Assembly: GCF_009695545.1 (NCBI RefSeq)
Contig: NZ_VUNS01000008.1
Location: 62,001-126,000 of the forward strand
DNA from: Victivallis lenta
GTDB taxonomy: Bacteria > Verrucomicrobiota > Lentisphaeria > Victivallales > Victivallaceae
Direction of reading: 5' to 3'
DNA length: 64,000 nucleotides
Shown here: positions 1 to 64,000 of the stretch, one piece after another
Layout: each line of letters starts with the position of its first letter
Position numbering within the stretch: position 1 is the stretch's first letter
The notes under the pieces: generated by a model
What the model was told of the DNA's origin: nothing
Databases searched by the model: none
The model's input: only the letters and a program-made list of their open reading frames with translations
Position numbers and translations under genes: made by a program

Positions 1-892
1 GAAACGGGATACCGCAGACCAACGCAAGAACAGTCGCTCCGAGCACAATCCGGCGCAGGCGGGAACCGAACCGGAACGACCCCGGCCGCTGCGGCACACC
101 GACGGCACGACCGAGCTTCGCGGTCAGTTCCTGCGCACAGCCGAACGGACAGACGCCGGAACAGTAAAAATTTTTCCCGCGCGCCAGCGCCAGCAGAATC
201 ACCGCCGAAAACAGCAGCAGCGGAACCGAAAGGGTCCAATGCGGCGAGCTCCGGACCCACCCCGCAACCTGGGCCAGCGACAGCCCGCCATGCGCCAGGA
301 AACCGAGCAGAAACAGATTGGCCGTCAGCTGAATCTGCCGGTAACGGCCGCGCAGCGGCCGGAAAAACCAGTAAAGATTGCCGAGCAGCAGCAGAATCAC
401 CGCCGCATCGGTCCGGTTCCAGCGAATGGAAGGACGAACCGGCGGCGGCAGGGCGGCAGCTTCGGCCAGCCGCTCCCGGATCGTCTCCTGTGCGGCGCGC
501 GACGAAAAGGTTGCGCCGGTCACGACATCGATCGGCAGCGCCGCCGCTTCGGCGGGGGTCAGATTCCGGTATCGGTCAAATACGCCGGAGGCGAGGACCT
601 GCCGCCAGTATTCCGGGTCCTCCGCATTCGGGGGGAACTCGATCCGGTCGATTTTTCCGGACGCGGAGTCGAGAACGATCCGGGCCGGCACCGGGCCGCC
701 GAAACCGGCGATCCGGTCATACTTCGGGCTCGTCGACAAAATATTCGGGGAAGTCTCCGGCGCCGGTGCGGCAATTTCCGCATTGCGCAAGTTTCGAGCA
801 TACCAGAAAACGGCCAGCACCAATACGGCGAAAACCAAATTTCCGCAACGCCTTCCCGGCGGCGACAGCAATATGGATCGGATCTTCTTCAA
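1..892 (-). CDS. FMN-binding / NapH-like 4Fe-4S membrane protein (partial)
   Basis: The gene runs off the left edge, so its C-terminus is missing. The N-terminus has one membrane helix (LVFAVLVLAVFWY). An extracytoplasmic FMN-binding domain follows, with the motif DVVTGATFSS, whose Thr is the usual site of phosphoester-linked FMN in RnfG/NqrC/NosR proteins. Several more membrane segments then surround a CSGVCPFGC cysteine cluster like that of NapH/NosR-type membrane proteins. Likely role (inferred): membrane electron transfer between ferredoxin or quinol and a periplasmic partner. Start: a GGAGG at 900-904 lies 7 nt before TTG 892 but only 1 nt before GTG 898, so the TTG is preferred. The most C-terminal polyferredoxin part, if present, lies outside the window. 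Confidence 0.75.
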   Translation of the reverse strand, partial: MKKIRSILLSPPGRRCGNLVFAVLVLAVFWYARNLRNAEIAAPAPETSPNILSTSPKYDRIAGFGGPVPARIVLDSASGKIDRIEFPPNAEDPEYWRQVLASGVFDRYRNLTPAEAAALPIDVVTGATFSSRAAQETIRERLAEAAALPPPVRPSIRWNRTDAAVILLLLGNLYWFFRPLRGRYRQIQLTANLFLLGFLAHGGLSLAQVAGWVRSSPHWTLSVPLLLFSAVILLALARGKNFYCSGVCPFGCAQELTAKLGRAVGVPQRPGSFRFGSRLRRIVLGATVLALVCGIPF

Positions 893-975
893 CCTCACTC
901 CTCCCGGATATAACCTACCCGCCCCATCGTATTTTTCAACTCCGTCATCCGCTTTTCCGCGGAATTTTCCGGGCA

Positions 976-1012
976 TGAAAAAACCCTCCGGACGGAAATC
1001 CGCCGGAGGGTT
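976..1012 (-). terminator. Rho-independent terminator of the 2273-aa repeat protein gene
   Basis: A perfect 10-bp inverted repeat (AACCCTCCGG 982-991 with its complement 1003-1012) is followed on the minus strand by six T (complement of 978-983). It lies 17 nt past the stop codon at 1029, so it ends the long minus-strand transcript and insulates the FMN-protein gene. Confidence 0.9.
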
Positions 1013-1028
1013 GACAGCATCACGCCTG

Positions 1029-4000
1029 TTACGCGAGCTTCGAGATCGCCAGGTCGTAGCCGGTCCAATGCTTTTTCTCGTTTGCGATTTCAACCGAAAC
1101 CGCATACTTCGTATTGGCTTCCAGAATGTCGACCGAGGTCAAGGCGTCGTCCAGCTTGATCTTCTTGCCGGTGGCCATGTCGTACAGGTTGATCTTCACA
1201 TCCTTACCGAACCGCAGGTCCTTGTTGTAGTAATTCAGATCGAGATCGACCTTCGAGGCCGAGTCAAGCTCAAATGCGAAGAAGTCCTTCGCATCGCCGT
1301 AGCCGACCCACTCGTTCGACAGCGCCGCCGTGCCGGTGGCGGAGTCGAAGTTGACGGTCCGCGCCGCAGCAAGCTCGTTGTTGCCGGTATCGCCCTTCGG
1401 GAAATACTCATTGACCGCAACACTGATGGAGTAGTCGCTGTTCTGCTTGCCCTTGCCCTTGTCGCCGGACTCCACGACCAGATAGGTCTGCCCGGTCAGC
1501 AGCTCCTTGTCGAAGAACAGCATATCCGATCCCTTGACGCTCCAGGTCTTGATCTTCTTCTGATTCGCATCATAGAGACTGACCTTGAGTTTTTTGTCCG
1601 GATCGACGCCGTTGATCGAGATCGAGAAGCTGCCCGGACCGGTCGCCATGAGCTTGTAGTAGTCATAGCCGTCCTGATAGCCGACCCAGCCCGAAATACT
1701 CGTATTGACCGTGGTGGAGAGTTTGATCTCCTCCGCCTCGGCAAAGCTGTTGTTCGCCACGGTCTCGGTCGGGAAGTACTTGTCGTTGATCGTGATATCG
1801 TAGTAGCTGTTCTGCTTGCCCTTGCCTTTGTCGCCGGACTCCACCGACAGGTACGCAGCGCCCGGAACCAGCAGCTTCTCAAACGCCGTCTTGTCGCTGG
1901 AGACCGTCACGCTCTTGAGCTTCTTGCCCTGCTCGTCGTAGAGCGTCACCTTCAGCTTGGCCGTGACATTGCTCAGCGTCACCGTCATCTCGCCGGGGCC
2001 GCTCGCGCCGAGATAGTAGTAATCGACCGCGTCGCCGTAGCCGACCCAATCGGAAACCTTCGCGCTGCCGGAAGAGAGATCAACCCGGTTGTTCCGGTAG
2101 GCCTCTTCGAAGCTGTTGTTCGCCACGGTCTCGGTCGGGAAGTACTGGTCGCTGATCGAGATATCGTAGTAGCTGTTCTGCTTGCCCTTGCCTTTGTCGC
2201 CGGACTCCACCGACAGATACGCAGCGCCCGGAACCAGCAGGTTTTCGAACACCGCCTTGTCGCCGGAGACCGTCACGCTCTTGAGCTTCTTGCCCTGCTC
2301 GTTGTAGAGCGTCACCTTCAGCTTGGCCGTGACATTGCTCAGCGAAACCGTCATCGAACCGGCTGCCGCCGCGTCGATGTAATAGAAGTCAACCGCGTCG
2401 CCGAAGCCGACCCAGCCATTCCGGAAGCTGCCGCTGCCCTTTCCATCGAGCGTGATCGTCGCCTGCTTCGCCGTCTCGAAGCTGTCGTTGCCGGTTTTGG
2501 CCGGGAACAACTGCTGATCCGCCGAAATTTCGTATTTCGCCGACGTTTTCTTATCGGCGGAAACGACTTCGATGTAGTAATCGCGTCCCGCAGCGACGTC
2601 GCACAGCAGCAGCGGCAGATCCTGCGATCCCGGCTTGACCGTGTAACTCTTGAGCTTCTTCAGGTCCGAATTGTAAATCGTAACCTTGACGCCGGAATTT
2701 TTCCCGCCGAGATTCAGCACGTTCCTGATGCTGATCGCCAGCTGGGCGGCTCCGTCCAGCGTGACTTTGAAGACGTCCTTCACATCCGTCCCGCCGACAC
2801 TCTGCTTTTCCGAGGTGCCCCAGGCCAGCTGCGTGGCGGTGTTGAAGTCGTTCCCCGCGTCGGCGGATGCATCGACATACACGTACTTCTCGCTGCTCGA
2901 ACCGGAAAGGTTCCCCGCCTTGTCGTAGGCCTGGATCGAGAACCAGTAATCACCGTCTTCCTGATTATACAGCGTGACGTTGGTCGCCTTCGGGTCCGAA
3001 ATGTAATGATACTGCGTGGTGTACCCGGTCCCGACCGCCTTGCGGATCGTGATGATGTAACCGGCCACGCCCATCGCATCGTACGGAACCGACCACGAGA
3101 AGCTGATATCCTTCGACGCCTCCGCCGAAGTGACGGTGAAATCCCGGATGATGGCCGGAGCCGTCATATCCACGATGAAACTGCTGCCCTTCGTCCATTC
3201 GCTGGTGTTGCCGACATAGTCCACAGCGCGGACGCTCCAGGAATACTCGCCGTCGTCCTTGATGGTCAGAACCGTCGAAACATCCACGGCGGAGACCCGC
3301 ACCGTCATCGCTTTGCCGCCCTTCGCCGTATAACGGATTTCATACCACTCCACACCGAAGAGGTCATACGAAGCCGACCAGCCGAGTTCCACCTGGTTGC
3401 CCTTCACCGTAATCGTGGACGTCGACTCGATGTTGGTCGGAATCGTCACGTCACGGATATAAGAGGTCATCTGGTCACCGATGAAGTAGAAACCTTCGCC
3501 CTGCGTCCAGAGGCCGGTCCGGTTGCCCATCGAGTCCATGGCCTGCACGCGCCAGTAGACTTCCTTGTTCTGGGCCAGACTGCCGACGCCGAAGCCGTTC
3601 GTGCTGTCCAGCCGCAGCGTCTGCTCGCTGGTGACGAACTCGTAAGTCCGGTCGCCGGTGAACTTGGCGTTGTTCGACACCTGAACGACATACTGCACGC
3701 CGCTGCTGTTGTCCGTGAAATTCCCCGGGAAGGAGAATTCGACCCAGACATCGGTCACCGTCTCGACAACGGTAGTCTCACCCGACTCGGACGGCGGGCT
3801 GCCGAAGCCCGGAATCCGGCCTCCGGTGGAACTTTCCGTCGAAGTCGTGTAGGTCACCTCGCCGTGGAAGGTCGGAATTCCGGTGAACGACCCCTGCGGA
3901 GCAGTCGTGTCGATCAGGAATTCGCCGCCGTTGACCGTGGTGCTGTTGCCGGCCTTATCGTAGACGGTGACATCCCACGAGTAGGAGCCGTCTTCCAGAT

Positions 4001-7000
4001 CCCTCAGCTGCATCCCCTTGCCGACCGTGAGGGTCAGGCTGGTCTGGTTCGCCCCCGCTTCGTAAGTATGCAGTTTCCCCTGCTTGTCGGTGAAGGAGAT
4101 GACATACTTCTCGACACCCGAATTCGGACGCGTCGTGGAGTTGTCCAGAGCAGTCGACCAGTTGAATACCAGCGTATTGGTCTTGCTCGCCAGATCATAT
4201 TCATTCTCTGCCTTGATCGCCGTCGCATCGGTGAATTCCGGCGCGACATTGTCGCCGAGCCACGTCCCGGTGACGGTCGTGGATTTGTTGCCCGCCACGT
4301 CGAACGCATTGAGCTGATACTCCCAGTCGCCGTTGGCGAGCCTTCCGCTCCAGCTCAGATCGTCCGTCACGCTGATGACGACCTTGGTCCAGTCGCCCTC
4401 GCTGCCGGCAAGCCGGTACTGAAGCTCGTAGCGAAGCAGCCCCGAACCGCCCTGCTCCTCTTCCGCCGCCTTCCAGTTGACGGTGACGGTCAGCACGGTG
4501 TCCTCGTTGCTGCCGCCGGCCCACGAAGACGAGACAGTGACGTCAGCCGCGCGCAAAGCCGGCGCGGCATTATCGCCGACCCACTTGCCCTTCAACGCTT
4601 CCGACTCGTTGCCGACATAGTCGACAGCCCGCAGCTCCCACTCATAGGTGCCGTTTTCGAGCAGGGAATATCCGGCCCAGGGATTTTCCTTGATCCACTG
4701 CGCGAGATTGAACGAATAGCTCGTCTTGCTCTGGTCCGTCACCGGAATATCGATCGACTTCCACTCGGTCTCGCCCTCTTTGCGGAAGCGGATCGTATAA
4801 CGGCTCACGCCGGAACGGTCGTCGATCGCGCTTTCCCAGGTCAGGGTCGGATTCATGGTATGAGTATCGGTGATGTCCGCCGGCCTTACCCAGGCAACGC
4901 CTTCCGAAACGGCCTCCTCTCCATTCAGGAACCACGGCGCGGTGGTGTCGTCGTCATAGACCTTGAAGATCTGTCCATCCACCCAGTTCTCATCCGAGAG
5001 GATCCAGTTGCCGTTCGAGTCAACCTGATCAACCGCCTGAACCTGCCAGTAGAAGTATTCCAGGTTGTTGAGGCCGGTGACCAGCAACGTCGGGCTGGTG
5101 ACGAACTTCTCCATATAGGCGACGTTATCCCAATCGATCGTGCCGCTCTGATATTCCTTCTTCTGGAAATAACGGACCACATACCCCTTGAGCCCTTCGG
5201 AATACTCTTCACCCGGCTCCCAGTTCAGCCGGCTGACGGCCGACTGCGAGGAGGTGCCGAGTTCGAAATCCGGATTCTGCACCTTGTCGTAAACATAGGT
5301 GTGATCGACCATGGCAACGTCCTTACCGTCACTCCAGACGCTGGTCCGGTCGCCGCTGCCGATGTTCTGACGGACACGCCATTCGACCGTCTGCCCGGCT
5401 TCGATGTTCGAGAGCGTGATGCTGTTCTTGTTCCCGCTCACATACTGGACAATGGTCTTGCCGGACGAATTGCCGCCGATGATCCGGTACTCGACCTCAT
5501 AGCTGCCCTGGCCGCCGGTGGTGCTCCAGCCCAGAGTCACGGTTCCGGCATCCTTGTCGAACGTCTGGGTGAGCCCGCCGAGCTGCGACAGCACGCTCGT
5601 ATCCGGCGGAAGCTCCTCGACAGTGAAGACGACCTCGTTATTGCTGTTGATGTCGCAATAGATGCGGAAACCGTCCTGCTCGTAGGAACCGCCTTTCGCA
5701 TCGATGCGGCCGGAAATTCCCTGATACTTGAAGTTGATGATACGCGAATCCCAACCCTTCATGTCGCCGGAATAGAGCTTGAATTCGCGCTTGCCGTTGC
5801 TCAGATCGACGTTGTTCAAGTTGACGGTGAAGTGCACGGACGAGTCGAGGTTGACGTTGCTGACCAGAATCGCCTGATCTTCCAGGCCGCTGACTACTCC
5901 CACGCCGTCCATCGCAAAATCGTTCAGCATGAACTCGACGTTATTCGTACCGAATCTGGCATTCAGATCTCCCTCCACACGGGCATTGCTGTCGATCACA
6001 GTCGAATTCTGACCGTTGTAAAGCTGAATCGCCCCAACAACATACGCCCCGGCCGCAATTTCCACCCGGTCATCCGTATTGTAGCGGGTAATACCGACAT
6101 CTCCGGAATGGTATCTTCCGGCAAACACGGCATACTGGTCCGAAATCACATTGCCGGAAATACGGATATTCATATCCTCGCCGGTACTGCCCATGATGCC
6201 GACTGAACGGGCTCCGTTCGATCCGTAACGCGAAACCGTGATATCACCGGTGATGTCGAAACTGCCGTCATTACCGTTCTCGAACGATTTCATAGCCAGC
6301 AACCCGACCCCGACCGCGAGGTAACGGTTATTGGTCACCGTAATGGTACCGTCAAAAGCCGCCGCCGTAATTGTATCAGCCCGTACACCGCAAATATAAT
6401 CGTCACTGTTGGAGCAGTTGAGATTATCCAGAACATGAACGTTGATATCACTCCGCAGATAACCGTTTGTAACGGTGATCGAAGTCGCATACATGCCATA
6501 GACGTTACTGTCGACAACAGAATCCTGCATTGGATTATCCGGAGCGTTAACCTTCAGCGTGATAGCTCCATCGAAATTGCTGTTTGCAGTGATGCTGCCG
6601 GAAGCCCGGATCCCATACAAATTGTAGGAGTTTCCTCTCCACGTATGGCTGTTGCCGCCGAATTCGCCGACTGCGATATCGGAAATCACACCGTCGAGAT
6701 GTCCCAGGAATTTGCCGTTGAACGTCACGTTCGTTCCGTCAATGGCGACTGACGTGATATCATTGCCGGTCACGGAAGATGAAGAACCGTCGCCGCCAAC
6801 CGAAGTCGCGACAAACCGAACTCCGTCCACCTCGGTATGAATCGAGGGTGTTCCGGCCTCCGCTGCCGCAAATTCATTGAAGACGATATCGGTGCCTTTG
6901 ATGCCGATGGAGTTGATTTTATTGTTGTTGACCGACGCATTTTTTGCGACATTTGCATCCTTGACGCTGGAGGCCGGGTCCGTTCCCGCCAGATAATTAT

Positions 7001-7850
7001 TGACCAGATTCGTCCCGTTGGCCTGGGAATGGATGTTGCCGCTGAAAACACCGGCAATGGAGACCGCACCGTCGGACCAGATGCCATAAGCGCCCACCAC
7101 ATTCCCGTTCATGGCGGCAGTATTGTAGTTCTTGGCCTTGAAATTGTCGTTGTCCGAAACCAGGCTGCCGGTGAAATTATTGTCGATCTTCATACTGCCG
7201 ACCCGGAAAGCCGCAGCATTCGCGGTGTTGTTCGAACACGAATCGACGTACGGCGACGGCGGATTGTTGGTATGGTCGCCGAAGGGGATCATGGTCAACT
7301 GGCTCGAGGTCTTGAAAACGGCGCTCATATCGCTGACGACCGTCATCGCCCCGGTGCTGCGAACGCCGAAAGAGCTCACATCCTGCGACCCGGGAATGAT
7401 CGAATTGTTGAATTTTCCCCAACTCGTATCGAGTGTAGTAGCAACGTTCGACGTTATAATGGCCTGAGTCTGCGGGGCAATCTCATCCACCCGGCCGAGC
7501 TTGCCGGCACCGGTCACCGGCGAAAAGTCAAACTCGCCGGCACCCTCGAAATAAACCGTCGAAGTGGCTCCCTGGATGTTATGTCCATCTACGCGCAGAT
7601 TGTAGTCCTGACCATCATTAACGACACCCCCGTTAGCCGTATTGCCCAGCGTCACCCGGCTGCCGTCACGCATATGAATCGGTGTATAATACGGTTTCGG
7701 ATCATTGGCTGTATAATAGCCGTTACCATTCCCGGCATAACTGTAATACCAGCTCGCACCATAATCGTAATCCGACGCATCGAGGAAAACGAGATTTCCC
7801 ACCGCCTCAATCCAACCGGAAGATGGACTCGTGATTAATTCATTCAACAT
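1029..7850 (-). CDS. giant repeat protein: beta-helix-like, FN3-like and PPC-like domains
   Basis: 2273 residues with three visible parts. Residues ~1-745 are Asn/Gly/Ser-rich with repeated short strands (patterns like GSITAN, ITVTNG, DGTITV), resembling polymorphic beta-helix surface proteins. Residues ~750-1660 hold about nine ~100-residue fibronectin-III/Ig-like units, most ending in a linker like GDNxAP and containing YxWxVRAxDxxGN. Residues ~1663-2273 are five ~120-residue units resembling bacterial pre-peptidase C-terminal domains, with recurring VESGDKGKGKQNS. The architecture suggests a cell-surface or adhesive protein (inference). Odd: the N-terminus MLNELITSPSSGW has no signal peptide, and an in-frame TGA six codons upstream blocks extension. 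No membrane anchor, sortase motif or autotransporter barrel is visible. The Shine-Dalgarno is weak. The long plus-strand ORF opposite is a shadow. Confidence 0.85.
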   Translation of the reverse strand: MLNELITSPSSGWIEAVGNLVFLDASDYDYGASWYYSYAGNGNGYYTANDPKPYYTPIHMRDGSRVTLGNTANGGVVNDGQDYNLRVDGHNIQGATSTVYFEGAGEFDFSPVTGAGKLGRVDEIAPQTQAIITSNVATTLDTSWGKFNNSIIPGSQDVSSFGVRSTGAMTVVSDMSAVFKTSSQLTMIPFGDHTNNPPSPYVDSCSNNTANAAAFRVGSMKIDNNFTGSLVSDNDNFKAKNYNTAAMNGNVVGAYGIWSDGAVSIAGVFSGNIHSQANGTNLVNNYLAGTDPASSVKDANVAKNASVNNNKINSIGIKGTDIVFNEFAAAEAGTPSIHTEVDGVRFVATSVGGDGSSSSVTGNDITSVAIDGTNVTFNGKFLGHLDGVISDIAVGEFGGNSHTWRGNSYNLYGIRASGSITANSNFDGAITLKVNAPDNPMQDSVVDSNVYGMYATSITVTNGYLRSDINVHVLDNLNCSNSDDYICGVRADTITAAAFDGTITVTNNRYLAVGVGLLAMKSFENGNDGSFDITGDITVSRYGSNGARSVGIMGSTGEDMNIRISGNVISDQYAVFAGRYHSGDVGITRYNTDDRVEIAAGAYVVGAIQLYNGQNSTVIDSNARVEGDLNARFGTNNVEFMLNDFAMDGVGVVSGLEDQAILVSNVNLDSSVHFTVNLNNVDLSNGKREFKLYSGDMKGWDSRIINFKYQGISGRIDAKGGSYEQDGFRIYCDINSNNEVVFTVEELPPDTSVLSQLGGLTQTFDKDAGTVTLGWSTTGGQGSYEVEYRIIGGNSSGKTIVQYVSGNKNSITLSNIEAGQTVEWRVRQNIGSGDRTSVWSDGKDVAMVDHTYVYDKVQNPDFELGTSSQSAVSRLNWEPGEEYSEGLKGYVVRYFQKKEYQSGTIDWDNVAYMEKFVTSPTLLVTGLNNLEYFYWQVQAVDQVDSNGNWILSDENWVDGQIFKVYDDDTTAPWFLNGEEAVSEGVAWVRPADITDTHTMNPTLTWESAIDDRSGVSRYTIRFRKEGETEWKSIDIPVTDQSKTSYSFNLAQWIKENPWAGYSLLENGTYEWELRAVDYVGNESEALKGKWVGDNAAPALRAADVTVSSSWAGGSNEDTVLTVTVNWKAAEEEQGGSGLLRYELQYRLAGSEGDWTKVVISVTDDLSWSGRLANGDWEYQLNAFDVAGNKSTTVTGTWLGDNVAPEFTDATAIKAENEYDLASKTNTLVFNWSTALDNSTTRPNSGVEKYVISFTDKQGKLHTYEAGANQTSLTLTVGKGMQLRDLEDGSYSWDVTVYDKAGNSTTVNGGEFLIDTTAPQGSFTGIPTFHGEVTYTTSTESSTGGRIPGFGSPPSESGETTVVETVTDVWVEFSFPGNFTDNSSGVQYVVQVSNNAKFTGDRTYEFVTSEQTLRLDSTNGFGVGSLAQNKEVYWRVQAMDSMGNRTGLWTQGEGFYFIGDQMTSYIRDVTIPTNIESTSTITVKGNQVELGWSASYDLFGVEWYEIRYTAKGGKAMTVRVSAVDVSTVLTIKDDGEYSWSVRAVDYVGNTSEWTKGSSFIVDMTAPAIIRDFTVTSAEASKDISFSWSVPYDAMGVAGYIITIRKAVGTGYTTQYHYISDPKATNVTLYNQEDGDYWFSIQAYDKAGNLSGSSSEKYVYVDASADAGNDFNTATQLAWGTSEKQSVGGTDVKDVFKVTLDGAAQLAISIRNVLNLGGKNSGVKVTIYNSDLKKLKSYTVKPGSQDLPLLLCDVAAGRDYYIEVVSADKKTSAKYEISADQQLFPAKTGNDSFETAKQATITLDGKGSGSFRNGWVGFGDAVDFYYIDAAAAGSMTVSLSNVTAKLKVTLYNEQGKKLKSVTVSGDKAVFENLLVPGAAYLSVESGDKGKGKQNSYYDISISDQYFPTETVANNSFEEAYRNNRVDLSSGSAKVSDWVGYGDAVDYYYLGASGPGEMTVTLSNVTAKLKVTLYDEQGKKLKSVTVSSDKTAFEKLLVPGAAYLSVESGDKGKGKQNSYYDITINDKYFPTETVANNSFAEAEEIKLSTTVNTSISGWVGYQDGYDYYKLMATGPGSFSISINGVDPDKKLKVSLYDANQKKIKTWSVKGSDMLFFDKELLTGQTYLVVESGDKGKGKQNSDYSISVAVNEYFPKGDTGNNELAAARTVNFDSATGTAALSNEWVGYGDAKDFFAFELDSASKVDLDLNYYNKDLRFGKDVKINLYDMATGKKIKLDDALTSVDILEANTKYAVSVEIANEKKHWTGYDLAISKLA
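1740..2356 (-). repeat. 366-bp-period internal DNA repeat within the giant protein gene
   Basis: About 250 bp around 1746-1990 recur almost base for base at 2112-2356, an offset of 366 bp (122 codons). They encode adjacent PPC-like units, both containing VESGDKGKGKQNSYYDI and LSNVTAKLKVTLY. Neighbouring units keep only protein-level similarity, so this pair was duplicated or homogenised recently. Confidence 0.85.
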
Positions 7851-7922
7851 TTTTCTTTTCTGCCTTCAATGGTTAAAAGAGATTGTTTGATTTTTTGATA
7901 CAGTTATACTTATCCAACAGTA

Positions 7923-7950
7923 ATAATAGCATGGTGAGATTGTTTTTCAA
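7923..7950 (-). promoter_or_regulatory. sigma70-like promoter for the giant protein gene
   Basis: TTGAAA (7945-7950), a 16-bp spacer and TATTAT (7923-7928) on the minus strand, giving a leader of about 65 nt. The 269-bp gap between this gene and argB (7851-8119) holds the two divergent promoters and A/T homopolymer tracts at 7967-7996; I see no gene in it. Confidence 0.55.
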
Positions 7951-8043
7951 CCGTTTTCCCGATAAAAAAAACTTTTTTTCCAAAAAAAACGGAAAGCGGG
8001 ACGATTTTTTCTCTAACTCGTGTCAATATCCCCGTTTACATCA

Positions 8044-8072
8044 TTGACAGAAGCTCCGGAACAAGCTATATT
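8044..8072 (+). promoter_or_regulatory. sigma70-like promoter of the argB-aroK-aroC operon
   Basis: TTGACA (8044-8049), an exact 17-bp spacer, and TATATT (8067-8072). The start codon at 8120 is preceded by AAGAGGA at 8103-8109. Confidence 0.75.
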
Positions 8073-8119
8073 ATCCGACGATTTCATTTACAAGTTCTTA
8101 GCAAGAGGATCGAAGAAAC

Positions 8120-9007
8120 ATGAAAGAACTGATCGGCAAGGCGGACGTGCTCATCGAAGCGCTGCCTTACATCCAGAAATTCCGCAACTCGATCATGGTG
8201 GTCAAGTTCGGCGGCAGCGCCATGGAAGATCCCGGCCTCGTCGAAAGCACCATGCGCGACGTCGTCCTGCTCGAAGCGATCGGCATCCGCCCCATCGTCG
8301 TCCACGGCGGCGGCAAGGCCATCTCCGCCGAACTCCGGAAGCAGGACATCCCGGTCCGCTTCGTCAACGGACTGCGCTACACCTGCGAAAAAACCATCAA
8401 AATCGTCGACGACGTGCTCCACAACCAGGTCAACGCCGCGCTGGTCCGGCTCGGCAACGAAAACGGCGGCAAGATGATCGGGCTCTCCGGCAAGGGAATC
8501 CTGCACGCCGTGCGCACGAAGTCCGTCGACCCGGTGACCTGCGAACGGCAGGACGTCGGTTTCGTCGGCGAAATCTCCGCTGTCAATGTCGCTCCGATCA
8601 TGGAGGCGCTTGAGGCCGGGCTGACCCCGGTGGTCACGCCGCTCGGCGTCGGCATCGACGGGCAGGTCTACAACATCAACGCCGATATCGCGGCGTGCAA
8701 GATCGCCGAGGCGATCCACGCGCGCAAGCTCGTCTTCCTCTCCGACGTGCCGGGAGTGCTCGCCGACTGCGAGAATCCCGATTCGGTCATCCCGACCATC
8801 CGCACCGACGAGATCGACGGGCTCGTGCTGCGCAAGGTCCTCTCCGGCGGCATGCTGCCGAAGATCAAGAGCTGCGTCGAAGCGCTGAACTCCGGCATCA
8901 ACAAGGTCCACCTCATCGACGGCCGGATCAACCATACGCTGCTGCTCGAAATTTTCACGGACCACGGCGTCGGCACCCAGATCGTGCGCCCCGACTCGGT
9001 CATGTAA
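8120..9007 (+). CDS. argB: acetylglutamate kinase
   Basis: 295 residues, normal length for the amino-acid kinase family member that phosphorylates N-acetyl-L-glutamate with ATP, the second step of arginine synthesis in the cytoplasm. Visible motifs: VVKFGGSAM near residues 27-35 (phosphate-binding Lys and Gly loop), VVHGGGKAIS at 60-69, the YNINADIAACKIA acetylglutamate/nucleotide region, and GGMLPKI before the C-terminal GTQIV. The N-terminal extension MKELIGKADVLIEALPYI is like those of arginine-sensitive enzymes, so feedback inhibition by arginine is possible (inference). First gene of an operon with aroK and aroC; only one base separates its stop from aroK. No other arg gene is nearby. 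Confidence 0.95.
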   Translation: MKELIGKADVLIEALPYIQKFRNSIMVVKFGGSAMEDPGLVESTMRDVVLLEAIGIRPIVVHGGGKAISAELRKQDIPVRFVNGLRYTCEKTIKIVDDVLHNQVNAALVRLGNENGGKMIGLSGKGILHAVRTKSVDPVTCERQDVGFVGEISAVNVAPIMEALEAGLTPVVTPLGVGIDGQVYNINADIAACKIAEAIHARKLVFLSDVPGVLADCENPDSVIPTIRTDEIDGLVLRKVLSGGMLPKIKSCVEALNSGINKVHLIDGRINHTLLLEIFTDHGVGTQIVRPDSVM

Positions 9008-9008
9008 A

Positions 9009-9566
9009 ATGGTCCCGGCACGCTCGGTCGTCCTCGCCGGCATCAAGCACTGCGGCAAAACCACGCTGGGCCGGCTGCTGGCCCGGCGCTGGGGAGTGCC
9101 GTTCCTCGACACCGATGCGGAACTCGAGGCGGAATTCGCGGTGCGGCACAAACGCTCCGCCGGTTTCCGCGACATCTACCGCGAACTCGGGGAAGAGGGG
9201 TTCCGGCGTCTCGAAGCGGAAGTCATCGATGCACTGGCCGATGGCGGAAGCGTGCGCGTCATCGCGCTCGGCGGCGGAGTCGTGGCGAATCCGTTTCTCT
9301 CACCGGATGCATTGCGGAAGCTCGGGTTCGGCGTCTGGCTCGATCTGAAGCTGGAAATCGCCTATCCCCGCATCCTGCGCCGCGGCCTGCCGCCCTTCCT
9401 CGCCGGCAGCGCGGACCCGGAGGCCGAATTCCGCCGGATCTGCCGCGAACGCGAACCGAAGTTCCGGGCATTCGCCGAGCTCCCCTTCGGCATCGAAACG
9501 GAGGAGCCGGCCGAAACCGTCGCGGAAAGACTCGCATCAGCCATAGAAAAGGAATACAGCAAATGA
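9009..9566 (+). CDS. aroK: shikimate kinase
   Basis: 185 residues. Phosphorylates shikimate at the 3-hydroxyl with ATP, fifth step of the shikimate pathway. P-loop [11 protein letters not shown] at ~11-21, substrate-binding DTDAELE just after it, and ALGGGVV (the shikimate-contacting GGG loop) near 85-91; the C-terminal REREPKF region corresponds to the lid/adenine-binding part. No clear Shine-Dalgarno: the ATG follows the argB stop by one base, suggesting translational coupling. Overlaps aroC by 4 bp (ATGA), so two consecutive chorismate steps are coupled. Confidence 0.9.
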
Positions 9567-10618
9567 GCGGAAACACCTTCGGACACCTGTTCCGGGTCAC
9601 CACCTTCGGAGAATCGCACGGCCCCGGACTCGGCGTCATCATCGACGGCGTTCCGGCGGGACTCAGGCTCGACCCGGAACAGATTCAGCACGACCTCGAC
9701 CGCCGCCGCCCGGGGCAGTCGAAAGTCAGCACAATGCGGAAAGAGGCCGACGAAGTCGAAATCCTCTCCGGAGTCATGGACGGCGTCACGACCGGAACCG
9801 CGCTGGCCATGCTGATCCGCAACACCGACCAGCGCAGCCGCGACTACGGCAACCTGGCAACCTGTTTCCGCCCCGGCCACGCCGATTACGGCTATTTCAA
9901 GAAATACGGAATCCGCGACTACCGCGGCGGCGGACGCTCTTCCGGACGCGAGACCGCCATGCGCGTCGCCGCCGGCAGCGTGGCCAAACAGCTGCTGGCC
10001 CATTACGGCGTCACCATCCAGGCCTACACCCTCCGGCTCGGCGGAGTCGATGCGGCGAAGGTCGACCTCGCGGCGGTCGAATCGAACATCGTGCGTTCGG
10101 CCGACCCCGACGCCGCCGAAGCGATGATCGCGGCCATCCGCGCCGCACAGGCTGAAATGGACAGCGTCGGCGGCATCATCGAATGCCGGGCGGACGGCGT
10201 GCCGGCCGGACTCGGCGAACCGGTGTTCGACAAACTCGACGCCCTCATCGCGCACGCCGTGCTCTCGATCGGCGGCATCAAGGGGATCGAATTCGGCTCC
10301 GGCTTCGCGGCGGCCGACCTGCGCGGCAGCGTCAACAACGATCCGATCACGCCGGACGGCTTCACAAGCAACCATGCCGGAGGCATCATCGGCGGGATTT
10401 CGAACGGAAACACGATCCTCTTCCGCGCCGCGATGAAGCCGACCAGCTCCATTGCGAAGGAGCAGAAAACCATCGACGAAGCCGGCAGCGCCGTCACGAT
10501 CAGCGTTCACGGCCGCCACGACCCGTGTCTCGTGCCGCGCGCGGTGCCTGTGGTCGAGGCGATGACCGCGCTCGTCCTCATCGACGCGCTCCTGCAGAAC
10601 CGCTGCGCCCGGCTGTAA
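9563..10618 (+). CDS. aroC: chorismate synthase
   Basis: 351 residues, normal family length. Converts 5-enolpyruvylshikimate-3-phosphate to chorismate using reduced FMN. Signatures: N-terminal [18 protein letters not shown], the RPGHADY and [12 protein letters not shown] flavin/substrate loops at about 110-140, and the C-terminal [13 protein letters not shown] signature. Start overlaps the aroK stop by 4 bp. Its 3' end overlaps the convergent AraC-type gene by 41 bp. Confidence 0.96.
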
Positions 10619-11483
10619 AGACCGATCCGCTTTTTTTCGGGCAGCAGCTCTGCTCGAAATTACGGTGCGCCCGGCGATACTCGAGCGGCGTTTCGCGGCA
10701 GAAACGCTGAAACGCCGGAAAGAAGCCGCTCAGGGAGCCGAAGCCGCACTGGTAGGCGATCTCCGTGATCGTCAGGTCGCTGCCGGTCAGAAGCCGCGCG
10801 GCGTAATCGATTCTGGCGCGGTTCACGGCTTCGCTCGGCGTCATGCCCGCAAAACGGCGCAGCTCGCGCGCGACATGTTCGGGAGTGCGCCCGGCGAGCA
10901 GTGCGAGCGCGCGGCTGCCGAGTTTCAAGTGTTCGGGGTTCCGTTCGAGTTCGGCGGCGGCCTCCTGCAGCCAGGGCGGACAGCTCCGGTACGGATTCAT
11001 GCGCATCGCGGCGAGTTCTCCGATCAGGTTCATCAGAAAACGATCGAGCGCGAGCCGGGAATCCGGACAATTCCGCAGCCCGGCCGCACCGCGTTCGAGC
11101 CATTCAAACAGCGACTCCGACAGCGGAATCATGATCGGCTGCCGGTTGTCCCCGCCGAAATAGTAACGGAACTCTTCGTAACGGGCAATCAGCCCGGCGA
11201 TGATGTTGGCCGGAAAGGCAAGGTTGCAGAACTGCAGCGGCTTCCGGCTGACGGCGGTCAGACGGTGGCGGTCGCGCGGGCGGATCCAGACGAGGTCGCC
11301 GTGCCGGAGCCGGGTCCGCTCGCCGTTGACTTCGTGCACGCCTTCGCCGGAAAGCACCCAGAAAATCTCATGAAAATCGTGCTCGTGCTCCTCAATCTCC
11401 CCGCCGTTCGGCAACTGGTGCCTGAACAGCTTCATAATGGAGGAGGAACGGAAGCAGAGCTCCTCCCAGTGCAGAACGTTCAT
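10578..11483 (-). CDS. AraC family transcriptional regulator (cupin + HTH)
   Basis: 301 residues from ATG 11483, which has GGAAGGAG 9 nt upstream; an in-frame start at 11555 lacks such a site. An N-terminal cupin-type sensing domain ([27 protein letters not shown]) is followed by the C-terminal double helix-turn-helix, ending with [17 protein letters not shown]. It is divergent from the sialidase-like/pseudopilin/GH51 operon, so it most likely activates that operon in response to a sugar (inference from position). The 3' end overlaps aroC tail to tail. Confidence 0.9.
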
Positions 11484-11558
11484 CGCAGAATGCTCCTTCC
11501 ATATCGCGCATAACCGGCCCGCACCGGCGCCGCCGCTTATTTTTCGCACAGTCAACAG

Positions 11559-11587
11559 AATATAGACGCCGGAGCCGCAAAATGCAA
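11559..11587 (-). promoter_or_regulatory. sigma70-like promoter of the AraC-type regulator gene
   Basis: TTGCAT (11582-11587), a 17-bp spacer and TATATT (11559-11564) on the minus strand, about 75 nt before the start codon. Confidence 0.6.
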
Positions 11588-11599
11588 ATTCCCCAAAAT

Positions 11600-11700
11600 A
11601 TCAAAATAATGGAATAATATGCGGTTATTCAGGAAGCTTTTCCGGAGCGTCCGGGGTATACTATTGAGTGACGTGAAAATCAGAATACGAAGAAAGGACA
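11600..11700 (+). promoter_or_regulatory. probable activator-dependent promoter of the sialidase-like/GH51 operon
   Basis: A good -10 (TATACT, 11657-11662) lacks a recognisable -35 hexamer 16-18 bp upstream, as expected of a promoter driven by the divergent AraC-type protein. AAAGGA just before the start codon is the Shine-Dalgarno. No binding site could be assigned. Confidence 0.35.
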
Positions 11701-11707
11701 ATCATTC

Positions 11708-12871
11708 ATGGACGATGCCGACCGTCTGAACTCCCCCCTGCTTCCGCCGCGTTTCCTGCCGGGCGCGCCGGATGAGCCGTTCCGCTTTCAGGGCATCCCC
11801 GGCATCGAAGCCACCCGGGGCGGGAACCGGTTCGCCGTCTGGTACGGCGGCGGCGACGGCGAAGGACCGCAGAATTTTCTGATGCTGGCGCGCCGGAACC
11901 CGAAAAATCCCAATGAATGGCCGATTGTGCTGCGCGTCGTCCACCCGGGACGCGAAATCCGCTGCTTCGACGCCGCACTCTGGCTGGACCCGGCCGGAAA
12001 GCTGCGGCTGTTCTGGAGCCAGTCCCGCTGCCGGGAGACCGGCAAGGATGTCTCCGACGGGGTCAACGGCGTCTGGCAGAGCGTCTGCGCGGAGCCCGAC
12101 GCACCGGTTCCGAACTGGACGCGGCCGGAACGGCTCTGCGACGGAATCATGCTGAACAAGCCCTGTATCGCTTCGGATGGAAGCTGGCTGCTGCCGGTTT
12201 CCGTCTGGGGGGACGGCATCGGCGGCGGAAAACTGCCGGAATCGCTGCGCGACGTCTCCGGAGCAAATCTCTTCGTCTCGACGGACGGCGGACAAAGCTT
12301 CCGGCGCCGCGGGCTCGCCCGGGTCGAAGAAGGGCGGCTCTTCGATGAACATCTCTTCGTCGAACGCCGCGACGGATCGCTCCTGATGCTGATCCGGACC
12401 CTGTACGGCATCGCGGAGAGCCGCTCGACGGACGGCGGACAAAGCTGGACCCCGCCGCAGCGGTCGCGCCTGCGCGGACCGGGGTCGCGCTTCGCGCTGC
12501 GCCGGTTGAAGTCCGGTTCGCTGCTGCTGATCAACCATCAGTGTGGGGTGCCCTTCAGCCCGGTCCGCGAAAAGCTGACGGCGTACCTCTCGGATGATGA
12601 CGGCGAAAGCTGGACGGCCGGAATGATGATCGACCCGCGCACCGGCGTCTCCTATCCGGATTTCACGGAAGAGAGCAACGGCGCCATTCTCTGCGTCTAC
12701 GACCGCGACCGGTACGGAGACGGCGAGATCCTGCTGGCGGAATTCACCCCGGACGATGTCCGGAAAGGCGTGCTGCCCCGCCCGCCGCAAACCATCAGCG
12801 CACTGCGGAACCGAACCGGTGAAAATACGGAAATCCCGACAACGGGCGAACAAATAAAGGAGTTGGCATGA
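11708..12871 (+). CDS. sialidase-superfamily (BNR/Asp-box) protein
   Basis: 387 residues with at least three Asp boxes (S-x-D-x-G-x-x-W/F): [16 protein letters not shown] and SDDDGESW, the hallmark of six-bladed sialidase propellers. N-terminal [13 protein letters not shown] sits where sialidases carry the R-I-P motif, but the Arg is not evident, and the C-terminal [18 protein letters not shown] is typical of BNR_2 proteins. No signal peptide, so a cytoplasmic role is predicted, e.g. acting on imported oligosaccharides. Substrate unknown; calling it a true sialidase would go too far. First gene of an operon; its TGA overlaps the next ATG by 4 bp. Confidence 0.8.
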
Positions 12872-13533
12872 TGAAAAAATTTACCCTGATCGAACTGCTC
12901 GTCGTAATTGCGATCATCGCGATTCTGGCCTCGATGCTGCTGCCTGCGCTGAACCAGGCCCGCGACCGGGCAAAGGCGATCAGCTGCAAGTCGAATCTGA
13001 AGCAAATCGGAACCACGATCCAGATGTACGCCGACGACAACGGCAACCGCCTGCCCGAAACAACGCAGGCGAGCCGGTCGTGGGAACACTGGCTGCTGAA
13101 AGGCGGCTATGTCCAGGAGGCCGACAATGTGAAGCTGCTGCGCTGCCCGAAGGACACGATCGTCCGGACCGCAAAGGAGTTTTCGCCGAAAAGCTATCGC
13201 TGCAACGGCTATCTCTGGTCCGACGCGGCCGCCTCCTGCCTGCGCGGAGCGGTCAGTCAGGTCCGCAACACGCCGTCGAAGCTGATTTCGCTCGCCTGCC
13301 AGCCGGATGCGCAGCTGCAGTGTTTCCGGAACAGCAAATCCATCGAATTCGGCTTCTCGATCGCCGCCGGCGACACCGACGGGCAGTGGACGCACGGAAC
13401 GTTCGGTACCTATCTCTTTCTGGGCGGCAACGTCGACAACATCGCGTTCCGGATCGATGACGACCTGAATCTCGGCGGCTCAAAGGTGCTCTGGACCCGC
13501 CACTGGAACGCGAAAGACCAGTCAACCCTCTGA
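12868..13533 (+). CDS. type II secretion-like pseudopilin (Lentisphaerae type, degenerate H-X9-DG)
   Basis: 221 residues. Prepilin-type N-terminus [20 protein letters not shown] with the conserved Glu at +5 of the mature helix, then [22 protein letters not shown], the conserved post-helix segment of these proteins. The C-terminal H-X9-DG element is present but reads H-X9-GG (Asp to Gly). The residue before the predicted cleavage point is Lys, not the usual Gly. Position: translationally coupled (ATGA) to the sialidase-like gene and 21 bp before a secreted GH51 enzyme. Probable role: a pseudopilus or pilus-like surface component; function unproven. Confidence 0.85.
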
Positions 13534-13554
13534 TCAAGGAGAAAGAACCGCTTT

Positions 13555-15615
13555 ATGAATGCAGCACAGTTGATTCTACCGGCGCTCTGCGCCGCCGCAC
13601 TCTCCCTCGGAGCCGCAATGCCCCGAATCACGGTCGATGCCGCAAAACCGGTCGGACCGGTCAATCCGCTGGCATTCGGCGCGAATATCGAAGCAGCCGA
13701 CGACCGCGGCATCTTCGACCGCCCGTTTTCCGCACCGATCAATCCGCACGGCGTGGCGCAGGGAGAGGGGACCTGGGACCCGGCGGCGAACCGGCCGCAC
13801 CCCGGCATCGTCCGCAAATTGCGGGAGATGCGCATCGGCATGCTGCGCTACCCCGGCGGCTGCCTCGCTCACAACTACAACTGGAAGCAGGCGGTCGGCC
13901 CGCTGTCCGAACGCAAAGACTGGAAATTCGGCATCGACGAATACATCCGGCTCTGCCGGGAGCTAGACGCCGAACCGATCATCACGATGACCGACTACGC
14001 GCTGCCCGCGGAGGAGCTGCCGAAGCATATGGCGGAACTCGTCGAGTATCTGAACGCCCCGGCGGTTCCGGAGCATCCGTGGGCGATGAAACGGGCGGCA
14101 TGGGGGAATCCGGAACCATACCGCGTCCGCTACTTCGAGCTCGGCAACGAGAGCAATCACGGCAGCCACAACCTCGTTCCGCGCCGCCATTATACGCCGG
14201 AGGAATACGCGGCCTACTTCCGTTCCTGCGCCGCGGCCATGCGCAAAATCGATCCGGCCGTGCAGCTCGGAATCGTCATGGAACCCGGAACCGGAGAGCT
14301 GCACGATTCGCCGTGGAACCGCACCGTGCTCGAAAAAGCCGGCAGGGCCGCCGATTTCATCGTGGTTCACTTCTACGCGCCGCGCATCGCGGATCAGACG
14401 CCGCAGGAGGCGCTGGCCGCCGTTCTCGCCTACGGCGATCAGGTCGAACTGCGGCTGAAGAACTACCGCGACCTCGCCCGCACCCTGACCGGCCGCGAGC
14501 TGCCGCTGGCGATGACGGAGTTCAACATCGGTTCGACCGGGAACAAACCGTATCCGTGGCGTTTCAGCTATCTGGCCGGATTGATGAACGCCGACCTGCA
14601 GCGCATCTGGCTGCGGCCGGAGAACGGAATGCTGTGCGCAAACTACTGGCAGGTCATCAACGGTTACTGGGGCAGCTTCGTCAGCAACGACAAGGGAGAG
14701 ATCACCCTGCGCCGCGCGCCGGTCTCCTTCATCGAAACCTGGGGAAAATACACCGGCAGCGAACTCGTCGAAACCGGCCTGGAGAACATTCCGCGCCGGG
14801 AGGCGGCGGCAGTGCCCGGACTCGCCATTTCGCGCGGGGAGCGCATGCAATCTCCGGAAGCCGCCGGGGAAGCGGAACCGGGAGCCGTCTCCGGCAAAGG
14901 GTTCCCGGAAGGTATTTCCATCACGGCGAACGGTGCCGGAGAGATCAAGATCCGTTTCGACAACTTCGACGGCAGGAGCGCCTACCCGGAATTCGCCGAA
15001 CTGCCGCGTCCGGAACATATCCCGCAGGGGGATGCATTCAGCTATCTCATCTCCTTCGACGCGAAATACACGCCGGATCGTCCGGGCGAACGCCCGTCCG
15101 GCGCGGTCGGCCTCGGCATGGTCGACAGCCGCGGCTGGGAGAAGACCGCTTCGGCGGTGTCGGTCCCCGGCATTCAGGCCGCAACGGAGTGGAAACACTT
15201 TACAGGCAAGTACCAGGTGCTGCCGGACACACCGGGATCGAAAGTGCTGCTGCGCGTGGAAGGCGTCTCCGCACCGCTCGCCGGAACGGCCGAGATCCGC
15301 AATTTGAAATTCGCGGTGGAAACCCAGCCGGTGTTCCCCGCCTACCGGACGCTGACCGCGCTTGCCAGCCGCAGCGCCGACGGCGAAACCCTCTATCTCG
15401 TGGTGTTCAACAAAGACCCGGAGAACGCCCTGAAGGCGGAACTGAAACTCAAGAACTTCGATGCGTTTTCCGGTTCCGGCGTCGTCCTGACCGGGGAGTC
15501 TCCCGAAACCGCCGCGGACACCAGACCGCGCCCGGTCACCGTAACGCCTGTCTCCGGCAGCTTCGTCCACGAATTCCCGGCGGCCTCGATGACCGCGCTG
15601 GAATTCAGGCGGTAA
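13555..15615 (+). CDS. GH51-type alpha-L-arabinofuranosidase, secreted
   Basis: 686 residues with a signal peptide (MNAAQLILPALCAAALSLGAA). A (beta/alpha)8 barrel with LRYPGGCLAHNYNW near residue 97, RYFELGNESNHG with probable acid/base Glu199, and LAMTEFNIGS with probable nucleophile Glu322; these match GH51. A ~150-residue insert (about 420-580), with DAKYTPDRPG and LLRVEGVSA, looks like a carbohydrate-binding beta-sandwich, followed by the usual C-terminal beta domain. Removes arabinofuranosyl side chains from arabinoxylan or arabinan (family knowledge). Strong Shine-Dalgarno AAGGAGAAAG. Last gene of its operon, convergent with lacI. Confidence 0.88.
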   Translation: MNAAQLILPALCAAALSLGAAMPRITVDAAKPVGPVNPLAFGANIEAADDRGIFDRPFSAPINPHGVAQGEGTWDPAANRPHPGIVRKLREMRIGMLRYPGGCLAHNYNWKQAVGPLSERKDWKFGIDEYIRLCRELDAEPIITMTDYALPAEELPKHMAELVEYLNAPAVPEHPWAMKRAAWGNPEPYRVRYFELGNESNHGSHNLVPRRHYTPEEYAAYFRSCAAAMRKIDPAVQLGIVMEPGTGELHDSPWNRTVLEKAGRAADFIVVHFYAPRIADQTPQEALAAVLAYGDQVELRLKNYRDLARTLTGRELPLAMTEFNIGSTGNKPYPWRFSYLAGLMNADLQRIWLRPENGMLCANYWQVINGYWGSFVSNDKGEITLRRAPVSFIETWGKYTGSELVETGLENIPRREAAAVPGLAISRGERMQSPEAAGEAEPGAVSGKGFPEGISITANGAGEIKIRFDNFDGRSAYPEFAELPRPEHIPQGDAFSYLISFDAKYTPDRPGERPSGAVGLGMVDSRGWEKTASAVSVPGIQAATEWKHFTGKYQVLPDTPGSKVLLRVEGVSAPLAGTAEIRNLKFAVETQPVFPAYRTLTALASRSADGETLYLVVFNKDPENALKAELKLKNFDAFSGSGVVLTGESPETAADTRPRPVTVTPVSGSFVHEFPAASMTALEFRR

Positions 15616-15638
15616 CACCGTACATCGTCAACCGGAGT

Positions 15639-16748
15639 TCAGGCCTGGCCGGGGGTGATCAGCAGCGTGGGGATTTCAATCTTCCGCGGCGGACTCTTCC
15701 GGTCGGACCGGCGCAGCTCAATCAGTTCGCAGATCCGGTCGGTCAGCCGGGCGTAGTCGACGCTGCTGGTAGTGATTTTCGGATGCCAGTACTGGAATTC
15801 CCGGAAATCCCCCTCGCCGGAGAGTTCCAGGTCGCGGCCCGGCTGCAGTCCGAATTCCATCGCGATGGAGGCCGCTCCCTGCGCGACGATATCGTTGTGG
15901 CAGATCACCGCTTCCGCCGCTTCGAGCGCGTCGCGGTTCTCCCGCAGCAACTCGCGGGTGAGCTCGAACTCCCGGAACATATTGAAGTCGTTCACGTTTT
16001 TCGCGGAGAGAATCCGCCCGGAACAGTCCGGGTGCGAAACCAGCGCCCGTTTGAAACCCTCCAGCTTCATTTCGGCATCGTAGCCGTAGAAATCCGGACG
16101 CAGCGCCTTGATGTTGCAGCTTGAAATGAACAGGAAACGGCGCTTTCCCATCGCATGAAAATGTTCAAACAGCCGCTCGATCTGGCAGTCGTTGCGCCAG
16201 AACAGAAAATCGAACTCGGCATCGATGCCGGAAAAATCGCCGTGACGGCGAACCTCCCCGGTGGAGTAAACCTCGATCATCGGCAGGTTGCGCCGGAACA
16301 GCGTATCGCACATCAGATTGTTCAGCTGCCCGAAATTGATCAGGCAATCCAGTTCGAGCAGCTGTGTGTTCCAGACGCTGCGGGAATCCTCGCCGTCGAT
16401 CCGCAGAATTTCCAGAGACATATTCAGCCGGGTATTGATCGCATCCTCCAGATCGCACAGGAAGCGCTGCACCAGCGGATTCGCCGCCGTGCGCAGCACC
16501 GGCTGGCAGCAGTCCTCCCCCATTACGAAACCGACCTTGCCGCGCCGCTGGGCGCTCCGGCGCATCAGGATGCCGCCGATGTGGGGCCGGTAATTCAGCT
16601 CTCGCATCGCCTCCTTCACGCGGAGCCGCGTCTCCGGCGAGAACGGAAACACCTCGGTCCCGTTGATGAAGCTCGACACCGTCGAAGTGGAGACCTTCGC
16701 CAATCTGGCGATGGTGTTGATGTTGATTTTGGCCGTTTCGGCTTCCAT
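15639..16748 (-). CDS. LacI family transcriptional regulator
   Basis: 369 residues from ATG 16748. The N-terminal helix-turn-helix NTIARLAKVSTSTVSSFINGT and hinge (LRVKEAMRELNYRPH) are classical LacI, followed by a periplasmic-binding-protein-like sensor domain and the C-terminal IEIPTLLITPG typical of the family. The open frame continues upstream to 17045, but those codons overlap its own promoter and have no Shine-Dalgarno. It lies downstream of, and on the same strand as, the GH2 gene, with its own promoter, so it probably represses the adjacent pseudopilin-GH2 operon and possibly itself (inference). Effector unknown. Confidence 0.9.
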   Translation of the reverse strand: MEAETAKININTIARLAKVSTSTVSSFINGTEVFPFSPETRLRVKEAMRELNYRPHIGGILMRRSAQRRGKVGFVMGEDCCQPVLRTAANPLVQRFLCDLEDAINTRLNMSLEILRIDGEDSRSVWNTQLLELDCLINFGQLNNLMCDTLFRRNLPMIEVYSTGEVRRHGDFSGIDAEFDFLFWRNDCQIERLFEHFHAMGKRRFLFISSCNIKALRPDFYGYDAEMKLEGFKRALVSHPDCSGRILSAKNVNDFNMFREFELTRELLRENRDALEAAEAVICHNDIVAQGAASIAMEFGLQPGRDLELSGEGDFREFQYWHPKITTSSVDYARLTDRICELIELRRSDRKSPPRKIEIPTLLITPGQA

Positions 16749-17016
16749 TCGCTTTATGATCTTTCCATAATTAACATATCTTTCACAACTGGCATCGCGT
16801 ACAAGTTTCATGAGTGAAACACCCCCCCGGGAAAGCTCCGCCTCGGGCGCTCCGTGCAGAATCATCGATTTCACTGCTGAGCGAACTGCTTCGCCGCCGG
16901 GCGTCTCCGACGGCCGGAAACTTCGCGCCGCCGGAACCCGCCCGGGCCGGACGGTCCTGAAAATGACGGGGCAAGCCGTCCGCCGTGATAAAAACCTGCG
17001 CACGGTGCTGACTGGT

Positions 17017-17045
17017 AAAATAGCGGCCCCGACGGAATTTGTCAA
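17017..17045 (-). promoter_or_regulatory. sigma70-like promoter of the lacI-type gene
   Basis: TTGACA (17040-17045), a 17-bp spacer and TATTTT (17017-17022), minus strand. This implies a ~260-nt GC-rich leader filling 16749-17010, in which I see no gene or clear terminator. The 330-bp gap between lacI and the GH2 gene is thus mostly promoter plus leader. Confidence 0.65.
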
Positions 17046-17078
17046 GTTTTCCGCCGAAACCGCACATGAAACGACGAC

Positions 17079-20000
17079 TTACTCCAGTATGACCTCCTTC
17101 AATTCGAATTTCATCGCGGGCCGGTGAATATCCGGCAGGCGCATGGAGCGGTAGTAGAGGAAAAGCTCGCCGCGCTGCCGGTCGAACGTGAAGCCGCCGG
17201 TGTTCTTCATCCGGGTTTCGATATCCAGCCGGTACTTGTGCCAGCGGCCGTCCCCCTTCAGCGCGACTTCGCCGCAGAGGTTCGCCTGCCAGTCGTCGCG
17301 GGGGAACAGGAACTGCACGGTTTCGTCCGTCGCGGATTTCGCGAGGAAAGTCAGATAGCGGTACGGCCCCGCAGCACCGGCCTTGTCGTAGACCAGCAGC
17401 GCCGCCGGAACCTCGCCGGCAGGCGAATCGGCGAATTCCACCGTCAGCGTGTTGTCCTTGCCGAAGTCGGCGGCCGTGACTTTCCCCGGAACCGTGCTGC
17501 CGACCTCCATCGTGCCGCCGGCATGGCGCAGCCGCTCCGGCGCAGTGATATTCAGCAGCCGTTCGCCGGATTTCTCGCCGGTCACCGCCACCAGTACCGG
17601 AACCGGAGTGCCCGTCGGCAGCCAGTCGATCTCACTGCCGCGCGTCTCGGCGGCGGAGAGAAAGTCGATGGAACGGATTTCAACGTCGGTTTTCGGATTC
17701 TCCCACTCGGCAACCCAGGTCGCAACCTCGTGGCCGCCGCCATTGGGGCGGACGATGCCGGTTTTCGCCTCCGGCAGGCGGCGGGGATTCCACCAGTCGC
17801 CGATGTTCACGCCGCCTTCAAGCGGATAATCGATGCTGGTTCCGTCGGCGTAACGGATGCGGTAAGCACCCGCCTTGCCCTGTCCGCCCCATGCGGCGGT
17901 GTGCAGAAAGAAGAGCCGTGAGAATTTTTGCCCCACCGGGATCTCCCGGATCGCGGCGGGAAAACGCGGGCGTTCGGAGCCGCGCAGCACCAGACAGCTT
18001 CTGCCGCCGTTGCGCTCGGGATCGAGAATATGGAACCGGATGCCGCCAGCCTCCTGAATACCGGTCGGCATGGTACGGAAATCCTGGCTGCCCTGATCGG
18101 TCCAGCCTCCTTTGCCGTCATTGGCGGTTTCGTCGCGGAAACCGGCATTCGCTTTGGTGGAGAGATCGAGAAACACCAGATTCTCCGGAACTGCGTGATA
18201 GCGGTTGGAAACGGCCTCCGCAAGCAACTGCACGTCGTCGCGACGGGGAACGGCTCCGGAGGCGTAGTCGAGCAGGTTGGCGAGATAAGTCGCGGCAGCG
18301 CTGTCCGAATCGCGGCCGGCGACCGCGTTCAATTGCGACAACAGCAGCAGCCCCTTGCCTTCGGCGGCCTCCGCGAGCGCCATGCCGACGTCCAGTTTCC
18401 CGAGCATCGGACCTTTGGCCGCAACCGCGTTCCGGGTGAAAGGCAGCAGGGAGTTGTTCACCGTATCGCCGTTCGCTGCGTTGTTCCACGTGTCGAAGTT
18501 ACGGTAGTCCAGCCCCCGGAACACCGGATGCTGCGGCAGCACCAGGTCGACGAAGGTGTTGGCGGCGGTGGAGAGCGCCAGCCCGCCGGGAAACGTGCTT
18601 TTGATATTTTTCTGCTCCATCACCAGCAGCGTTCCGCCGAGTTCGGAGAGAAAACGGTTCAACTCCGGGGAATCCGCGAGTTTGAGCTGCTGCTCTTCGA
18701 CAACCTCCGGCGGCACAATCAGCAGGCCGGGCTCCTGAAGTTCCGCGATGGAAGCGACTTTGCGGAATGTGATCCGGTGCGCATCGAGAATCCGCGCCAT
18801 CGCCGCCACGTTGCCGGGGGCACCGGTATCGAGCAGGAAAACCGGCTGCTTCGCCCGGACGGAGCGGGTCAGCACCGCCGGGTCCTGTACAAACGTATCG
18901 TAATAATTCCGGCCGACGGTCCGGCCGTTTTCCCGCAAGGTCAGGCGCATCTGGTAGTGGCCCGGTTCCAGCGCGGGGAGCGTCAGGACGACATCGGCGG
19001 AACTCCGCTGCTGTGCGGCGGGGCCGTCCATTTCAAAGGAGGCGGCCGGCGTGATTTTCCCGTCCTTTTCGGCAACCATTTCCACATCGCAGGTCAGATT
19101 GCGGCAGGCCCGGTTTCCGGCGTTATGCACGGTGAGAGTCCACGGCGTGGCGCGGCCGGAAAACAGGTTGCCCGGAAACAGCAGGTTGTCCGTATGCAGC
19201 GACGGAAGCAGCTGCTGATTCCAGAGCGTCGCCGCCGCCAGCCCCGGATTGCTGAACCACGGCGCGAAGCCGGTGAAATGCGGATTGAGCCGATAAAGTT
19301 CGAAGATCCGTCGTCCATACCGGGCCTGCGCCCAAAGCCAGAAATCGGAACCGACCGCCTTGAAGAGCGGAACGCAGCCGGTGAAGCCGATGCCGTTCGG
19401 ATTGGCCCAGTTGGTCGGGCGGGACGCATACTCCAGATAGTCCTGGAGAAAACCGGCCCGGAACTTCGGATCGGGATAGATACCCCACGAGAAACCGACG
19501 TTCTCCCACGAGACCAGCGGCCGCGAGAGCCGCTCCTTTTCGCCGTAGATGCGGAGCATTCCCTGCCGAAGCGTTTCCAACTCCTCCGGCAGCCGGGTCC
19601 ACGGCTGCGACAGCGCTGTGTAGGTGTGGATGTCGAGAAAATCGGTGTCGAGCCGCTCCTCGCCGTAGGAGGGCCAGCTCCCGGAGGCGGAAAAGGAGCC
19701 GACCGGACGCTTCTGCTTATCCAGCGCGCGGATCAGCGCGACCTGCCGGTCCATCTCGCGAACCACCTGCGGCAGGTTGCGGTGGATCACCTCGTTACCG
19801 AGCGACCACATTGTGACCGACGGGTGGTTGCCGGTCGCGTGGAAAAACTCCTCCAGTTCCTGCGAATTGACCCGGGCGAATGCGTCGGGCTCGATGGAGT
19901 TGGTGAAACACCAGCTCCATTCGTTGTAGATCATGATGCCGCACTCGTCGGCAATTTCCAGCGCCTTCGGCACGATCGGCATATGGGCGTTGCGCACCAT

Positions 20001-21203
20001 GACATAGCCGTGATTCAGGTAGCCGAGCAGGAACGCTTCGAGTTTCCGCTCCATTTCAGCGGCGGATGCGCCGGTGCCGCCGTAATCCACCGCGGGGATA
20101 TTTTCCCCGAAGAGATAGATCGGCTCGCCGTTCAGCAGGAACCGGCCGTCCGCAATGCGGAACTCCCGGAAACCGAACCGGGCGGCGGCGGCGGATATGA
20201 TTTCGCCGTCCTCGCCCGCAAGCGTCAGGAGGAAGTCATACAGATACGGAGAAGCCACGCCCCAGCGCCGCGGATTTTTCAGCGGCACCGTCAGCGTGAA
20301 GTCATTGACGCCCGGCTTCAGCGTCAGTCCGGCAAGAGAGGTTTCGCCCGCAACGGCTCCCGCCTCCCGCTTCATCGCCGAAACCGCCCGGCCTGCGGCG
20401 GAAACCGTGACCGGCCGCGAACCGGGATTCACGACCCGGCAGTCGACCGAGACCGACGACGAGGCAAGGTCGGGAGTCACGGTGAGCCGTTCCGCCCGAA
20501 GCTGCGGTTCGAGCGAAAGCGTCACATCCTGCCAGATGCCGCCCTTGATATTGTGGATCGCCCACTGCGAACCGTAGGTGCGGTCGACCTTGTGCTGCAC
20601 GCCGAAAGTCGGGCCGTTGTCGGAAAAAACGCGCACGGCGAGCACGTTTTTTCCCGCTTTCGCCGCTTCGGTCGCGTCGAGCCGAAACGGGGTGAAGTCG
20701 CCGTGGTGGCCGCCGATCCTGACGCCGTTCAGGAAAACGTCGGCGTCGTAGCCGACCACGTCGAAATTCAGCAGCACGCGCCGGTTCTGCAATTCCTCCG
20801 GCGTCAGGTCGAAACTCGTGCGGTAGTAGCCGCGCACGTAAGGGGTGACGGTGGTCTGCTTTTCCGGATATTTCAGATACCAGTTCAGCGGCACCGCGAT
20901 GTCGTCCCAGCCGGAGTCGTCGAACTCCGGCGCGGCGTACCGGCGATCCTGCCCGGCATCCGCCGGAATCGGCTGGTCCGAAGTCTCAAGACCGGAGCAC
21001 TTCCAGACGCCGTTCAGCGAGCGTTTCCGGATGAAGTCGCCGAGCCGTTTTTTACCGTCCGGCAGGACAAGTTCGGCCGCCGGAACGGTTTCGGCCCGTC
21101 TGTACTGATGCGGGGCGGGCAGATAGGGCGGCAGTTCCGCGGCGGCGGTCAGCAGCGCAGCGAAACAGGCGAGGCTGGCGAAGCCGGCGATTTTATGCGT
21201 CAT
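17079..21203 (-). CDS. GH2 family beta-galactosidase-like enzyme, secreted, with long C-terminal extension
   Basis: 1374 residues, well above the ~600-1050 usual for GH2. Signal peptide, then a GH2 sugar-binding jelly roll (~60-230), an Ig-like domain (~240-350) and a TIM barrel with MVRNAHMP at ~402, MWSLGNEVIHR (probable acid/base Glu471) and PLVSWENVGF (candidate nucleophile Glu567). After ~680 there is an extra Ig-like unit, a class-I-glutamine-amidotransferase-like region (~790-1010) and a C-terminal beta-rich part. Substrate may be a beta-galactoside or related glycoside; galactosidase versus glucuronidase cannot be settled here. ATG 21203 follows AGGAG and lies 24 nt after a pseudopilin gene, forming an operon with it. 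Confidence 0.85.
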   Translation of the reverse strand: MTHKIAGFASLACFAALLTAAAELPPYLPAPHQYRRAETVPAAELVLPDGKKRLGDFIRKRSLNGVWKCSGLETSDQPIPADAGQDRRYAAPEFDDSGWDDIAVPLNWYLKYPEKQTTVTPYVRGYYRTSFDLTPEELQNRRVLLNFDVVGYDADVFLNGVRIGGHHGDFTPFRLDATEAAKAGKNVLAVRVFSDNGPTFGVQHKVDRTYGSQWAIHNIKGGIWQDVTLSLEPQLRAERLTVTPDLASSSVSVDCRVVNPGSRPVTVSAAGRAVSAMKREAGAVAGETSLAGLTLKPGVNDFTLTVPLKNPRRWGVASPYLYDFLLTLAGEDGEIISAAAARFGFREFRIADGRFLLNGEPIYLFGENIPAVDYGGTGASAAEMERKLEAFLLGYLNHGYVMVRNAHMPIVPKALEIADECGIMIYNEWSWCFTNSIEPDAFARVNSQELEEFFHATGNHPSVTMWSLGNEVIHRNLPQVVREMDRQVALIRALDKQKRPVGSFSASGSWPSYGEERLDTDFLDIHTYTALSQPWTRLPEELETLRQGMLRIYGEKERLSRPLVSWENVGFSWGIYPDPKFRAGFLQDYLEYASRPTNWANPNGIGFTGCVPLFKAVGSDFWLWAQARYGRRIFELYRLNPHFTGFAPWFSNPGLAAATLWNQQLLPSLHTDNLLFPGNLFSGRATPWTLTVHNAGNRACRNLTCDVEMVAEKDGKITPAASFEMDGPAAQQRSSADVVLTLPALEPGHYQMRLTLRENGRTVGRNYYDTFVQDPAVLTRSVRAKQPVFLLDTGAPGNVAAMARILDAHRITFRKVASIAELQEPGLLIVPPEVVEEQQLKLADSPELNRFLSELGGTLLVMEQKNIKSTFPGGLALSTAANTFVDLVLPQHPVFRGLDYRNFDTWNNAANGDTVNNSLLPFTRNAVAAKGPMLGKLDVGMALAEAAEGKGLLLLSQLNAVAGRDSDSAAATYLANLLDYASGAVPRRDDVQLLAEAVSNRYHAVPENLVFLDLSTKANAGFRDETANDGKGGWTDQGSQDFRTMPTGIQEAGGIRFHILDPERNGGRSCLVLRGSERPRFPAAIREIPVGQKFSRLFFLHTAAWGGQGKAGAYRIRYADGTSIDYPLEGGVNIGDWWNPRRLPEAKTGIVRPNGGGHEVATWVAEWENPKTDVEIRSIDFLSAAETRGSEIDWLPTGTPVPVLVAVTGEKSGERLLNITAPERLRHAGGTMEVGSTVPGKVTAADFGKDNTLTVEFADSPAGEVPAALLVYDKAGAAGPYRYLTFLAKSATDETVQFLFPRDDWQANLCGEVALKGDGRWHKYRLDIETRMKNTGGFTFDRQRGELFLYYRSMRLPDIHRPAMKFELKEVILE

Positions 21204-21227
21204 CGTCTCTTTTCTCCTGATGGTCTT

Positions 21228-21962
21228 TCAGCGGTAAAAATTCATATTGATGCAGCTGTCGGGAGCGGTATTCGGGTCCGCCCCCCAGACGGCTTCGACT
21301 TCGGGGCCGCCCAGCGGCGCGACATGGCCGTCGAAGAAGCAGAAGTTGCTCCGGCTGCGGTGGCGGTAGGCGATCTGCCCGGAGCCGGACCGTTCGCCGT
21401 TGCTCAGGTAATCGAGCAGCTTCGGATTCCAGATCAGGTATTCCAACGCATCCGACCAGGCGGCAGAAGCGGAGGGGCGTCTGATACGCGAAACCTTGTA
21501 GGCCCCGGAATTTCCATAGACGTCGAAATAGGTGTAGCCGTAAGAGCTGTAGATCAATCCCCAGCCGTTTTTCGCCTCCTGCGCTCCGAAGGAGTCGGGA
21601 CACATCAGGCCGGTCGGAAAAGCATCGCTGATCGGGTCCATCTGGTAGATGCCCGGAATGCCGAGCAGCGAGCGGAACATATCATTGCCGAAGTAGGAGC
21701 CGTGCGGAAACTGGAAATCGCCGACCAGACTCGGCATCCACCAGTCGTCGCAGTTGGCGGCGTACATCGCCCCCGCCGAGCCGAACTGCTTCAGGATGTT
21801 GACGCACTTGGTCGTCTTGGCCGCACTGCGCGCCTGGTTCAAGGCGGGCAGCAGCATGGCGGCAAGAACCGCGATAATCGCAATAACGACCAGCAGCTCA
21901 ATCAAGGTGAACGGTTTGCGCATAATAGGGGGTATATGATGTTTCCGTGCGCGGCCTGTCAT
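21228..21962 (-). CDS. type II secretion-like pseudopilin with H-X9-DG domain
   Basis: 244 residues. The helix [16 protein letters not shown] is followed by [14 protein letters not shown] and, near the C-terminus, [12 protein letters not shown], an intact H-X9-DG element. Start: ATG 21962 has AAAGGAG 8 nt upstream; the internal ATG at 21923 has none, so the leader is 17 residues ending in Pro rather than Gly before FTLIE. First gene of an operon with the GH2 enzyme. Likely an inner-membrane-inserted pseudopilin or surface fibre subunit (inference from the prepilin signature). Confidence 0.88.
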
Positions 21963-22228
21963 GATGTAACTCCTTTTGGTTAAATGAATTTATTCGTCCT
22001 CTGGCGGCAGAAATGTTCCGTCTGCTCTTCCTGGTCTCGTCCGTCTTCATTGTCGTGGGATTCGCGGGGGGAATACATTTCCCCCGCCCCCCATTTCTTA
22101 CTCTGTGCCGGGCTTTCATTTCCCGTGGGCTGCCCCCTTGCCGCCCGCGGCGGTGAGCCTTCGCTCCGCTGCGTTCACATCCGCTGCGCGGCGCATACCG
22201 CGCTTTTTTGCCGGGCGGCAATGCTGTT

Positions 22229-22330
22229 TCATTTCACATACCCGGTATTATACAGAATCATCGTTGACCGGTGGACATTCCCGCCGACGCGGTTTCCCGG
22301 AGATGCCGTTGACCTGAAGCGTCGATTCAT
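22229..22330 (-). CDS. putative 33-aa leader peptide upstream of the pseudopilin-GH2 operon
   Basis: ATG 22330 is preceded by GGAAAGGAGAC at good spacing and reads MNRRFRSTAS...ILYNTGYVK before TGA. It lies about 57 nt downstream of a consensus promoter and about 265 nt before the pseudopilin start, so it could be a translated leader. No family recognised; it is short, so the coding call is tentative. Confidence 0.35.
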   Translation of the reverse strand: MNRRFRSTASPGNRVGGNVHRSTMILYNTGYVK

Positions 22331-22393
22331 GGCCGTCTCCTTTCCCGGGCGACACGAATAGAAGTTGATTACGTATCGTATACTGACACTATA

Positions 22394-22422
22394 ATTATAC
22401 CTCAGACAGCGGGAATTGTCAA
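22394..22422 (-). promoter_or_regulatory. perfect-consensus sigma70 promoter upstream of the pseudopilin-GH2 operon
   Basis: TTGACA (22417-22422), exactly 17 bp, TATAAT (22394-22399) on the minus strand: the best promoter in the window. Transcription would begin near 22387 and cross a ~425-nt region (21963-22387) to the pseudopilin start. That leader is GC-rich, has G-runs (22081-22140) and the 33-codon ORF; I see no other gene in the 578-bp gap. Confidence 0.8.
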
Positions 22423-22540
22423 GAGCATTCCGCGAAAAAATTCGATTATTTACCGGCCTGCGCCATCTTATCCCGCCCGGCGGTTCTCATTGAAATACGC
22501 GGAGCCGGACCGCCGCACCGTCCCCAGCGGAACAGCGGCG

Positions 22541-23764
22541 TTACTTTTTGCCTGCAAACGCCTTGATGATGTTCAGGATGACCTGGACCGAACTCTCCAT
22601 CTCCTGTACCGATGCGAACTCGCATTCGCCGTGGAAGTTGTAACCGCCGGTCCCGAGATTCGGGCAGGGCAGTCCTTTGAAGGAGAGCGTCGCGCCGTCG
22701 GTGCCGCCGCGGATCGGCACGATGACCGGCTCGATCCCGGCGGAACGGACGGCGTCTTCCGCGATTTCAATCAGAAACGGATGCTGCCGGATGATCTCCT
22801 CCATATTGCGGTACTGGTCCTTGATGGTCAGCACGACGGTTCCGGCGCCGTATTTCGCGTTCAGCGTCTCGGCCGCCTCCCGCATACGCCGTTTGCGCGC
22901 CTCGAACGAAGCGGCTTCGTGGTCGCGCAGCAGATAGACCAGCCGGGCATTCCCGACGCTGCCGGAAGTGTGAACCAGGTGATAGAACCCCTGAAAGCGC
23001 TCCGTCTTCTCCGGAACCTCATCCTGCGGCAGCAGGGAATCAAGCTCGAACGCGACCTTCTGGGCGTTGATCATCACGTCTTTGGCCGAACCGGGATGGA
23101 CGGACCGCCCCCGGAGTTCGAAGGTCGCCGTCGCCGCGTTGAAGTTCTGGAACTCGATCTCCCCGGCGCCGCCGCCGTCGAGGGTATAGGCGTAATCGGC
23201 GCCGAAATCCGCAACGTCGAAATGGAGCGGCCCCTCGCCGATCTCCTCGTCCGGCGTAAAGCCGATGCAGAGCTTTCCGTGCGGGAGATCTCCGGCGGCA
23301 ACCCGTTCGACGGCGGTCAGAATCTCCGCGATGCCGGCCTTGTCGTCGGCGCCGAGAAGCGTGGTGCCGTCCGTGGTGATCAGCGTATGCCCGGTCAGGC
23401 GGTTCAGTTCCGGAAAAACGGCCGGATCAAGCGTGCGGCCGCTGTCACCGAGCGGAATGACGCCGCCCCGGTACTCGACCAGCTGCGGACGGACGTTGTC
23501 GCCGGGAGCATCGGCCGAGGTGTCCATATGCGCCACAAGCCCGAGGGCCGGAGCCTCCCCGCAGCCCGCCGAAGGCGGAATTTCGCCGAATACATAGGCG
23601 AATTCGGAGACGCGGACCCGCTCGACGCCGAGCTCCCGAAGCTCCTTCGCAAGATGCCGGGCGAACTCAAGCTGCCCCGGCGTGGAGGGATGCCGCCCGG
23701 TGGAATCGTTCGACTGCGTGTTGAACCGGACATATTCGAGCATTCGTTCCGAAACGGTTTTCAT
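22541..23764 (-). CDS. pepT: peptidase T (tripeptide aminopeptidase)
   Basis: 407 residues from ATG 23764, with GGAGGAGGT 7 nt upstream. M20-family zinc peptidase that removes N-terminal residues from tripeptides in the cytoplasm. Visible: GLVAHMDTSAD (metal-binding His79 and Asp81), TDGTTLLGADDKAGIAE, FTPDEEIGEG (catalytic Glu pair) and YTLDGGG. Length equals the typical 408-residue PepT. Monocistronic, divergent from the esterase gene. Confidence 0.94.
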   Translation of the reverse strand: MKTVSERMLEYVRFNTQSNDSTGRHPSTPGQLEFARHLAKELRELGVERVRVSEFAYVFGEIPPSAGCGEAPALGLVAHMDTSADAPGDNVRPQLVEYRGGVIPLGDSGRTLDPAVFPELNRLTGHTLITTDGTTLLGADDKAGIAEILTAVERVAAGDLPHGKLCIGFTPDEEIGEGPLHFDVADFGADYAYTLDGGGAGEIEFQNFNAATATFELRGRSVHPGSAKDVMINAQKVAFELDSLLPQDEVPEKTERFQGFYHLVHTSGSVGNARLVYLLRDHEAASFEARKRRMREAAETLNAKYGAGTVVLTIKDQYRNMEEIIRQHPFLIEIAEDAVRSAGIEPVIVPIRGGTDGATLSFKGLPCPNLGTGGYNFHGECEFASVQEMESSVQVILNIIKAFAGKK

Positions 23765-23795
23765 GATGGTACCTCCTCCATTCGTTTTTGCTTTT

Positions 23796-23821
23796 ACTAT
23801 ACCGCCGAAAACGCCGTTTTC
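23796..23821 (-). promoter_or_regulatory. pepT -10 element and upstream palindrome
   Basis: A -10 TATAGT (23796-23801) sits directly downstream of the perfect palindrome GAAAACgccGTTTTC (23807-23821). No good -35 is visible, so the palindrome, in the spacer position, may be an operator. Confidence 0.35.
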
Positions 23822-23887
23822 CACCGTCCGCAACCGCCCGGCCCGGTACAATCCGGTCCCATTTTTGCGGAATGTGAAAGAAAGCGG

Positions 23888-23915
23888 TTGAAAGCCGGAA
23901 TTCCGGACCTATATT
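23888..23915 (+). promoter_or_regulatory. promoter of the esterase gene with palindrome in spacer
   Basis: TTGAAA (23888-23893), a 16-bp spacer, TATATT (23910-23915). The spacer contains the 12-bp perfect palindrome CCGGAATTCCGG (23895-23906), a possible repressor site. The start codon follows 23 nt later. Confidence 0.65.
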
Positions 23916-23938
23916 CCCGTCAACTTCAGGAGGCACGC

Positions 23939-25234
23939 ATGAAATATTCCGTCACGGCGGCTGCCGCCGCTCTATTGTCCGCCGCAGTTTTCGCGGGCGC
24001 CGGAGCCGCGCTCAATCCGGCCCGGGTGGAGGTGACCGGCGTCACCGACCGGGACCCGCTGAGTTACCGGGCGGGAGAAACGATCATCTTTGAAATCCGA
24101 ACCGATTACGGCGGGCAGAAGGCGGAAGGCGACTACTTCCTGGCCTGGGAACGCTCCGGCGACGACGGCAGGACCGAGCGCGGCCGGGAGCGGGTCTCCG
24201 CCCGTCCTCTGGTGCTCCGCACCTCGCTGGACCGGCCCGGATTCGTCCGCATCACGGCGACGCTGCTGGACGCCGGCGGCAAGCCGCTGCCGACCCGCAA
24301 CAACTGGGGGCAGCCGATGAACTGCGGCTTCGAGGGCGGCGCGGGAGTCGAACCGGACAAGCTCGCCGGGCTGCCGGAGATTGCCGATTTCGACGCATTC
24401 TGGAGGAGGCAGAAAGCGCGCCTCGCCGCCGTTCCGCTGAAGTACCGGCTCGAACAGCAGACGAGTCCCCTGAAAAACGTGACCGTCTACGCGGCAACCG
24501 TCGACTGCGCCGGGCCGCGCCCGGTCACCGGTTACCTGACCGTACCCGCCGGGGCGCGGAAGCGGTCGCTGCCCGTCCGCGCGGTCTTTGCCGGATACGG
24601 TGTCGAAAAACAGAATCCGCCGCAGCAGGGACCGGAGGATTGCATCGTGTTTCACGTGAACGCGCACGGCTTCGAATTAAACCGCGACGCCGATTATTAT
24701 GCCGGATTCGCGCGGGCGATCGAATCCAACGGATTCTCTTACGCCTTCGACCCAAAGCAGAACGCCGATCCGGAACGCGCCTACTTCAACGGCATGGCGC
24801 TGCGAGTATTGCGTTCGCTTGAATTCCTGAAAGCGCTGCCGGAGTGGGACGGCGTCCGGCTGGAAGTCGCCGGCGGCAGCCAGGGAGGGCTCCAGGCGAT
24901 CTGGGGAGCGGGGCTCGATCCGGACGTCACCGGCTGCAAGGCGGATATTCCGTGGTGCTGCGATCTGGCGGGGGCGGCGAAACTCGGGCGGCTGAACGGC
25001 TGGCACCCGGAATACCGGCGTCCGCTCGATTACTACGATGCGGTCAACCACGCAAAGCGGATCAGGTGTCCGGTGGAGATCACCCGGGCAGGCCTGGGCG
25101 ACTACACCTGCGCGCCATCCGGCGTGGCAATCCTCTACAACAGCATCGAAAGTCCGAAAAAAATCACCTGGGTGCAGGGGTCGACCCACGGATACATGCC
25201 GAAAAATCCGCAACGCATCGTGAGAGAAAAATAA
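23939..25234 (+). CDS. acetyl xylan esterase-like (CE7/AXE1) alpha/beta hydrolase, secreted
   Basis: 431 residues from ATG 23939 (CAGGAGG upstream). Signal peptide MKYSVTAAAAALLSAAVFAGAGA, an N-terminal beta-sandwich (~25-125), then the CE7-like alpha/beta hydrolase: FDAFWRRQKARL, VTGYLTVP, nucleophile elbow GGSQGG, and a C-terminal His in GSTHGYMP. The RGQ-type motif of classic acetyl xylan esterases is not evident, so substrate specificity is uncertain; deacetylation of xylan or other acetylated sugars is the family expectation. The much longer in-frame ORF upstream overlaps pepT on the other strand and is spurious. Confidence 0.82.
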   Translation: MKYSVTAAAAALLSAAVFAGAGAALNPARVEVTGVTDRDPLSYRAGETIIFEIRTDYGGQKAEGDYFLAWERSGDDGRTERGRERVSARPLVLRTSLDRPGFVRITATLLDAGGKPLPTRNNWGQPMNCGFEGGAGVEPDKLAGLPEIADFDAFWRRQKARLAAVPLKYRLEQQTSPLKNVTVYAATVDCAGPRPVTGYLTVPAGARKRSLPVRAVFAGYGVEKQNPPQQGPEDCIVFHVNAHGFELNRDADYYAGFARAIESNGFSYAFDPKQNADPERAYFNGMALRVLRSLEFLKALPEWDGVRLEVAGGSQGGLQAIWGAGLDPDVTGCKADIPWCCDLAGAAKLGRLNGWHPEYRRPLDYYDAVNHAKRIRCPVEITRAGLGDYTCAPSGVAILYNSIESPKKITWVQGSTHGYMPKNPQRIVREK

Positions 25235-25256
25235 ACCGCTGTATGCCGGTACGCAC

Positions 25257-25278
25257 GAAAAGCCGGCGTTCCGGCTTT
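25257..25278. terminator. possible bidirectional terminator between convergent esterase and ferredoxin genes
   Basis: AAAGCCGG-cgtt-CCGGCTTT stem-loop (8-bp stem, 4-base loop) between two convergent stops. The T-tracts are short on both sides, so termination strength is uncertain. Confidence 0.45.
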
Positions 25279-25284
25279 CCGGCT

Positions 25285-26133
25285 TTACAGCTGCCCCGGC
25301 GTCCGGCGCGCTTCCCGGACCGGCTCTCCGTTCAGGTCGATGATCCGGACATCGAGCGGAATCCGCCTGCCGGCCGATTCGAGCGCTTTTTCGACGATCG
25401 CGACGGTTCCGCCGCAGCAGGGCACCGTCATGCGGGCAACCGTAACCGAGCGGATGTCGTGGCGCCTGAAGATCTCCGCAAGCTTCGACACATACTCCTC
25501 CGTATCCTCATCGAGCTTCGGGCAGAAGATGACCAGAATCTTTCCATCCAGCAGCTCGCGGTGGAAGCCGCCCATCGCGCAGGGCACGCAATCCGCCGAC
25601 ACCAGCAGATCGGCTCCGTCGAAATACGGAGCCTCCGGATTCAGCAGCCGGAGCTGTACCGGCCACTGCCGCAGAGCCGACGGCGTCTCCTCCGGCGGAA
25701 CGGCGGCGGCCGGCTTCCGCGGCGTCAGCGCCTTCGCCAGAGTGCCGGGGCAGCCGCGCCCGAGCGTCTCTTCCGCCGCCTCTTCCGGAACCGGTATGCC
25801 CTTTTCCCGCAGATATTCGACCGCGATCCGGTGAAGCTCCTGTTCGCCGTGCGATCTCAGGTGGTGCAGATGCGCCCTGACCGTATTGGCTCCCTGCGCG
25901 GCAATCCGCTCCATGACCAGCCGTTCGTCATAGGGAGCGGCTTCGCGTTCAGTCATCGTGATCGCGCCTTGCGGACACTCCCCGAGACATGCGCCGAGAC
26001 CGTCGCAGAACAGATCGCTGACCAGCCGCGCCTTGCCGTCGATCATCCGGATCGCCCCCTCCGGGCAGTTCGGGATGCAGTTTCCGCAGCCGTTGCAGAG
26101 CTTTTCGTCGATTTCTATGATTTTCCGTTTCAT
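25285..26133 (-). CDS. 2x[4Fe-4S] ferredoxin-type protein with cysteine-containing C-terminal domain
   Basis: 282 residues from ATG 26133 (GGAGG 9 nt upstream; ATG 26139 is too close to it). N-terminus: CNGCGNCIPNCPEG, then a second cluster DGLGACLGECPQG, both near residues 12-60. The remaining ~200 residues have further cysteines (SADCVPCAMGG, TVPCCGG) and look like a partner domain found with this ferredoxin type in strict anaerobes. Role: low-potential electron transfer or redox sensing (inference). Convergent with the esterase gene, divergent from the kinase gene. Confidence 0.82.
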   Translation of the reverse strand: MKRKIIEIDEKLCNGCGNCIPNCPEGAIRMIDGKARLVSDLFCDGLGACLGECPQGAITMTEREAAPYDERLVMERIAAQGANTVRAHLHHLRSHGEQELHRIAVEYLREKGIPVPEEAAEETLGRGCPGTLAKALTPRKPAAAVPPEETPSALRQWPVQLRLLNPEAPYFDGADLLVSADCVPCAMGGFHRELLDGKILVIFCPKLDEDTEEYVSKLAEIFRRHDIRSVTVARMTVPCCGGTVAIVEKALESAGRRIPLDVRIIDLNGEPVREARRTPGQL

Positions 26134-26160
26134 TCGCATGGCCCTCCTTTTATTACGGTT

Positions 26161-26205
26161 TGTTATCATTCACTAACAATATACGCGGCTTTTCGGTAAA
26201 ATCAA
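26161..26205 (-). promoter_or_regulatory. ferredoxin gene promoter with adjacent inverted repeat
   Basis: TTGATT (26200-26205), a 16-bp spacer, TATATT (26178-26183), minus strand. Overlapping the start-site side is an inverted repeat TGTTA-n8-TAACA (26161-26178), placed where a repressor would block transcription. Confidence 0.6.
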
Positions 26206-26215
26206 GGGAGTTTCA

Positions 26216-26259
26216 TTGATTTTTCGAAGACAGCGGATTATATTGCTTTGATCGATCAA
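26216..26259 (+). promoter_or_regulatory. kinase gene promoter with TTGATCGATCAA palindrome
   Basis: TTGATT (26216-26221), a 17-bp spacer, TATATT (26239-26244). A 12-bp perfect palindrome at 26248-26259 covers the expected start of transcription. The Shine-Dalgarno before ATG 26280 is weak. Confidence 0.6.
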
Positions 26260-26279
26260 CAACCTCCGGGTGAAAAGCC

Positions 26280-28616
26280 ATGACTCATACGGACAACCAG
26301 CCGCCGGAACGGACGGAGCAGCAGGAGACCCGGACGCCCGTTTCCGAGCCGGAAGAGCGTACCATTCTCCTTCCCCGGACGGAAACGGGGGAACCCGGCG
26401 CAACGCCTCCCCCCGCAAAACCCGCCGCCCTCCCCGCTTCGCCGAAGACCCGTTTCTTCCAGCTGAAAAAACGGCGCGACGTCAACTCCGTCATGGAGGA
26501 GCTTCAGGATCACCCGGCCGAAGGGGAGGTCGATTTCTCCGGCGACGAGGAGAGCCTCGAACTGCTCGAGGAGAGCTACGACGTCGGAAAAAAATTCGCG
26601 GAGGGCGGCCAGGGCGAATTGTTTCACGGTTTCGACCGCCGGCTGAACCGGCTGGTCGCCCTGAAGTCGCTGCGCGGCGAACTTTCCGGAAACCAGCGGC
26701 TGCGACGGTTCTTCCTCTCCGAAGCGCGGGTCACCGCCCAGCTCGACCATCCGGCGATCGTGCCGATCTACACGCTGAATTCCGACCGGAAAGCGGGGCT
26801 GCACCTCGCGATGAAGCTGGTCAAGGGGCAGACCTTCAAGGCCTACCTCGAACAGATCTGCACGCACTACCGGCTCGACGGCGTAAACTCGTTCGACGAA
26901 AAGAAAGCCCTGCGCACCCGCCTCGACATCCTGCTCAAAGTCTGCGATGCGCTCGAATATGCGCACAGCCGCAACGTCATGCACTGCGACCTGAAGCCGT
27001 CGAACATCATGATCGGCGAATTCCGCGAAACCTACATCATGGACTGGGGCATCGCCCGGCGCATCCGGCATACGGAGAATGCGGCCGAAACACCTCCGCA
27101 GGAGGACGATTTCTGCGGAACACCGCAATACCTTGCGCCGGAGGTCATCCGGCACGAGCTGCGCGACCAGCGGGCGGACCTGTTCGCAATGGGCGCAATC
27201 CTGTTCGAAGCCGCCACTTTGAAAACCGCTTTCACCGGCAACTCCGTATCGGAGGTTCTGGCGAACATCGCCGACGGCCGGATGGAGCCGCTCGAACACC
27301 GTTTCCATGCGCCGATCGACGCGGACCTGAAGGCGATCATCCGCAAAGCGCTCGCCCCGGACCCGAAGCAGCGTTACCAGGAGATCAGGGAGTTTTCCGG
27401 CGATCTGAGGCGCTATCTGATGGGGCTGTCGGTGTCGGCCAGGCCGGACAATCCGGCCATGAAGCTGGTCCGCTGGTGCTACCTGCACCGCCGGCTGACG
27501 CTGGTCCTGATGCTCTGCGCGCTGCTGGCCGGAGTCGGCGCCCTCGCCTTCACGCTCTACCGGGAGTTCCGTTTCTCCGAAGAGCTCCGTTCGCGCGACT
27601 ACGCCCTCGGCGCGGCCTACTCCCGCAGCACCCATGCCGGACATCTGCTCGACGAACAGTTTTCGAAACTCGAACTGATGACCGCTTCGCTCGCCGCCGA
27701 TATCCGGTACCTGCTGAAGTACGATCCGCATCATGAAAAGGGGGAAGAACATGCGTTCCGCGCGGTTTCCGAGCTGCGCCGTCCCGGTGCGCCGGGACTG
27801 ATCGACTCCGTCTTTCACCACGGCCGGATCGACCCGGAAAGCATCGCCTACAATGTGACTCCGGATACGAACCCGGAAAGCGTCGAACGCCGCCTCGAGC
27901 CGATCTCGCGTTACATTCCCCGGCTGCTGCAGACGATTCTCGAAAGCCCGGTCAACGCCCGCGTGACGGATTCGAATCTGGAGGAACTCAAAACCGCCGC
28001 CTTCCGGGACGGCACGCCGATCATCCGGGTTCTCTTCGGCTTCCCGGACGGGCTGTACGCGGCTTATCCGGCCGGGAACGGCTTCCCGGAACGCTACGAT
28101 CCGCGCCGCCGCATCTGGTTTCCTCCGGCCGATGCCTGGAAGGAGAAACGGGCCGTCTGGTCGCGCCCCTATATCGACAGCGTTCCGCAGATCGGACTGG
28201 TCATCTCCTGTTCGGTTCCGCTGCGCATGCCGGACGGGCGCGGCAACGGGGTCTGCGCGGTGGATATCTCTCTGGACGAACTGATCGAGGAGCTGCACTC
28301 CTCCGGCAACGCGGGCCCGCACGTGCTCGAGAAGGCGATCATGGACGACGGCGGCAGAATCATCGTCTCCACCACCAGGGACTTCGCCGACATCGCCCGG
28401 TCGAATTACCGGAGCCCGGACGATGAGGTCGTCTTCAAGCAGCTCGAAAACCTCGCCGTTCTCGACGATATGAAAAAGCGGAAATTCGGAGTCGTCACCA
28501 TCCAGGAGCCCGACGGAAACGAAACGGTCTACACCTTCTGCCACATCCGCTCGGTCAACTGGTTCTATATCGAAAAGCTCGACATGCGCAATCTGCTGGC
28601 CTTTTTCCGCCGCTGA
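26280..28616 (+). CDS. membrane Ser/Thr protein kinase with C-terminal extracellular Cache-like sensor
   Basis: 778 residues. A Pro/Glu-rich N-terminal tail (1-90), then a bacterial Ser/Thr kinase domain (~100-385): Gly loop FAEGGQGELFHG, VALKSL (Lys129), catalytic HCDLKPSN (Asp237), metal-binding DWG (Asp255) and YLAPEV. The loop is HCD, not HRD, so this is a non-RD kinase; DWG for DFG is common in PVC bacteria. A membrane helix at ~407-427 is followed by ~350 extracytoplasmic residues resembling a double-Cache sensor (SRSTHAGHLLDEQFSKLE, YDPRRRIWFPPAD, WSRPYIDS). Likely phosphorylates cytoplasmic targets in response to an external ligand (inference). Monocistronic. Confidence 0.85.
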   Translation: MTHTDNQPPERTEQQETRTPVSEPEERTILLPRTETGEPGATPPPAKPAALPASPKTRFFQLKKRRDVNSVMEELQDHPAEGEVDFSGDEESLELLEESYDVGKKFAEGGQGELFHGFDRRLNRLVALKSLRGELSGNQRLRRFFLSEARVTAQLDHPAIVPIYTLNSDRKAGLHLAMKLVKGQTFKAYLEQICTHYRLDGVNSFDEKKALRTRLDILLKVCDALEYAHSRNVMHCDLKPSNIMIGEFRETYIMDWGIARRIRHTENAAETPPQEDDFCGTPQYLAPEVIRHELRDQRADLFAMGAILFEAATLKTAFTGNSVSEVLANIADGRMEPLEHRFHAPIDADLKAIIRKALAPDPKQRYQEIREFSGDLRRYLMGLSVSARPDNPAMKLVRWCYLHRRLTLVLMLCALLAGVGALAFTLYREFRFSEELRSRDYALGAAYSRSTHAGHLLDEQFSKLELMTASLAADIRYLLKYDPHHEKGEEHAFRAVSELRRPGAPGLIDSVFHHGRIDPESIAYNVTPDTNPESVERRLEPISRYIPRLLQTILESPVNARVTDSNLEELKTAAFRDGTPIIRVLFGFPDGLYAAYPAGNGFPERYDPRRRIWFPPADAWKEKRAVWSRPYIDSVPQIGLVISCSVPLRMPDGRGNGVCAVDISLDELIEELHSSGNAGPHVLEKAIMDDGGRIIVSTTRDFADIARSNYRSPDDEVVFKQLENLAVLDDMKKRKFGVVTIQEPDGNETVYTFCHIRSVNWFYIEKLDMRNLLAFFRR

Positions 28617-28626
28617 GCGGCCGGCC

Positions 28627-29520
28627 TCATACCATTGCCCGCAGCCCGAAACCGCCGATCAGCTCCGCTGCGTGACGCATCGCGTCATCGCCGGGGCTCC
28701 CGGCCCGCGGCATCGTGTCGGCGCGCCCGACCGCTTCGTATTTCGAACGCGCAAGCGAATGATAAGCCAGCAGCCGGACCGCCGTGACCGTGCCGATCCC
28801 GGCCAGGAACTCCGCGCTGCGCTTCAAAGTCTCATCCTCCATATTCAGGCCCGGTATGAGCGGAATGCGGATTTCGACCGGACAGCCGTTCCGGCCGAGC
28901 CGCAGCAGATTCGCTTTGATCCGCCCGTTGCCGCTGCCGGTCAGCCGCCGGTGCGCCTCCGAATCGGGATGCTTGAAGTCGAACAGGAACAGGTCGGCCA
29001 CCGGCAGCACGGTTTCGAACGCGCTCCACGGAACCTCCCCGCAGGTATCCACCGCCGTATGGATGCACTCCCGTTTCAGCAGCCTGAAGAGCTCCGCGCA
29101 GAAGGCGGCCTGAAGCAGCGGTTCGCCGCCCGAAACGGTCACGCCGCCGCCGGAGGTTTCGTAAAACGCCCGGTCCTCGAGCACGGCCGCCGCCGTCTCC
29201 TCCGGCGTCACGCGCTTTCCGTACAGCACAAGCGCATCGAACAGGCAAGCCCCGACGCACCTTCCGCACGCGGTGCAGCTCTCGCGGCCGAAGCGGTGTT
29301 TCCCGTCCGCAATCCGGTGGCAGGCGCAAACCCGGGCGCATTCGCCGCACAATGTGCATTTGTGGAACCGCACTCCGAGCTCCGGCGCGCGCCGGATGCT
29401 CTCCGGATTGTGGCACCAGACGCACCGGAGCGGACACCCTTTCAGGAACACGGTGCTCCGCACGCCCGGACCGTCGTGAACCGCAAAGCGTTTCAGGTCG
29501 CAGATGATTCCTTCCCGCAT
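28627..29520 (-). CDS. glycyl radical enzyme activase (PFL-activating enzyme type radical SAM)
   Basis: 297 residues from ATG 29520 (GGGAGGGGGAG upstream). Radical SAM cluster GCPLRCVWCHNPES (CxxxCxxC) near residue 30, then two extra ferredoxin-like motifs, CTLCGECARVCAC and CTACGRCVGACL, inserted as in activases of non-PFL glycyl radical enzymes; TVSGGEPLLQ follows. It abstracts a hydrogen from the glycine of the partner enzyme using SAM. It lies 10 bp downstream of the glycyl radical enzyme gene in one operon. Confidence 0.92.
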   Translation of the reverse strand: MREGIICDLKRFAVHDGPGVRSTVFLKGCPLRCVWCHNPESIRRAPELGVRFHKCTLCGECARVCACHRIADGKHRFGRESCTACGRCVGACLFDALVLYGKRVTPEETAAAVLEDRAFYETSGGGVTVSGGEPLLQAAFCAELFRLLKRECIHTAVDTCGEVPWSAFETVLPVADLFLFDFKHPDSEAHRRLTGSGNGRIKANLLRLGRNGCPVEIRIPLIPGLNMEDETLKRSAEFLAGIGTVTAVRLLAYHSLARSKYEAVGRADTMPRAGSPGDDAMRHAAELIGGFGLRAMV

Positions 29521-29530
29521 CTCCCCCTCC

Positions 29531-31741
29531 CTACTCGCTGATGCAGCGGGCCCGCTCGATGTATGCGTCCTGCTCTTTTCTGCAAAGATCGGTGAACAGC
29601 ACGTTCCAGCCGCAGACCCGGACCTGCAGTCCGCGATAGTTCTCCGGGTGCTCCTGAGCGGCGGCCAGCGTCTCCGCATCGAAGATGTTGAAGTGAATCG
29701 CCACGCCGTTCAACCGCATATAGGTCAGGAGCAGCGCACGCATCGCGGCGAGCCCGTCCTCGCCGCGAACCGTGGCCGGATGCATCATCACGTCGAGCGG
29801 ATAATCGCCCGGATACCAGGCCGGATCGATACGCGAAAGCGATTTCACCAGTGCGGTCACGCCGTTCGTATCCGCCCCCTGCACGGGAGAAAGATTCTTC
29901 GACATTTCGTCTCCGGAACGGCGTCCGTCCGGCGTTGCGCCGGTCTTCTCCCCGAGGCAGATGAACTGCCGGGCGGAGTGGCCCGACGCCTGGTAGAAGC
30001 CGCCGCGCGCGTTCGGACGCCGGTTGATCCTTTCCGATACGTGGCGCGCGAGCTCCGCCGCAAGGCGGTCCGCCGCCTCGATGCCGTTGCCGTACTTGTT
30101 CCCGTCGCGCAGAATCCGCAGCCGCAGCTTTTCATGGCCGTTCCAGTCGGCCTTCAGGATGTCGCGGAGTTCGGCAGGCGTCAGCTCCCGGCGCTCGTAG
30201 ACATAGCTGCGGATCACCGTCAGCGCATCGACCGCGGAGGCGAACCCGGCTTCGAGAATCGACGAAATATTGTAGACCGACCCGTCCGAGAATGCGTCGC
30301 GCGCCGTCTCGAGACTGTGCCGGATTGTCGCGGAGAACAGCAGCGCCGGGTTGATCTCGTGCAGCGTCCGCTCGAAATCATCCACGCACCGGATGTTGAA
30401 TTCGATGATCCGGTCGAGCTGCCGGAAGTAGGCGGCCAGAAAATCGTCGAAGGTCCGGAGCCGGTCGAGCGGGCCGGTCTTCTCCCCGAATGCGATTCCG
30501 GTCAGCGGGTCGATGCCGTCGTTCAGTACCAGTTCAATCGGTTTCAGCATATTCAGGTGCCCGACGCCGGTCGTATTGCCGAGTGCGCGCGGCACGAACT
30601 CGTAGCAGCCGCGGATGTCGCAGGTCCGCGCCTCCTCCGCGCTGAAGCCGCAGGCCGCCATCGCGCGGGCGATGCCGGGTTCGCAGACGAACACGATGCT
30701 GTTGTGCCCGCGCCGAATCATGTCGAACGCACGGTCCAGAAACTCCGGCGGCGTATTCGGCGCGGTTTTGATCTGGATTTTCGGCGTATGCAGTCCGAGC
30801 CGGTCGTACTCCTCGAGAATCAGGTGCGAAAGTTCGCTGATCTCCGTGGAGCCGTCGGCCTTCGTTCCGCCGAGATAGAACGGGTGGCCCCAGTAGTTGT
30901 CGATCGACGCCCACTGCATCAGGAAGTAGCCGATGAATTCGCGGATCTGCGCTTCGGTGAACCGCTTTTCCGCCAGGTCCCGCCGGAAATACGGCAGGAG
31001 CATGCGGTCGAGGTTGCCGAGCGACCGGACCTGATACCGGTCGATATGTTCGCCGAACATGAAAAAGAGATAGATCAGCGACAGAACCTCGAACGTGTTG
31101 CGCGGTGCGCCGGAAATCAGCGCGCCGAGGCACTCCGCCACGGCAGCGACCCGTTCACTGCCGTCCGCGTGCTCAAGCGCATACTTCCGGAACCGGCCGA
31201 GCATCTCGAGAACCGCGCGGCAGGCGATTTCCATGCCGTCGAAACGGGCGGCCGCCTCGGGCGTCAGCGTGCCGCGCTCCGCGTGGCGCCGGCGATATCG
31301 CCGCACCCGGTCGAGCAGCCCCGGAAAGCCGAGCTCATAGACGGCCTCCCAATCCGGCACGGAGTGGTCGAAGTCCTTCCAGATCGCCGTAGCGCCGGTA
31401 CGTTCGCAGAGCTTCCGCAGCTCCGTCAGCTCAGGCGAAGCCCGGTCCGCCTCTTCGCTCCAGCCATAAATCAGCGCGGTCAGCGGCCGGTCGTCCCGGT
31501 CCCAGCAGCCGAAGCCGACGAACCAGTCGTGCGGGTTCACATCGATCCGGACGTTCCGGGTCACATACTCGAAGGCCCGCGCTTTCACAACCGGACGCGG
31601 TTCCCCGGCCAGCTCCCGCGCGAGCAGTCCGATGTCTCTTCTGATCGTCTCATTGTCGAGACCGGTCGCCGGATCGAAAGACGGATTCCGGAATTTGCCG
31701 AGCAGATACGGCAGATCCTGTTCGAAGGTGCGATATGTCAT
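29531..31741 (-). CDS. glycyl radical enzyme of unknown substrate (PFL-like family)
   Basis: 736 residues. C-terminal glycyl radical motif RVCGWNVLF with Gly711, and active-site loop RGCYEF with Cys379 and Glu381. The G-C-x-E pattern is that of eliminases/dehydratases (glycerol, propanediol, hydroxyproline, choline types), not the adjacent Cys-Cys of pyruvate formate-lyase, so formate acetyltransferase activity is unlikely. The radical motif has Cys and Trp at positions usually Ser/Ala and Tyr. No microcompartment signal is obvious at the N-terminus and no shell genes are nearby. Operon with its activase; divergent AraC regulator. Strict anaerobic enzyme; substrate unknown. Confidence 0.88.
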   Translation of the reverse strand: MTYRTFEQDLPYLLGKFRNPSFDPATGLDNETIRRDIGLLARELAGEPRPVVKARAFEYVTRNVRIDVNPHDWFVGFGCWDRDDRPLTALIYGWSEEADRASPELTELRKLCERTGATAIWKDFDHSVPDWEAVYELGFPGLLDRVRRYRRRHAERGTLTPEAAARFDGMEIACRAVLEMLGRFRKYALEHADGSERVAAVAECLGALISGAPRNTFEVLSLIYLFFMFGEHIDRYQVRSLGNLDRMLLPYFRRDLAEKRFTEAQIREFIGYFLMQWASIDNYWGHPFYLGGTKADGSTEISELSHLILEEYDRLGLHTPKIQIKTAPNTPPEFLDRAFDMIRRGHNSIVFVCEPGIARAMAACGFSAEEARTCDIRGCYEFVPRALGNTTGVGHLNMLKPIELVLNDGIDPLTGIAFGEKTGPLDRLRTFDDFLAAYFRQLDRIIEFNIRCVDDFERTLHEINPALLFSATIRHSLETARDAFSDGSVYNISSILEAGFASAVDALTVIRSYVYERRELTPAELRDILKADWNGHEKLRLRILRDGNKYGNGIEAADRLAAELARHVSERINRRPNARGGFYQASGHSARQFICLGEKTGATPDGRRSGDEMSKNLSPVQGADTNGVTALVKSLSRIDPAWYPGDYPLDVMMHPATVRGEDGLAAMRALLLTYMRLNGVAIHFNIFDAETLAAAQEHPENYRGLQVRVCGWNVLFTDLCRKEQDAYIERARCISE

Positions 31742-31764
31742 GGCAGCATTCTCCTTTTTTATTT

Positions 31765-31793
31765 ATTATACACGCGCCGCACCGGAAACAGAA
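31765..31793 (-). promoter_or_regulatory. promoter of the glycyl radical enzyme operon
   Basis: Consensus -10 TATAAT (31765-31770) with a poor -35 (TTCTGT, 31788-31793) at 17 bp, suggesting an activated promoter; the divergent AraC-type gene is the obvious activator. Confidence 0.5.
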
Positions 31794-31814
31794 TGGCGGA
31801 AAACGGAATAAGTT

Positions 31815-31842
31815 TTGCATTTTGTGATTTTCATGCTATTTT
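31815..31842 (+). promoter_or_regulatory. promoter of the AraC-type gene next to the glycyl radical operon
   Basis: TTGCAT (31815-31820), a 16-bp spacer, TATTTT (31837-31842). Confidence 0.55.
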
Positions 31843-31863
31843 ATCCAAAGCGGGAGGCATGTG

Positions 31864-32682
31864 ATGGCGGAGTTGAGGAACCGGGATGAAATTTACGGGC
31901 TGAGCAACCGAATCAGCCTGACGCTGACCCATTTCGCCAAAGGGGCATACCCGGTCTTTTCGGCGACGCCGCAGGCGCTTTCCGTCAACCGGATGCTTGG
32001 CATTTTTGAGAACCCGAACGGAGCGGAGAACTTCATCCGCTGCGGGGACGACAAGCTTCCGCTGATTCCGGGAACCGTCTACTTCATTCCGGCCTACCTG
32101 CCCGCGCAGGTCCGGCTCGACGACCGGACGCTCTTCGTCTCGATCCAGTTCAGCCTCGAACTCCATTCCGGCGTGGAACTGTTTTCGATGTACAAGCACA
32201 TCCGCAGCGAATACCGGCCGGAGCTGGTCGCCCGGCTGGTCGAAATTTTCGACTCCGACCGGCAGCTGCTGCTTGCAGTCGAACTGCGCAAGCACGTGTT
32301 CGCATTCGTATATGACATGCTCGACGGAAGTGCGGAGACACCGCCCGACCTCGCGGCCCGCTTTGCGCCGTACGCAGCCGTACTCGACCATATCGCGGCC
32401 CGCTGCACGGCCGGAATGCGCGTCGCGGAGCTGGCGAAAATCGCCCGGATGCCGCGCGAAACCTTCACGCGAAGATTCACCGCCGACACCGGAATCACGC
32501 CGAAACGTTTTCTCGACCGGCAACTGCTGCGCCGCGCCTCGGAGCTGCTGCGCCGTCCGCATACCACAGCACGCGAAGTCGCCGCCGAGCTCGAATTCAG
32601 CAGTGAATTCGTCTTTTCACGTTTCTTCAGGAAACAGAGCGGACTCTCTCCCGGCCTCTACCGGCGGCAGTACCGGCCCTGA
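31864..32682 (+). CDS. AraC family transcriptional regulator
   Basis: 272 residues from ATG 31864; GGGAGG lies 6 nt upstream, and the preceding in-frame GTG (31861) is too close to it. The N-terminal half is a cupin-like sensing domain (IPGTVYFIPAYLPAQVRL); the C-terminal ~100 residues are the AraC double HTH (RVAELAKIARMPRETFTRRFTADTG and AAELEFSSEFVFSRFFRKQSG). Divergent from the glycyl radical enzyme operon with 122 bp between, so it most likely controls it in response to the enzyme's substrate (inference). Confidence 0.9.
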   Translation: MAELRNRDEIYGLSNRISLTLTHFAKGAYPVFSATPQALSVNRMLGIFENPNGAENFIRCGDDKLPLIPGTVYFIPAYLPAQVRLDDRTLFVSIQFSLELHSGVELFSMYKHIRSEYRPELVARLVEIFDSDRQLLLAVELRKHVFAFVYDMLDGSAETPPDLAARFAPYAAVLDHIAARCTAGMRVAELAKIARMPRETFTRRFTADTGITPKRFLDRQLLRRASELLRRPHTTAREVAAELEFSSEFVFSRFFRKQSGLSPGLYRRQYRP

Positions 32683-32725
32683 ACGGCTCCGCCACCTCTC
32701 GCGATCCCCGGCACCGGACCGGACA

Positions 32726-33982
32726 TCACACCTCTTCCACCGCATCGCGGCAGTGGGCGGTTTTCAGGATGTCGAGCCCCCATTCGTATTCGCTGCGCGT
32801 CTTGAAGTTGAACATGATCGAAAGCAGGTTCCCGCCCGGTTCGATTTTGCGGCACTCAAGCAGGAACGGATGCTCCCAGTCGTTCACCCGGAACAGTTCG
32901 GCCCGGCAGTCCGGCCCGAGCAGGACGTTCTCCATGAACACCTTGTCGGGGTGCTGGCTCATGCGCCTGCCGAGCATCCGCGTCCGGAACTCCTCCTCTT
33001 CGTCCGGCGAAACCTGACAGACGGCACTGCTCGCCGCAATGCAGCGATCCGGTTCGACCAGCCGGATCGCGCCGTCCTTCTGCTCCTCGCGCCGGAAACC
33101 ACCCGGAATCAGAATCTCCCAGTTGCCGATCGGGGCCAGCAGCGGAAATTTGCGGAAACCGACCGATTCGAACCGGGTGTCCTCCGGAATTTCCTCCGGC
33201 ACAACAGGCGTGCGCCCGACGATTCCGCACAGTTCGAGGTAAAGCTTCCGGGGAAACGGCAGCAGCGGGTCCTCTTTCGCCACCTTTTCCAGACTCCGGC
33301 AAATCTCTTTGCAGAGCGGGTCGCCGGCATGGAAAGCACACCGGGTCCAGGCGTCGCTCATAGCCAGGTTGCGCAGATAAACCGTGTCCTTCTCCCGGTT
33401 CGGCCAGATGAAGAAATCCTGCAGAAACGCCATCGGCTCCCGGTCGAACAGGGCCTTGACGGAACAGGGAAACAAACCGGTCGGACAATACCAGTGATTC
33501 TCCGGCGCATTGGCGAGCATGTACCAATCGTCAGGCCACGCGAAGCAGATCGCCTCGCTCCGCCGGCCGCCTTCGATCTCAATGGTCGTCAGGAGTTCCT
33601 CCAGAAAGGGCAGGAACACCGCGCGCCGGAGAGCTTCGAAATCGCCTCTCTCGCAGTAAGGGTCGCCGGGCTCATAAACCGCAGCCAGGCGGGCCTCGCC
33701 GGCCAGTGCATTGCAGAAGTCGGCCGCCGCCGCATGGAAGCCGGGCCCGGCGATCGAGCTGTCGGCACTTCCCTTCAGCATCTGCGCCTCCTCGTCCGGA
33801 TGGAAAACCAGATCGCCCTCCGGACAGAAATGAACGGCGATGTCCTCCTCGCGCCGCTTGATGCCGCAGCCGCGCTGCGCGGCCAGGGCCTCCATGCGGG
33901 AGACGATTTTCGGGAGATTGAACTTGCCTGCGAAACACAGCAGCCGGCGCGGAGTCATGGAAACACAAAAACCGACATTCAT
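32726..33982 (-). CDS. hypothetical protein, 418 aa
   Basis: Not recognised. ATG 33982 has GGAGG 6 nt upstream and a plausible promoter, and codon use is GC3-rich like its neighbours, so the gene is real. No signal peptide or membrane helix; acidic and Trp/Cys-rich (FAWPDDWYMLANAPENHWYC, DFFIWPN). The C-terminal half is beta-rich with GNWEILIPGGF and ends in LLSIMFNFKTRSEYEWG. Convergent with the AraC-type gene and probably monocistronic. A cytoplasmic protein is likely; function unknown. Confidence 0.7.
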   Translation of the reverse strand: MNVGFCVSMTPRRLLCFAGKFNLPKIVSRMEALAAQRGCGIKRREEDIAVHFCPEGDLVFHPDEEAQMLKGSADSSIAGPGFHAAAADFCNALAGEARLAAVYEPGDPYCERGDFEALRRAVFLPFLEELLTTIEIEGGRRSEAICFAWPDDWYMLANAPENHWYCPTGLFPCSVKALFDREPMAFLQDFFIWPNREKDTVYLRNLAMSDAWTRCAFHAGDPLCKEICRSLEKVAKEDPLLPFPRKLYLELCGIVGRTPVVPEEIPEDTRFESVGFRKFPLLAPIGNWEILIPGGFRREEQKDGAIRLVEPDRCIAASSAVCQVSPDEEEEFRTRMLGRRMSQHPDKVFMENVLLGPDCRAELFRVNDWEHPFLLECRKIEPGGNLLSIMFNFKTRSEYEWGLDILKTAHCRDAVEEV

Positions 33983-34020
33983 CTGGTCCTCCTTTCCATC
34001 ATCGTAAGGCGACGGAAGTT

Positions 34021-34049
34021 ACAATAACGCCATTCCGCCGGCTTTACAA
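34021..34049 (-). promoter_or_regulatory. promoter of the 418-aa hypothetical gene
   Basis: TTGTAA (34044-34049), a 17-bp spacer, TATTGT (34021-34026), about 40 nt before the start codon. Confidence 0.5.
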
Positions 34050-34273
34050 GCGGCCCGCCGGAAAAGATGCCGCCGCCTGCGGTCTCCTGCTTTCCCGAAT
34101 TGCGGAATCGAAAAAACCAGCTGTACAGCCAGCCACGCTGCCGTCCGCAGTCCGGACGAAAAACGGTTCCGCAACGAGGGTAAAACATGATGACTACCTT
34201 CGCTCGCGGGAAAGAACGGCGATATAGCGTTCAACGGGATGGGATAGAGAGCGAAGTATGCAAGTGTAAGATT

Positions 34274-34512
34274 GCTCACGGGAAAGGACGGCCTGCCGGT
34301 CCTCCGACGCGCTGCACACTATGGAGGACATCCTTCCCCTGCGGGTACTCCTGTCTGCGCTCATCCTTTTCACTCGCTTCGCCCGTGGGAAAGGGCGGCT
34401 TGCCGGTCCTCCGACGCGCTGCGCGCTATGGAGGACATCCTTCCCCTGCGGGTACTCCTGTCTGCGCTCATCCTTTTCACTCGCTTCGCTCGCGGAAAAG
34501 GATGGCTTGCCA
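34274..34512. repeat. 107-bp tandem repeat, two full copies plus partial copies
   Basis: Copy 1 is 34274-34380 and copy 2 is 34381-34487, nearly identical; the first ~25 bp of a third copy follow, and a shorter degenerate piece lies at 34202-34220. The unit carries ATCCTTTTC (34470-34478 in copy 2), which can pair with GAAAAGGAT (34495-34503). All six frames through it are open by composition, but none looks like a gene. The 558 bp between the hypothetical gene and tRNA-Val hold only this and the promoter at 34021. Confidence 0.85.
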
Positions 34513-34544
34513 TCCGTAGCTCGACTTCGTCGAGCGAAGGATGG
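34500..34544. repeat. competing short hairpins abutting the 3' end of tRNA-Val
   Basis: GGATGG (34500-34505) and CCATCC (34510-34515) form a 6-bp stem with loop cttg. The same CCATCC can instead pair with GGATGG at 34539-34544, enclosing a second stem GCTCGA/TCGAGC (34519-34535). The last three bases (34542-34544) are the encoded CCA of the tRNA, so the second structure overlaps its 3' end. Confidence 0.7.
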
Positions 34545-34618
34545 TGGGCAATGACGGACTCGAACCGCCGACATTCACGGTGTAAACGTGACGCTCTAAC
34601 CAACTGAGCTAATTGCCC
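34542..34618 (-). tRNA. tRNA-Val (anticodon TAC)
   Basis: Full cloverleaf on the minus strand: acceptor GGGCAAT/ATTGCCC, D arm with AGCTCAGTTGGTTAGAGC, anticodon stem TCACG/CGTGA with loop TTTACAC (anticodon TAC, GUA codons), TTCGAGT T-loop, encoded CCA. Confidence 0.96.
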
Positions 34619-34626
34619 GGTTTGAC

Positions 34627-34655
34627 AATATATCACACATTCCGCCGCCGCGCAA
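34627..34655 (-). promoter_or_regulatory. promoter of tRNA-Val
   Basis: TTGCGC (34650-34655), a 17-bp spacer, TATATT (34627-34632). The start site would fall only a few bases before the mature 5' end. Confidence 0.5.
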
Positions 34656-34672
34656 GCTGACCCGGAAAAAAA

Positions 34673-35392
34673 TCAGTAACGCGGCGTCCGAGCGGCGGTC
34701 AGAACGAAAATCGGTCCGGAACCGGCCTTGAGCAGAACCGCGGCGGCCGCCGCCAGCGTGGCGCCGGTGGTGAACACATCATCGACCAGCAGAATGCATT
34801 TCCCGCGAACCGCCTCCGGCTTGCCGACGGCGAAAACGCCGTGCGGATTCTTCCGCCGCGCCTCTTTGCTCAACCTCGCCTGATGTCTGGTCCGCTTGAT
34901 CCGGATCAGCGCATTGCAGAGCGGAATCCCGAGCTCCCGCGCGACAACGCCGCCAAACAGAGCCGCCTGATTGAAGGAGCGCCGGAAATGGCGCGTGATA
35001 TGCAGCGGAACCGGAACCACGAGATCGGCCCGGAAACTTTCCTCCCGCCGCATGCGTTCCGCCGCCGGGATCCCGAACGGGCGCGCCAATTCCGGATGGT
35101 TGAAAAATTTGAAGCGGTGAATGACCTGCCGCGTCAGATCGCGATACTCATAAACCGCCGCCGCCCCGACCCACGGACGCGGTTCGGCGGCAATGCAGAC
35201 CGAACAGAGCGCAAGCGCCGTGTCGAGTTCGCCGCCGCAACCTCGACAACGGGTCCCTTCGATCCGGTGCATCTCCTTCTCGCACTCCGGGCAGAACCGG
35301 TTTTCCCCGCCGCCGTCGCCGCGACGGCAGACCGGGCAGGGAAACAGATTGAGCCCGGCGGAGACCTGTTTCAGCAATTCACGCACGTCCAC
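34673..35392 (-). CDS. comF: ComF family phosphoribosyltransferase-like protein
   Basis: 239 residues. N-terminal zinc-finger-like cysteines (C19-x2-C22, C34-x2-C37, C49-x2-C52, C63-x2-C66), then a type I phosphoribosyltransferase fold with PRPP loop [12 protein letters not shown] at ~201-212. The family is linked to natural transformation (ComFC) but is found in many bacteria without shown competence, so the role here is uncertain. Start overlaps the upstream yraN-type gene by 14 bp; last gene of the lpdA-ispD-yraN-comF unit. Confidence 0.88.
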
Positions 35393-35783
35393 GCTTTCCT
35401 CCCGGTTCCAGCGGCGGAAGATAGTTGCAGCGATGCACGATGCTCCGGATCATACGCGGAGAGGCGATGACCTCGATCAGGTCGAAACGGCCGGGCAGCA
35501 GCGGCTTCCCGATCACCCGGCAGTAAAACAGAGCGGCGCGGAAATTCCGGCGCATCTGCCGGAGAGAAAGATTGTCGCCCGGCCGATAGAATCCCGAACG
35601 GCGGCGCGTCTTGACTTCGACAAAGACGAGAGTCCTGCCGTCACGGGCGACGATGTCCAGTTCGCCGGAACGGATCCGCCAGTTGCGGGCCAGAATCGTG
35701 TAACCCTTTGCCAGCAGCAGACGCACCGCCGCCTCCTCGCCGCGGCGGCCGAGCACCAGGTGGGCCGCGCGGGCAAGCTTCAC
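35379..35783 (-). CDS. yraN: YraN family (UPF0102) endonuclease-like protein
   Basis: 134 residues. Archaeal Holliday-junction-resolvase-like fold typical of UPF0102: [47 protein letters not shown] (the D/E-V-K nuclease core) and PGRFDLIEV. Molecular role in bacteria is not settled. Start overlaps the ispD stop by 4 bp and its end overlaps comF by 14 bp. Confidence 0.9.
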
Positions 35784-36460
35784 TGCCGCCTCCCGGGGAA
35801 ATGCCGGTTCAGCAACGCCATATCGCCCGGATAGGTGACCTTGATGTTCTCCTCCGGATTATGCACCACCCGGCATGGGAAACCAGCCGCCTCCATAACA
35901 CCGGCATCATCGGTAAAATCGACCTCCGGATTGGCCGCATAAGCGGCACGCAGCCGGGACAGATCGAAGACCTGCGGGGTTTCCACCCGCCACAGCCCTT
36001 CCCGGCTGACGGTTCCGGCGATCATCCCGCCTCCGTCGCTGCGCTTGAGCGTATCGGTCACAGGCTTGCCCGGAATCGCGCCGCCGCTCCGCCGCGCCTC
36101 CTCCGCCAGCGTCTCCAGCAGCGAAACCGACGCCAGCGGTCGCGCCGCGTCGTGAATGGCAACAATCCCCTCGCGCAGCGGAATCGCCGCCAGACCGGCC
36201 TGAACGGAAGCGCAGCGAAATGCGCCGCCCGCCGTCCAGACGATCGGGGCATCGGGCAAAAAGCGCTCCGCCGCCAGGCGGAATTCATCCCCGCCGCCAC
36301 GCGGATGCACCACCACCAGGCAGCCCGGCGCCGCCGCCGGGAGAAAACGCCTCACGCAGTGGAGAAACAGCGGCAGGCCGTCCAGCTCCAGCAGCAGCTT
36401 GTTGCCGCCGAAACGACGGGCCGAGCCGCCCGCCACAATCACAACGGCCAGATCATCCAT
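35780..36460 (-). CDS. ispD: 2-C-methyl-D-erythritol 4-phosphate cytidylyltransferase
   Basis: 226 residues from ATG 36460, 19 nt after the lpdA stop; an upstream in-frame start would lie inside lpdA. Transfers CMP from CTP to MEP in the non-mevalonate isoprenoid pathway. Motifs: [15 protein letters not shown] (nucleotide-binding loop, residues 7-21), IHDAARPL, the VTDT segment and [16 protein letters not shown], then [12 protein letters not shown] near the C-terminus. No clear Shine-Dalgarno; probably translationally coupled to lpdA. Confidence 0.93.
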
Positions 36461-36479
36461 ACAACAATCCGCACAAAGC

Positions 36480-37877
36480 TCAGCGCTTCTTCCGGGTCGG
36501 CATATGCGCGCATTCGCCGTGAACCGCATGCGCGGCCTCCATCATCGCCTCGCCGAGCGTCGGATGCGCATGGATCGCGCGGCCGAGCTCCTTCGCGGTG
36601 ATCTCCATCAGCATGGCCGGACCAGCTTCTGCGATGAGGTCGGTCGCATGCGGCCCGATGATATGGATGCCGAGCACCTGATCGCTCTCCGCATCCGCGA
36701 GAATCTTCACGAATCCTTCGGTCTGGTTCATCGCCATCGCCTTGCCGAGTGCCGCAAACGGGAATTTGCCGACGTTGTAGGCGACTCCCTCGCTCCTGAG
36801 CTGTTCCTCGCTCTTGCCGATCGTACCGATTTCGGGAGAGGTGAAAATGCAGCCGGGGGTCAGCGCGCCGGTGAACTCCTCCGGCTTGCCGCGCAGCGTA
36901 TTGACCACATTTCCGGCCGCCGCGCTTGCCCAGTGTGCGAGCATGATTCTGCCGACCGCATCGCCGATCGCATAAATGTTCGGAGCGCTGGTCCGGAAGC
37001 TGTCATCGACCTCGATAAAACCGCGCTGATCGGTTTTGACCCCGGCGGCGGGAAGATTCAGATCGGCCGTCACCGGCTTGCGTCCGATCGAAACGAGCAG
37101 ATAGTCGGCTTTCAGCGTCTCATCTCCGACCTTGCCGGAGACGCCGCGGGCCGTGCATCTGATGTCCGTGAGCGGGGTTCCGTTCAGAATCCGGATGCCC
37201 TTCCCGGCCATCTGTTTCGCCAGCAGCTTCGCGCATTCGCCGTCGGTCTGCGGCAGGATCTGCGGCAGCATTTCGACGACCGTCACCTCAACGCCGAGCT
37301 CGGCGAAGAGACAGGCGAACTCACAACCGATGACCCCGCCGCCGAGAATCAGCAGGCTCTTCGGCAGTTTCGGCAGACTCAGCAGCTCCGTGGAGGTCAG
37401 AATACGGTCGCCTTTCGGGATGAATCCCGGCACCAGCGGATCAGAACCGGTCGCAATGATGAACTTGTCCGCCTCAATAACCGTGCCGGCCGCCTCCCCG
37501 GCAGCCACCATCAGCTGACGGCGCGACAGAAACTCGCCGCGGCCGCCGAACACCGTGACTCCGGCCGATTTGAGCAGAGAAGCGATCCCGTTGCGGAGTT
37601 TGCCGATGACTTCGTCCTTGCGCGCGAGCATCTTCTTCCAATCCGCCCTGACCTCGCCGGAAATCTCAACTCCGAAATCGGCGGCATGTTTCGCGGAGGC
37701 ATAGACCTCCGCCCCCGCAATCAGCGTTTTGGTCGGAATGCAGCCGACATTCAGGCATGTACCGCCGAAAAACGCCTTCTCGACCAGAGCCGTTTTGAAT
37801 CCGCACTGTCCGGCACGAATCGCTGCGACATACCCGCCGGGACCGGCGCCGATCACACACACATCAAACTTTTCCAC
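36480..37877 (-). CDS. lpdA: dihydrolipoyl dehydrogenase (E3)
   Basis: 465 residues, GTG start. FAD-binding IGAGPGGYVAAIRAGQ, redox-active disulfide GGTCLNVGCIPTK (Cys41/Cys46), NAD-binding GGGVIGCEFACLFAELG, FAD-binding NIYAIGDAVG, and the C-terminal HAHPTLGEA His-Glu pair. Reoxidises dihydrolipoamide in 2-oxoacid dehydrogenase or glycine cleavage complexes; no E1/E2 or gcv genes are in the window, so its complex is unknown. First gene of the lpdA-ispD-yraN-comF unit. Confidence 0.95.
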   Translation of the reverse strand: MEKFDVCVIGAGPGGYVAAIRAGQCGFKTALVEKAFFGGTCLNVGCIPTKTLIAGAEVYASAKHAADFGVEISGEVRADWKKMLARKDEVIGKLRNGIASLLKSAGVTVFGGRGEFLSRRQLMVAAGEAAGTVIEADKFIIATGSDPLVPGFIPKGDRILTSTELLSLPKLPKSLLILGGGVIGCEFACLFAELGVEVTVVEMLPQILPQTDGECAKLLAKQMAGKGIRILNGTPLTDIRCTARGVSGKVGDETLKADYLLVSIGRKPVTADLNLPAAGVKTDQRGFIEVDDSFRTSAPNIYAIGDAVGRIMLAHWASAAAGNVVNTLRGKPEEFTGALTPGCIFTSPEIGTIGKSEEQLRSEGVAYNVGKFPFAALGKAMAMNQTEGFVKILADAESDQVLGIHIIGPHATDLIAEAGPAMLMEITAKELGRAIHAHPTLGEAMMEAAHAVHGECAHMPTRKKR

Positions 37878-37964
37878 GGTTCCTCACTCCCTGATGTTTT
37901 GTCTACGGAAACATACAGACAAGATAGCACATTTTTCGCGGCGTTCAAGCCGGAAACAACGGAT

Positions 37965-38008
37965 AAAAAAAGAAACCCCGCATTCGGCCTCTGCCGTTGC
38001 GGGGTTTC
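37965..38008 (-). terminator. strong Rho-independent terminator after rpsS
   Basis: An 11-bp perfect stem (37972-37982 with 37998-38008) followed on the minus strand by seven T (complement of 37965-37971), 20 nt past the rpsS stop. It ends the ribosomal operon at this point. Confidence 0.92.
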
Positions 38009-38028
38009 TTCATGCAGACTTCCGATAA

Positions 38029-38292
38029 TTACTTGCCGGAAACCACACCGTGATCCTTGAAGGTACGGGTCAGCGCGAACTCGCCGAGCTTGTGACCGAC
38101 CATATTCTCAGTCACGAACACCGGAATGAAGCTCTTGCCGTTATGCACGTTGAACGTGTGTCCAACGAAGTCCGGGATGATCATCGAGCGGCGCGACCAG
38201 GTCTTGATCGCCACTTTCTGATTGCCCATCTTCTCAACCTTGTCGATCAGGTACTGGTCGACGAACGGGCCCTTCTTAATCGATCTGGCCAT
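38029..38292 (-). CDS. rpsS: ribosomal protein S19
   Basis: 87 residues, 30S head protein. Typical [11 protein letters not shown] start, [18 protein letters not shown] and [14 protein letters not shown]. Its ATG overlaps the rplB stop by one base. Last gene of the operon: the rplV-rpsC-rplP genes that normally follow are absent and a terminator lies right after it. Confidence 0.97.
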
Positions 38293-39122
38293 TACTTCTT
38301 CCTCCGCTCAACAATGAAGTTCTTCGAAGTCTTCTTCGGATTGCGGGTGCGCTTGCCCTTGGCCAGCTGACCCCACGGCGAAACCGGATGGCCGCCGCCG
38401 GAGGTGCGGCCTTCACCGCCGCCCATCGGGTGATCGACCGGGTTCATCGCAACGCCGCGGACATGCGGACGGAAGCCGAGGTAGCGCTTCTTGCCGGCCT
38501 TGCCCATCTTGACGTTCATGCGGTCGAGGTTGCCGATCTGACCGACCATCGCGTGACAGTTCACATGGATCATGCGGACTTCACCCGACGGCAGCTTGAT
38601 CTGCGCATAGGTCTCTTCCTTGCCGCGCAGGGTCGCAACCTGGCCGGCCGAACGGGCGATTTTCGCACCGCGGCCGGGCTGCATCTCGATGCAGCAGATA
38701 TTGACGCCGACCGGAATATCCTTGATCGCCAGCCAGTTGCCCGGCTTCAGCTCGGCCTTCGCACCGTTCATGACCTTGTCGCCGACCTTCAGCCCGACCG
38801 GAGCAAGGATGTAAGACTTCTCGCCGTCCGCATAGCAGATCAGGGCGATATTCGCCGAACGGTTCGGATCGTACTCGATCGAGACGACCTTGGCCGGAAC
38901 GTTTTCCTTGGCGCGGATGAAATCGACCATGCGGTAACGGCGCTTGTTGCCGCCCCCGCGGAAACGGGTCGTGATCCGGCCGGCGTTATTGCGGCCGCCG
39001 GACGCCTTCTTGCCTTTCAGCAGACTCTTCTCCGGCTTGGTCGAGGTGATCGTGGACGCATAGTCCAACGTCGCCATATGACGCCGGGAGGGAGTCACGG
39101 GATTAAAACTTTTAACCGCCAT
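38292..39122 (-). CDS. rplB: ribosomal protein L2
   Basis: 276 residues, normal length. 50S protein needed for subunit association and peptidyl transfer. [11 protein letters not shown] start, [16 protein letters not shown], and the C-terminal [19 protein letters not shown] loop holding the conserved His. Nineteen bases separate it from rplW. Confidence 0.98.
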
Positions 39123-39141
39123 TTTTTAATTCTCCCTCTAT

Positions 39142-39423
39142 TTAGATGATCTCGATGCTGCCTTCGGACAAGGTGACGATCGCCTTCTTCCAGTCAGCGC
39201 GGCGCCCCATTTTATTGGTGCGACCGGCACGACGGGCCTTGCCCATGCAGTTCATTACATTCACCGATTTGACCTTGACCTTGAACAACTCTTCGATTGC
39301 CCGGCCGATCTCGATCTTTTCGGCATCCGTCTTCACCTTGAAGACATACTTCGAGGCCTGCGCCTGCGCGTTGCACTTCTCGGTGACCACCGGTGCGATG
39401 ATGATATCAAAAGCACTTCTCAT
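39142..39423 (-). CDS. rplW: ribosomal protein L23
   Basis: 93 residues. Exit-tunnel protein that docks trigger factor and SRP. IIAPVVTEKCNAQAQASKYVFKV and the conserved VKSVNVMNCMGKARRAGR segment. Between rplD and rplB in the usual S10-operon order. Confidence 0.96.
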   Translation of the reverse strand: MRSAFDIIIAPVVTEKCNAQAQASKYVFKVKTDAEKIEIGRAIEELFKVKVKSVNVMNCMGKARRAGRTNKMGRRADWKKAIVTLSEGSIEII

Positions 39424-39434
39424 GGGAAACCTCC

Positions 39435-40070
39435 TTACGCCAGACGCTGAATGAACGCATCGAGGGCATCCTTCGTGAAAAGGAGCTTGCCGAATCGAAG
39501 CAGTTCATAAACGTTGACATTTTCCGCCTTGCGAAGCACCAGATTCGACAGATTGCCCGTCGCGCACACCACCGCGGCCTGATCTTCCAGGCTCGGCAGC
39601 GACATCATGACCGTGCTGTCCGCAAGGTTCAGGTTCTTCAGAATGGCGACGACGTTCTTCGTCTTGTGGTCCGGCAGGGCGACGGCGTCAACCACCACCA
39701 CATCGCCTTCGACAATCCGTTCCGAGAGCGCGCGCTTCAGCGCGAGCTGCAGAACCTTCTTATTGACCTTCTTGGCGAACGAACGCGGACGCGGCCCGAA
39801 AATCGTGCCGCCGCCGACCCAGACCGGGCTCCGGCTCGAACCGGAACGGGCGCGGCCCGTGCCCTTCTGGCGGAACGGCTTCGCACCGCCGCCGGAAACT
39901 TCACCGCGGGTCTTGGTGCAGGCCGTACCGGCGCGCAGCCCCGCGAGATACGCGACGACGGCATCATGAACCGCCTGTTCGCCCTTCTCCAACTCGATCA
40001 CACCTTCCGGAATGACGTACTCGCCAACCCGGGCACCTTTGCAATCAAGGATATCTAAAGTATTCGACAT
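39435..40070 (-). CDS. rplD: ribosomal protein L4
   Basis: 211 residues from ATG 40070 (AGAGGGTG upstream). Conserved loop [20 protein letters not shown] and the [12 protein letters not shown] motif lining the exit tunnel. In E. coli L4 autoregulates the S10 operon; whether it does so here cannot be read. 13 bp downstream of rplC. Confidence 0.96.
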
Positions 40071-40083
40071 TTTACACACCCTC

Positions 40084-40740
40084 TTACTTCTGCGCGCCCG
40101 GCTGCTTCTTGATTGCACTCCGGATCAACAACACGCCGCCGTTCGCCCCCGGGACCGCACCCTTGAGCAGGAGGACGTTGTCTTCCGCCATCACACGCAC
40201 GATCTTCAGATTCTGCACCGTACGCGGAACGTTGCCCATGTGACCCGGCATGCGCTTGCCCTTGATCACGTTGCCCGGCCATTCGCAGCAGCCGATGGAA
40301 CCCGTGCGCCGGGTCCAGGCGCCGCCGTGGCTGGCGCGGCCGCCGCCGAAACGATACCGGCGGACAACACCCTGAAAGCCGCGGCCCTTCGTCGTGCCGA
40401 CCACATCCAGGTACTCGTTCGCTTCGAAGATATCCGCCTTCAGCTCAGTGCCGAGCGCCGGGACCTCGTCCTTTTCGGAGATGCGCACTTCGCGCAGCAC
40501 CGACGGCAGCTTGTCGCCGGTCAGCCCCGCCTTCGCGAGATGCCCGGCACGGGCCTTCGTGACATTCTTCGCCTTGCGCTGACCGTAACCCAGCTGAATC
40601 GCCGTGTAGCCGTCGCGCTCACTGGTCTTGACATCGGTCACCACGCACGGACCGGCTTCGATCACCGTCACCGGGATCAACACGCCGTTCTCGTCGTAGA
40701 CCTGCGTCATACCGACCTTTTTACCGATTAACCCTTTCAT
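40084..40740 (-). CDS. rplC: ribosomal protein L3
   Basis: 218 residues from ATG 40740 (AAAGGAG upstream). MKGLIGKKVGMTQVYDENG start, VVGTTKGRGFQGVVRRYRFGGG, and GSIGCCEWPGNVIKGKRMPGH (the central loop; methylated Gln position not checked). A GC hairpin (GCCCCC 40774-40779 / GGGGGC 40788-40793) lies in the 79-bp gap after rpsJ. Confidence 0.97.
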   Translation of the reverse strand: MKGLIGKKVGMTQVYDENGVLIPVTVIEAGPCVVTDVKTSERDGYTAIQLGYGQRKAKNVTKARAGHLAKAGLTGDKLPSVLREVRISEKDEVPALGTELKADIFEANEYLDVVGTTKGRGFQGVVRRYRFGGGRASHGGAWTRRTGSIGCCEWPGNVIKGKRMPGHMGNVPRTVQNLKIVRVMAEDNVLLLKGAVPGANGGVLLIRSAIKKQPGAQK

Positions 40741-40819
40741 ACTTTCTCCTTTCGTGAGAAACATTCGATACGTGCCCCCAATCGGTCGGGGGCCTTGGTA
40801 TCTATGGAGTCAGAACCGA

Positions 40820-41143
40820 CTAGACTCCAATCTTGATCGCGATATCCACGCCGGCGGGCAGATTGAGCTTCTTGAGCTCATCAACCGTCTTCGCCGTCGG
40901 GTTGACAATGTCCATCATACGCTTGTGCGTACGGATCTCAAACTGCTCCATCGACTTCTTGTCGACGTGCGGAGAACGGTTGACCGTCCAGCGCTCGATG
41001 CGGGTCGGAAGCGGAACCGGGCCGGCCACGAGAGAACCGGTACGTTTCGCAGTTTCAAGAATCTCGTTGACTGACTGATCCAGAATCCGGTGCTCGTAAG
41101 CCTGCAACCGGATGCGGATACGCTGGGTTTTTCCCGTAGCCAT
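40820..41143 (-). CDS. rpsJ: ribosomal protein S10 (NusE)
   Basis: 107 residues, slightly longer than the usual 102-103. [51 protein letters not shown] pattern present. Also acts as NusE in antitermination. Only 3 bp after the fusA stop; no tuf gene lies between fusA and rpsJ, unlike in many bacteria. Confidence 0.97.
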
Positions 41144-41146
41144 AGC

Positions 41147-43261
41147 TTATTTCTTCTCCACAATTTTGTCTTGGACTTGTTTCGGAACTCTTTCAAAGTG
41201 CGCCGGCTCCATCGAATAAGAGGCGCGGCCGCGGGAGAGAGAACGAATCGCCGTCGCGTAACCGAAAAGCTCCGACAGCGGAACATTCGCATGAACCCGG
41301 GTGAAGCTGTTTTCGCCGGCATTGATCTCAACGATCGTGCCGCGGCGGCTCGTGATGTCGCCGATCAGGTCGCCCATGTTTTCGTCCGGAGTGGTCAGCT
41401 CGACCTTCATGATCGGCTCGAGCAGCATGATGCCGGCCTTCTTCGCCGCATCCTTGAGCGCCATCGAACCGGCGACTTTGAACGCCATTTCCGAAGAGTC
41501 GACCGGGTGGTACGAACCGTCGATGATCTCGACCTTGAAGTCGATCAGCGAGTAGCCCGCCAGCACGCCCGAAGCGGCCGCTTCGCGGATGCCCTGCTCG
41601 ATCGGCTTGATGTATTCCTTCGGAATATTGCCGCCGACAACCTTGTTCTCGATCACAATGCCGGAACCGCGCTCACCCGGAATCAGGTTGATGATACAAT
41701 GGCCGTACTGGCCGCGGCCGCCGGACTGGCGGACGAACTTCATATTCGAATCGGAAGCGCCGCACAGCGCCTCACGGTACGCAACCTGCGGAGCGCCGGT
41801 ATTCGCCTCGACCTTGAATTCGCGGACCAGGCGGTCGAGAATAATCTCGAGATGCAGCTCGCCCATGCCGGAGATGATGGTCTGGCCGGTCTCCTCATCG
41901 GAACGGACCTGGAAGGTCGGGTCCTCTTCCGCCAGAGCGACGAGGCCCTTCGACAGCTTGTCGCGGTCGCCGGACGATTTCGGCTCGACCGCAATCGAGA
42001 TGACCGGTTCGGGGAACGCCATCGACTCAAGCACGATCGGTTTCTCTTCGAGGCAGATCGTGTCGCCGGTGGTGACGTTCTTCAGGCCGACCGCGGCCGC
42101 GATGTCGCCGGAGAAAATCTCCTGCTGCTCGACCCGCTGGTTCGCGTGCATCTGAAGCAGCCGACCGAGGCGCTCGCGCTTGTTCGTGCGCGGATTGTAG
42201 ACACTCATGCCCTGCGACGCGACACCGGAGTAGACACGGAAGTAATAGAGCTTGCCGACGAACGGGTCGGTCATGATCTTGAAGACCAGTGCCGCAAACG
42301 GCTGCAGGTCGCCGACATGACGGGTGATCGCTTCGCCGTTGTCGGGGTTGGTTCCCTTGATGTCCCAGATATCGACCGGGCTCGGCAGGTAATCGACCAC
42401 AACGTCGAGCAGCTTCTGAACACCCTTGTTCTTGAACGCGGTGCAGCAGGCGACCGGAACGATCTTCGCGGCCAGCGTCGCGCGGCGCAGAGCGGCCTTG
42501 ATCTGGTCGTGGCTCGGCATCTCGTCGGCGAGAAAGATCTCCATGATCTCGTCATCGACTTCGGCCAGGCATTCGACCATGTGCTTGTAAGCGGCTTCCT
42601 GACGCGCCTTGAGATCGCCGGTCGGCTCCTCTTCGGTCATCGTCACGCCGTTGTCCTTCTCATCGAAATAGACGCACTTGTTTTCGAGCACATCGATCAC
42701 GCCCTTGAAATCCGCCTCGCGGCCGATCGGCAGCATGAGCGGAACCGGCGTCGCGCCGAGTTTCGTATGAATCTCGGTCACCACGCCGTCGAAATCGGCG
42801 CCGGTTCGGTCCATCTTGTTGACCAGCGCGACGATCGGAACGTGATACTTCTGGGCCTGCCGCCAGACCGTCTCGCTCTGGGGCTGGACCTTACCGACCG
42901 AACAGAACACCGCAACGGCACCGTCGAGCACACGCAGCGAACGCTCCACCTCCGCCGTGAAGTCGACGTGTCCGGGAGTGTCGATGATATTGATCCGGTG
43001 ATTCTTCCAATAGCAGGTGGTGGCGGCGCTGGTGATCGTGATGCCGCGCTCGCGCTCCTGTGCCATCCAGTCCATGGTGGCGGTACCCTCGTGGGTATCG
43101 CCGATCTTGTAGTTCACGCCGCAATAGAAAAGGATACGCTCGGTCAGAGTGGTTTTGCCCGCGTCGATGTGGGCCATGATGCCGATGTTGCGATAGTCCT
43201 TGAGCGCATGCTTGCGGTTCGGGGACTCATGATATTGGGTTTTGTCTTGGTCGGTACTCAT
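41147..43261 (-). CDS. fusA: elongation factor G
   Basis: 704 residues. GTPase driving translocation. G1 AHIDAGKTT, switch region [14 protein letters not shown]3 DTPGHVDF, G4 NKMDRTGAD, and the C-terminal domain IV/V motifs GGRGQYGHC and GDITSRRG. In the str part of the operon after rpsG. Confidence 0.98.
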
Positions 43262-43279
43262 AGTGTTCGTTCCCGGCGA

Positions 43280-43750
43280 TTACCAGCGGTAATGAGCGAA
43301 CGCCTTGTTCGCCTGCGCCATTTTAAAGGTGTCTTCTTTCTTCTTGATCGAGGAACCGGTGTTCTCGAAAGCATCCAACAGTTCGCCGGCGAGCGAATCG
43401 GTCATCGACTTGCCCTTGCGGCCGCGGGAATAGCTCGTGATCCAGCGCATCGCCAGAGCGACCTGACGCTCCGGATCGACTTCGATCGGAACCTGATAGG
43501 TCGCACCGCCGACGCGGCGGCTCTTGACTTCAAGCTTCGGCTTCACGTTCTCGAGCGCCTGCAGGAACACATCGAGCGGCTGCATCTCCGGCTTCTTCGC
43601 CTGAATCACGTCGAACGCACCGTAGACGATCTGCTGCGCGGTGGACTTCTTGCCGCGGTTCATGATCGTATTGATCAGACGGGCCACCAGCTCGCTATTG
43701 TACTTGACGTCGGGAATCAGCTCCCGCTTCACAACTCTGCGTCTTCTCAT
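43280..43750 (-). CDS. rpsG: ribosomal protein S7
   Basis: 156 residues. 30S head assembly protein. [19 protein letters not shown] start, [21 protein letters not shown] and [14 protein letters not shown], all standard. Between rpsL and fusA. Confidence 0.97.
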
Positions 43751-43790
43751 CTCTTTCGCACCCTATCTATGATATTGAGTTCTCTATCGA

Positions 43791-44195
43791 TTACTTCTTC
43801 TTGCCCTTGGCCTCTTCCTGGCCCGGCTTCGGACGCTTCGCGCCGTACTTCGAACGGCCCTGACGGCGCTTGTCGACGCCGAGGCTGTCGAGCGCGCCGC
43901 GGACGATGTGGTAACGCACGCCCGGGAGGTCGCGGACACGTCCGCCCTTCACGAGAACCACCGAGTGTTCCTGAAGGTTGTGGCCTTCGCCGCCGACGTA
44001 GGCGGTGACTTCCTGCCCGTTGGTCAGACGGACACGCGCGATCTTGCGCAACGCCGAGTTCGGCTTCTTCGGGGTACGGGTCGTCACCTGCAGACAGACG
44101 CCGCGGCGCTGCGGGCAGGCGCTCAACGCCTTCGATTTGCTTTTCTTCGCCTTCTCTTCGCGTCCGAAACGCACCAGCTGGTTGATTGTCGGCAT
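43791..44195 (-). CDS. rpsL: ribosomal protein S12 (Arg at position 88)
   Basis: 134 residues. Decoding-site protein: [11 protein letters not shown] (Lys43 wild type), [16 protein letters not shown]. The following loop reads [11 protein letters not shown], giving Arg88 where E. coli and most bacteria have Lys88. Lys-rich C-terminal tail [10 protein letters not shown]. First gene of the str section, with its own promoter after rpoC. Confidence 0.97.
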
Positions 44196-44262
44196 AACAA
44201 ATTCCTGCTTTCTTATATTTTCAATCGAATTATAAAAGACTTAACATACATCAAAGACTTAT

Positions 44263-44291
44263 AAAATAATACCGCAAACCGGGTTTTGCAA
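44263..44291 (-). promoter_or_regulatory. promoter of the rpsL-rpsG-fusA-S10 section
   Basis: TTGCAA (44286-44291), a 17-bp spacer, TATTTT (44263-44268) in an AT-rich stretch between rpoC and rpsL. Confidence 0.5.
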
Positions 44292-44341
44292 ATCACTTAC
44301 CGATTTTTTTGCCAAATTTCTTCCGGCACCCGGATTCCGGC

Positions 44342-44373
44342 CGCCGCTCCGGATCTGCCGGATCCGGGCGGCG
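44342..44373 (-). terminator. stem-loop after rpoC, possible terminator or processing site
   Basis: A 13-bp GC-rich stem with one bulged base (CGCCGC/GCGGCG plus CCGGATC/GATCCGG, 5-base loop), 14 nt past the rpoC stop. No U-tract follows, so it may be factor-dependent or only partial. Confidence 0.45.
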
Positions 44374-44386
44374 AACCGCTCTGCGC

Positions 44387-48784
<4,398 letters not shown>

Positions 48785-48802
48785 GGTAAATTCCTCCTCG
48801 AA

Positions 48803-52624
<3,822 letters not shown>

Positions 52625-52683
52625 ACCCTGCCTGTTGTTTTATAGGTGAAAATAAAAAATATCTGTAAAATTCAGAAGATTTT

Positions 52684-52855
52684 CGGAACCGGTGCCCGCC
52701 GGTTCCGGCCGTCTGAGCACAAACCTGCTGAAAAACGCCATAGCCAAAACACAAAGAATCCGACCTGCCGGGAAAAAACCATACCGGCAGTTCGGAAATA
52801 TTCGATTTTTTTCAGAAATTCAAAGAAGATGCGAGCCGAAAAATCCACCGGCTCG
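52684..52855 (-). promoter_or_regulatory. structured rpoB leader: three stem-loops
   Basis: Three perfect inverted repeats lie between rplL and rpoB: 9-bp stem CGGAACCGG (52684-52692/52699-52707), 7-bp stem CTGCCGG (52765-52790) and 7-bp stem CGAGCCG (52832-52855). None is followed by a U-tract. With the terminator-like hairpin at 52937 they fill the 364-bp gap, which contains no convincing gene. Confidence 0.55.
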
Positions 52856-52935
52856 AATCAGTGGCGGAACCGCTTCAACAAAAGACCACATCAAACCATG
52901 TCCCACCGGAAAGCGGACCCTGCGGTCCGGAGACG

Positions 52936-52971
52936 GAAAAACGGCAGGAGACGAAAAATCCGTCCCCGCCG
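52936..52971 (-). terminator. attenuator-type terminator between rplL and rpoB
   Basis: An 11-bp stem with one bulge (CGGCAGGAGACG/CGTCCCCGCCG on the plus strand) followed by five T on the minus strand, 17 nt after the rplL stop. Position matches the partial terminator that sets the ratio of L7/L12 to polymerase subunits in other bacteria. Confidence 0.65.
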
Positions 52972-52988
52972 TGAAAAACCAGGCAAAG

Positions 52989-53378
52989 TTACTTGACTTC
53001 GACCTTGGCGCCAGCTTCTTCGAGCTGCTTCTTGATCTTCTCGGCCTCGTCCTTGGCAATCGCTTCCTTGAGCGGCTTCGGAGCGGCTTCGACAAGATCC
53101 TTGGCCTCCTTGAGACCGAGACCGGTGAGTTCGCGGACGACCTTGATGACGCCGATCTTCTTCGCGGCATCGAAACCGGCGAGGATCACGTCAAACTCGG
53201 TCTTCTCTTCTTCGGCGGCAGCGGCAGCGGCAGCCGGAGCCGCGGCGGCAACCGCGACCGGAGCCGCAGCGCTCACGCCGAGACGCTCTTCCAGAGTCTT
53301 GACCAGCTTGGAAAGCTCCAGAACGGTCATATTCTCGACATACGAGACGAACTCTTCCATCTTGTTTTCTTCCGACAT
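52989..53378 (-). CDS. rplL: ribosomal protein L7/L12
   Basis: 129 residues from ATG 53378 (GGAGG 8 nt upstream). N-terminal dimerisation domain, an Ala-rich hinge ([18 protein letters not shown]) and the C-terminal factor-binding domain [25 protein letters not shown]. Stalk protein recruiting elongation-factor GTPases. 29 bp after rplJ. Confidence 0.98.
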
Positions 53379-53407
53379 GTTAAATGCCTCCATTATTGTT
53401 CGTTGGC

Positions 53408-53929
53408 TTACTTATTTTCAACTTTGTCTTTGTAGGCGTTGAGCACATTCAGGATGCTCGCCGCTTTGGCATTGAGAACGCTGACCAGGTTCCGGGACGG
53501 AGCCTGCAGCACACCGAGCAGCATCGCCTGAAGCACAGGCTTCGAGGGCAGCTCGGCCAGACTGCCGACCTGGGCGCTGGAAAGGACTTCACCCTCCATA
53601 TAGCCGCCTTTGGCCGCCAGCTTGTCGTTCTTCTTGCCGAATTCGAGCAACAGCTTGGCCACCGCGCTGCAGTCACCCTTGCCGAACACCATCGCGGTGC
53701 CCTGGGTGAAATCGATGGAATCCGCGCCGTTGATGTTCAAGAGCTCGCAAGCCTTCTTGATCAGCGTGTTCTTCAACACGTGGCAGCAGGCGGACTGAGC
53801 GGCCAGCTGCTTGCGCAGATCTTCCAGCTCTTTGACCTTGAGGCCGGCGAACGAGACGAAGTAGACATAATCGGCGGAACCGATCTTTTCACTGATCTCC
53901 TTGACCAGAAACTGCTTTTCGTTTCTCAT
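53408..53929 (-). CDS. rplJ: ribosomal protein L10
   Basis: 173 residues. Stalk base that anchors L7/L12. [16 protein letters not shown] start, [18 protein letters not shown], and the C-terminal helices that bind L12 dimers. Its start overlaps the rplA stop by 4 bp, leaving no untranslated leader for the L10-binding autoregulatory site known in E. coli. Confidence 0.96.
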
Positions 53930-54633
53930 TCCTTACCTCTCCCCAACTCTTTCGTATTGATCTTGACGCCGGGCGACATCGTCGCCGTGATCGTGCAGGA
54001 GAGGATATAGGCACCCTTGGCGGTCTGCGGCTTGGCCTTCACGAGCGCATCGACGATCACGTCAAAGTTGCTCTTGAGCGCATTTTCGTCGAAAGACAAT
54101 TTGCCGAACGGAACATGGACACAGGCGCCACGGTCGGCACGGAATTCCGCACGACCGGCTTTCGCCTCGCGGACCGCATTGCCGACCTGATCGGTAACCG
54201 TACCGGTCTTCGGGTTCGGCATCAGGCCGCGCGGACCAAGCTGACGGCCGAGGGGACGCACGAGACGCATCGCATCCGGCGTCGCAATGAGGATATCGAA
54301 ATCCTGCCAGCCGCCCTTGATCTTCTCAACCACGTCCTCAAACCCGACAAAATCCGCACCGGCCTCTTTGGCTTCCGCCGCTGCGGCGCCGTCGGCGACG
54401 ACGGCAACGCGGACACTCTTGCCGGTACCGGCCGGGAGCGCAACCGCACCGCGGACCGTCTGATCGGACTTCCGGGGATCGACGCCGAGCTTGAACGCGA
54501 CTTCAGCGGTCTGATCAAACTTGACGCCCGGGAACTTCTTCAGAAGCGCAATCGCCTCAGCCACACCATAGCGCTGCTGGGGATCGAAACCTTCGACCTC
54601 AACCTGCTTCTTGTAAAGCTTACTTCTACGCAT
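53926..54633 (-). CDS. rplA: ribosomal protein L1
   Basis: 235 residues from ATG 54633; the open frame extends into rplK but the family N-terminus [10 protein letters not shown] fits here. [33 protein letters not shown] and the C-terminal [10 protein letters not shown] are typical. L1-stalk protein. Start overlaps the rplK end by 8 bp. Confidence 0.97.
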
Positions 54634-55054
54634 CGACCACCTCAATTCCCATGCTGCGCGCGGTTCCTTCGATGATGCGCATTGCCGCTTCCTCGCTACG
54701 GGCGTTGATGTCATTCTTCTTGATCTGAACGATTTCACGGATCTGCGCACGCGTGATCTTGCCGGCCTTTTCAAAGCCCGGCTTCTTCGCCGCGGAAGCC
54801 ACTCCCGCCGCCTTCTTCACGAGGACGGCCGCCGGGGGCGACTTGCAGATGAACGTGAACGACCGGTCCTGATAGACCGTGATCACGACAGGAATAACCA
54901 TTCCGCTCTGAGCTTGAGTGGCGGCATTGAACTGCTTACAGAAGTCCATGATGTTACAGCCGGCCTGCCCGAGGGCGGGGCCGATCGGCGGCGCCGGCGT
55001 AGCGGCGCCTGCCGGAATCTGCAACCGGATCAAGCCTGTAATCTTCTTTGCCAT
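54626..55054 (-). CDS. rplK: ribosomal protein L11
   Basis: 142 residues. Base of the L7/L12 stalk, thiostrepton-site protein. [35 protein letters not shown] pattern with the Pro-rich N-terminal helix, and VVDA near the end. The 97-bp leader after nusG contains a hairpin (GGCGG/CTGCC around 55096-55112) that could be an L1-type control site, unproven. Confidence 0.97.
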
Positions 55055-55151
55055 GATTACTTTTCCTTTTCCGATTCAAAAGGTGGTCCGGACCGGCAGG
55101 TATCCCGCCACCAGTGAATCATACGACATGTTACAAAAGTTCGAGTCACCG

Positions 55152-55736
55152 TCAAACGGTGCGCTCGACCTGCCAGAACTCCAATTCGACCGGAGTGGAA
55201 CGACCGAAAATCGAAACCATCAGCTTCAGCTTGCCGCGTTCGTTGTCGATTTCCTGAATCGCACCCTCGAAATTCTCAAACGCACCGTCTTTGATGCGAA
55301 CCATTTCACCAATTTCAAATTCGACCTTCGGCCGGGCGGCCAGAGTCTCGCCGGTCTGGACCGGGCGCAGCAGATCCTCGACTTCCGCATCCGAAAGCGG
55401 AGTCGGCTTGTTCGCGCCGCCGAGAAAACCCAGAACCCCCTGCACGCTACGCACAAAATACCACGCCTTTTCATCAACCATGCCCAGATCGTCATAAAGA
55501 TCCATCCGGACCCAGATATAACCGGGGAAGAGCTTGCGCGTCATCGTCGTCTTCTTCCCCTGACGAACTTCCGTAACCTTTTCCGTCGGAATGAACGCTT
55601 CGTAGACCGGAACCTGATCGCCGTTCTGAAGCTGGCGCAAAATCGTATCGCGAACCTTGTTCTCATGCCCGGACAGGGTATGAATCACAAACCACTGGCC
55701 CCGATTGTCGCGTTCGGTATCAACTGAATCGTTCAT
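55152..55736 (-). CDS. nusG: transcription termination/antitermination factor NusG
   Basis: 194 residues. NGN domain (WFVIHTLSGHENKVRD, LFPGYIWVRMDL) followed by a KOW domain (FEIGEMVRIKDGAFENFEG). Binds RNA polymerase and couples it to the ribosome or Rho. 12 bp after secE. Confidence 0.97.
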   Translation of the reverse strand: MNDSVDTERDNRGQWFVIHTLSGHENKVRDTILRQLQNGDQVPVYEAFIPTEKVTEVRQGKKTTMTRKLFPGYIWVRMDLYDDLGMVDEKAWYFVRSVQGVLGFLGGANKPTPLSDAEVEDLLRPVQTGETLAARPKVEFEIGEMVRIKDGAFENFEGAIQEIDNERGKLKLMVSIFGRSTPVELEFWQVERTV

Positions 55737-55748
55737 CTTGCTCTCTTC

Positions 55749-55991
55749 CTAAAACTTTCCGACCGTGATCACGCGGATCACCCATGCAGCCACCCAGTCA
55801 ACCGCAGCCACAAAGCACGCCAGAATCGCAATATTCACCACGACCAGCACGGTTGATTCAAAAAGCTGTTGACGGTTCGGCCAGGTGCAACGGCCCAGTT
55901 CGGCCATCGTTTCCGAAATAAAGCGCCGGATTTTGCCTGTAACCATATCGAACCCGGCGGCTGCACCGGTGCGCTTCTTACCGTTTTCCAT
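55749..55991 (-). CDS. secE: preprotein translocase subunit SecE
   Basis: 80 residues from ATG 55991 (AGGGAAG upstream; the GTG at 56021 lies against tRNA-Trp). Amphipathic ISETMAELGRCTWPNRQQL and one C-terminal membrane helix (STVLVVVNIAILACFVAAVDW), the minimal SecE layout. Stabilises SecY. Confidence 0.94.
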   Translation of the reverse strand: MENGKKRTGAAAGFDMVTGKIRRFISETMAELGRCTWPNRQQLFESTVLVVVNIAILACFVAAVDWVAAWVIRVITVGKF

Positions 55992-56027
55992 CTTCACTTC
56001 CCTGGTTCTCGACTGTTTCACAAAAAA

Positions 56028-56104
56028 TGGCAGGAGAGGTGAGGCTCGAACTCACGACCTGCGGTTTTGGAGACCGCCGCTCTAGCCAACTGAGCTACTC
56101 TCCT
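56028..56104 (-). tRNA. tRNA-Trp (anticodon CCA)
   Basis: Cloverleaf on the minus strand: acceptor AGGAGAG/CTCTCCT, anticodon stem GCGGT/ACCGC with loop CTCCAAA (anticodon CCA), T-arm GTGAGTTCGAGCCTCAC, discriminator G, encoded CCA. Between rpmG and secE, a conserved arrangement. Confidence 0.97.
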
Positions 56105-56125
56105 GACTGTAAAAGCCATCCCTGC

Positions 56126-56275
56126 TTAGCGGGTCTCTTTGTGGACCGTATGCTTACGCTCGAATTTGCAGTATTTTTTCTTTTCCAGGCGCTCGGGCGT
56201 ATTGCGCTTCTCTTTCTTCGTCGTGTAGTTGCGACGCTTGCACTCCGTGCATTCCAGAATAACCAATTCACGCAT
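56126..56275 (-). CDS. rpmG: ribosomal protein L33
   Basis: 49 residues starting [17 protein letters not shown] and ending KHTVHKETR. Cys9, Cys12 and Cys36 of the zinc ribbon are present, but the fourth position is Glu39, so zinc binding may be partial or lost. AGG-containing Shine-Dalgarno before ATG 56275. Lies between tuf and tRNA-Trp, the conserved tuf-rpmG-trnW-secE-nusG order. Confidence 0.96.
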
Positions 56276-56350
56276 AACTTTACCTACGTGTTACATGAAA
56301 CTCCCGAGCCGCCGTTAACCGACGGCCCGGGCAGATATCGGATGCCGAAA

Positions 56351-57547
56351 TTACTCGATGATTTCGGAAACCCGGCCGGAGGCAACCGTGCGGCCGCCTT
56401 CACGGATCGCGAAACGCAGACCCTTTTCCATGGCGATCGGAGCGATCAGCTCAACCGTGATGGAGGTATTGTCACCCGGCATGACCATTTCGGTGCCTTC
56501 GTTCAGGGTGATCGTACCGGTCACGTCGGTCGTACGGAAGTAGAACTGCGGACGGTAGTTGTTGAAGAACGGAGTATGACGGCCGCCTTCTTCCTTGGAC
56601 AGCACGTAGATCTCGCCCTTGAACTTCGTGTGCGGGGTCACGCTGCCCGGCTTGGCCAGAACCTGACCGCGCTCGACATCTTCCTTCTTGGTGCCGCGGA
56701 GCAGGCAGCCGACATTGTCGCCGGCCTGACCCTGGTCGAGCAGCTTGCGGAACATTTCGATACCGGTGACGGTGGTCTTGACGGTCGGCTTGATGCCGAT
56801 GATTTCAACTTCGTCATTGAGCTTGATGATGCCGCGCTCGATACGGCCGGTAACCACAGTGCCGCGACCTTCGATCGAGAACACGTCTTCGATCGGCATC
56901 AGGAACGGCTGGTCAACATCACGCTGCGGCTCCGGAATGAAGCTGTCGACAGCATCCATGAGCTCGAGAATGCAGTTGCAGGCCGGATTGTTCAGATCGC
57001 CTTCGGCCTCAACAGCCTTCAGAGCGGAACCCTTGATGATCGGGGTGTCGTCGCCCGGGAAGTCGTAGCTCGAGAGCAGCTCGCGGATTTCCATCTCGAC
57101 AAGCTCGAGCAGTTCCGGGTCGTCAAGCTGGTCGACCTTGTTCATGAAGACGACGATCGCCGGCACACCGACCTGACGGGCGAGCAGCACGTGCTCGCGG
57201 GTCTGCGCCATCGGGCCGTCGGTCGCCGCGATCACGAGAATCGCACCGTCCATCTGAGCCGCGCCGGTGATCATGTTCTTGACATAGTCAGCGTGACCCG
57301 GGCAGTCAACGTGAGCGTAGTGACGCTTCTCGGTCTGATACTCGACATGGGAGGTATTGATCGTGATGCCGCGCTCTTTTTCTTCCGGGGCGTTGTCGAT
57401 CTCGTCATATTTACGGACTTCACCGCCGAACTTCTTGTTCAGCACCATGGTGATCGCGGCGGTCAGAGTGGTCTTGCCGTGGTCGACGTGGCCGATCGTG
57501 CCGATGTTGACGTGAGGCTTGGTTCTTTCGAATTTTTCCTTAGCCAT
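56351..57547 (-). CDS. tuf: elongation factor Tu
   Basis: 398 residues. G1 [21 protein letters not shown] (switch I), G3 DCPGHADY, G4 NKVDQLDD, G5 GSALKAVE, and domain III ending [11 protein letters not shown]. Delivers aminoacyl-tRNA to the ribosome. Shine-Dalgarno AGGAGGG. Preceded by tRNA-Thr and tRNA-Leu, probably co-transcribed from the promoter at 57939. Confidence 0.98.
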
Positions 57548-57616
57548 TTTTCCCTCCTGAAAAGGTTTAGAGTTTTTCCACTGAAAAATCTTTTTCTACA
57601 ACTGCTGGATACAAAA

Positions 57617-57692
57617 TGGAGCCCACAAGCGGACTTGAACCGCTGACCTCATCCTTACCAAGGATGTGCTCTACCGACTGAGCTATGTGGGC
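57617..57692 (-). tRNA. tRNA-Thr (anticodon GGT)
   Basis: Minus-strand cloverleaf: acceptor GCCCACA/TGTGGGC, anticodon stem CATCC/GGATG with loop TTGGTAA (anticodon GGT), T-arm AGCGGTTCAAGTCCGCT, encoded CCA. Immediately upstream of tuf. Confidence 0.97.
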
Positions 57693-57798
57693 ACTACCCT
57701 ATTCCAAATCTGCCCGCTTCCGACAAAGAGACCGGCATGTCTTTCCCCACGCCGGCTCATATCTCTGCATCCGGATCCGTTCAGAACCTGTTGAAAAA

Positions 57799-57883
57799 TG
57801 GTACTCGAGGGGGGACTTGAACCCCCAAGGATTGCTCCATATGGACCTCAACCATACGCGTCTGCCAATTCCGCCACCCGAGC
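57799..57883 (-). tRNA. tRNA-Leu (anticodon GAG)
   Basis: Class II tRNA, 85 bases with CCA: anticodon stem TATGG/CCATA with loop TTGAGGT (anticodon GAG), a long variable arm, T-arm GGGGGTTCAAGTCCCCC. Acceptor stem contains two G-U pairs. Confidence 0.95.
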
Positions 57884-57938
57884 ACAATCAACTGCTGCAA
57901 TCGGCACATTCATCTTAGCTGTGCCAATCACATTTCCT

Positions 57939-57966
57939 AATATATTCCATTTGACTGCATTTGCAA
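57939..57966 (-). promoter_or_regulatory. promoter of the tRNA-Leu/tRNA-Thr/tuf superoperon
   Basis: TTGCAA (57961-57966), a 16-bp spacer, TATATT (57939-57944), about 55 nt before tRNA-Leu. It is the first strong promoter upstream of the whole translation cluster. Confidence 0.65.
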
Positions 57967-58029
57967 ATCGAAAAAACATTTTTTTTGAAAAAATCCGTCA
58001 TTCGATTGATTTCAGACCGTCTATCAGCC

Positions 58030-59793
58030 TCATTTCCGGAGCCGGAATCCGTTCCGGCCGCCGATTTCGGCTCCGTCGAACTTCTGCATCCGGCTGCTTC
58101 CGGCGGCGGAATCGACGGCTTCCACTTCAAACCCGTCCGCAGAGTACGCCAGCGGACCGCCGGCAGGGTCCGCCAGCAGCTCGGCGGAGAGGCCGGACAC
58201 ATCCGCGAGCGTCTCCGGGAAGCCGCCCCGCGCTTTCCGGCTGCGGTCCAGCGCAAGCGCGACCCGCGCCGAGCGCACCTTCCTCAGCAGGGCCACATAC
58301 CTGTCCATTTCGCCATTCACCTCCGAAAGGACGCTGACGACCGGCTCCGCGCCGAACGGCAACACCCGGAGCCACGCCGCAGCAGCCTCCAGCCGCTGCG
58401 GCTCCGAAACCGCGTTCCGGAACCGCTCCATCCCCTCCAGATACCAGAACTTGCAGCGGAACCGCGCCCACTGGAACGCCGGAAACAACCGGCTCACCCC
58501 GGAGAACCGGCCGGATGCACGGCTCCACTCGACCATCGGGTCGAGCCCTGAAATCAGGGAGAGCGCCACCTCCCCGCGCAACCCCTGCTCGAGATTCGCC
58601 GCCAGCTCTTTCTCCGAGGCAGCCAGGTCGGCGTCAAGCAGCCGCATCTCGCGATCCGAATGAATGCCGAACTCATTGACCACCCGCTCAAGCGCATCAA
58701 GACGGCGGGACTCCATCCCCATGACGACCATGCTGTAAATCAATGCGGGCTCCGCGCTCAGCTGACGGCGGAGATTTCCCCAGCCGGTCCAGCTTTCCCC
58801 GACCTGCCGGTCGTTGCCGATACTCGCGGCGGAGAGGAGCCGCAGCAGCTCCAGCCATTCAAGCTGCCGGTAACGCATGATCAGCTCCTGCGTGTCGCCG
58901 ACTCCTTCGAACCCTTTTGCCAGATCACAGCCGAGCCGGGCCGTCGGAATGCGTTCAAGCTCCGTGAGCTTCCGCATGGGAGCGTCCTGGTTGAATACGA
59001 ATTTCTCCATTTCGACATAGGCGTCGGGCGGCACGTTCTCAATCCACACCGGGGCCGCCAGCCTCGCCAAAGCGTCGGGAATCGCCGGAATCATCTTCCA
59101 TGCAGCGACCAGTTCCGCTCCGTTCTGCCCGTTCAGCCGGTAGCGCTTCGCCAGATCCGCCGCCGACACCGGCTCGGACGCGGTCTCCAACTGCGCCAGC
59201 TTCGCATCGCACATCCGCTCCGCACGTGAAGCTTCATATCGCACGACCCCCCAGGCGGCGATCGCAAGCACCAGCAGCAGAATCACTTTGCAGCGGATCG
59301 CCCACGGAACCAGGGAGTCCTGCGGAGACACCACGCGGACCACGGCCGAACGGACCAGCATCCCGGTCAGCAGCCAGATCAGAACCATCAGCAGCGCGGC
59401 GGTCCAGAAATTCATCACGCAGGCCAGGAAGGCCAGCGGCAATGCGATGTAATTCAGCCGCAGCGCATTCAGATAGCCCGGGTTCCGCCTCCGGATGAAC
59501 TCGAGCTGATCCCCCCAGAGCCGAAAAAACGAAAAGAATCCGTAGTATTCGGCATCGGCATCCGTCAGATTCTGCACGATGTTCGCCAGCTGCACATGGC
59601 TCCAGCGGAACCAGACCGCCAGCGCCAGAAACGCAAACATTGCAATCGCGCCGACTCCGGCGGCGCCGGCGGCGCCGGCACGCGGATCGGACAACGCCCA
59701 GAATCCGCCCAGCTGAAGCACGATCCACGGAACCGCCAGAAGCGCCGCCTGCCCCAGATTCGCCCTCGAAAGAGCACGCTTCAGATCACTCAC
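58030..59793 (-). CDS. hypothetical membrane protein downstream of ftsZ, 587 aa
   Basis: Not recognised. GTG start overlapping the ftsZ stop by 4 bp (GTGA). About four membrane helices in the first ~195 residues (AALLAVPWIVLQLGGFWAL, GAIAMFAFLALAVWF, LPLAFLACVMNFW, VILLLVLAIAAWGVV), then a long helical domain with Leu/Arg-rich segments and the C-terminal ARVALALDRSRKARGGFPETLADVSGLSAELLADP, a pattern seen in many secreted or membrane proteins of the PVC group. Tight coupling to ftsZ suggests a role at the division site or envelope (inference). Confidence 0.7.
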   Translation of the reverse strand: MSDLKRALSRANLGQAALLAVPWIVLQLGGFWALSDPRAGAAGAAGVGAIAMFAFLALAVWFRWSHVQLANIVQNLTDADAEYYGFFSFFRLWGDQLEFIRRRNPGYLNALRLNYIALPLAFLACVMNFWTAALLMVLIWLLTGMLVRSAVVRVVSPQDSLVPWAIRCKVILLLVLAIAAWGVVRYEASRAERMCDAKLAQLETASEPVSAADLAKRYRLNGQNGAELVAAWKMIPAIPDALARLAAPVWIENVPPDAYVEMEKFVFNQDAPMRKLTELERIPTARLGCDLAKGFEGVGDTQELIMRYRQLEWLELLRLLSAASIGNDRQVGESWTGWGNLRRQLSAEPALIYSMVVMGMESRRLDALERVVNEFGIHSDREMRLLDADLAASEKELAANLEQGLRGEVALSLISGLDPMVEWSRASGRFSGVSRLFPAFQWARFRCKFWYLEGMERFRNAVSEPQRLEAAAAWLRVLPFGAEPVVSVLSEVNGEMDRYVALLRKVRSARVALALDRSRKARGGFPETLADVSGLSAELLADPAGGPLAYSADGFEVEAVDSAAGSSRMQKFDGAEIGGRNGFRLRK

Positions 59794-60986
59794 TGTTCCA
59801 CCCCGCGTTTTCCGTTATCGATCGTGATGTTGCGCCTCTTGAAGGTCGGGACATCGAGATCGTCATTCCCCCATTTCACCTGCGGCCCGCGCTCCATCAC
59901 GCCTTTGGAGATCGGTTCCAGCGGCAGGATCAACTGATCCGCATCGGCCGCATGCGCGGCGGCGCTCCGGGTGCGCTTCGGCGCCCGCTCGGAGCTGCTG
60001 CGCAGGAGCTCGCTCGCCTCGCTCTCCGCATCGAACCTGACCGTCACGGCGGAGAGCATGAGCTTGCCCGCCCACTCCTCGCCGGTCGCGGCGCCGACGA
60101 TCAGCCGCGTCTCCGGCTTCACCTGACGTCCGGCGAGCTCCAGCAGCTGCTTCGTCTCGCCAAGCGACAGCTCCGGGCCGCCGAGCAGCGTGAAGATGAC
60201 CGCATCCGCTTCGCCGAGCTTATCCGCCCCGCCGAGCAGCGGAGAGTGCAGCAGCCGTTCCATCGCAGCCTCGCCGCGGTTTTCTCCGTCGATCTCGCCC
60301 GACGCCACGCCGACACCGATGCTGCAGAAGCTCTTTTTCCGGCGCAGGAGCGTGATGAAATTGCCGAAATCGGCCGCCAGCAGATTTCCGTGCAGCAGCA
60401 CCATGGTCAGCGCCAGCACCGTCCGAGACAACTCCTGATCGGCCAGCTTGAACGCATTCGACAGCGGCGTCGTCGACTCCAGCACCGAAAACAGCAGATC
60501 ATTCGGCAGACAGATCACCGCGTCGGCCAGGCCGAGCAGCTCCTCCTTCACCGTATCTTCGGCGATCTTCCGCTTGCTGTGTCCCTCAAGCGTAAACGGC
60601 AGCGAGACGAAAAACAGCGTCGGGATCTCCAGTTTGCGCGCGACGGAGAGCACGACCGGCATTCCGCCGGAAGCGGTTCCGCCGCCGAGTCCGCCGATGA
60701 CCAGAAGAAACGGCACGCCCTCAAGCAGCTTTTCGATCCGGCTGCGTTCATGCGCAACGACACGCTGACCGTCGAGCACGCTGCCGCCGCAGCCGCGGCC
60801 GGCACGCCAGCGCGCTCCGGCCAGCAGCCGCGCCTCCTCCGGCAGTCCCGACCGCTCGAGACCGGCGGAATCGCTGTCTATGGCGAGGAGGCGCAAAGGA
60901 GCCGAAAGCGGATTCTCCCGCAGGATGCCGACGATCCGGCAGCCGGTTCCGCCGATTCCGAGTACGGTGATTTTCTTCTGTTCCAT
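59790..60986 (-). CDS. ftsZ: cell division protein FtsZ, divergent
   Basis: 398 residues. Tubulin signature GGLGGGTASGGMP (T4 loop, ~98-110), T1 loop GIGGTGCRI, and the C-terminal FtsA-binding peptide DDLDVPTFKRR (376-386). The synergy (T7) loop, NVDFAD in typical FtsZ, reads AADFGN at 204-209: the first Asp (206) is kept but the Asn and second Asp are replaced, so GTP hydrolysis in the polymer may be altered. Directly after ftsA (4-bp gap), which with the C-terminal peptide supports FtsZ rather than a tubulin-like paralogue. Forms the cytokinetic ring. Confidence 0.88.
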   Translation of the reverse strand: MEQKKITVLGIGGTGCRIVGILRENPLSAPLRLLAIDSDSAGLERSGLPEEARLLAGARWRAGRGCGGSVLDGQRVVAHERSRIEKLLEGVPFLLVIGGLGGGTASGGMPVVLSVARKLEIPTLFFVSLPFTLEGHSKRKIAEDTVKEELLGLADAVICLPNDLLFSVLESTTPLSNAFKLADQELSRTVLALTMVLLHGNLLAADFGNFITLLRRKKSFCSIGVGVASGEIDGENRGEAAMERLLHSPLLGGADKLGEADAVIFTLLGGPELSLGETKQLLELAGRQVKPETRLIVGAATGEEWAGKLMLSAVTVRFDAESEASELLRSSSERAPKRTRSAAAHAADADQLILPLEPISKGVMERGPQVKWGNDDLDVPTFKRRNITIDNGKRGVEQ

Positions 60987-60990
60987 AGTT

Positions 60991-62268
60991 TCAGCCCCGC
61001 AATGCGCCTTTGAAATTCTGCCACCCCATCCGGGTCTTGTTCAGCACGCCGTCCACCACATCGATCAGGCTGCCGACCATGCCGCGGCCGCTCTGTCCCG
61101 CGTTCAGTTCGTTGTAATACCCTGCGATTTTCAGCGCGCCCCAGATCGTGCTGCAGCGCGGCGTATCAAGCCCGGTCAGAGCACCGCCCGCCTCGAACGG
61201 CTGCCCGATCCGGCACGACATGTCGAACACCTCGCGGAAAATCGGCGCCGTCCGTTCGAACAATGCGCCGCCCCCGGTCAGGACGCCGCCCGCGTCGAGG
61301 CTGCCGAGCGCTCCCTGCGCCGCCGCCATCGACCGGATGATCTCGAAAATCTCGCGCAGCCGAGCATCGATGATGACTTCGAACGACGGCAGCGGAATCT
61401 TCCGCCCCCGGCCGGTCGAACTCGGAAACTCCATATATTCGCGGCGCTCCTGCATGGCGCGCTGCAGCGTCTTCTCCTCGATCAGCTTGCGGCAGACGTC
61501 GATGTGCAAATCGAGTCCGAGCGAAAGGTCATTGCAGACATGATCGAAACCGATCTGAAGCACGCCGGAAGCCTGCACGCCGGAGTTGTATTCGACCACG
61601 AATTCGGTAGTTCCGGCGCCGAGGTCGACGAGCAGCACGCCGTGCTCCCGCTCCTCGTCGGAGAGGATGCCGAAATCGTCGGCCAGCGGCGAAAAAGCAA
61701 CTTCGATCGCCGCCTCCTCGAATCCGGAGTCGCGAACGATCGAGCGGAAATTCTCAAGCCGGGCCGCATCGGCATGCACCACATGGACATACGCCTCGAG
61801 CTTGCTCGCGGTGTGGTTCAGCGGATTGCGAATCCGGCGCTCATCGATCGTAAAATAGGATTCGGAGCTGTTGATGATCTCGCGCCCGGTGGCGAGGTGG
61901 AGCACCCGCGCGTTTTCATGCGCCTCGATCCGCTCCTTGTTGGTCACCTTGTGTTCGTCATTCCTGACCACCACCGAGCCGATGCCCTGAAACGCCTCCA
62001 TCCGGCAGCCGGTCACCGCGACAACCACGACCTTCGTGCTGTTCAGCAGCCCGTCCGAAGCGCTCTCGGCATCCGCGATGGCGTTGCCGAGCTGCTCGAA
62101 GGCGAGGTCCATATCCTCAATCTCGCCCTTGACCACCGAACCGGCGGAAGGGGCGGAACCGCGCCCGACCACATTTACGCGCCCGTCCGGCCCGGCTTCA
62201 CCGACCAGCACATTGATCTTCGATGTGCCGATTTCGATCGCGGTGACGATGTCCCTGGTATGAAACAT
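60991..62268 (-). CDS. ftsA: cell division protein FtsA
   Basis: 425 residues. Actin fold: IVTAIEIGTSKI (phosphate 1), VLLVDLGAGTTEF (phosphate 2), GGVLTGGGALFER (adenosine), and the C-terminal amphipathic helix GWQNFKGALRG that tethers FtsZ to the membrane. Good Shine-Dalgarno (GGAGGAG). Upstream of ftsZ in the usual order; a -10 (TATATT, 62312-62317) lies in its 114-bp leader. Confidence 0.95.
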   Translation of the reverse strand: MFHTRDIVTAIEIGTSKINVLVGEAGPDGRVNVVGRGSAPSAGSVVKGEIEDMDLAFEQLGNAIADAESASDGLLNSTKVVVVAVTGCRMEAFQGIGSVVVRNDEHKVTNKERIEAHENARVLHLATGREIINSSESYFTIDERRIRNPLNHTASKLEAYVHVVHADAARLENFRSIVRDSGFEEAAIEVAFSPLADDFGILSDEEREHGVLLVDLGAGTTEFVVEYNSGVQASGVLQIGFDHVCNDLSLGLDLHIDVCRKLIEEKTLQRAMQERREYMEFPSSTGRGRKIPLPSFEVIIDARLREIFEIIRSMAAAQGALGSLDAGGVLTGGGALFERTAPIFREVFDMSCRIGQPFEAGGALTGLDTPRCSTIWGALKIAGYYNELNAGQSGRGMVGSLIDVVDGVLNKTRMGWQNFKGALRG

Positions 62269-62382
62269 GACTCCTCCGTAACTGGTGGAATTGCAAAAAA
62301 CTCTTCCCTAAAATATACAGGAGTTTACCGCAAATTACCAGCCGCCCGGAAGATTTTTCCCCATCAAAGCCGGGGGCCCTCC

Positions 62383-63519
62383 TCAAATACGCTTCTTTCC
62401 GGCAACGGATGGAATTCCGTTTCCGCAAAATCGGTCGATCCGGTGCAGATAGCGCAGCGTCTTGAGCCCGTCGAACCAGCCGTGAAACGCGGCCAGACGG
62501 GCGTCACGGCGATCCGGCGTATTGGCCAGCACCTTCGGCCAGATGAGCAGGAAACCCTCCTGACGCAGGAAGTCGGCGGAACATGAATCAATCTGGTCCA
62601 GAAAGAGTTCCGCCTCTTCAAGCCCGCCGGGACCGGCAGCGCGGGCCAGCAGCCGGCCGAGAAAAGCAAACGCGGCGTCGGAAATTTCTGCGGGCGCCTC
62701 CCCGGCCATCAGCTTCCGCACCGCCGGACCGGTTCCGAACGGGACCCGGTCCGACGGGCGCGGCGACGGGTGAACCAGCACCCGGTCCCCTGTGACGACC
62801 CGGCCGGTTTTGGCGGCGGCCTGCAGGAAATAGAAATCCTCGCCCCCCTTGCGGACCCGCATGCCGCCGGCGCGCACATAGGCTGCCGCCCGCACTGCAA
62901 ACGCCGAACCGACCGTCAGGAACGCATACGGCGAACCGGCCCGGCGCAGGCGGTCGACATAGCGTTCCAGATACGCCTCATAGCTGCGGATCGCCCGTTC
63001 CTCCTCCGGCGTCGCGCCGGGACGGTGCGAAAACGGAATCGACAGCGCCGATGCCGCAGGATTCCGTTCAAAGCAGCCCCGGACAGCATCAAAGTAGTCC
63101 GGTTCCGCAACCGTATCCGCATCGAGAGAGGCCAGAATCACGCGCTCCGCCTGTTCCGCATGGCACGAAGCGATGACGGCGTCCATGCCGAGCTTGCGCG
63201 CTTCGCCGACGCCGCCGGTCAGATCCGGGGCGTCGATCCAGAAGAGGTTGCGGCAGGAAAACGCGCCGGACGCCAGCAGCCGGAGCAGTTCTCCCGATGC
63301 CGCCTTGACCCGCGACGGCGCGTCGGCCGGATGATTCACGACAAGAAGCACCATATCATCCGCGCCGGGCGCGAGCGACGCCAGCGTGTTGCCGATCTCC
63401 TCCAGCTCGTCGCAGGCCGGAATCACCGCGGCGCAACGGAATCCGGCAACGACCGGACCGGGTTCGACCGGCAGCAACCGGCACTTGCGCAAATACTTCT
63501 GAAGTTCCCGCTCTTTCAA
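62383..63519 (-). CDS. family 2 glycosyltransferase
   Basis: 378 residues; probable TTG start 63519 with GGAGGAG upstream, overlapping the previous stop by 4 bp (TTGA). GT-A features: CAAVIPACDELEEIGNTLASL, VILASLDADTV (metal-binding DxD-type), and KGGEDFYFLQAAAK (acceptor region). No membrane helix. Transfers a sugar from a nucleotide sugar, acceptor unknown; its place before ftsA suggests an envelope polysaccharide (inference). Confidence 0.82.
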   Translation of the reverse strand: MKERELQKYLRKCRLLPVEPGPVVAGFRCAAVIPACDELEEIGNTLASLAPGADDMVLLVVNHPADAPSRVKAASGELLRLLASGAFSCRNLFWIDAPDLTGGVGEARKLGMDAVIASCHAEQAERVILASLDADTVAEPDYFDAVRGCFERNPAASALSIPFSHRPGATPEEERAIRSYEAYLERYVDRLRRAGSPYAFLTVGSAFAVRAAAYVRAGGMRVRKGGEDFYFLQAAAKTGRVVTGDRVLVHPSPRPSDRVPFGTGPAVRKLMAGEAPAEISDAAFAFLGRLLARAAGPGGLEEAELFLDQIDSCSADFLRQEGFLLIWPKVLANTPDRRDARLAAFHGWFDGLKTLRYLHRIDRFCGNGIPSVAGKKRI

Positions 63520-63926
63520 GGCCGTTTCTCCTCCGGCAGGCGGAAGAACCGGACGAACGGTCCCCCCCTGCGCCGCACCTGCCTCTGCAGAATCCCGGCT
63601 TTTCCGAGACTGATCAGAAAAGCGACGGCGAAGAAAAGCAGGCGCCGGAAAATCACTGCCGCACCGCGCCGCGGCAGGTCGCGCAGCCAGGCAAGAAAAA
63701 GGCGGAACGGATTGCCCGAAGGCAGCAGCTTCCAGATTTTCCCGAAAGAGGCGCCGGAGTCTTTTCCTTCGGGAAGGCGGTAATGCGCGAAAGCCGCGGG
63801 CGGGCGAACCGGCGGAAACGGCGCGATGAACGACGGCAGGGAAACGGACGTCTGTTCTGCCTCGGGCGGTACAGCCGGTTCGGGTTCTCCGGCGATTCCG
63901 GGACCGGTATTGTTATCGTTCATCAT
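63516..63926 (-). CDS. hypothetical protein, 136 aa, upstream of glycosyltransferase
   Basis: Not recognised. ATG 63926 (AGGAG 5 nt upstream; ATG 63923 is an alternative). Pro-rich N-terminus, then basic segments around a hydrophobic stretch (RRLLFFAVAFLISLGKAGIL) that could be one membrane helix. Overlaps the glycosyltransferase start by 4 bp, so it is part of the same operon. The last 74 bases of the window hold no convincing gene. Confidence 0.6.
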   Translation of the reverse strand: MMNDNNTGPGIAGEPEPAVPPEAEQTSVSLPSFIAPFPPVRPPAAFAHYRLPEGKDSGASFGKIWKLLPSGNPFRLFLAWLRDLPRRGAAVIFRRLLFFAVAFLISLGKAGILQRQVRRRGGPFVRFFRLPEEKRP

Positions 63927-64000
63927 CAAATCTCCTGGGCAGACGATGTTCAGGTATTTGCAGATAATGACGTGACTCCGCGGTCAATCTTATCTCTCTT

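Follow-up and report, generated by a model that had tools for sequence, protein, structure and literature searches.

An intact glycyl radical enzyme of an uncharacterised clade in Victivallis lenta

The stretch of DNA analysed in this study (64,000 nucleotides from Victivallis lenta, in the following the window) contains a gene for a glycyl radical enzyme (GRE). The locus is a two-gene unit, the GRE gene followed by the gene of its activase, beside a divergently oriented gene for an AraC-family regulator (table 1). The GRE carries a PFL-like domain (PF02901, 293.7 bits, E = 4.2e-87, cut-off 24.3) and a Gly_radical domain (PF01228, 72.7 bits, E = 4.2e-20, cut-off 22.2). A previous sequence-only reading of this DNA named Cys379 and Glu381 in a GCYE loop and Gly711 within RVCGWNVLF, and the 736-aa translation shows these residues to be correct (Gly378-Cys379-Tyr380-Glu381 and Gly711). 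The same reading described the divergent AraC gene and an activase with two ferredoxin domains; the former is where it was expected, and the activase contains the radical-SAM motif CPLRCVWC and the ferredoxin motifs CTLCGECARVC and CTACGRCVGAC and scores above the cut-off of TIGR02494 (312.8 vs. 174.35 bits). A structure prediction, which the reading had proposed as a check, was run in AlphaFold2 with a 28-row alignment (A1) as input and returned a whole GRE fold (mean pLDDT 91.7, pTM 0.90).

Table 1. Features of the GRE locus and its surroundings, numbered from the first nucleotide of the window.
Feature	Position	Strand	Remarks
Glycyl radical enzyme (GRE), 736 aa; Cys379, Glu381, Gly711, His126	29531..31741	-	ATG at 31741, stop at 29531
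Cys379-Tyr380-Glu381 codons (thiyl-radical Cys loop)	30599..30607	-	Position computed from translation; alignment
Gly711 codon (expected glycyl radical site)	29609..29611	-	Position computed from translation; alignment
GRE-activating radical SAM protein, two ferredoxin motifs, starts at MREG	28627..29520	-	10-bp gap after GRE stop codon
AraC-family regulator (HTH_18), divergent from GRE	31861..32682	+	ORF list, Pfam
Intergenic region, 119 bp, between divergent GRE and AraC genes	31742..31860	.	Weak promoter-like hexamers only
ORF with AXE1-type esterase domain (residues 632-905)	22490-25234	+	Pfam; ORF end 3.4 kb from activase

Several other features surround the unit. A Ser/Thr protein kinase with a Cache-type sensor region (26280-28616, plus strand) is convergent with the GRE-activase unit, and a 294-aa protein (25285-26169, minus strand) has 4Fe-4S ferredoxin motifs at its N-terminus, the rest of its length being unassigned. 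On the other side, just past the AraC gene, lies a 418-aa ORF (32726-33982, minus strand) that has no match in Pfam or NCBIfam. A tandem repeat with a 107-bp unit in 2.2 copies (34279-34511) adjoins a tRNA-Val gene (34542-34618, minus strand).

The window GRE is in none of the characterised groups that were tested, and it is not filed as a diol dehydratase, HypD, PflD or PFL. Its best NCBIfam score, 312.7 bits, was obtained with the general model TIGR01774 and is below the cut-off of that model (678.2). The models of HypD (NF043068, 295.5 bits, cut-off 1100), PflD (PRK09983, 229.4 bits, cut-off 1109), CutC (198.9 bits, cut-off 1050) and pyruvate formate-lyase (TIGR01255, 77.8 bits, cut-off 994.2) were not reached, and neither were the equivalog cut-offs of HpfG (218 bits) and HpsG (193 bits) or the cut-offs of indoleacetate decarboxylase (165 bits) and hydroxyphenylacetate decarboxylase (149 bits), all of which are at least 1000. 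The identity to all listed solved GREs is roughly even at 18-25%. The best PDB match by sequence is the B12-independent glycerol dehydratase (GD, E = 2.2e-69 and 4.5e-122), HypD is second by profile, and plasmid-encoded relatives among the matches listed reach up to 28.4% identity, with annotated HypD proteins at about 28%. The best fold matches of the predicted model in Foldseek and VIA-align are all GREs: Foldseek places HypD, propanediol dehydratase (PD) and GD first (TMq up to 0.90), and VIA-align places Archaeoglobus fulgidus PFL2 at the top (Z = 42.3) and CutC, PD and HypD at about 40, where rows less than 1 apart in Z count as tied. A total of 40 GRE rows fall at Z 30-42 in VIA-align and the next fold, the class III RNR, is found at 21.

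Close relatives of the window GRE were identified by a scan of genome contigs, which returned 31 loci encoding proteins with 47-64% identity in the best segment. Most of these loci carry the labels Lentisphaerae, Lentisphaeria or Victivallales; one each is labelled Oligosphaera (the named strain Oligosphaera ethanolica DSM 24202), Victivallis sp., Phycisphaerae and Verrucomicrobia, and the rest "bacterium". Some match at E <= 1e-40 was present in 65 out of 288 genomes of the phylum, a count that includes other GREs. The relatives were divided into group A (orthologues of the window GRE), group B (about 38-46% identical to the window GRE, with one paralogue in the same genome, L011/L092, at 44%), group C (about 30-36%, with another own-genome paralogue, L003/L093) and group D (about 690 aa, about 31-34%). 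The genomes themselves contain many GREs: 13 distinct GRE genes were counted in the own genome (G000), three of them in tandem on contig C22, and G205 and G224 each gave 17 GRE profile matches.

Groups A-D form a separate and strongly supported clade. In a search of 24 genomes with profile A1, 58 matches scored at least 419 bits and the next GRE scored 325.5. A 66-row maximum-likelihood tree, calculated by a quick method with SH-aLRT support and no bootstrap and with long branches among the outsiders, placed all 52 A-D rows on a single branch (100% SH-aLRT, length 0.62). GD, PD, HypD, HplG, A. fulgidus PFL2 and nine other GREs of the own genome lie outside this branch, and GD and PD pair together (99%) apart from the clade. 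Clustering within an isofunctional group such as GD or HypD, the outcome by which the sequence-only reading would have been overturned, is thus not found by NCBIfam scores, structure matches or the tree. Since the GRE frame is kept over its full length in the related loci, the gene does not represent a chance ORF. It is virtually certain that it encodes an intact GRE that belongs to an uncharacterised clade. The absence of microcompartment genes, previously noted for the neighbourhood, extends to the whole genome: no PF00936 shell gene was detected in any of the 18 clade-carrying genomes, the own genome included, and the controls Escherichia coli and Synechococcus were positive.

The residues conserved in group A were determined from an alignment of 32 rows (three incomplete rows included, L046 left out). 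All 32 rows keep Gln237, Val238, Arg239, Lys321, Gln323, Lys325, Cys379, Tyr380, Glu381 and Thr391, and among the rows that reach the respective positions His126 is present in 31 out of 31, Gly711 and Trp712 in 30 out of 30, and Arg or Lys at position 591 in 30 out of 31. The GCYE and RVCGWN motifs are common to the clade. Arg239, Lys321 and Tyr380 are also present in the displayed rows of groups B, C and D and absent from the eight other own-genome GREs displayed, and Arg/Lys591 is not kept in the displayed B, C and D rows except for L046. A study on HypD (PMC7077986) gives Cys-x-Glu as the motif of GRE eliminases. By this motif, invariant in group A, the window protein is filed as a GRE of the probable eliminase type, in agreement with the active site proposed earlier. 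The same study lists Asp278, Ser334, Asp339, Phe340, Tyr450 and Thr645 as surrounding the substrate of HypD, with Thr645 serving the substrate carboxylate (PMC7077986). In the alignment, Asp278 corresponds to Gln237, Asp339 to Gly285, Tyr450 to His395 and Thr645 to Arg591 of the window GRE, and Phe340 and Ser334 fall on gaps (HypD numbering is the chain number minus 20, by which eight known HypD residues are placed correctly). In the profile alignment with GD, Asp447 corresponds to Gly392, His281 to Gln237 and Ser282 to Val238; we take these three to be functional positions of GD, and Asp447 to be a diol-dehydratase residue. To our knowledge, Lys321 does not correspond to a known pocket position. 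The presence of Arg or Lys at what sequence alignment marks as the carboxylate position (591), together with the further invariant basic residues Arg239 and Lys321, suggests an anionic substrate.

The gene neighbourhoods of 34 group-A loci (the 31 loci, L087, L064 and the window itself; contig ends truncate several of them, and counts were made by eye) were compared, with neighbouring genes called as ORFs under a codon-usage filter. L044 and L045 stayed in the gene-order listing but were omitted from the protein set for annotation, and the Pfam annotation covers 36 proteins selected from these neighbourhoods and from the window. The activase is within the same gene run in 24 out of 34 loci, 19 out of 34 have an AraC homologue ahead of the GRE or of the operon it belongs to, and no third gene is constant across the 34 loci. 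Two gene families, both beyond the view of the sequence-only reading, do recur near GREs of the clade. Among the 36 strongest of all matches to SASA-type esterases in 24 genomes (E up to 2.6e-16), eight have a clade GRE within 5 kb where 0.23 are expected (Poisson p = 1.6e-10, a value that is too favourable because the matches represent about six genus-level events, G080 and G261 being one genus and G183 being counted twice). For the same 36, the corresponding count is zero with 54 other GREs, which were drawn from the weaker profile A1 matches, the remainder of those being left out. The esterase genes are found in the operons activase-GRE-SASA (L101, group A), SASA-GDSL-GRE(D)-activase-...-GRE(A) (L037, L038 and L091) and SASA-GRE(D)-activase-CMD (L096). 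By eye, several of the short SASA neighbours have an N-terminus without a signal peptide, and the N-terminus of the longer SASA proteins in L078 and L079 is hydrophobic.

The second family comprises PcaC-like decarboxylases (CMD). Of the 10 strongest among 29 rows in the single-domain form, three adjoin clade GREs (0.07 expected), with G022 and G086 belonging to one genus, and further CMD neighbours occur in L026, L035 and L038. These neighbours score 65-80 bits on TIGR02425 (PcaC), below its cut-off of 155.7, and match the gamma-carboxymuconolactone decarboxylase 2af7 in the PDB (E = 5e-31). Neither a SASA nor a CMD gene adjoins the GRE in the window's own locus, where the nearest esterase is the AXE1-type protein 3.4 kb past the activase on the opposite strand. 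Further neighbours of clade GREs are SSF symporters (L017, L019, L021 and L077, in the first three adjoining the activase), MFS, GDSL, BD-FAE and AXE1 proteins, metallophosphatases and DUF4838; two long neighbours without a Pfam match have no match in the PDB either. A single run in L038 (2886-12196) contains SASA, GDSL, a group-D GRE, the activase, a group-A GRE, CMD and a second group-A GRE, and L077 (6346-15776) has three clade GREs in one same-strand run, the third separated from the first two by a BD-FAE-type hydrolase, together with an SSF symporter. In L092 (G000:C7:183001-201145; positions 10233-17935), the group-B paralogue and its activase are followed 1.06 kb on, on the same strand, by GH32, a PfkB kinase and a sugar transporter.

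Other associations were considered and not retained. A link to GH78 rhamnosidases was attractive at first because GH78-like genes occur near group-B and group-C GREs; of 205 matches in 24 genomes, only one among those listed, from which the distances were taken by eye, has a clade GRE within 5 kb (G076:C78), which is at chance level given that about 0.006 are expected per match (0.23/36). For AXE1, two among the matches listed lie within 5 kb of clade GREs by eye (the window, and G212 beside the activase), which is near chance. A link to SSF transporters is suggestive and not significant, with two among the matches listed within 5 kb (G086:C9 and G282:C170; 24 genomes, by eye). Rhamnulose-type aldolase-like genes, recognised by eye in L031 and L040, are at least 6-7 kb away.

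In GRE eliminases, a glycyl radical is passed to a cysteine, which abstracts a hydrogen atom from the substrate, and elimination of a vicinal group follows. In the window GRE, the activase would generate the radical on Gly711, from where it would be passed to Cys379; Cys379 would then take a hydrogen atom from the substrate, Glu381 and His126 would help a vicinal group (water or another leaving group) to leave, and the hydrogen atom would return, leaving the radical available for another turnover. The substrate would be converted in the cytoplasm, with no microcompartment involved. In related genomes, a small SGNH/SASA esterase or a lactonase may hydrolyse an ester (or lactone) before the GRE step, and loci that also have CMD may form a beta-oxo acid as the product. 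That the window GRE is a free-standing Cys-x-Glu eliminase acting in the cytoplasm on a small anionic polyhydroxylated compound, in a pathway for which relatives also employ a small esterase or lactonase (SGNH/SASA) and, in some cases, a PcaC-like decarboxylase, has in our estimation about an even chance of being correct; because SASA and CMD genes are not adjacent in the window's own locus, the pathway part is carried over from the relatives. A wider proposal for the clade is possible and distinctly more doubtful: groups A-D might perform an undescribed GRE reaction, a radical elimination on a polyhydroxylated acid released or reopened by a dedicated cytoplasmic SGNH/SASA esterase, with the product decarboxylated by a PcaC-like enzyme and with some genomes carrying two to three clade GREs per operon, as in L038.

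The alternatives differ mainly in the substrate. A free-standing diol dehydratase for 1,2-propanediol or glycerol, placed last in a breakdown pathway of methylpentoses or glycerol, is brought to mind by GD as the best PDB sequence match, by PD and GD among the top fold matches and by the many GH78-type genes in clade genomes. It is nevertheless unlikely, as the identity is only 22-25%, the three GD residues Asp447, His281 and Ser282 are replaced, GD and PD group with each other away from the clade, GH78 genes are near clade GREs at about chance frequency and shell genes are missing. The hydroxyproline (or related hydroxy-amino-acid) dehydratase reaction of HypD is a highly improbable function: the first place of HypD in Foldseek (TMq 0.90) and its second place by profile stand against the replacement or gapping of six out of six checked substrate-site residues, a score far below the NF043068 cut-off and an identity of about 28% to the plasmid-borne annotated HypD proteins. 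The sequence-only reading had suggested a free-standing dehydratase or lyase of a sugar, polyol or amino-acid pathway; its free-standing eliminase is retained here, a methylpentose or diol substrate is not favoured (GH78 at chance level, Asp447 missing) and hydroxyproline is disfavoured by the HypD residues.

A lyase that opens the ring of a cyclic sugar derivative, comparable to PflD/YbiW acting on 1,5-anhydrohexitol 6-phosphates, would agree with the sugar genes (GH32, PfkB and the sugar transporter) near the own-genome group-B paralogue and with the SSF symporter beside the activase in three loci, and the basic residues could hold a phosphate. We consider it improbable, given that PflD/YbiW is no closer than other GREs in identity (22-25%) or in its PRK09983 score and that no kinase was recognised adjoining the group-A GREs. 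Hardly any weight can be given to a PFL-type C-C lyase (2-oxoacid formate-lyase), for which only the PFL-like family name speaks: the window GRE has Cys-Tyr-Glu where PFL has Cys-Cys, a difference that had been pointed out earlier, the TIGR01255 score is very low, few GREs are as distant as PFL (18% identity, Z 30-35), and the own genome has a separate and much stronger PFL-like match (L001, 687 bits).

A published study names GREs of unassigned function as a recognised gap in the anaerobic metabolism of the gut (PMC11574389). Starting from a single gene, the present analysis arrives at an entire clade that is sharply bounded and has a sequence fingerprint of its own, and at genomes that are rich in GREs; the esterases and decarboxylases that recur as neighbours reduce the search for the substrate from any diol to a short list. 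The open-licence literature searched yielded no paper that treats the A-D clade or describes SASA or CMD genes near a GRE. A new radical cleavage, if found, would add a reaction to the GRE superfamily, and if the esterase-GRE-decarboxylase reading of groups A-D is true, the Lentisphaeria would have a branch of glycan or plant-ester breakdown that is anaerobic and radical-based.

Compared with known systems, the window GRE shares the fold, the Cys-x-Glu loop, the catalytic histidine (His126, His164 in GD) and the Gly loop with GD of Clostridium butyricum (1r8w), and the same four features are alike in PD of Roseburia (5i2a); it differs from both by the low identity, the replaced GD residues and the lack of microcompartments in the 18 clade genomes. 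HypD is likewise similar in fold, Cys-x-Glu motif and catalytic histidine and differs in the six substrate-site residues. The 1,5-anhydrohexitol-6-phosphate enzymes PflD/YbiW (8id0, 8id7 and 8yjo), whose entry titles name sugar-related ligands, share the GRE fold and form no common group with the window GRE. The isethionate sulfite-lyase IslA (7kq3) is about 21% identical and has its basic positions at Arg189 and Arg678, compared with Arg239, Lys321 and Arg591 in the window GRE. In IslA, the anionic substrate is held by Arg residues of the barrel, and the barrel strands are described as shifting between GREs (PMC8473560), which limits the placing of the basic residues of the window GRE by alignment. 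Finally, the neighbours of the clade GREs, and not the GREs themselves, recall PcaC and PcaD of the beta-ketoadipate pathway: the CMD neighbours resemble the PcaC model TIGR02425 and sit near an esterase, whereas they score below the PcaC cut-off, the setting is anaerobic and the partner enzyme is a GRE.

Follow-up and report, generated by a model that had tools for sequence, protein, structure and literature searches.

The window, a stretch of 64,000 nucleotides of Victivallis lenta DNA, carries ftsA and ftsZ one after the other on the minus strand, with 4 bases between the ftsA stop and the ftsZ start. The genes and features considered here are as follows.

60991..62268, minus strand: ftsA, 425 aa, immediately upstream of ftsZ (TIGR01174, 207 bits; cut-off 175.85)
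59790..60986, minus strand: ftsZ, 398 aa, the only tubulin-superfamily gene found in the genome
60939..60959, minus strand: T1 glycine loop GIGGTGC, nucleotide binding
60861..60884, minus strand: T2 loop AIDSDSAG (E. coli AVNTDAQA), Mg-site D45 kept, N43D and Q47A
60663..60695, minus strand: T4 glycine loop GGLGGGTASGG (E. coli AGMGGGTGTGA), one glycine of the tubulin signature changed
60567..60587, minus strand: T5/H5 EGHSKRK, E138 kept, R142 replaced by K with an R one residue later
60498..60509, minus strand: T6 LPND, guanine-binding N165 kept
60360..60377, minus strand: T7 synergy loop AADFGN (E. coli NVDFAD), residues 204-209
59865..59909, minus strand: extension 5′ of the tail, SKGVMERGPQVKWGN, class-wide, predicted to be ordered (block pLDDT 84-88)
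59832..59864, minus strand: C-terminal conserved peptide DDLDVPTFKRR, the FtsA-binding tail

A PF00091 search of the Victivallis genome (99.9% complete) returned a single match, the ftsZ at 59790-60986, and no further tubulin-like gene was detected in this genome with PF00091 or with a profile built for the second tubulin described below; the idea of a second, canonical FtsZ elsewhere in it was rejected on these searches. The protein scored 69.5 bits against PF00091 (cut-off 33) and 40.1 bits against PF12327, the FtsZ C-terminal domain (cut-off 27). Its score of 162.4 bits against the FtsZ equivalog model TIGR00065 lay below the cut-off of 295.2, and it was therefore classed as a divergent FtsZ and not as a TIGR00065 equivalog; core identity with E. 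coli FtsZ was 28%. An AF2 model built on 48 sequences reached a mean pLDDT of 86.7, and T7 was one of the less confidently modelled stretches of its core (a single-sequence model, with a pLDDT of only 34.6, was discarded), and in a Foldseek search with this model the best 50 matches listed were all FtsZ structures (E 1.3e-30). By its domains, predicted fold, gene order and C-terminal peptide, the protein is an FtsZ of the tubulin superfamily. Two FtsW/RodA-type proteins are encoded in the same genome. The first-pass annotation had judged that the protein outside T7, FtsA-binding tail included, looked functional, and the presence of DDLDVPTFKRR supports this judgement. Next to the tail, the segment at 59865-59909 and its counterparts share the motif SKGIF..T.PV...G, conserved through the class and partly through the phylum and predicted to be ordered; this segment may be an extra partner-binding site.

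Among close relatives, the dN/dS of ftsZ was 0.06-0.24, a rough estimate since dS approached or exceeded 1 in several of the pairs, and Victivallis FtsZ is therefore under purifying selection. This bears on the idea of neutral decay, according to which the gene is heading for loss and its loop is meaningless. Verrucomicrobial FtsZs were placed among the most divergent in bacteria by an earlier survey (PMC9871819), and severe truncations occur in related families, as decay would have it; however, the low dN/dS and the conservation of tail and operon speak against it, as does the essentiality of ftsZ in Verrucomicrobium spinosum (PMC12283558), which is a comparison by phylum and not by T7 loop. 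We regard neutral decay as very improbable.

In an ungapped alignment with E. coli FtsZ, the T7 region changes from GLMNVDFADVRT to NLLAADFGNFIT, with N207A, V208A, A211G and D212N, and with D209 and F210 kept. The N-x-D-x-x-D of the canonical two-aspartate FtsZ GTPase is thus replaced by AADFGN at residues 204-209, just as the loop had first been read: Asn and second Asp exchanged, D209 retained. A sequencing or alignment error was rejected, since the alignment is ungapped and the identical loop recurs in independent genomes, namely in other Victivallales records (L005 and L184). Closer relatives carry AADFGS, and the cultured Victivallis vadensis DSM 14823 (L188) carries AADFNN. Outside T7 there are changes that the first-pass annotation did not mention: the NTDAQ of T2 has become DSDSA, R142 is K, and GGGTASG stands where the tubulin signature, given in PMC1845146 as [SAG]GGTG[SAT]G, would be expected.

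Published work on the same residues allows some prediction of what these changes might do. In filaments of the S. aureus protein it is D210 (E. coli D209), and not D213, that moves to position the attacking water; D213 (E. coli D212) contributes the chemical surroundings, the K+ ion is coordinated by N208, with Q48 completing its site, and R143 has an assisting role (PMC8936486). The S. aureus substitutions D213N and N208L each abolished assembly (in vitro for D213N), and R143K assembled with reduced GTPase activity (PMC8936486). In E. coli, FtsZ-D212G retains at most about a tenth of the normal GTPase activity and forms static rings (PMC7320174), and it supports division given a suppressor mutation (PMC5405962). 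FtsZ(D212A) hydrolyses GTP much more slowly, and rings containing it finish division where wild-type FtsZ is present (PMC4383033). Slow GTP turnover, which the first-pass annotation had suggested, would by analogy with D212G (PMC7320174) and D213N (PMC8936486) be the likeliest consequence, and the suggestion was probably right. The E. coli D212G and D212A proteins resemble Victivallis FtsZ in having lost the second T7 aspartate and kept D209, but they are laboratory mutants in which N207, Q47 and R142 are intact, whereas in Victivallis the substitution occurs naturally, is fixed and comes together with others. These accompanying changes count against a slow enzyme: besides N207A and D212N, Q47 is absent and R142 is K, and with several interface residues gone together the activity could therefore be nil. 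The loss of assembly in S. aureus D213N, the equivalent of D212N here, and in N208L (PMC8936486) counts against it as well.

T7 loops were compared in 173 FtsZs from the class of Victivallis and the wider Verrucomicrobiota. As a control we used 31 FtsZs of another phylum, reached through the candidate-phylum locus L258 and made up of the 30 best PF00091 scorers plus one; being mostly top scorers, they serve as a canonical yardstick and not as a random draw of that phylum. L258 itself (Candidatus Uhrbacteria), a canonical FtsZ (GLVNVDFADVKA) that came up among the Lentisphaeria FtsZ profile matches, makes a useful outgroup. Results showed N207, D209 and D212 all present in 6/173 phylum FtsZs versus 31/31 controls, and N43, D45, Q47, E138, R142, N165, N207, D209, F210 and D212 were invariant throughout the 31 controls. 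Within the family of Victivallis (52 FtsZs), 21 have both acids, 21 have D209 alone, 10 have D212 alone and none has neither; the corresponding numbers for the other classes of the phylum (59 FtsZs) are 8, 34, 17 and 0. At least one acid at 209/212 is found in 52/52 members of the family, 28/31 of the rest of the order, 59/59 of the other classes and, family f10 left out, 23/24 of the rest of the class, which amounts to 162/166 phylum FtsZs outside f10. D209 and D212 have each been lost repeatedly across the phylum. Four FtsZs outside f10 have neither carboxylate, two of them (L070 and L089) in genomes that lack the second tubulin, and even one acid may therefore be dispensable. The residues of the GTP pocket are largely preserved in the family, with E138 in 52/52, D45 in 52/52 and N165 in 49/52 members. 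Four genomes (G074, G114, G134 and G136) gave no ftsZ match and no clear ftsA match; ftsZ loss was rejected in these cases, which were taken as assembly gaps.

These counts reject a change specific to one lineage, which is how the first-pass annotation had seen the altered loop: T7 is degenerate across class and phylum, in many versions. The observation stands, and its interpretation was right about the loop and too narrow about the distribution. Other Verrucomicrobiota FtsZs share with the Victivallis protein a relaxed T7, usually with one carboxylate, and partly the C-terminal motif, but differ in the exact loop; NLDFATL retains N207 and D209, and in another group NLGLDEL has lost D209 and retained an acid at 212. 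A description of this T7 pattern was not found in the literature searched, of which coverage was incomplete, and an earlier notice is possible; one paper terms V. spinosum FtsZ canonical (PMC1845146).

The relation between the two losses was analysed with gain/loss models on a tree that left out the T7 columns, was based on one short divergent gene and had weak deep branches. Comparison of dependent with independent loss at 209/212 gave a likelihood-ratio statistic of 42.9 with a both-acid root, and simulated independent loss produced 31.7 ± 12.8 FtsZs without an acid versus 4 observed. With a flat root the statistic for 209/212 was 20.3. Of the 85 other pairs of acid-bearing columns used as controls (median 5.0, 95th percentile 12.2), 84 gave a lower value and one, the pair 299/301, a higher one. 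Because the values of the control pairs are themselves inflated, the nominal p-value is too optimistic and the control comparison is the trustworthy figure; on that basis the mutual dependence of the D209 and D212 losses is probably real. This trade-off weighs against normal turnover, in which other residues, such as the R beside K142 or interface acids elsewhere, would substitute for N207 and D212. R139 of Victivallis FtsZ is invariant in a seven-member class alignment, and the basic residue may therefore simply be shifted one position. However, the compensating residues that had been proposed for this lineage did not turn up elsewhere in the protein, no substitute acid being identified in a non-systematic look, and what was seen instead was the retention of at least one T7 carboxylate. 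Normal turnover thus seems to us quite improbable.

Sister families carry FtsZs that are more strongly reduced. In family f10, of the same class, FtsZ ends after helix H7 and continues as a linker and an FtsA-binding tail, the whole T7-bearing domain being absent (L306, L307, L308, L312-L315 and L334, as well as L175 in the closed genome G008). The N-terminal domain of these proteins is degenerate, their gene follows ftsA where this could be seen, and the full-length f10 FtsZs examined have no T7 acid. The f10 protein L331 (genome G036), of 247 aa, has the FtsZ tail GQNLDIPTFQRRG at its end and has lost the T4 glycine signature as well. In genus g44 (genomes G006, G010 and G017, 94-96% complete) the FtsZ of about 350 aa (L329, L330 and L333) has the GGGTGTG region deleted; its C-terminal domain remains, and so does a short tail, LKVPTYKR. 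PF00091 missed these proteins and TIGR00065 recognised them at 5e-7; the idea that g44 is FtsZ-less was rejected once a closer profile had found this highly divergent FtsZ.

With their C-terminal domain or GGGTGTG deleted and an FtsA-binding-like tail still in place, these proteins evidently represent FtsZ maintained in the class without catalysis. The Victivallis protein could by extension be a pseudo-GTPase that hydrolyses nothing, whether or not it binds GTP, and that acts as a scaffold linking FtsA to the septal machinery, with remodelling done by others. Its combination of N207A, D212N, Q47A and R142K fits such a role, given that the S. aureus counterpart of either of two of these positions, D213N or N208L, is enough on its own to abolish assembly (PMC8936486). 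On the other hand, the nucleotide loops are mostly kept and not one of the 52 family members lacks a T7 carboxylate, features that a dead enzyme would not need, and the most reduced FtsZs reside in genomes with a second tubulin, which Victivallis does not have. We consider a pseudo-GTPase unlikely.

This second tubulin, of about 365 aa, has an intact TGGGTGNG and a T7-like DGHIDxEDF, and was found in about 57 of 149 class genomes (loci L168-L173, L297-L303, L324-L327, L341-L343 and L345). It occurs in members of most families f8-f23, f10 and g44 included, and in f3 and f6 of the order to which Victivallis belongs; the profile search did not find it in the Victivallis genome or genus. None of the Pfam or NCBIfam models reached its cut-off on this protein. 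In 4 of 5 loci examined the gene lies directly after one for a small protein, about 110 aa long, whose similarity to winged-helix proteins is weak and below threshold. The arrangement of a small-protein gene followed by a tubulin gene resembles plasmid tubR-tubZ, but in sequence comparison with solved structures the second tubulin gave weak matches, with FtsZ first and the TubZ-like RepX after it. The most reduced FtsZ forms coincide with the second tubulin, and the no-acid L070 and L089 occur without it; as f10 is one clade, only a handful of independent events link the two. A broader scenario may be drawn from these data, in which Verrucomicrobiota FtsZ was reduced to a one-carboxylate enzyme and its activity was then lost more than once in the class (the T7 domain in f10, GGGTGTG in g44), leaving FtsZ as a scaffold attached to FtsA; filament dynamics would have passed to a second tubulin encoded on the chromosome, whose catalytic motifs are intact, and Victivallis FtsZ would represent an intermediate. 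We put this forward tentatively, as a possibility on the doubtful side.

The explanation that we favour, with modest confidence, is that of a slow but working FtsZ. The Victivallis protein would be recruited by the adjacent FtsA as the one working division FtsZ of the organism, and would bind GTP and polymerise. At the interface active site, D209 would be the sole T7 carboxylate and would position the attacking water, with D212 replaced by Asn and the cation-coordinating N207 by Ala; slow hydrolysis would then give long-lived filaments. All this would take place within a relaxation extending across Verrucomicrobiota, from a requirement for two aspartates to one for keeping at least one. The explanation is based on the sequence, the single gene copy, synteny, purifying selection, the predicted FtsZ fold and the phylum-wide pattern; from these we infer GTP binding, polymerisation, slow hydrolysis and the role in division.

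Two known systems help to place the protein. The FtsZ homologue of Nitrosopumilus maritimus likewise has an altered GTP-binding motif and T7 loop (PMC3684127), but that archaeon is thought to divide by Cdv proteins, whereas in Victivallis no alternative division tubulin was found and most of the GTP site is kept. Canonical FtsZ, as in E. coli, B. subtilis and S. aureus, shares with it the fold, domain order, most GTP-binding loops, tail, ftsA-ftsZ order and D209, and differs from it at N207A, D212N, Q47A, N43D, R142K and GGGTASG. All in all, the Victivallis protein is best described as a one-carboxylate FtsZ amid phylum-wide relaxation, and as a variant of known FtsZ. The treadmilling of FtsZ, powered by GTP hydrolysis, is considered a core feature of bacterial division and, to our knowledge, both T7 aspartates are treated as invariant in FtsZ. 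A whole phylum, cultured gut bacteria included, appears to live largely with one T7 aspartate. How much hydrolysis division needs becomes testable with natural FtsZs, and the reduced FtsZs may supply steps on the way from canonical FtsZ to the FtsZ-free division of Planctomycetes and Chlamydiae.
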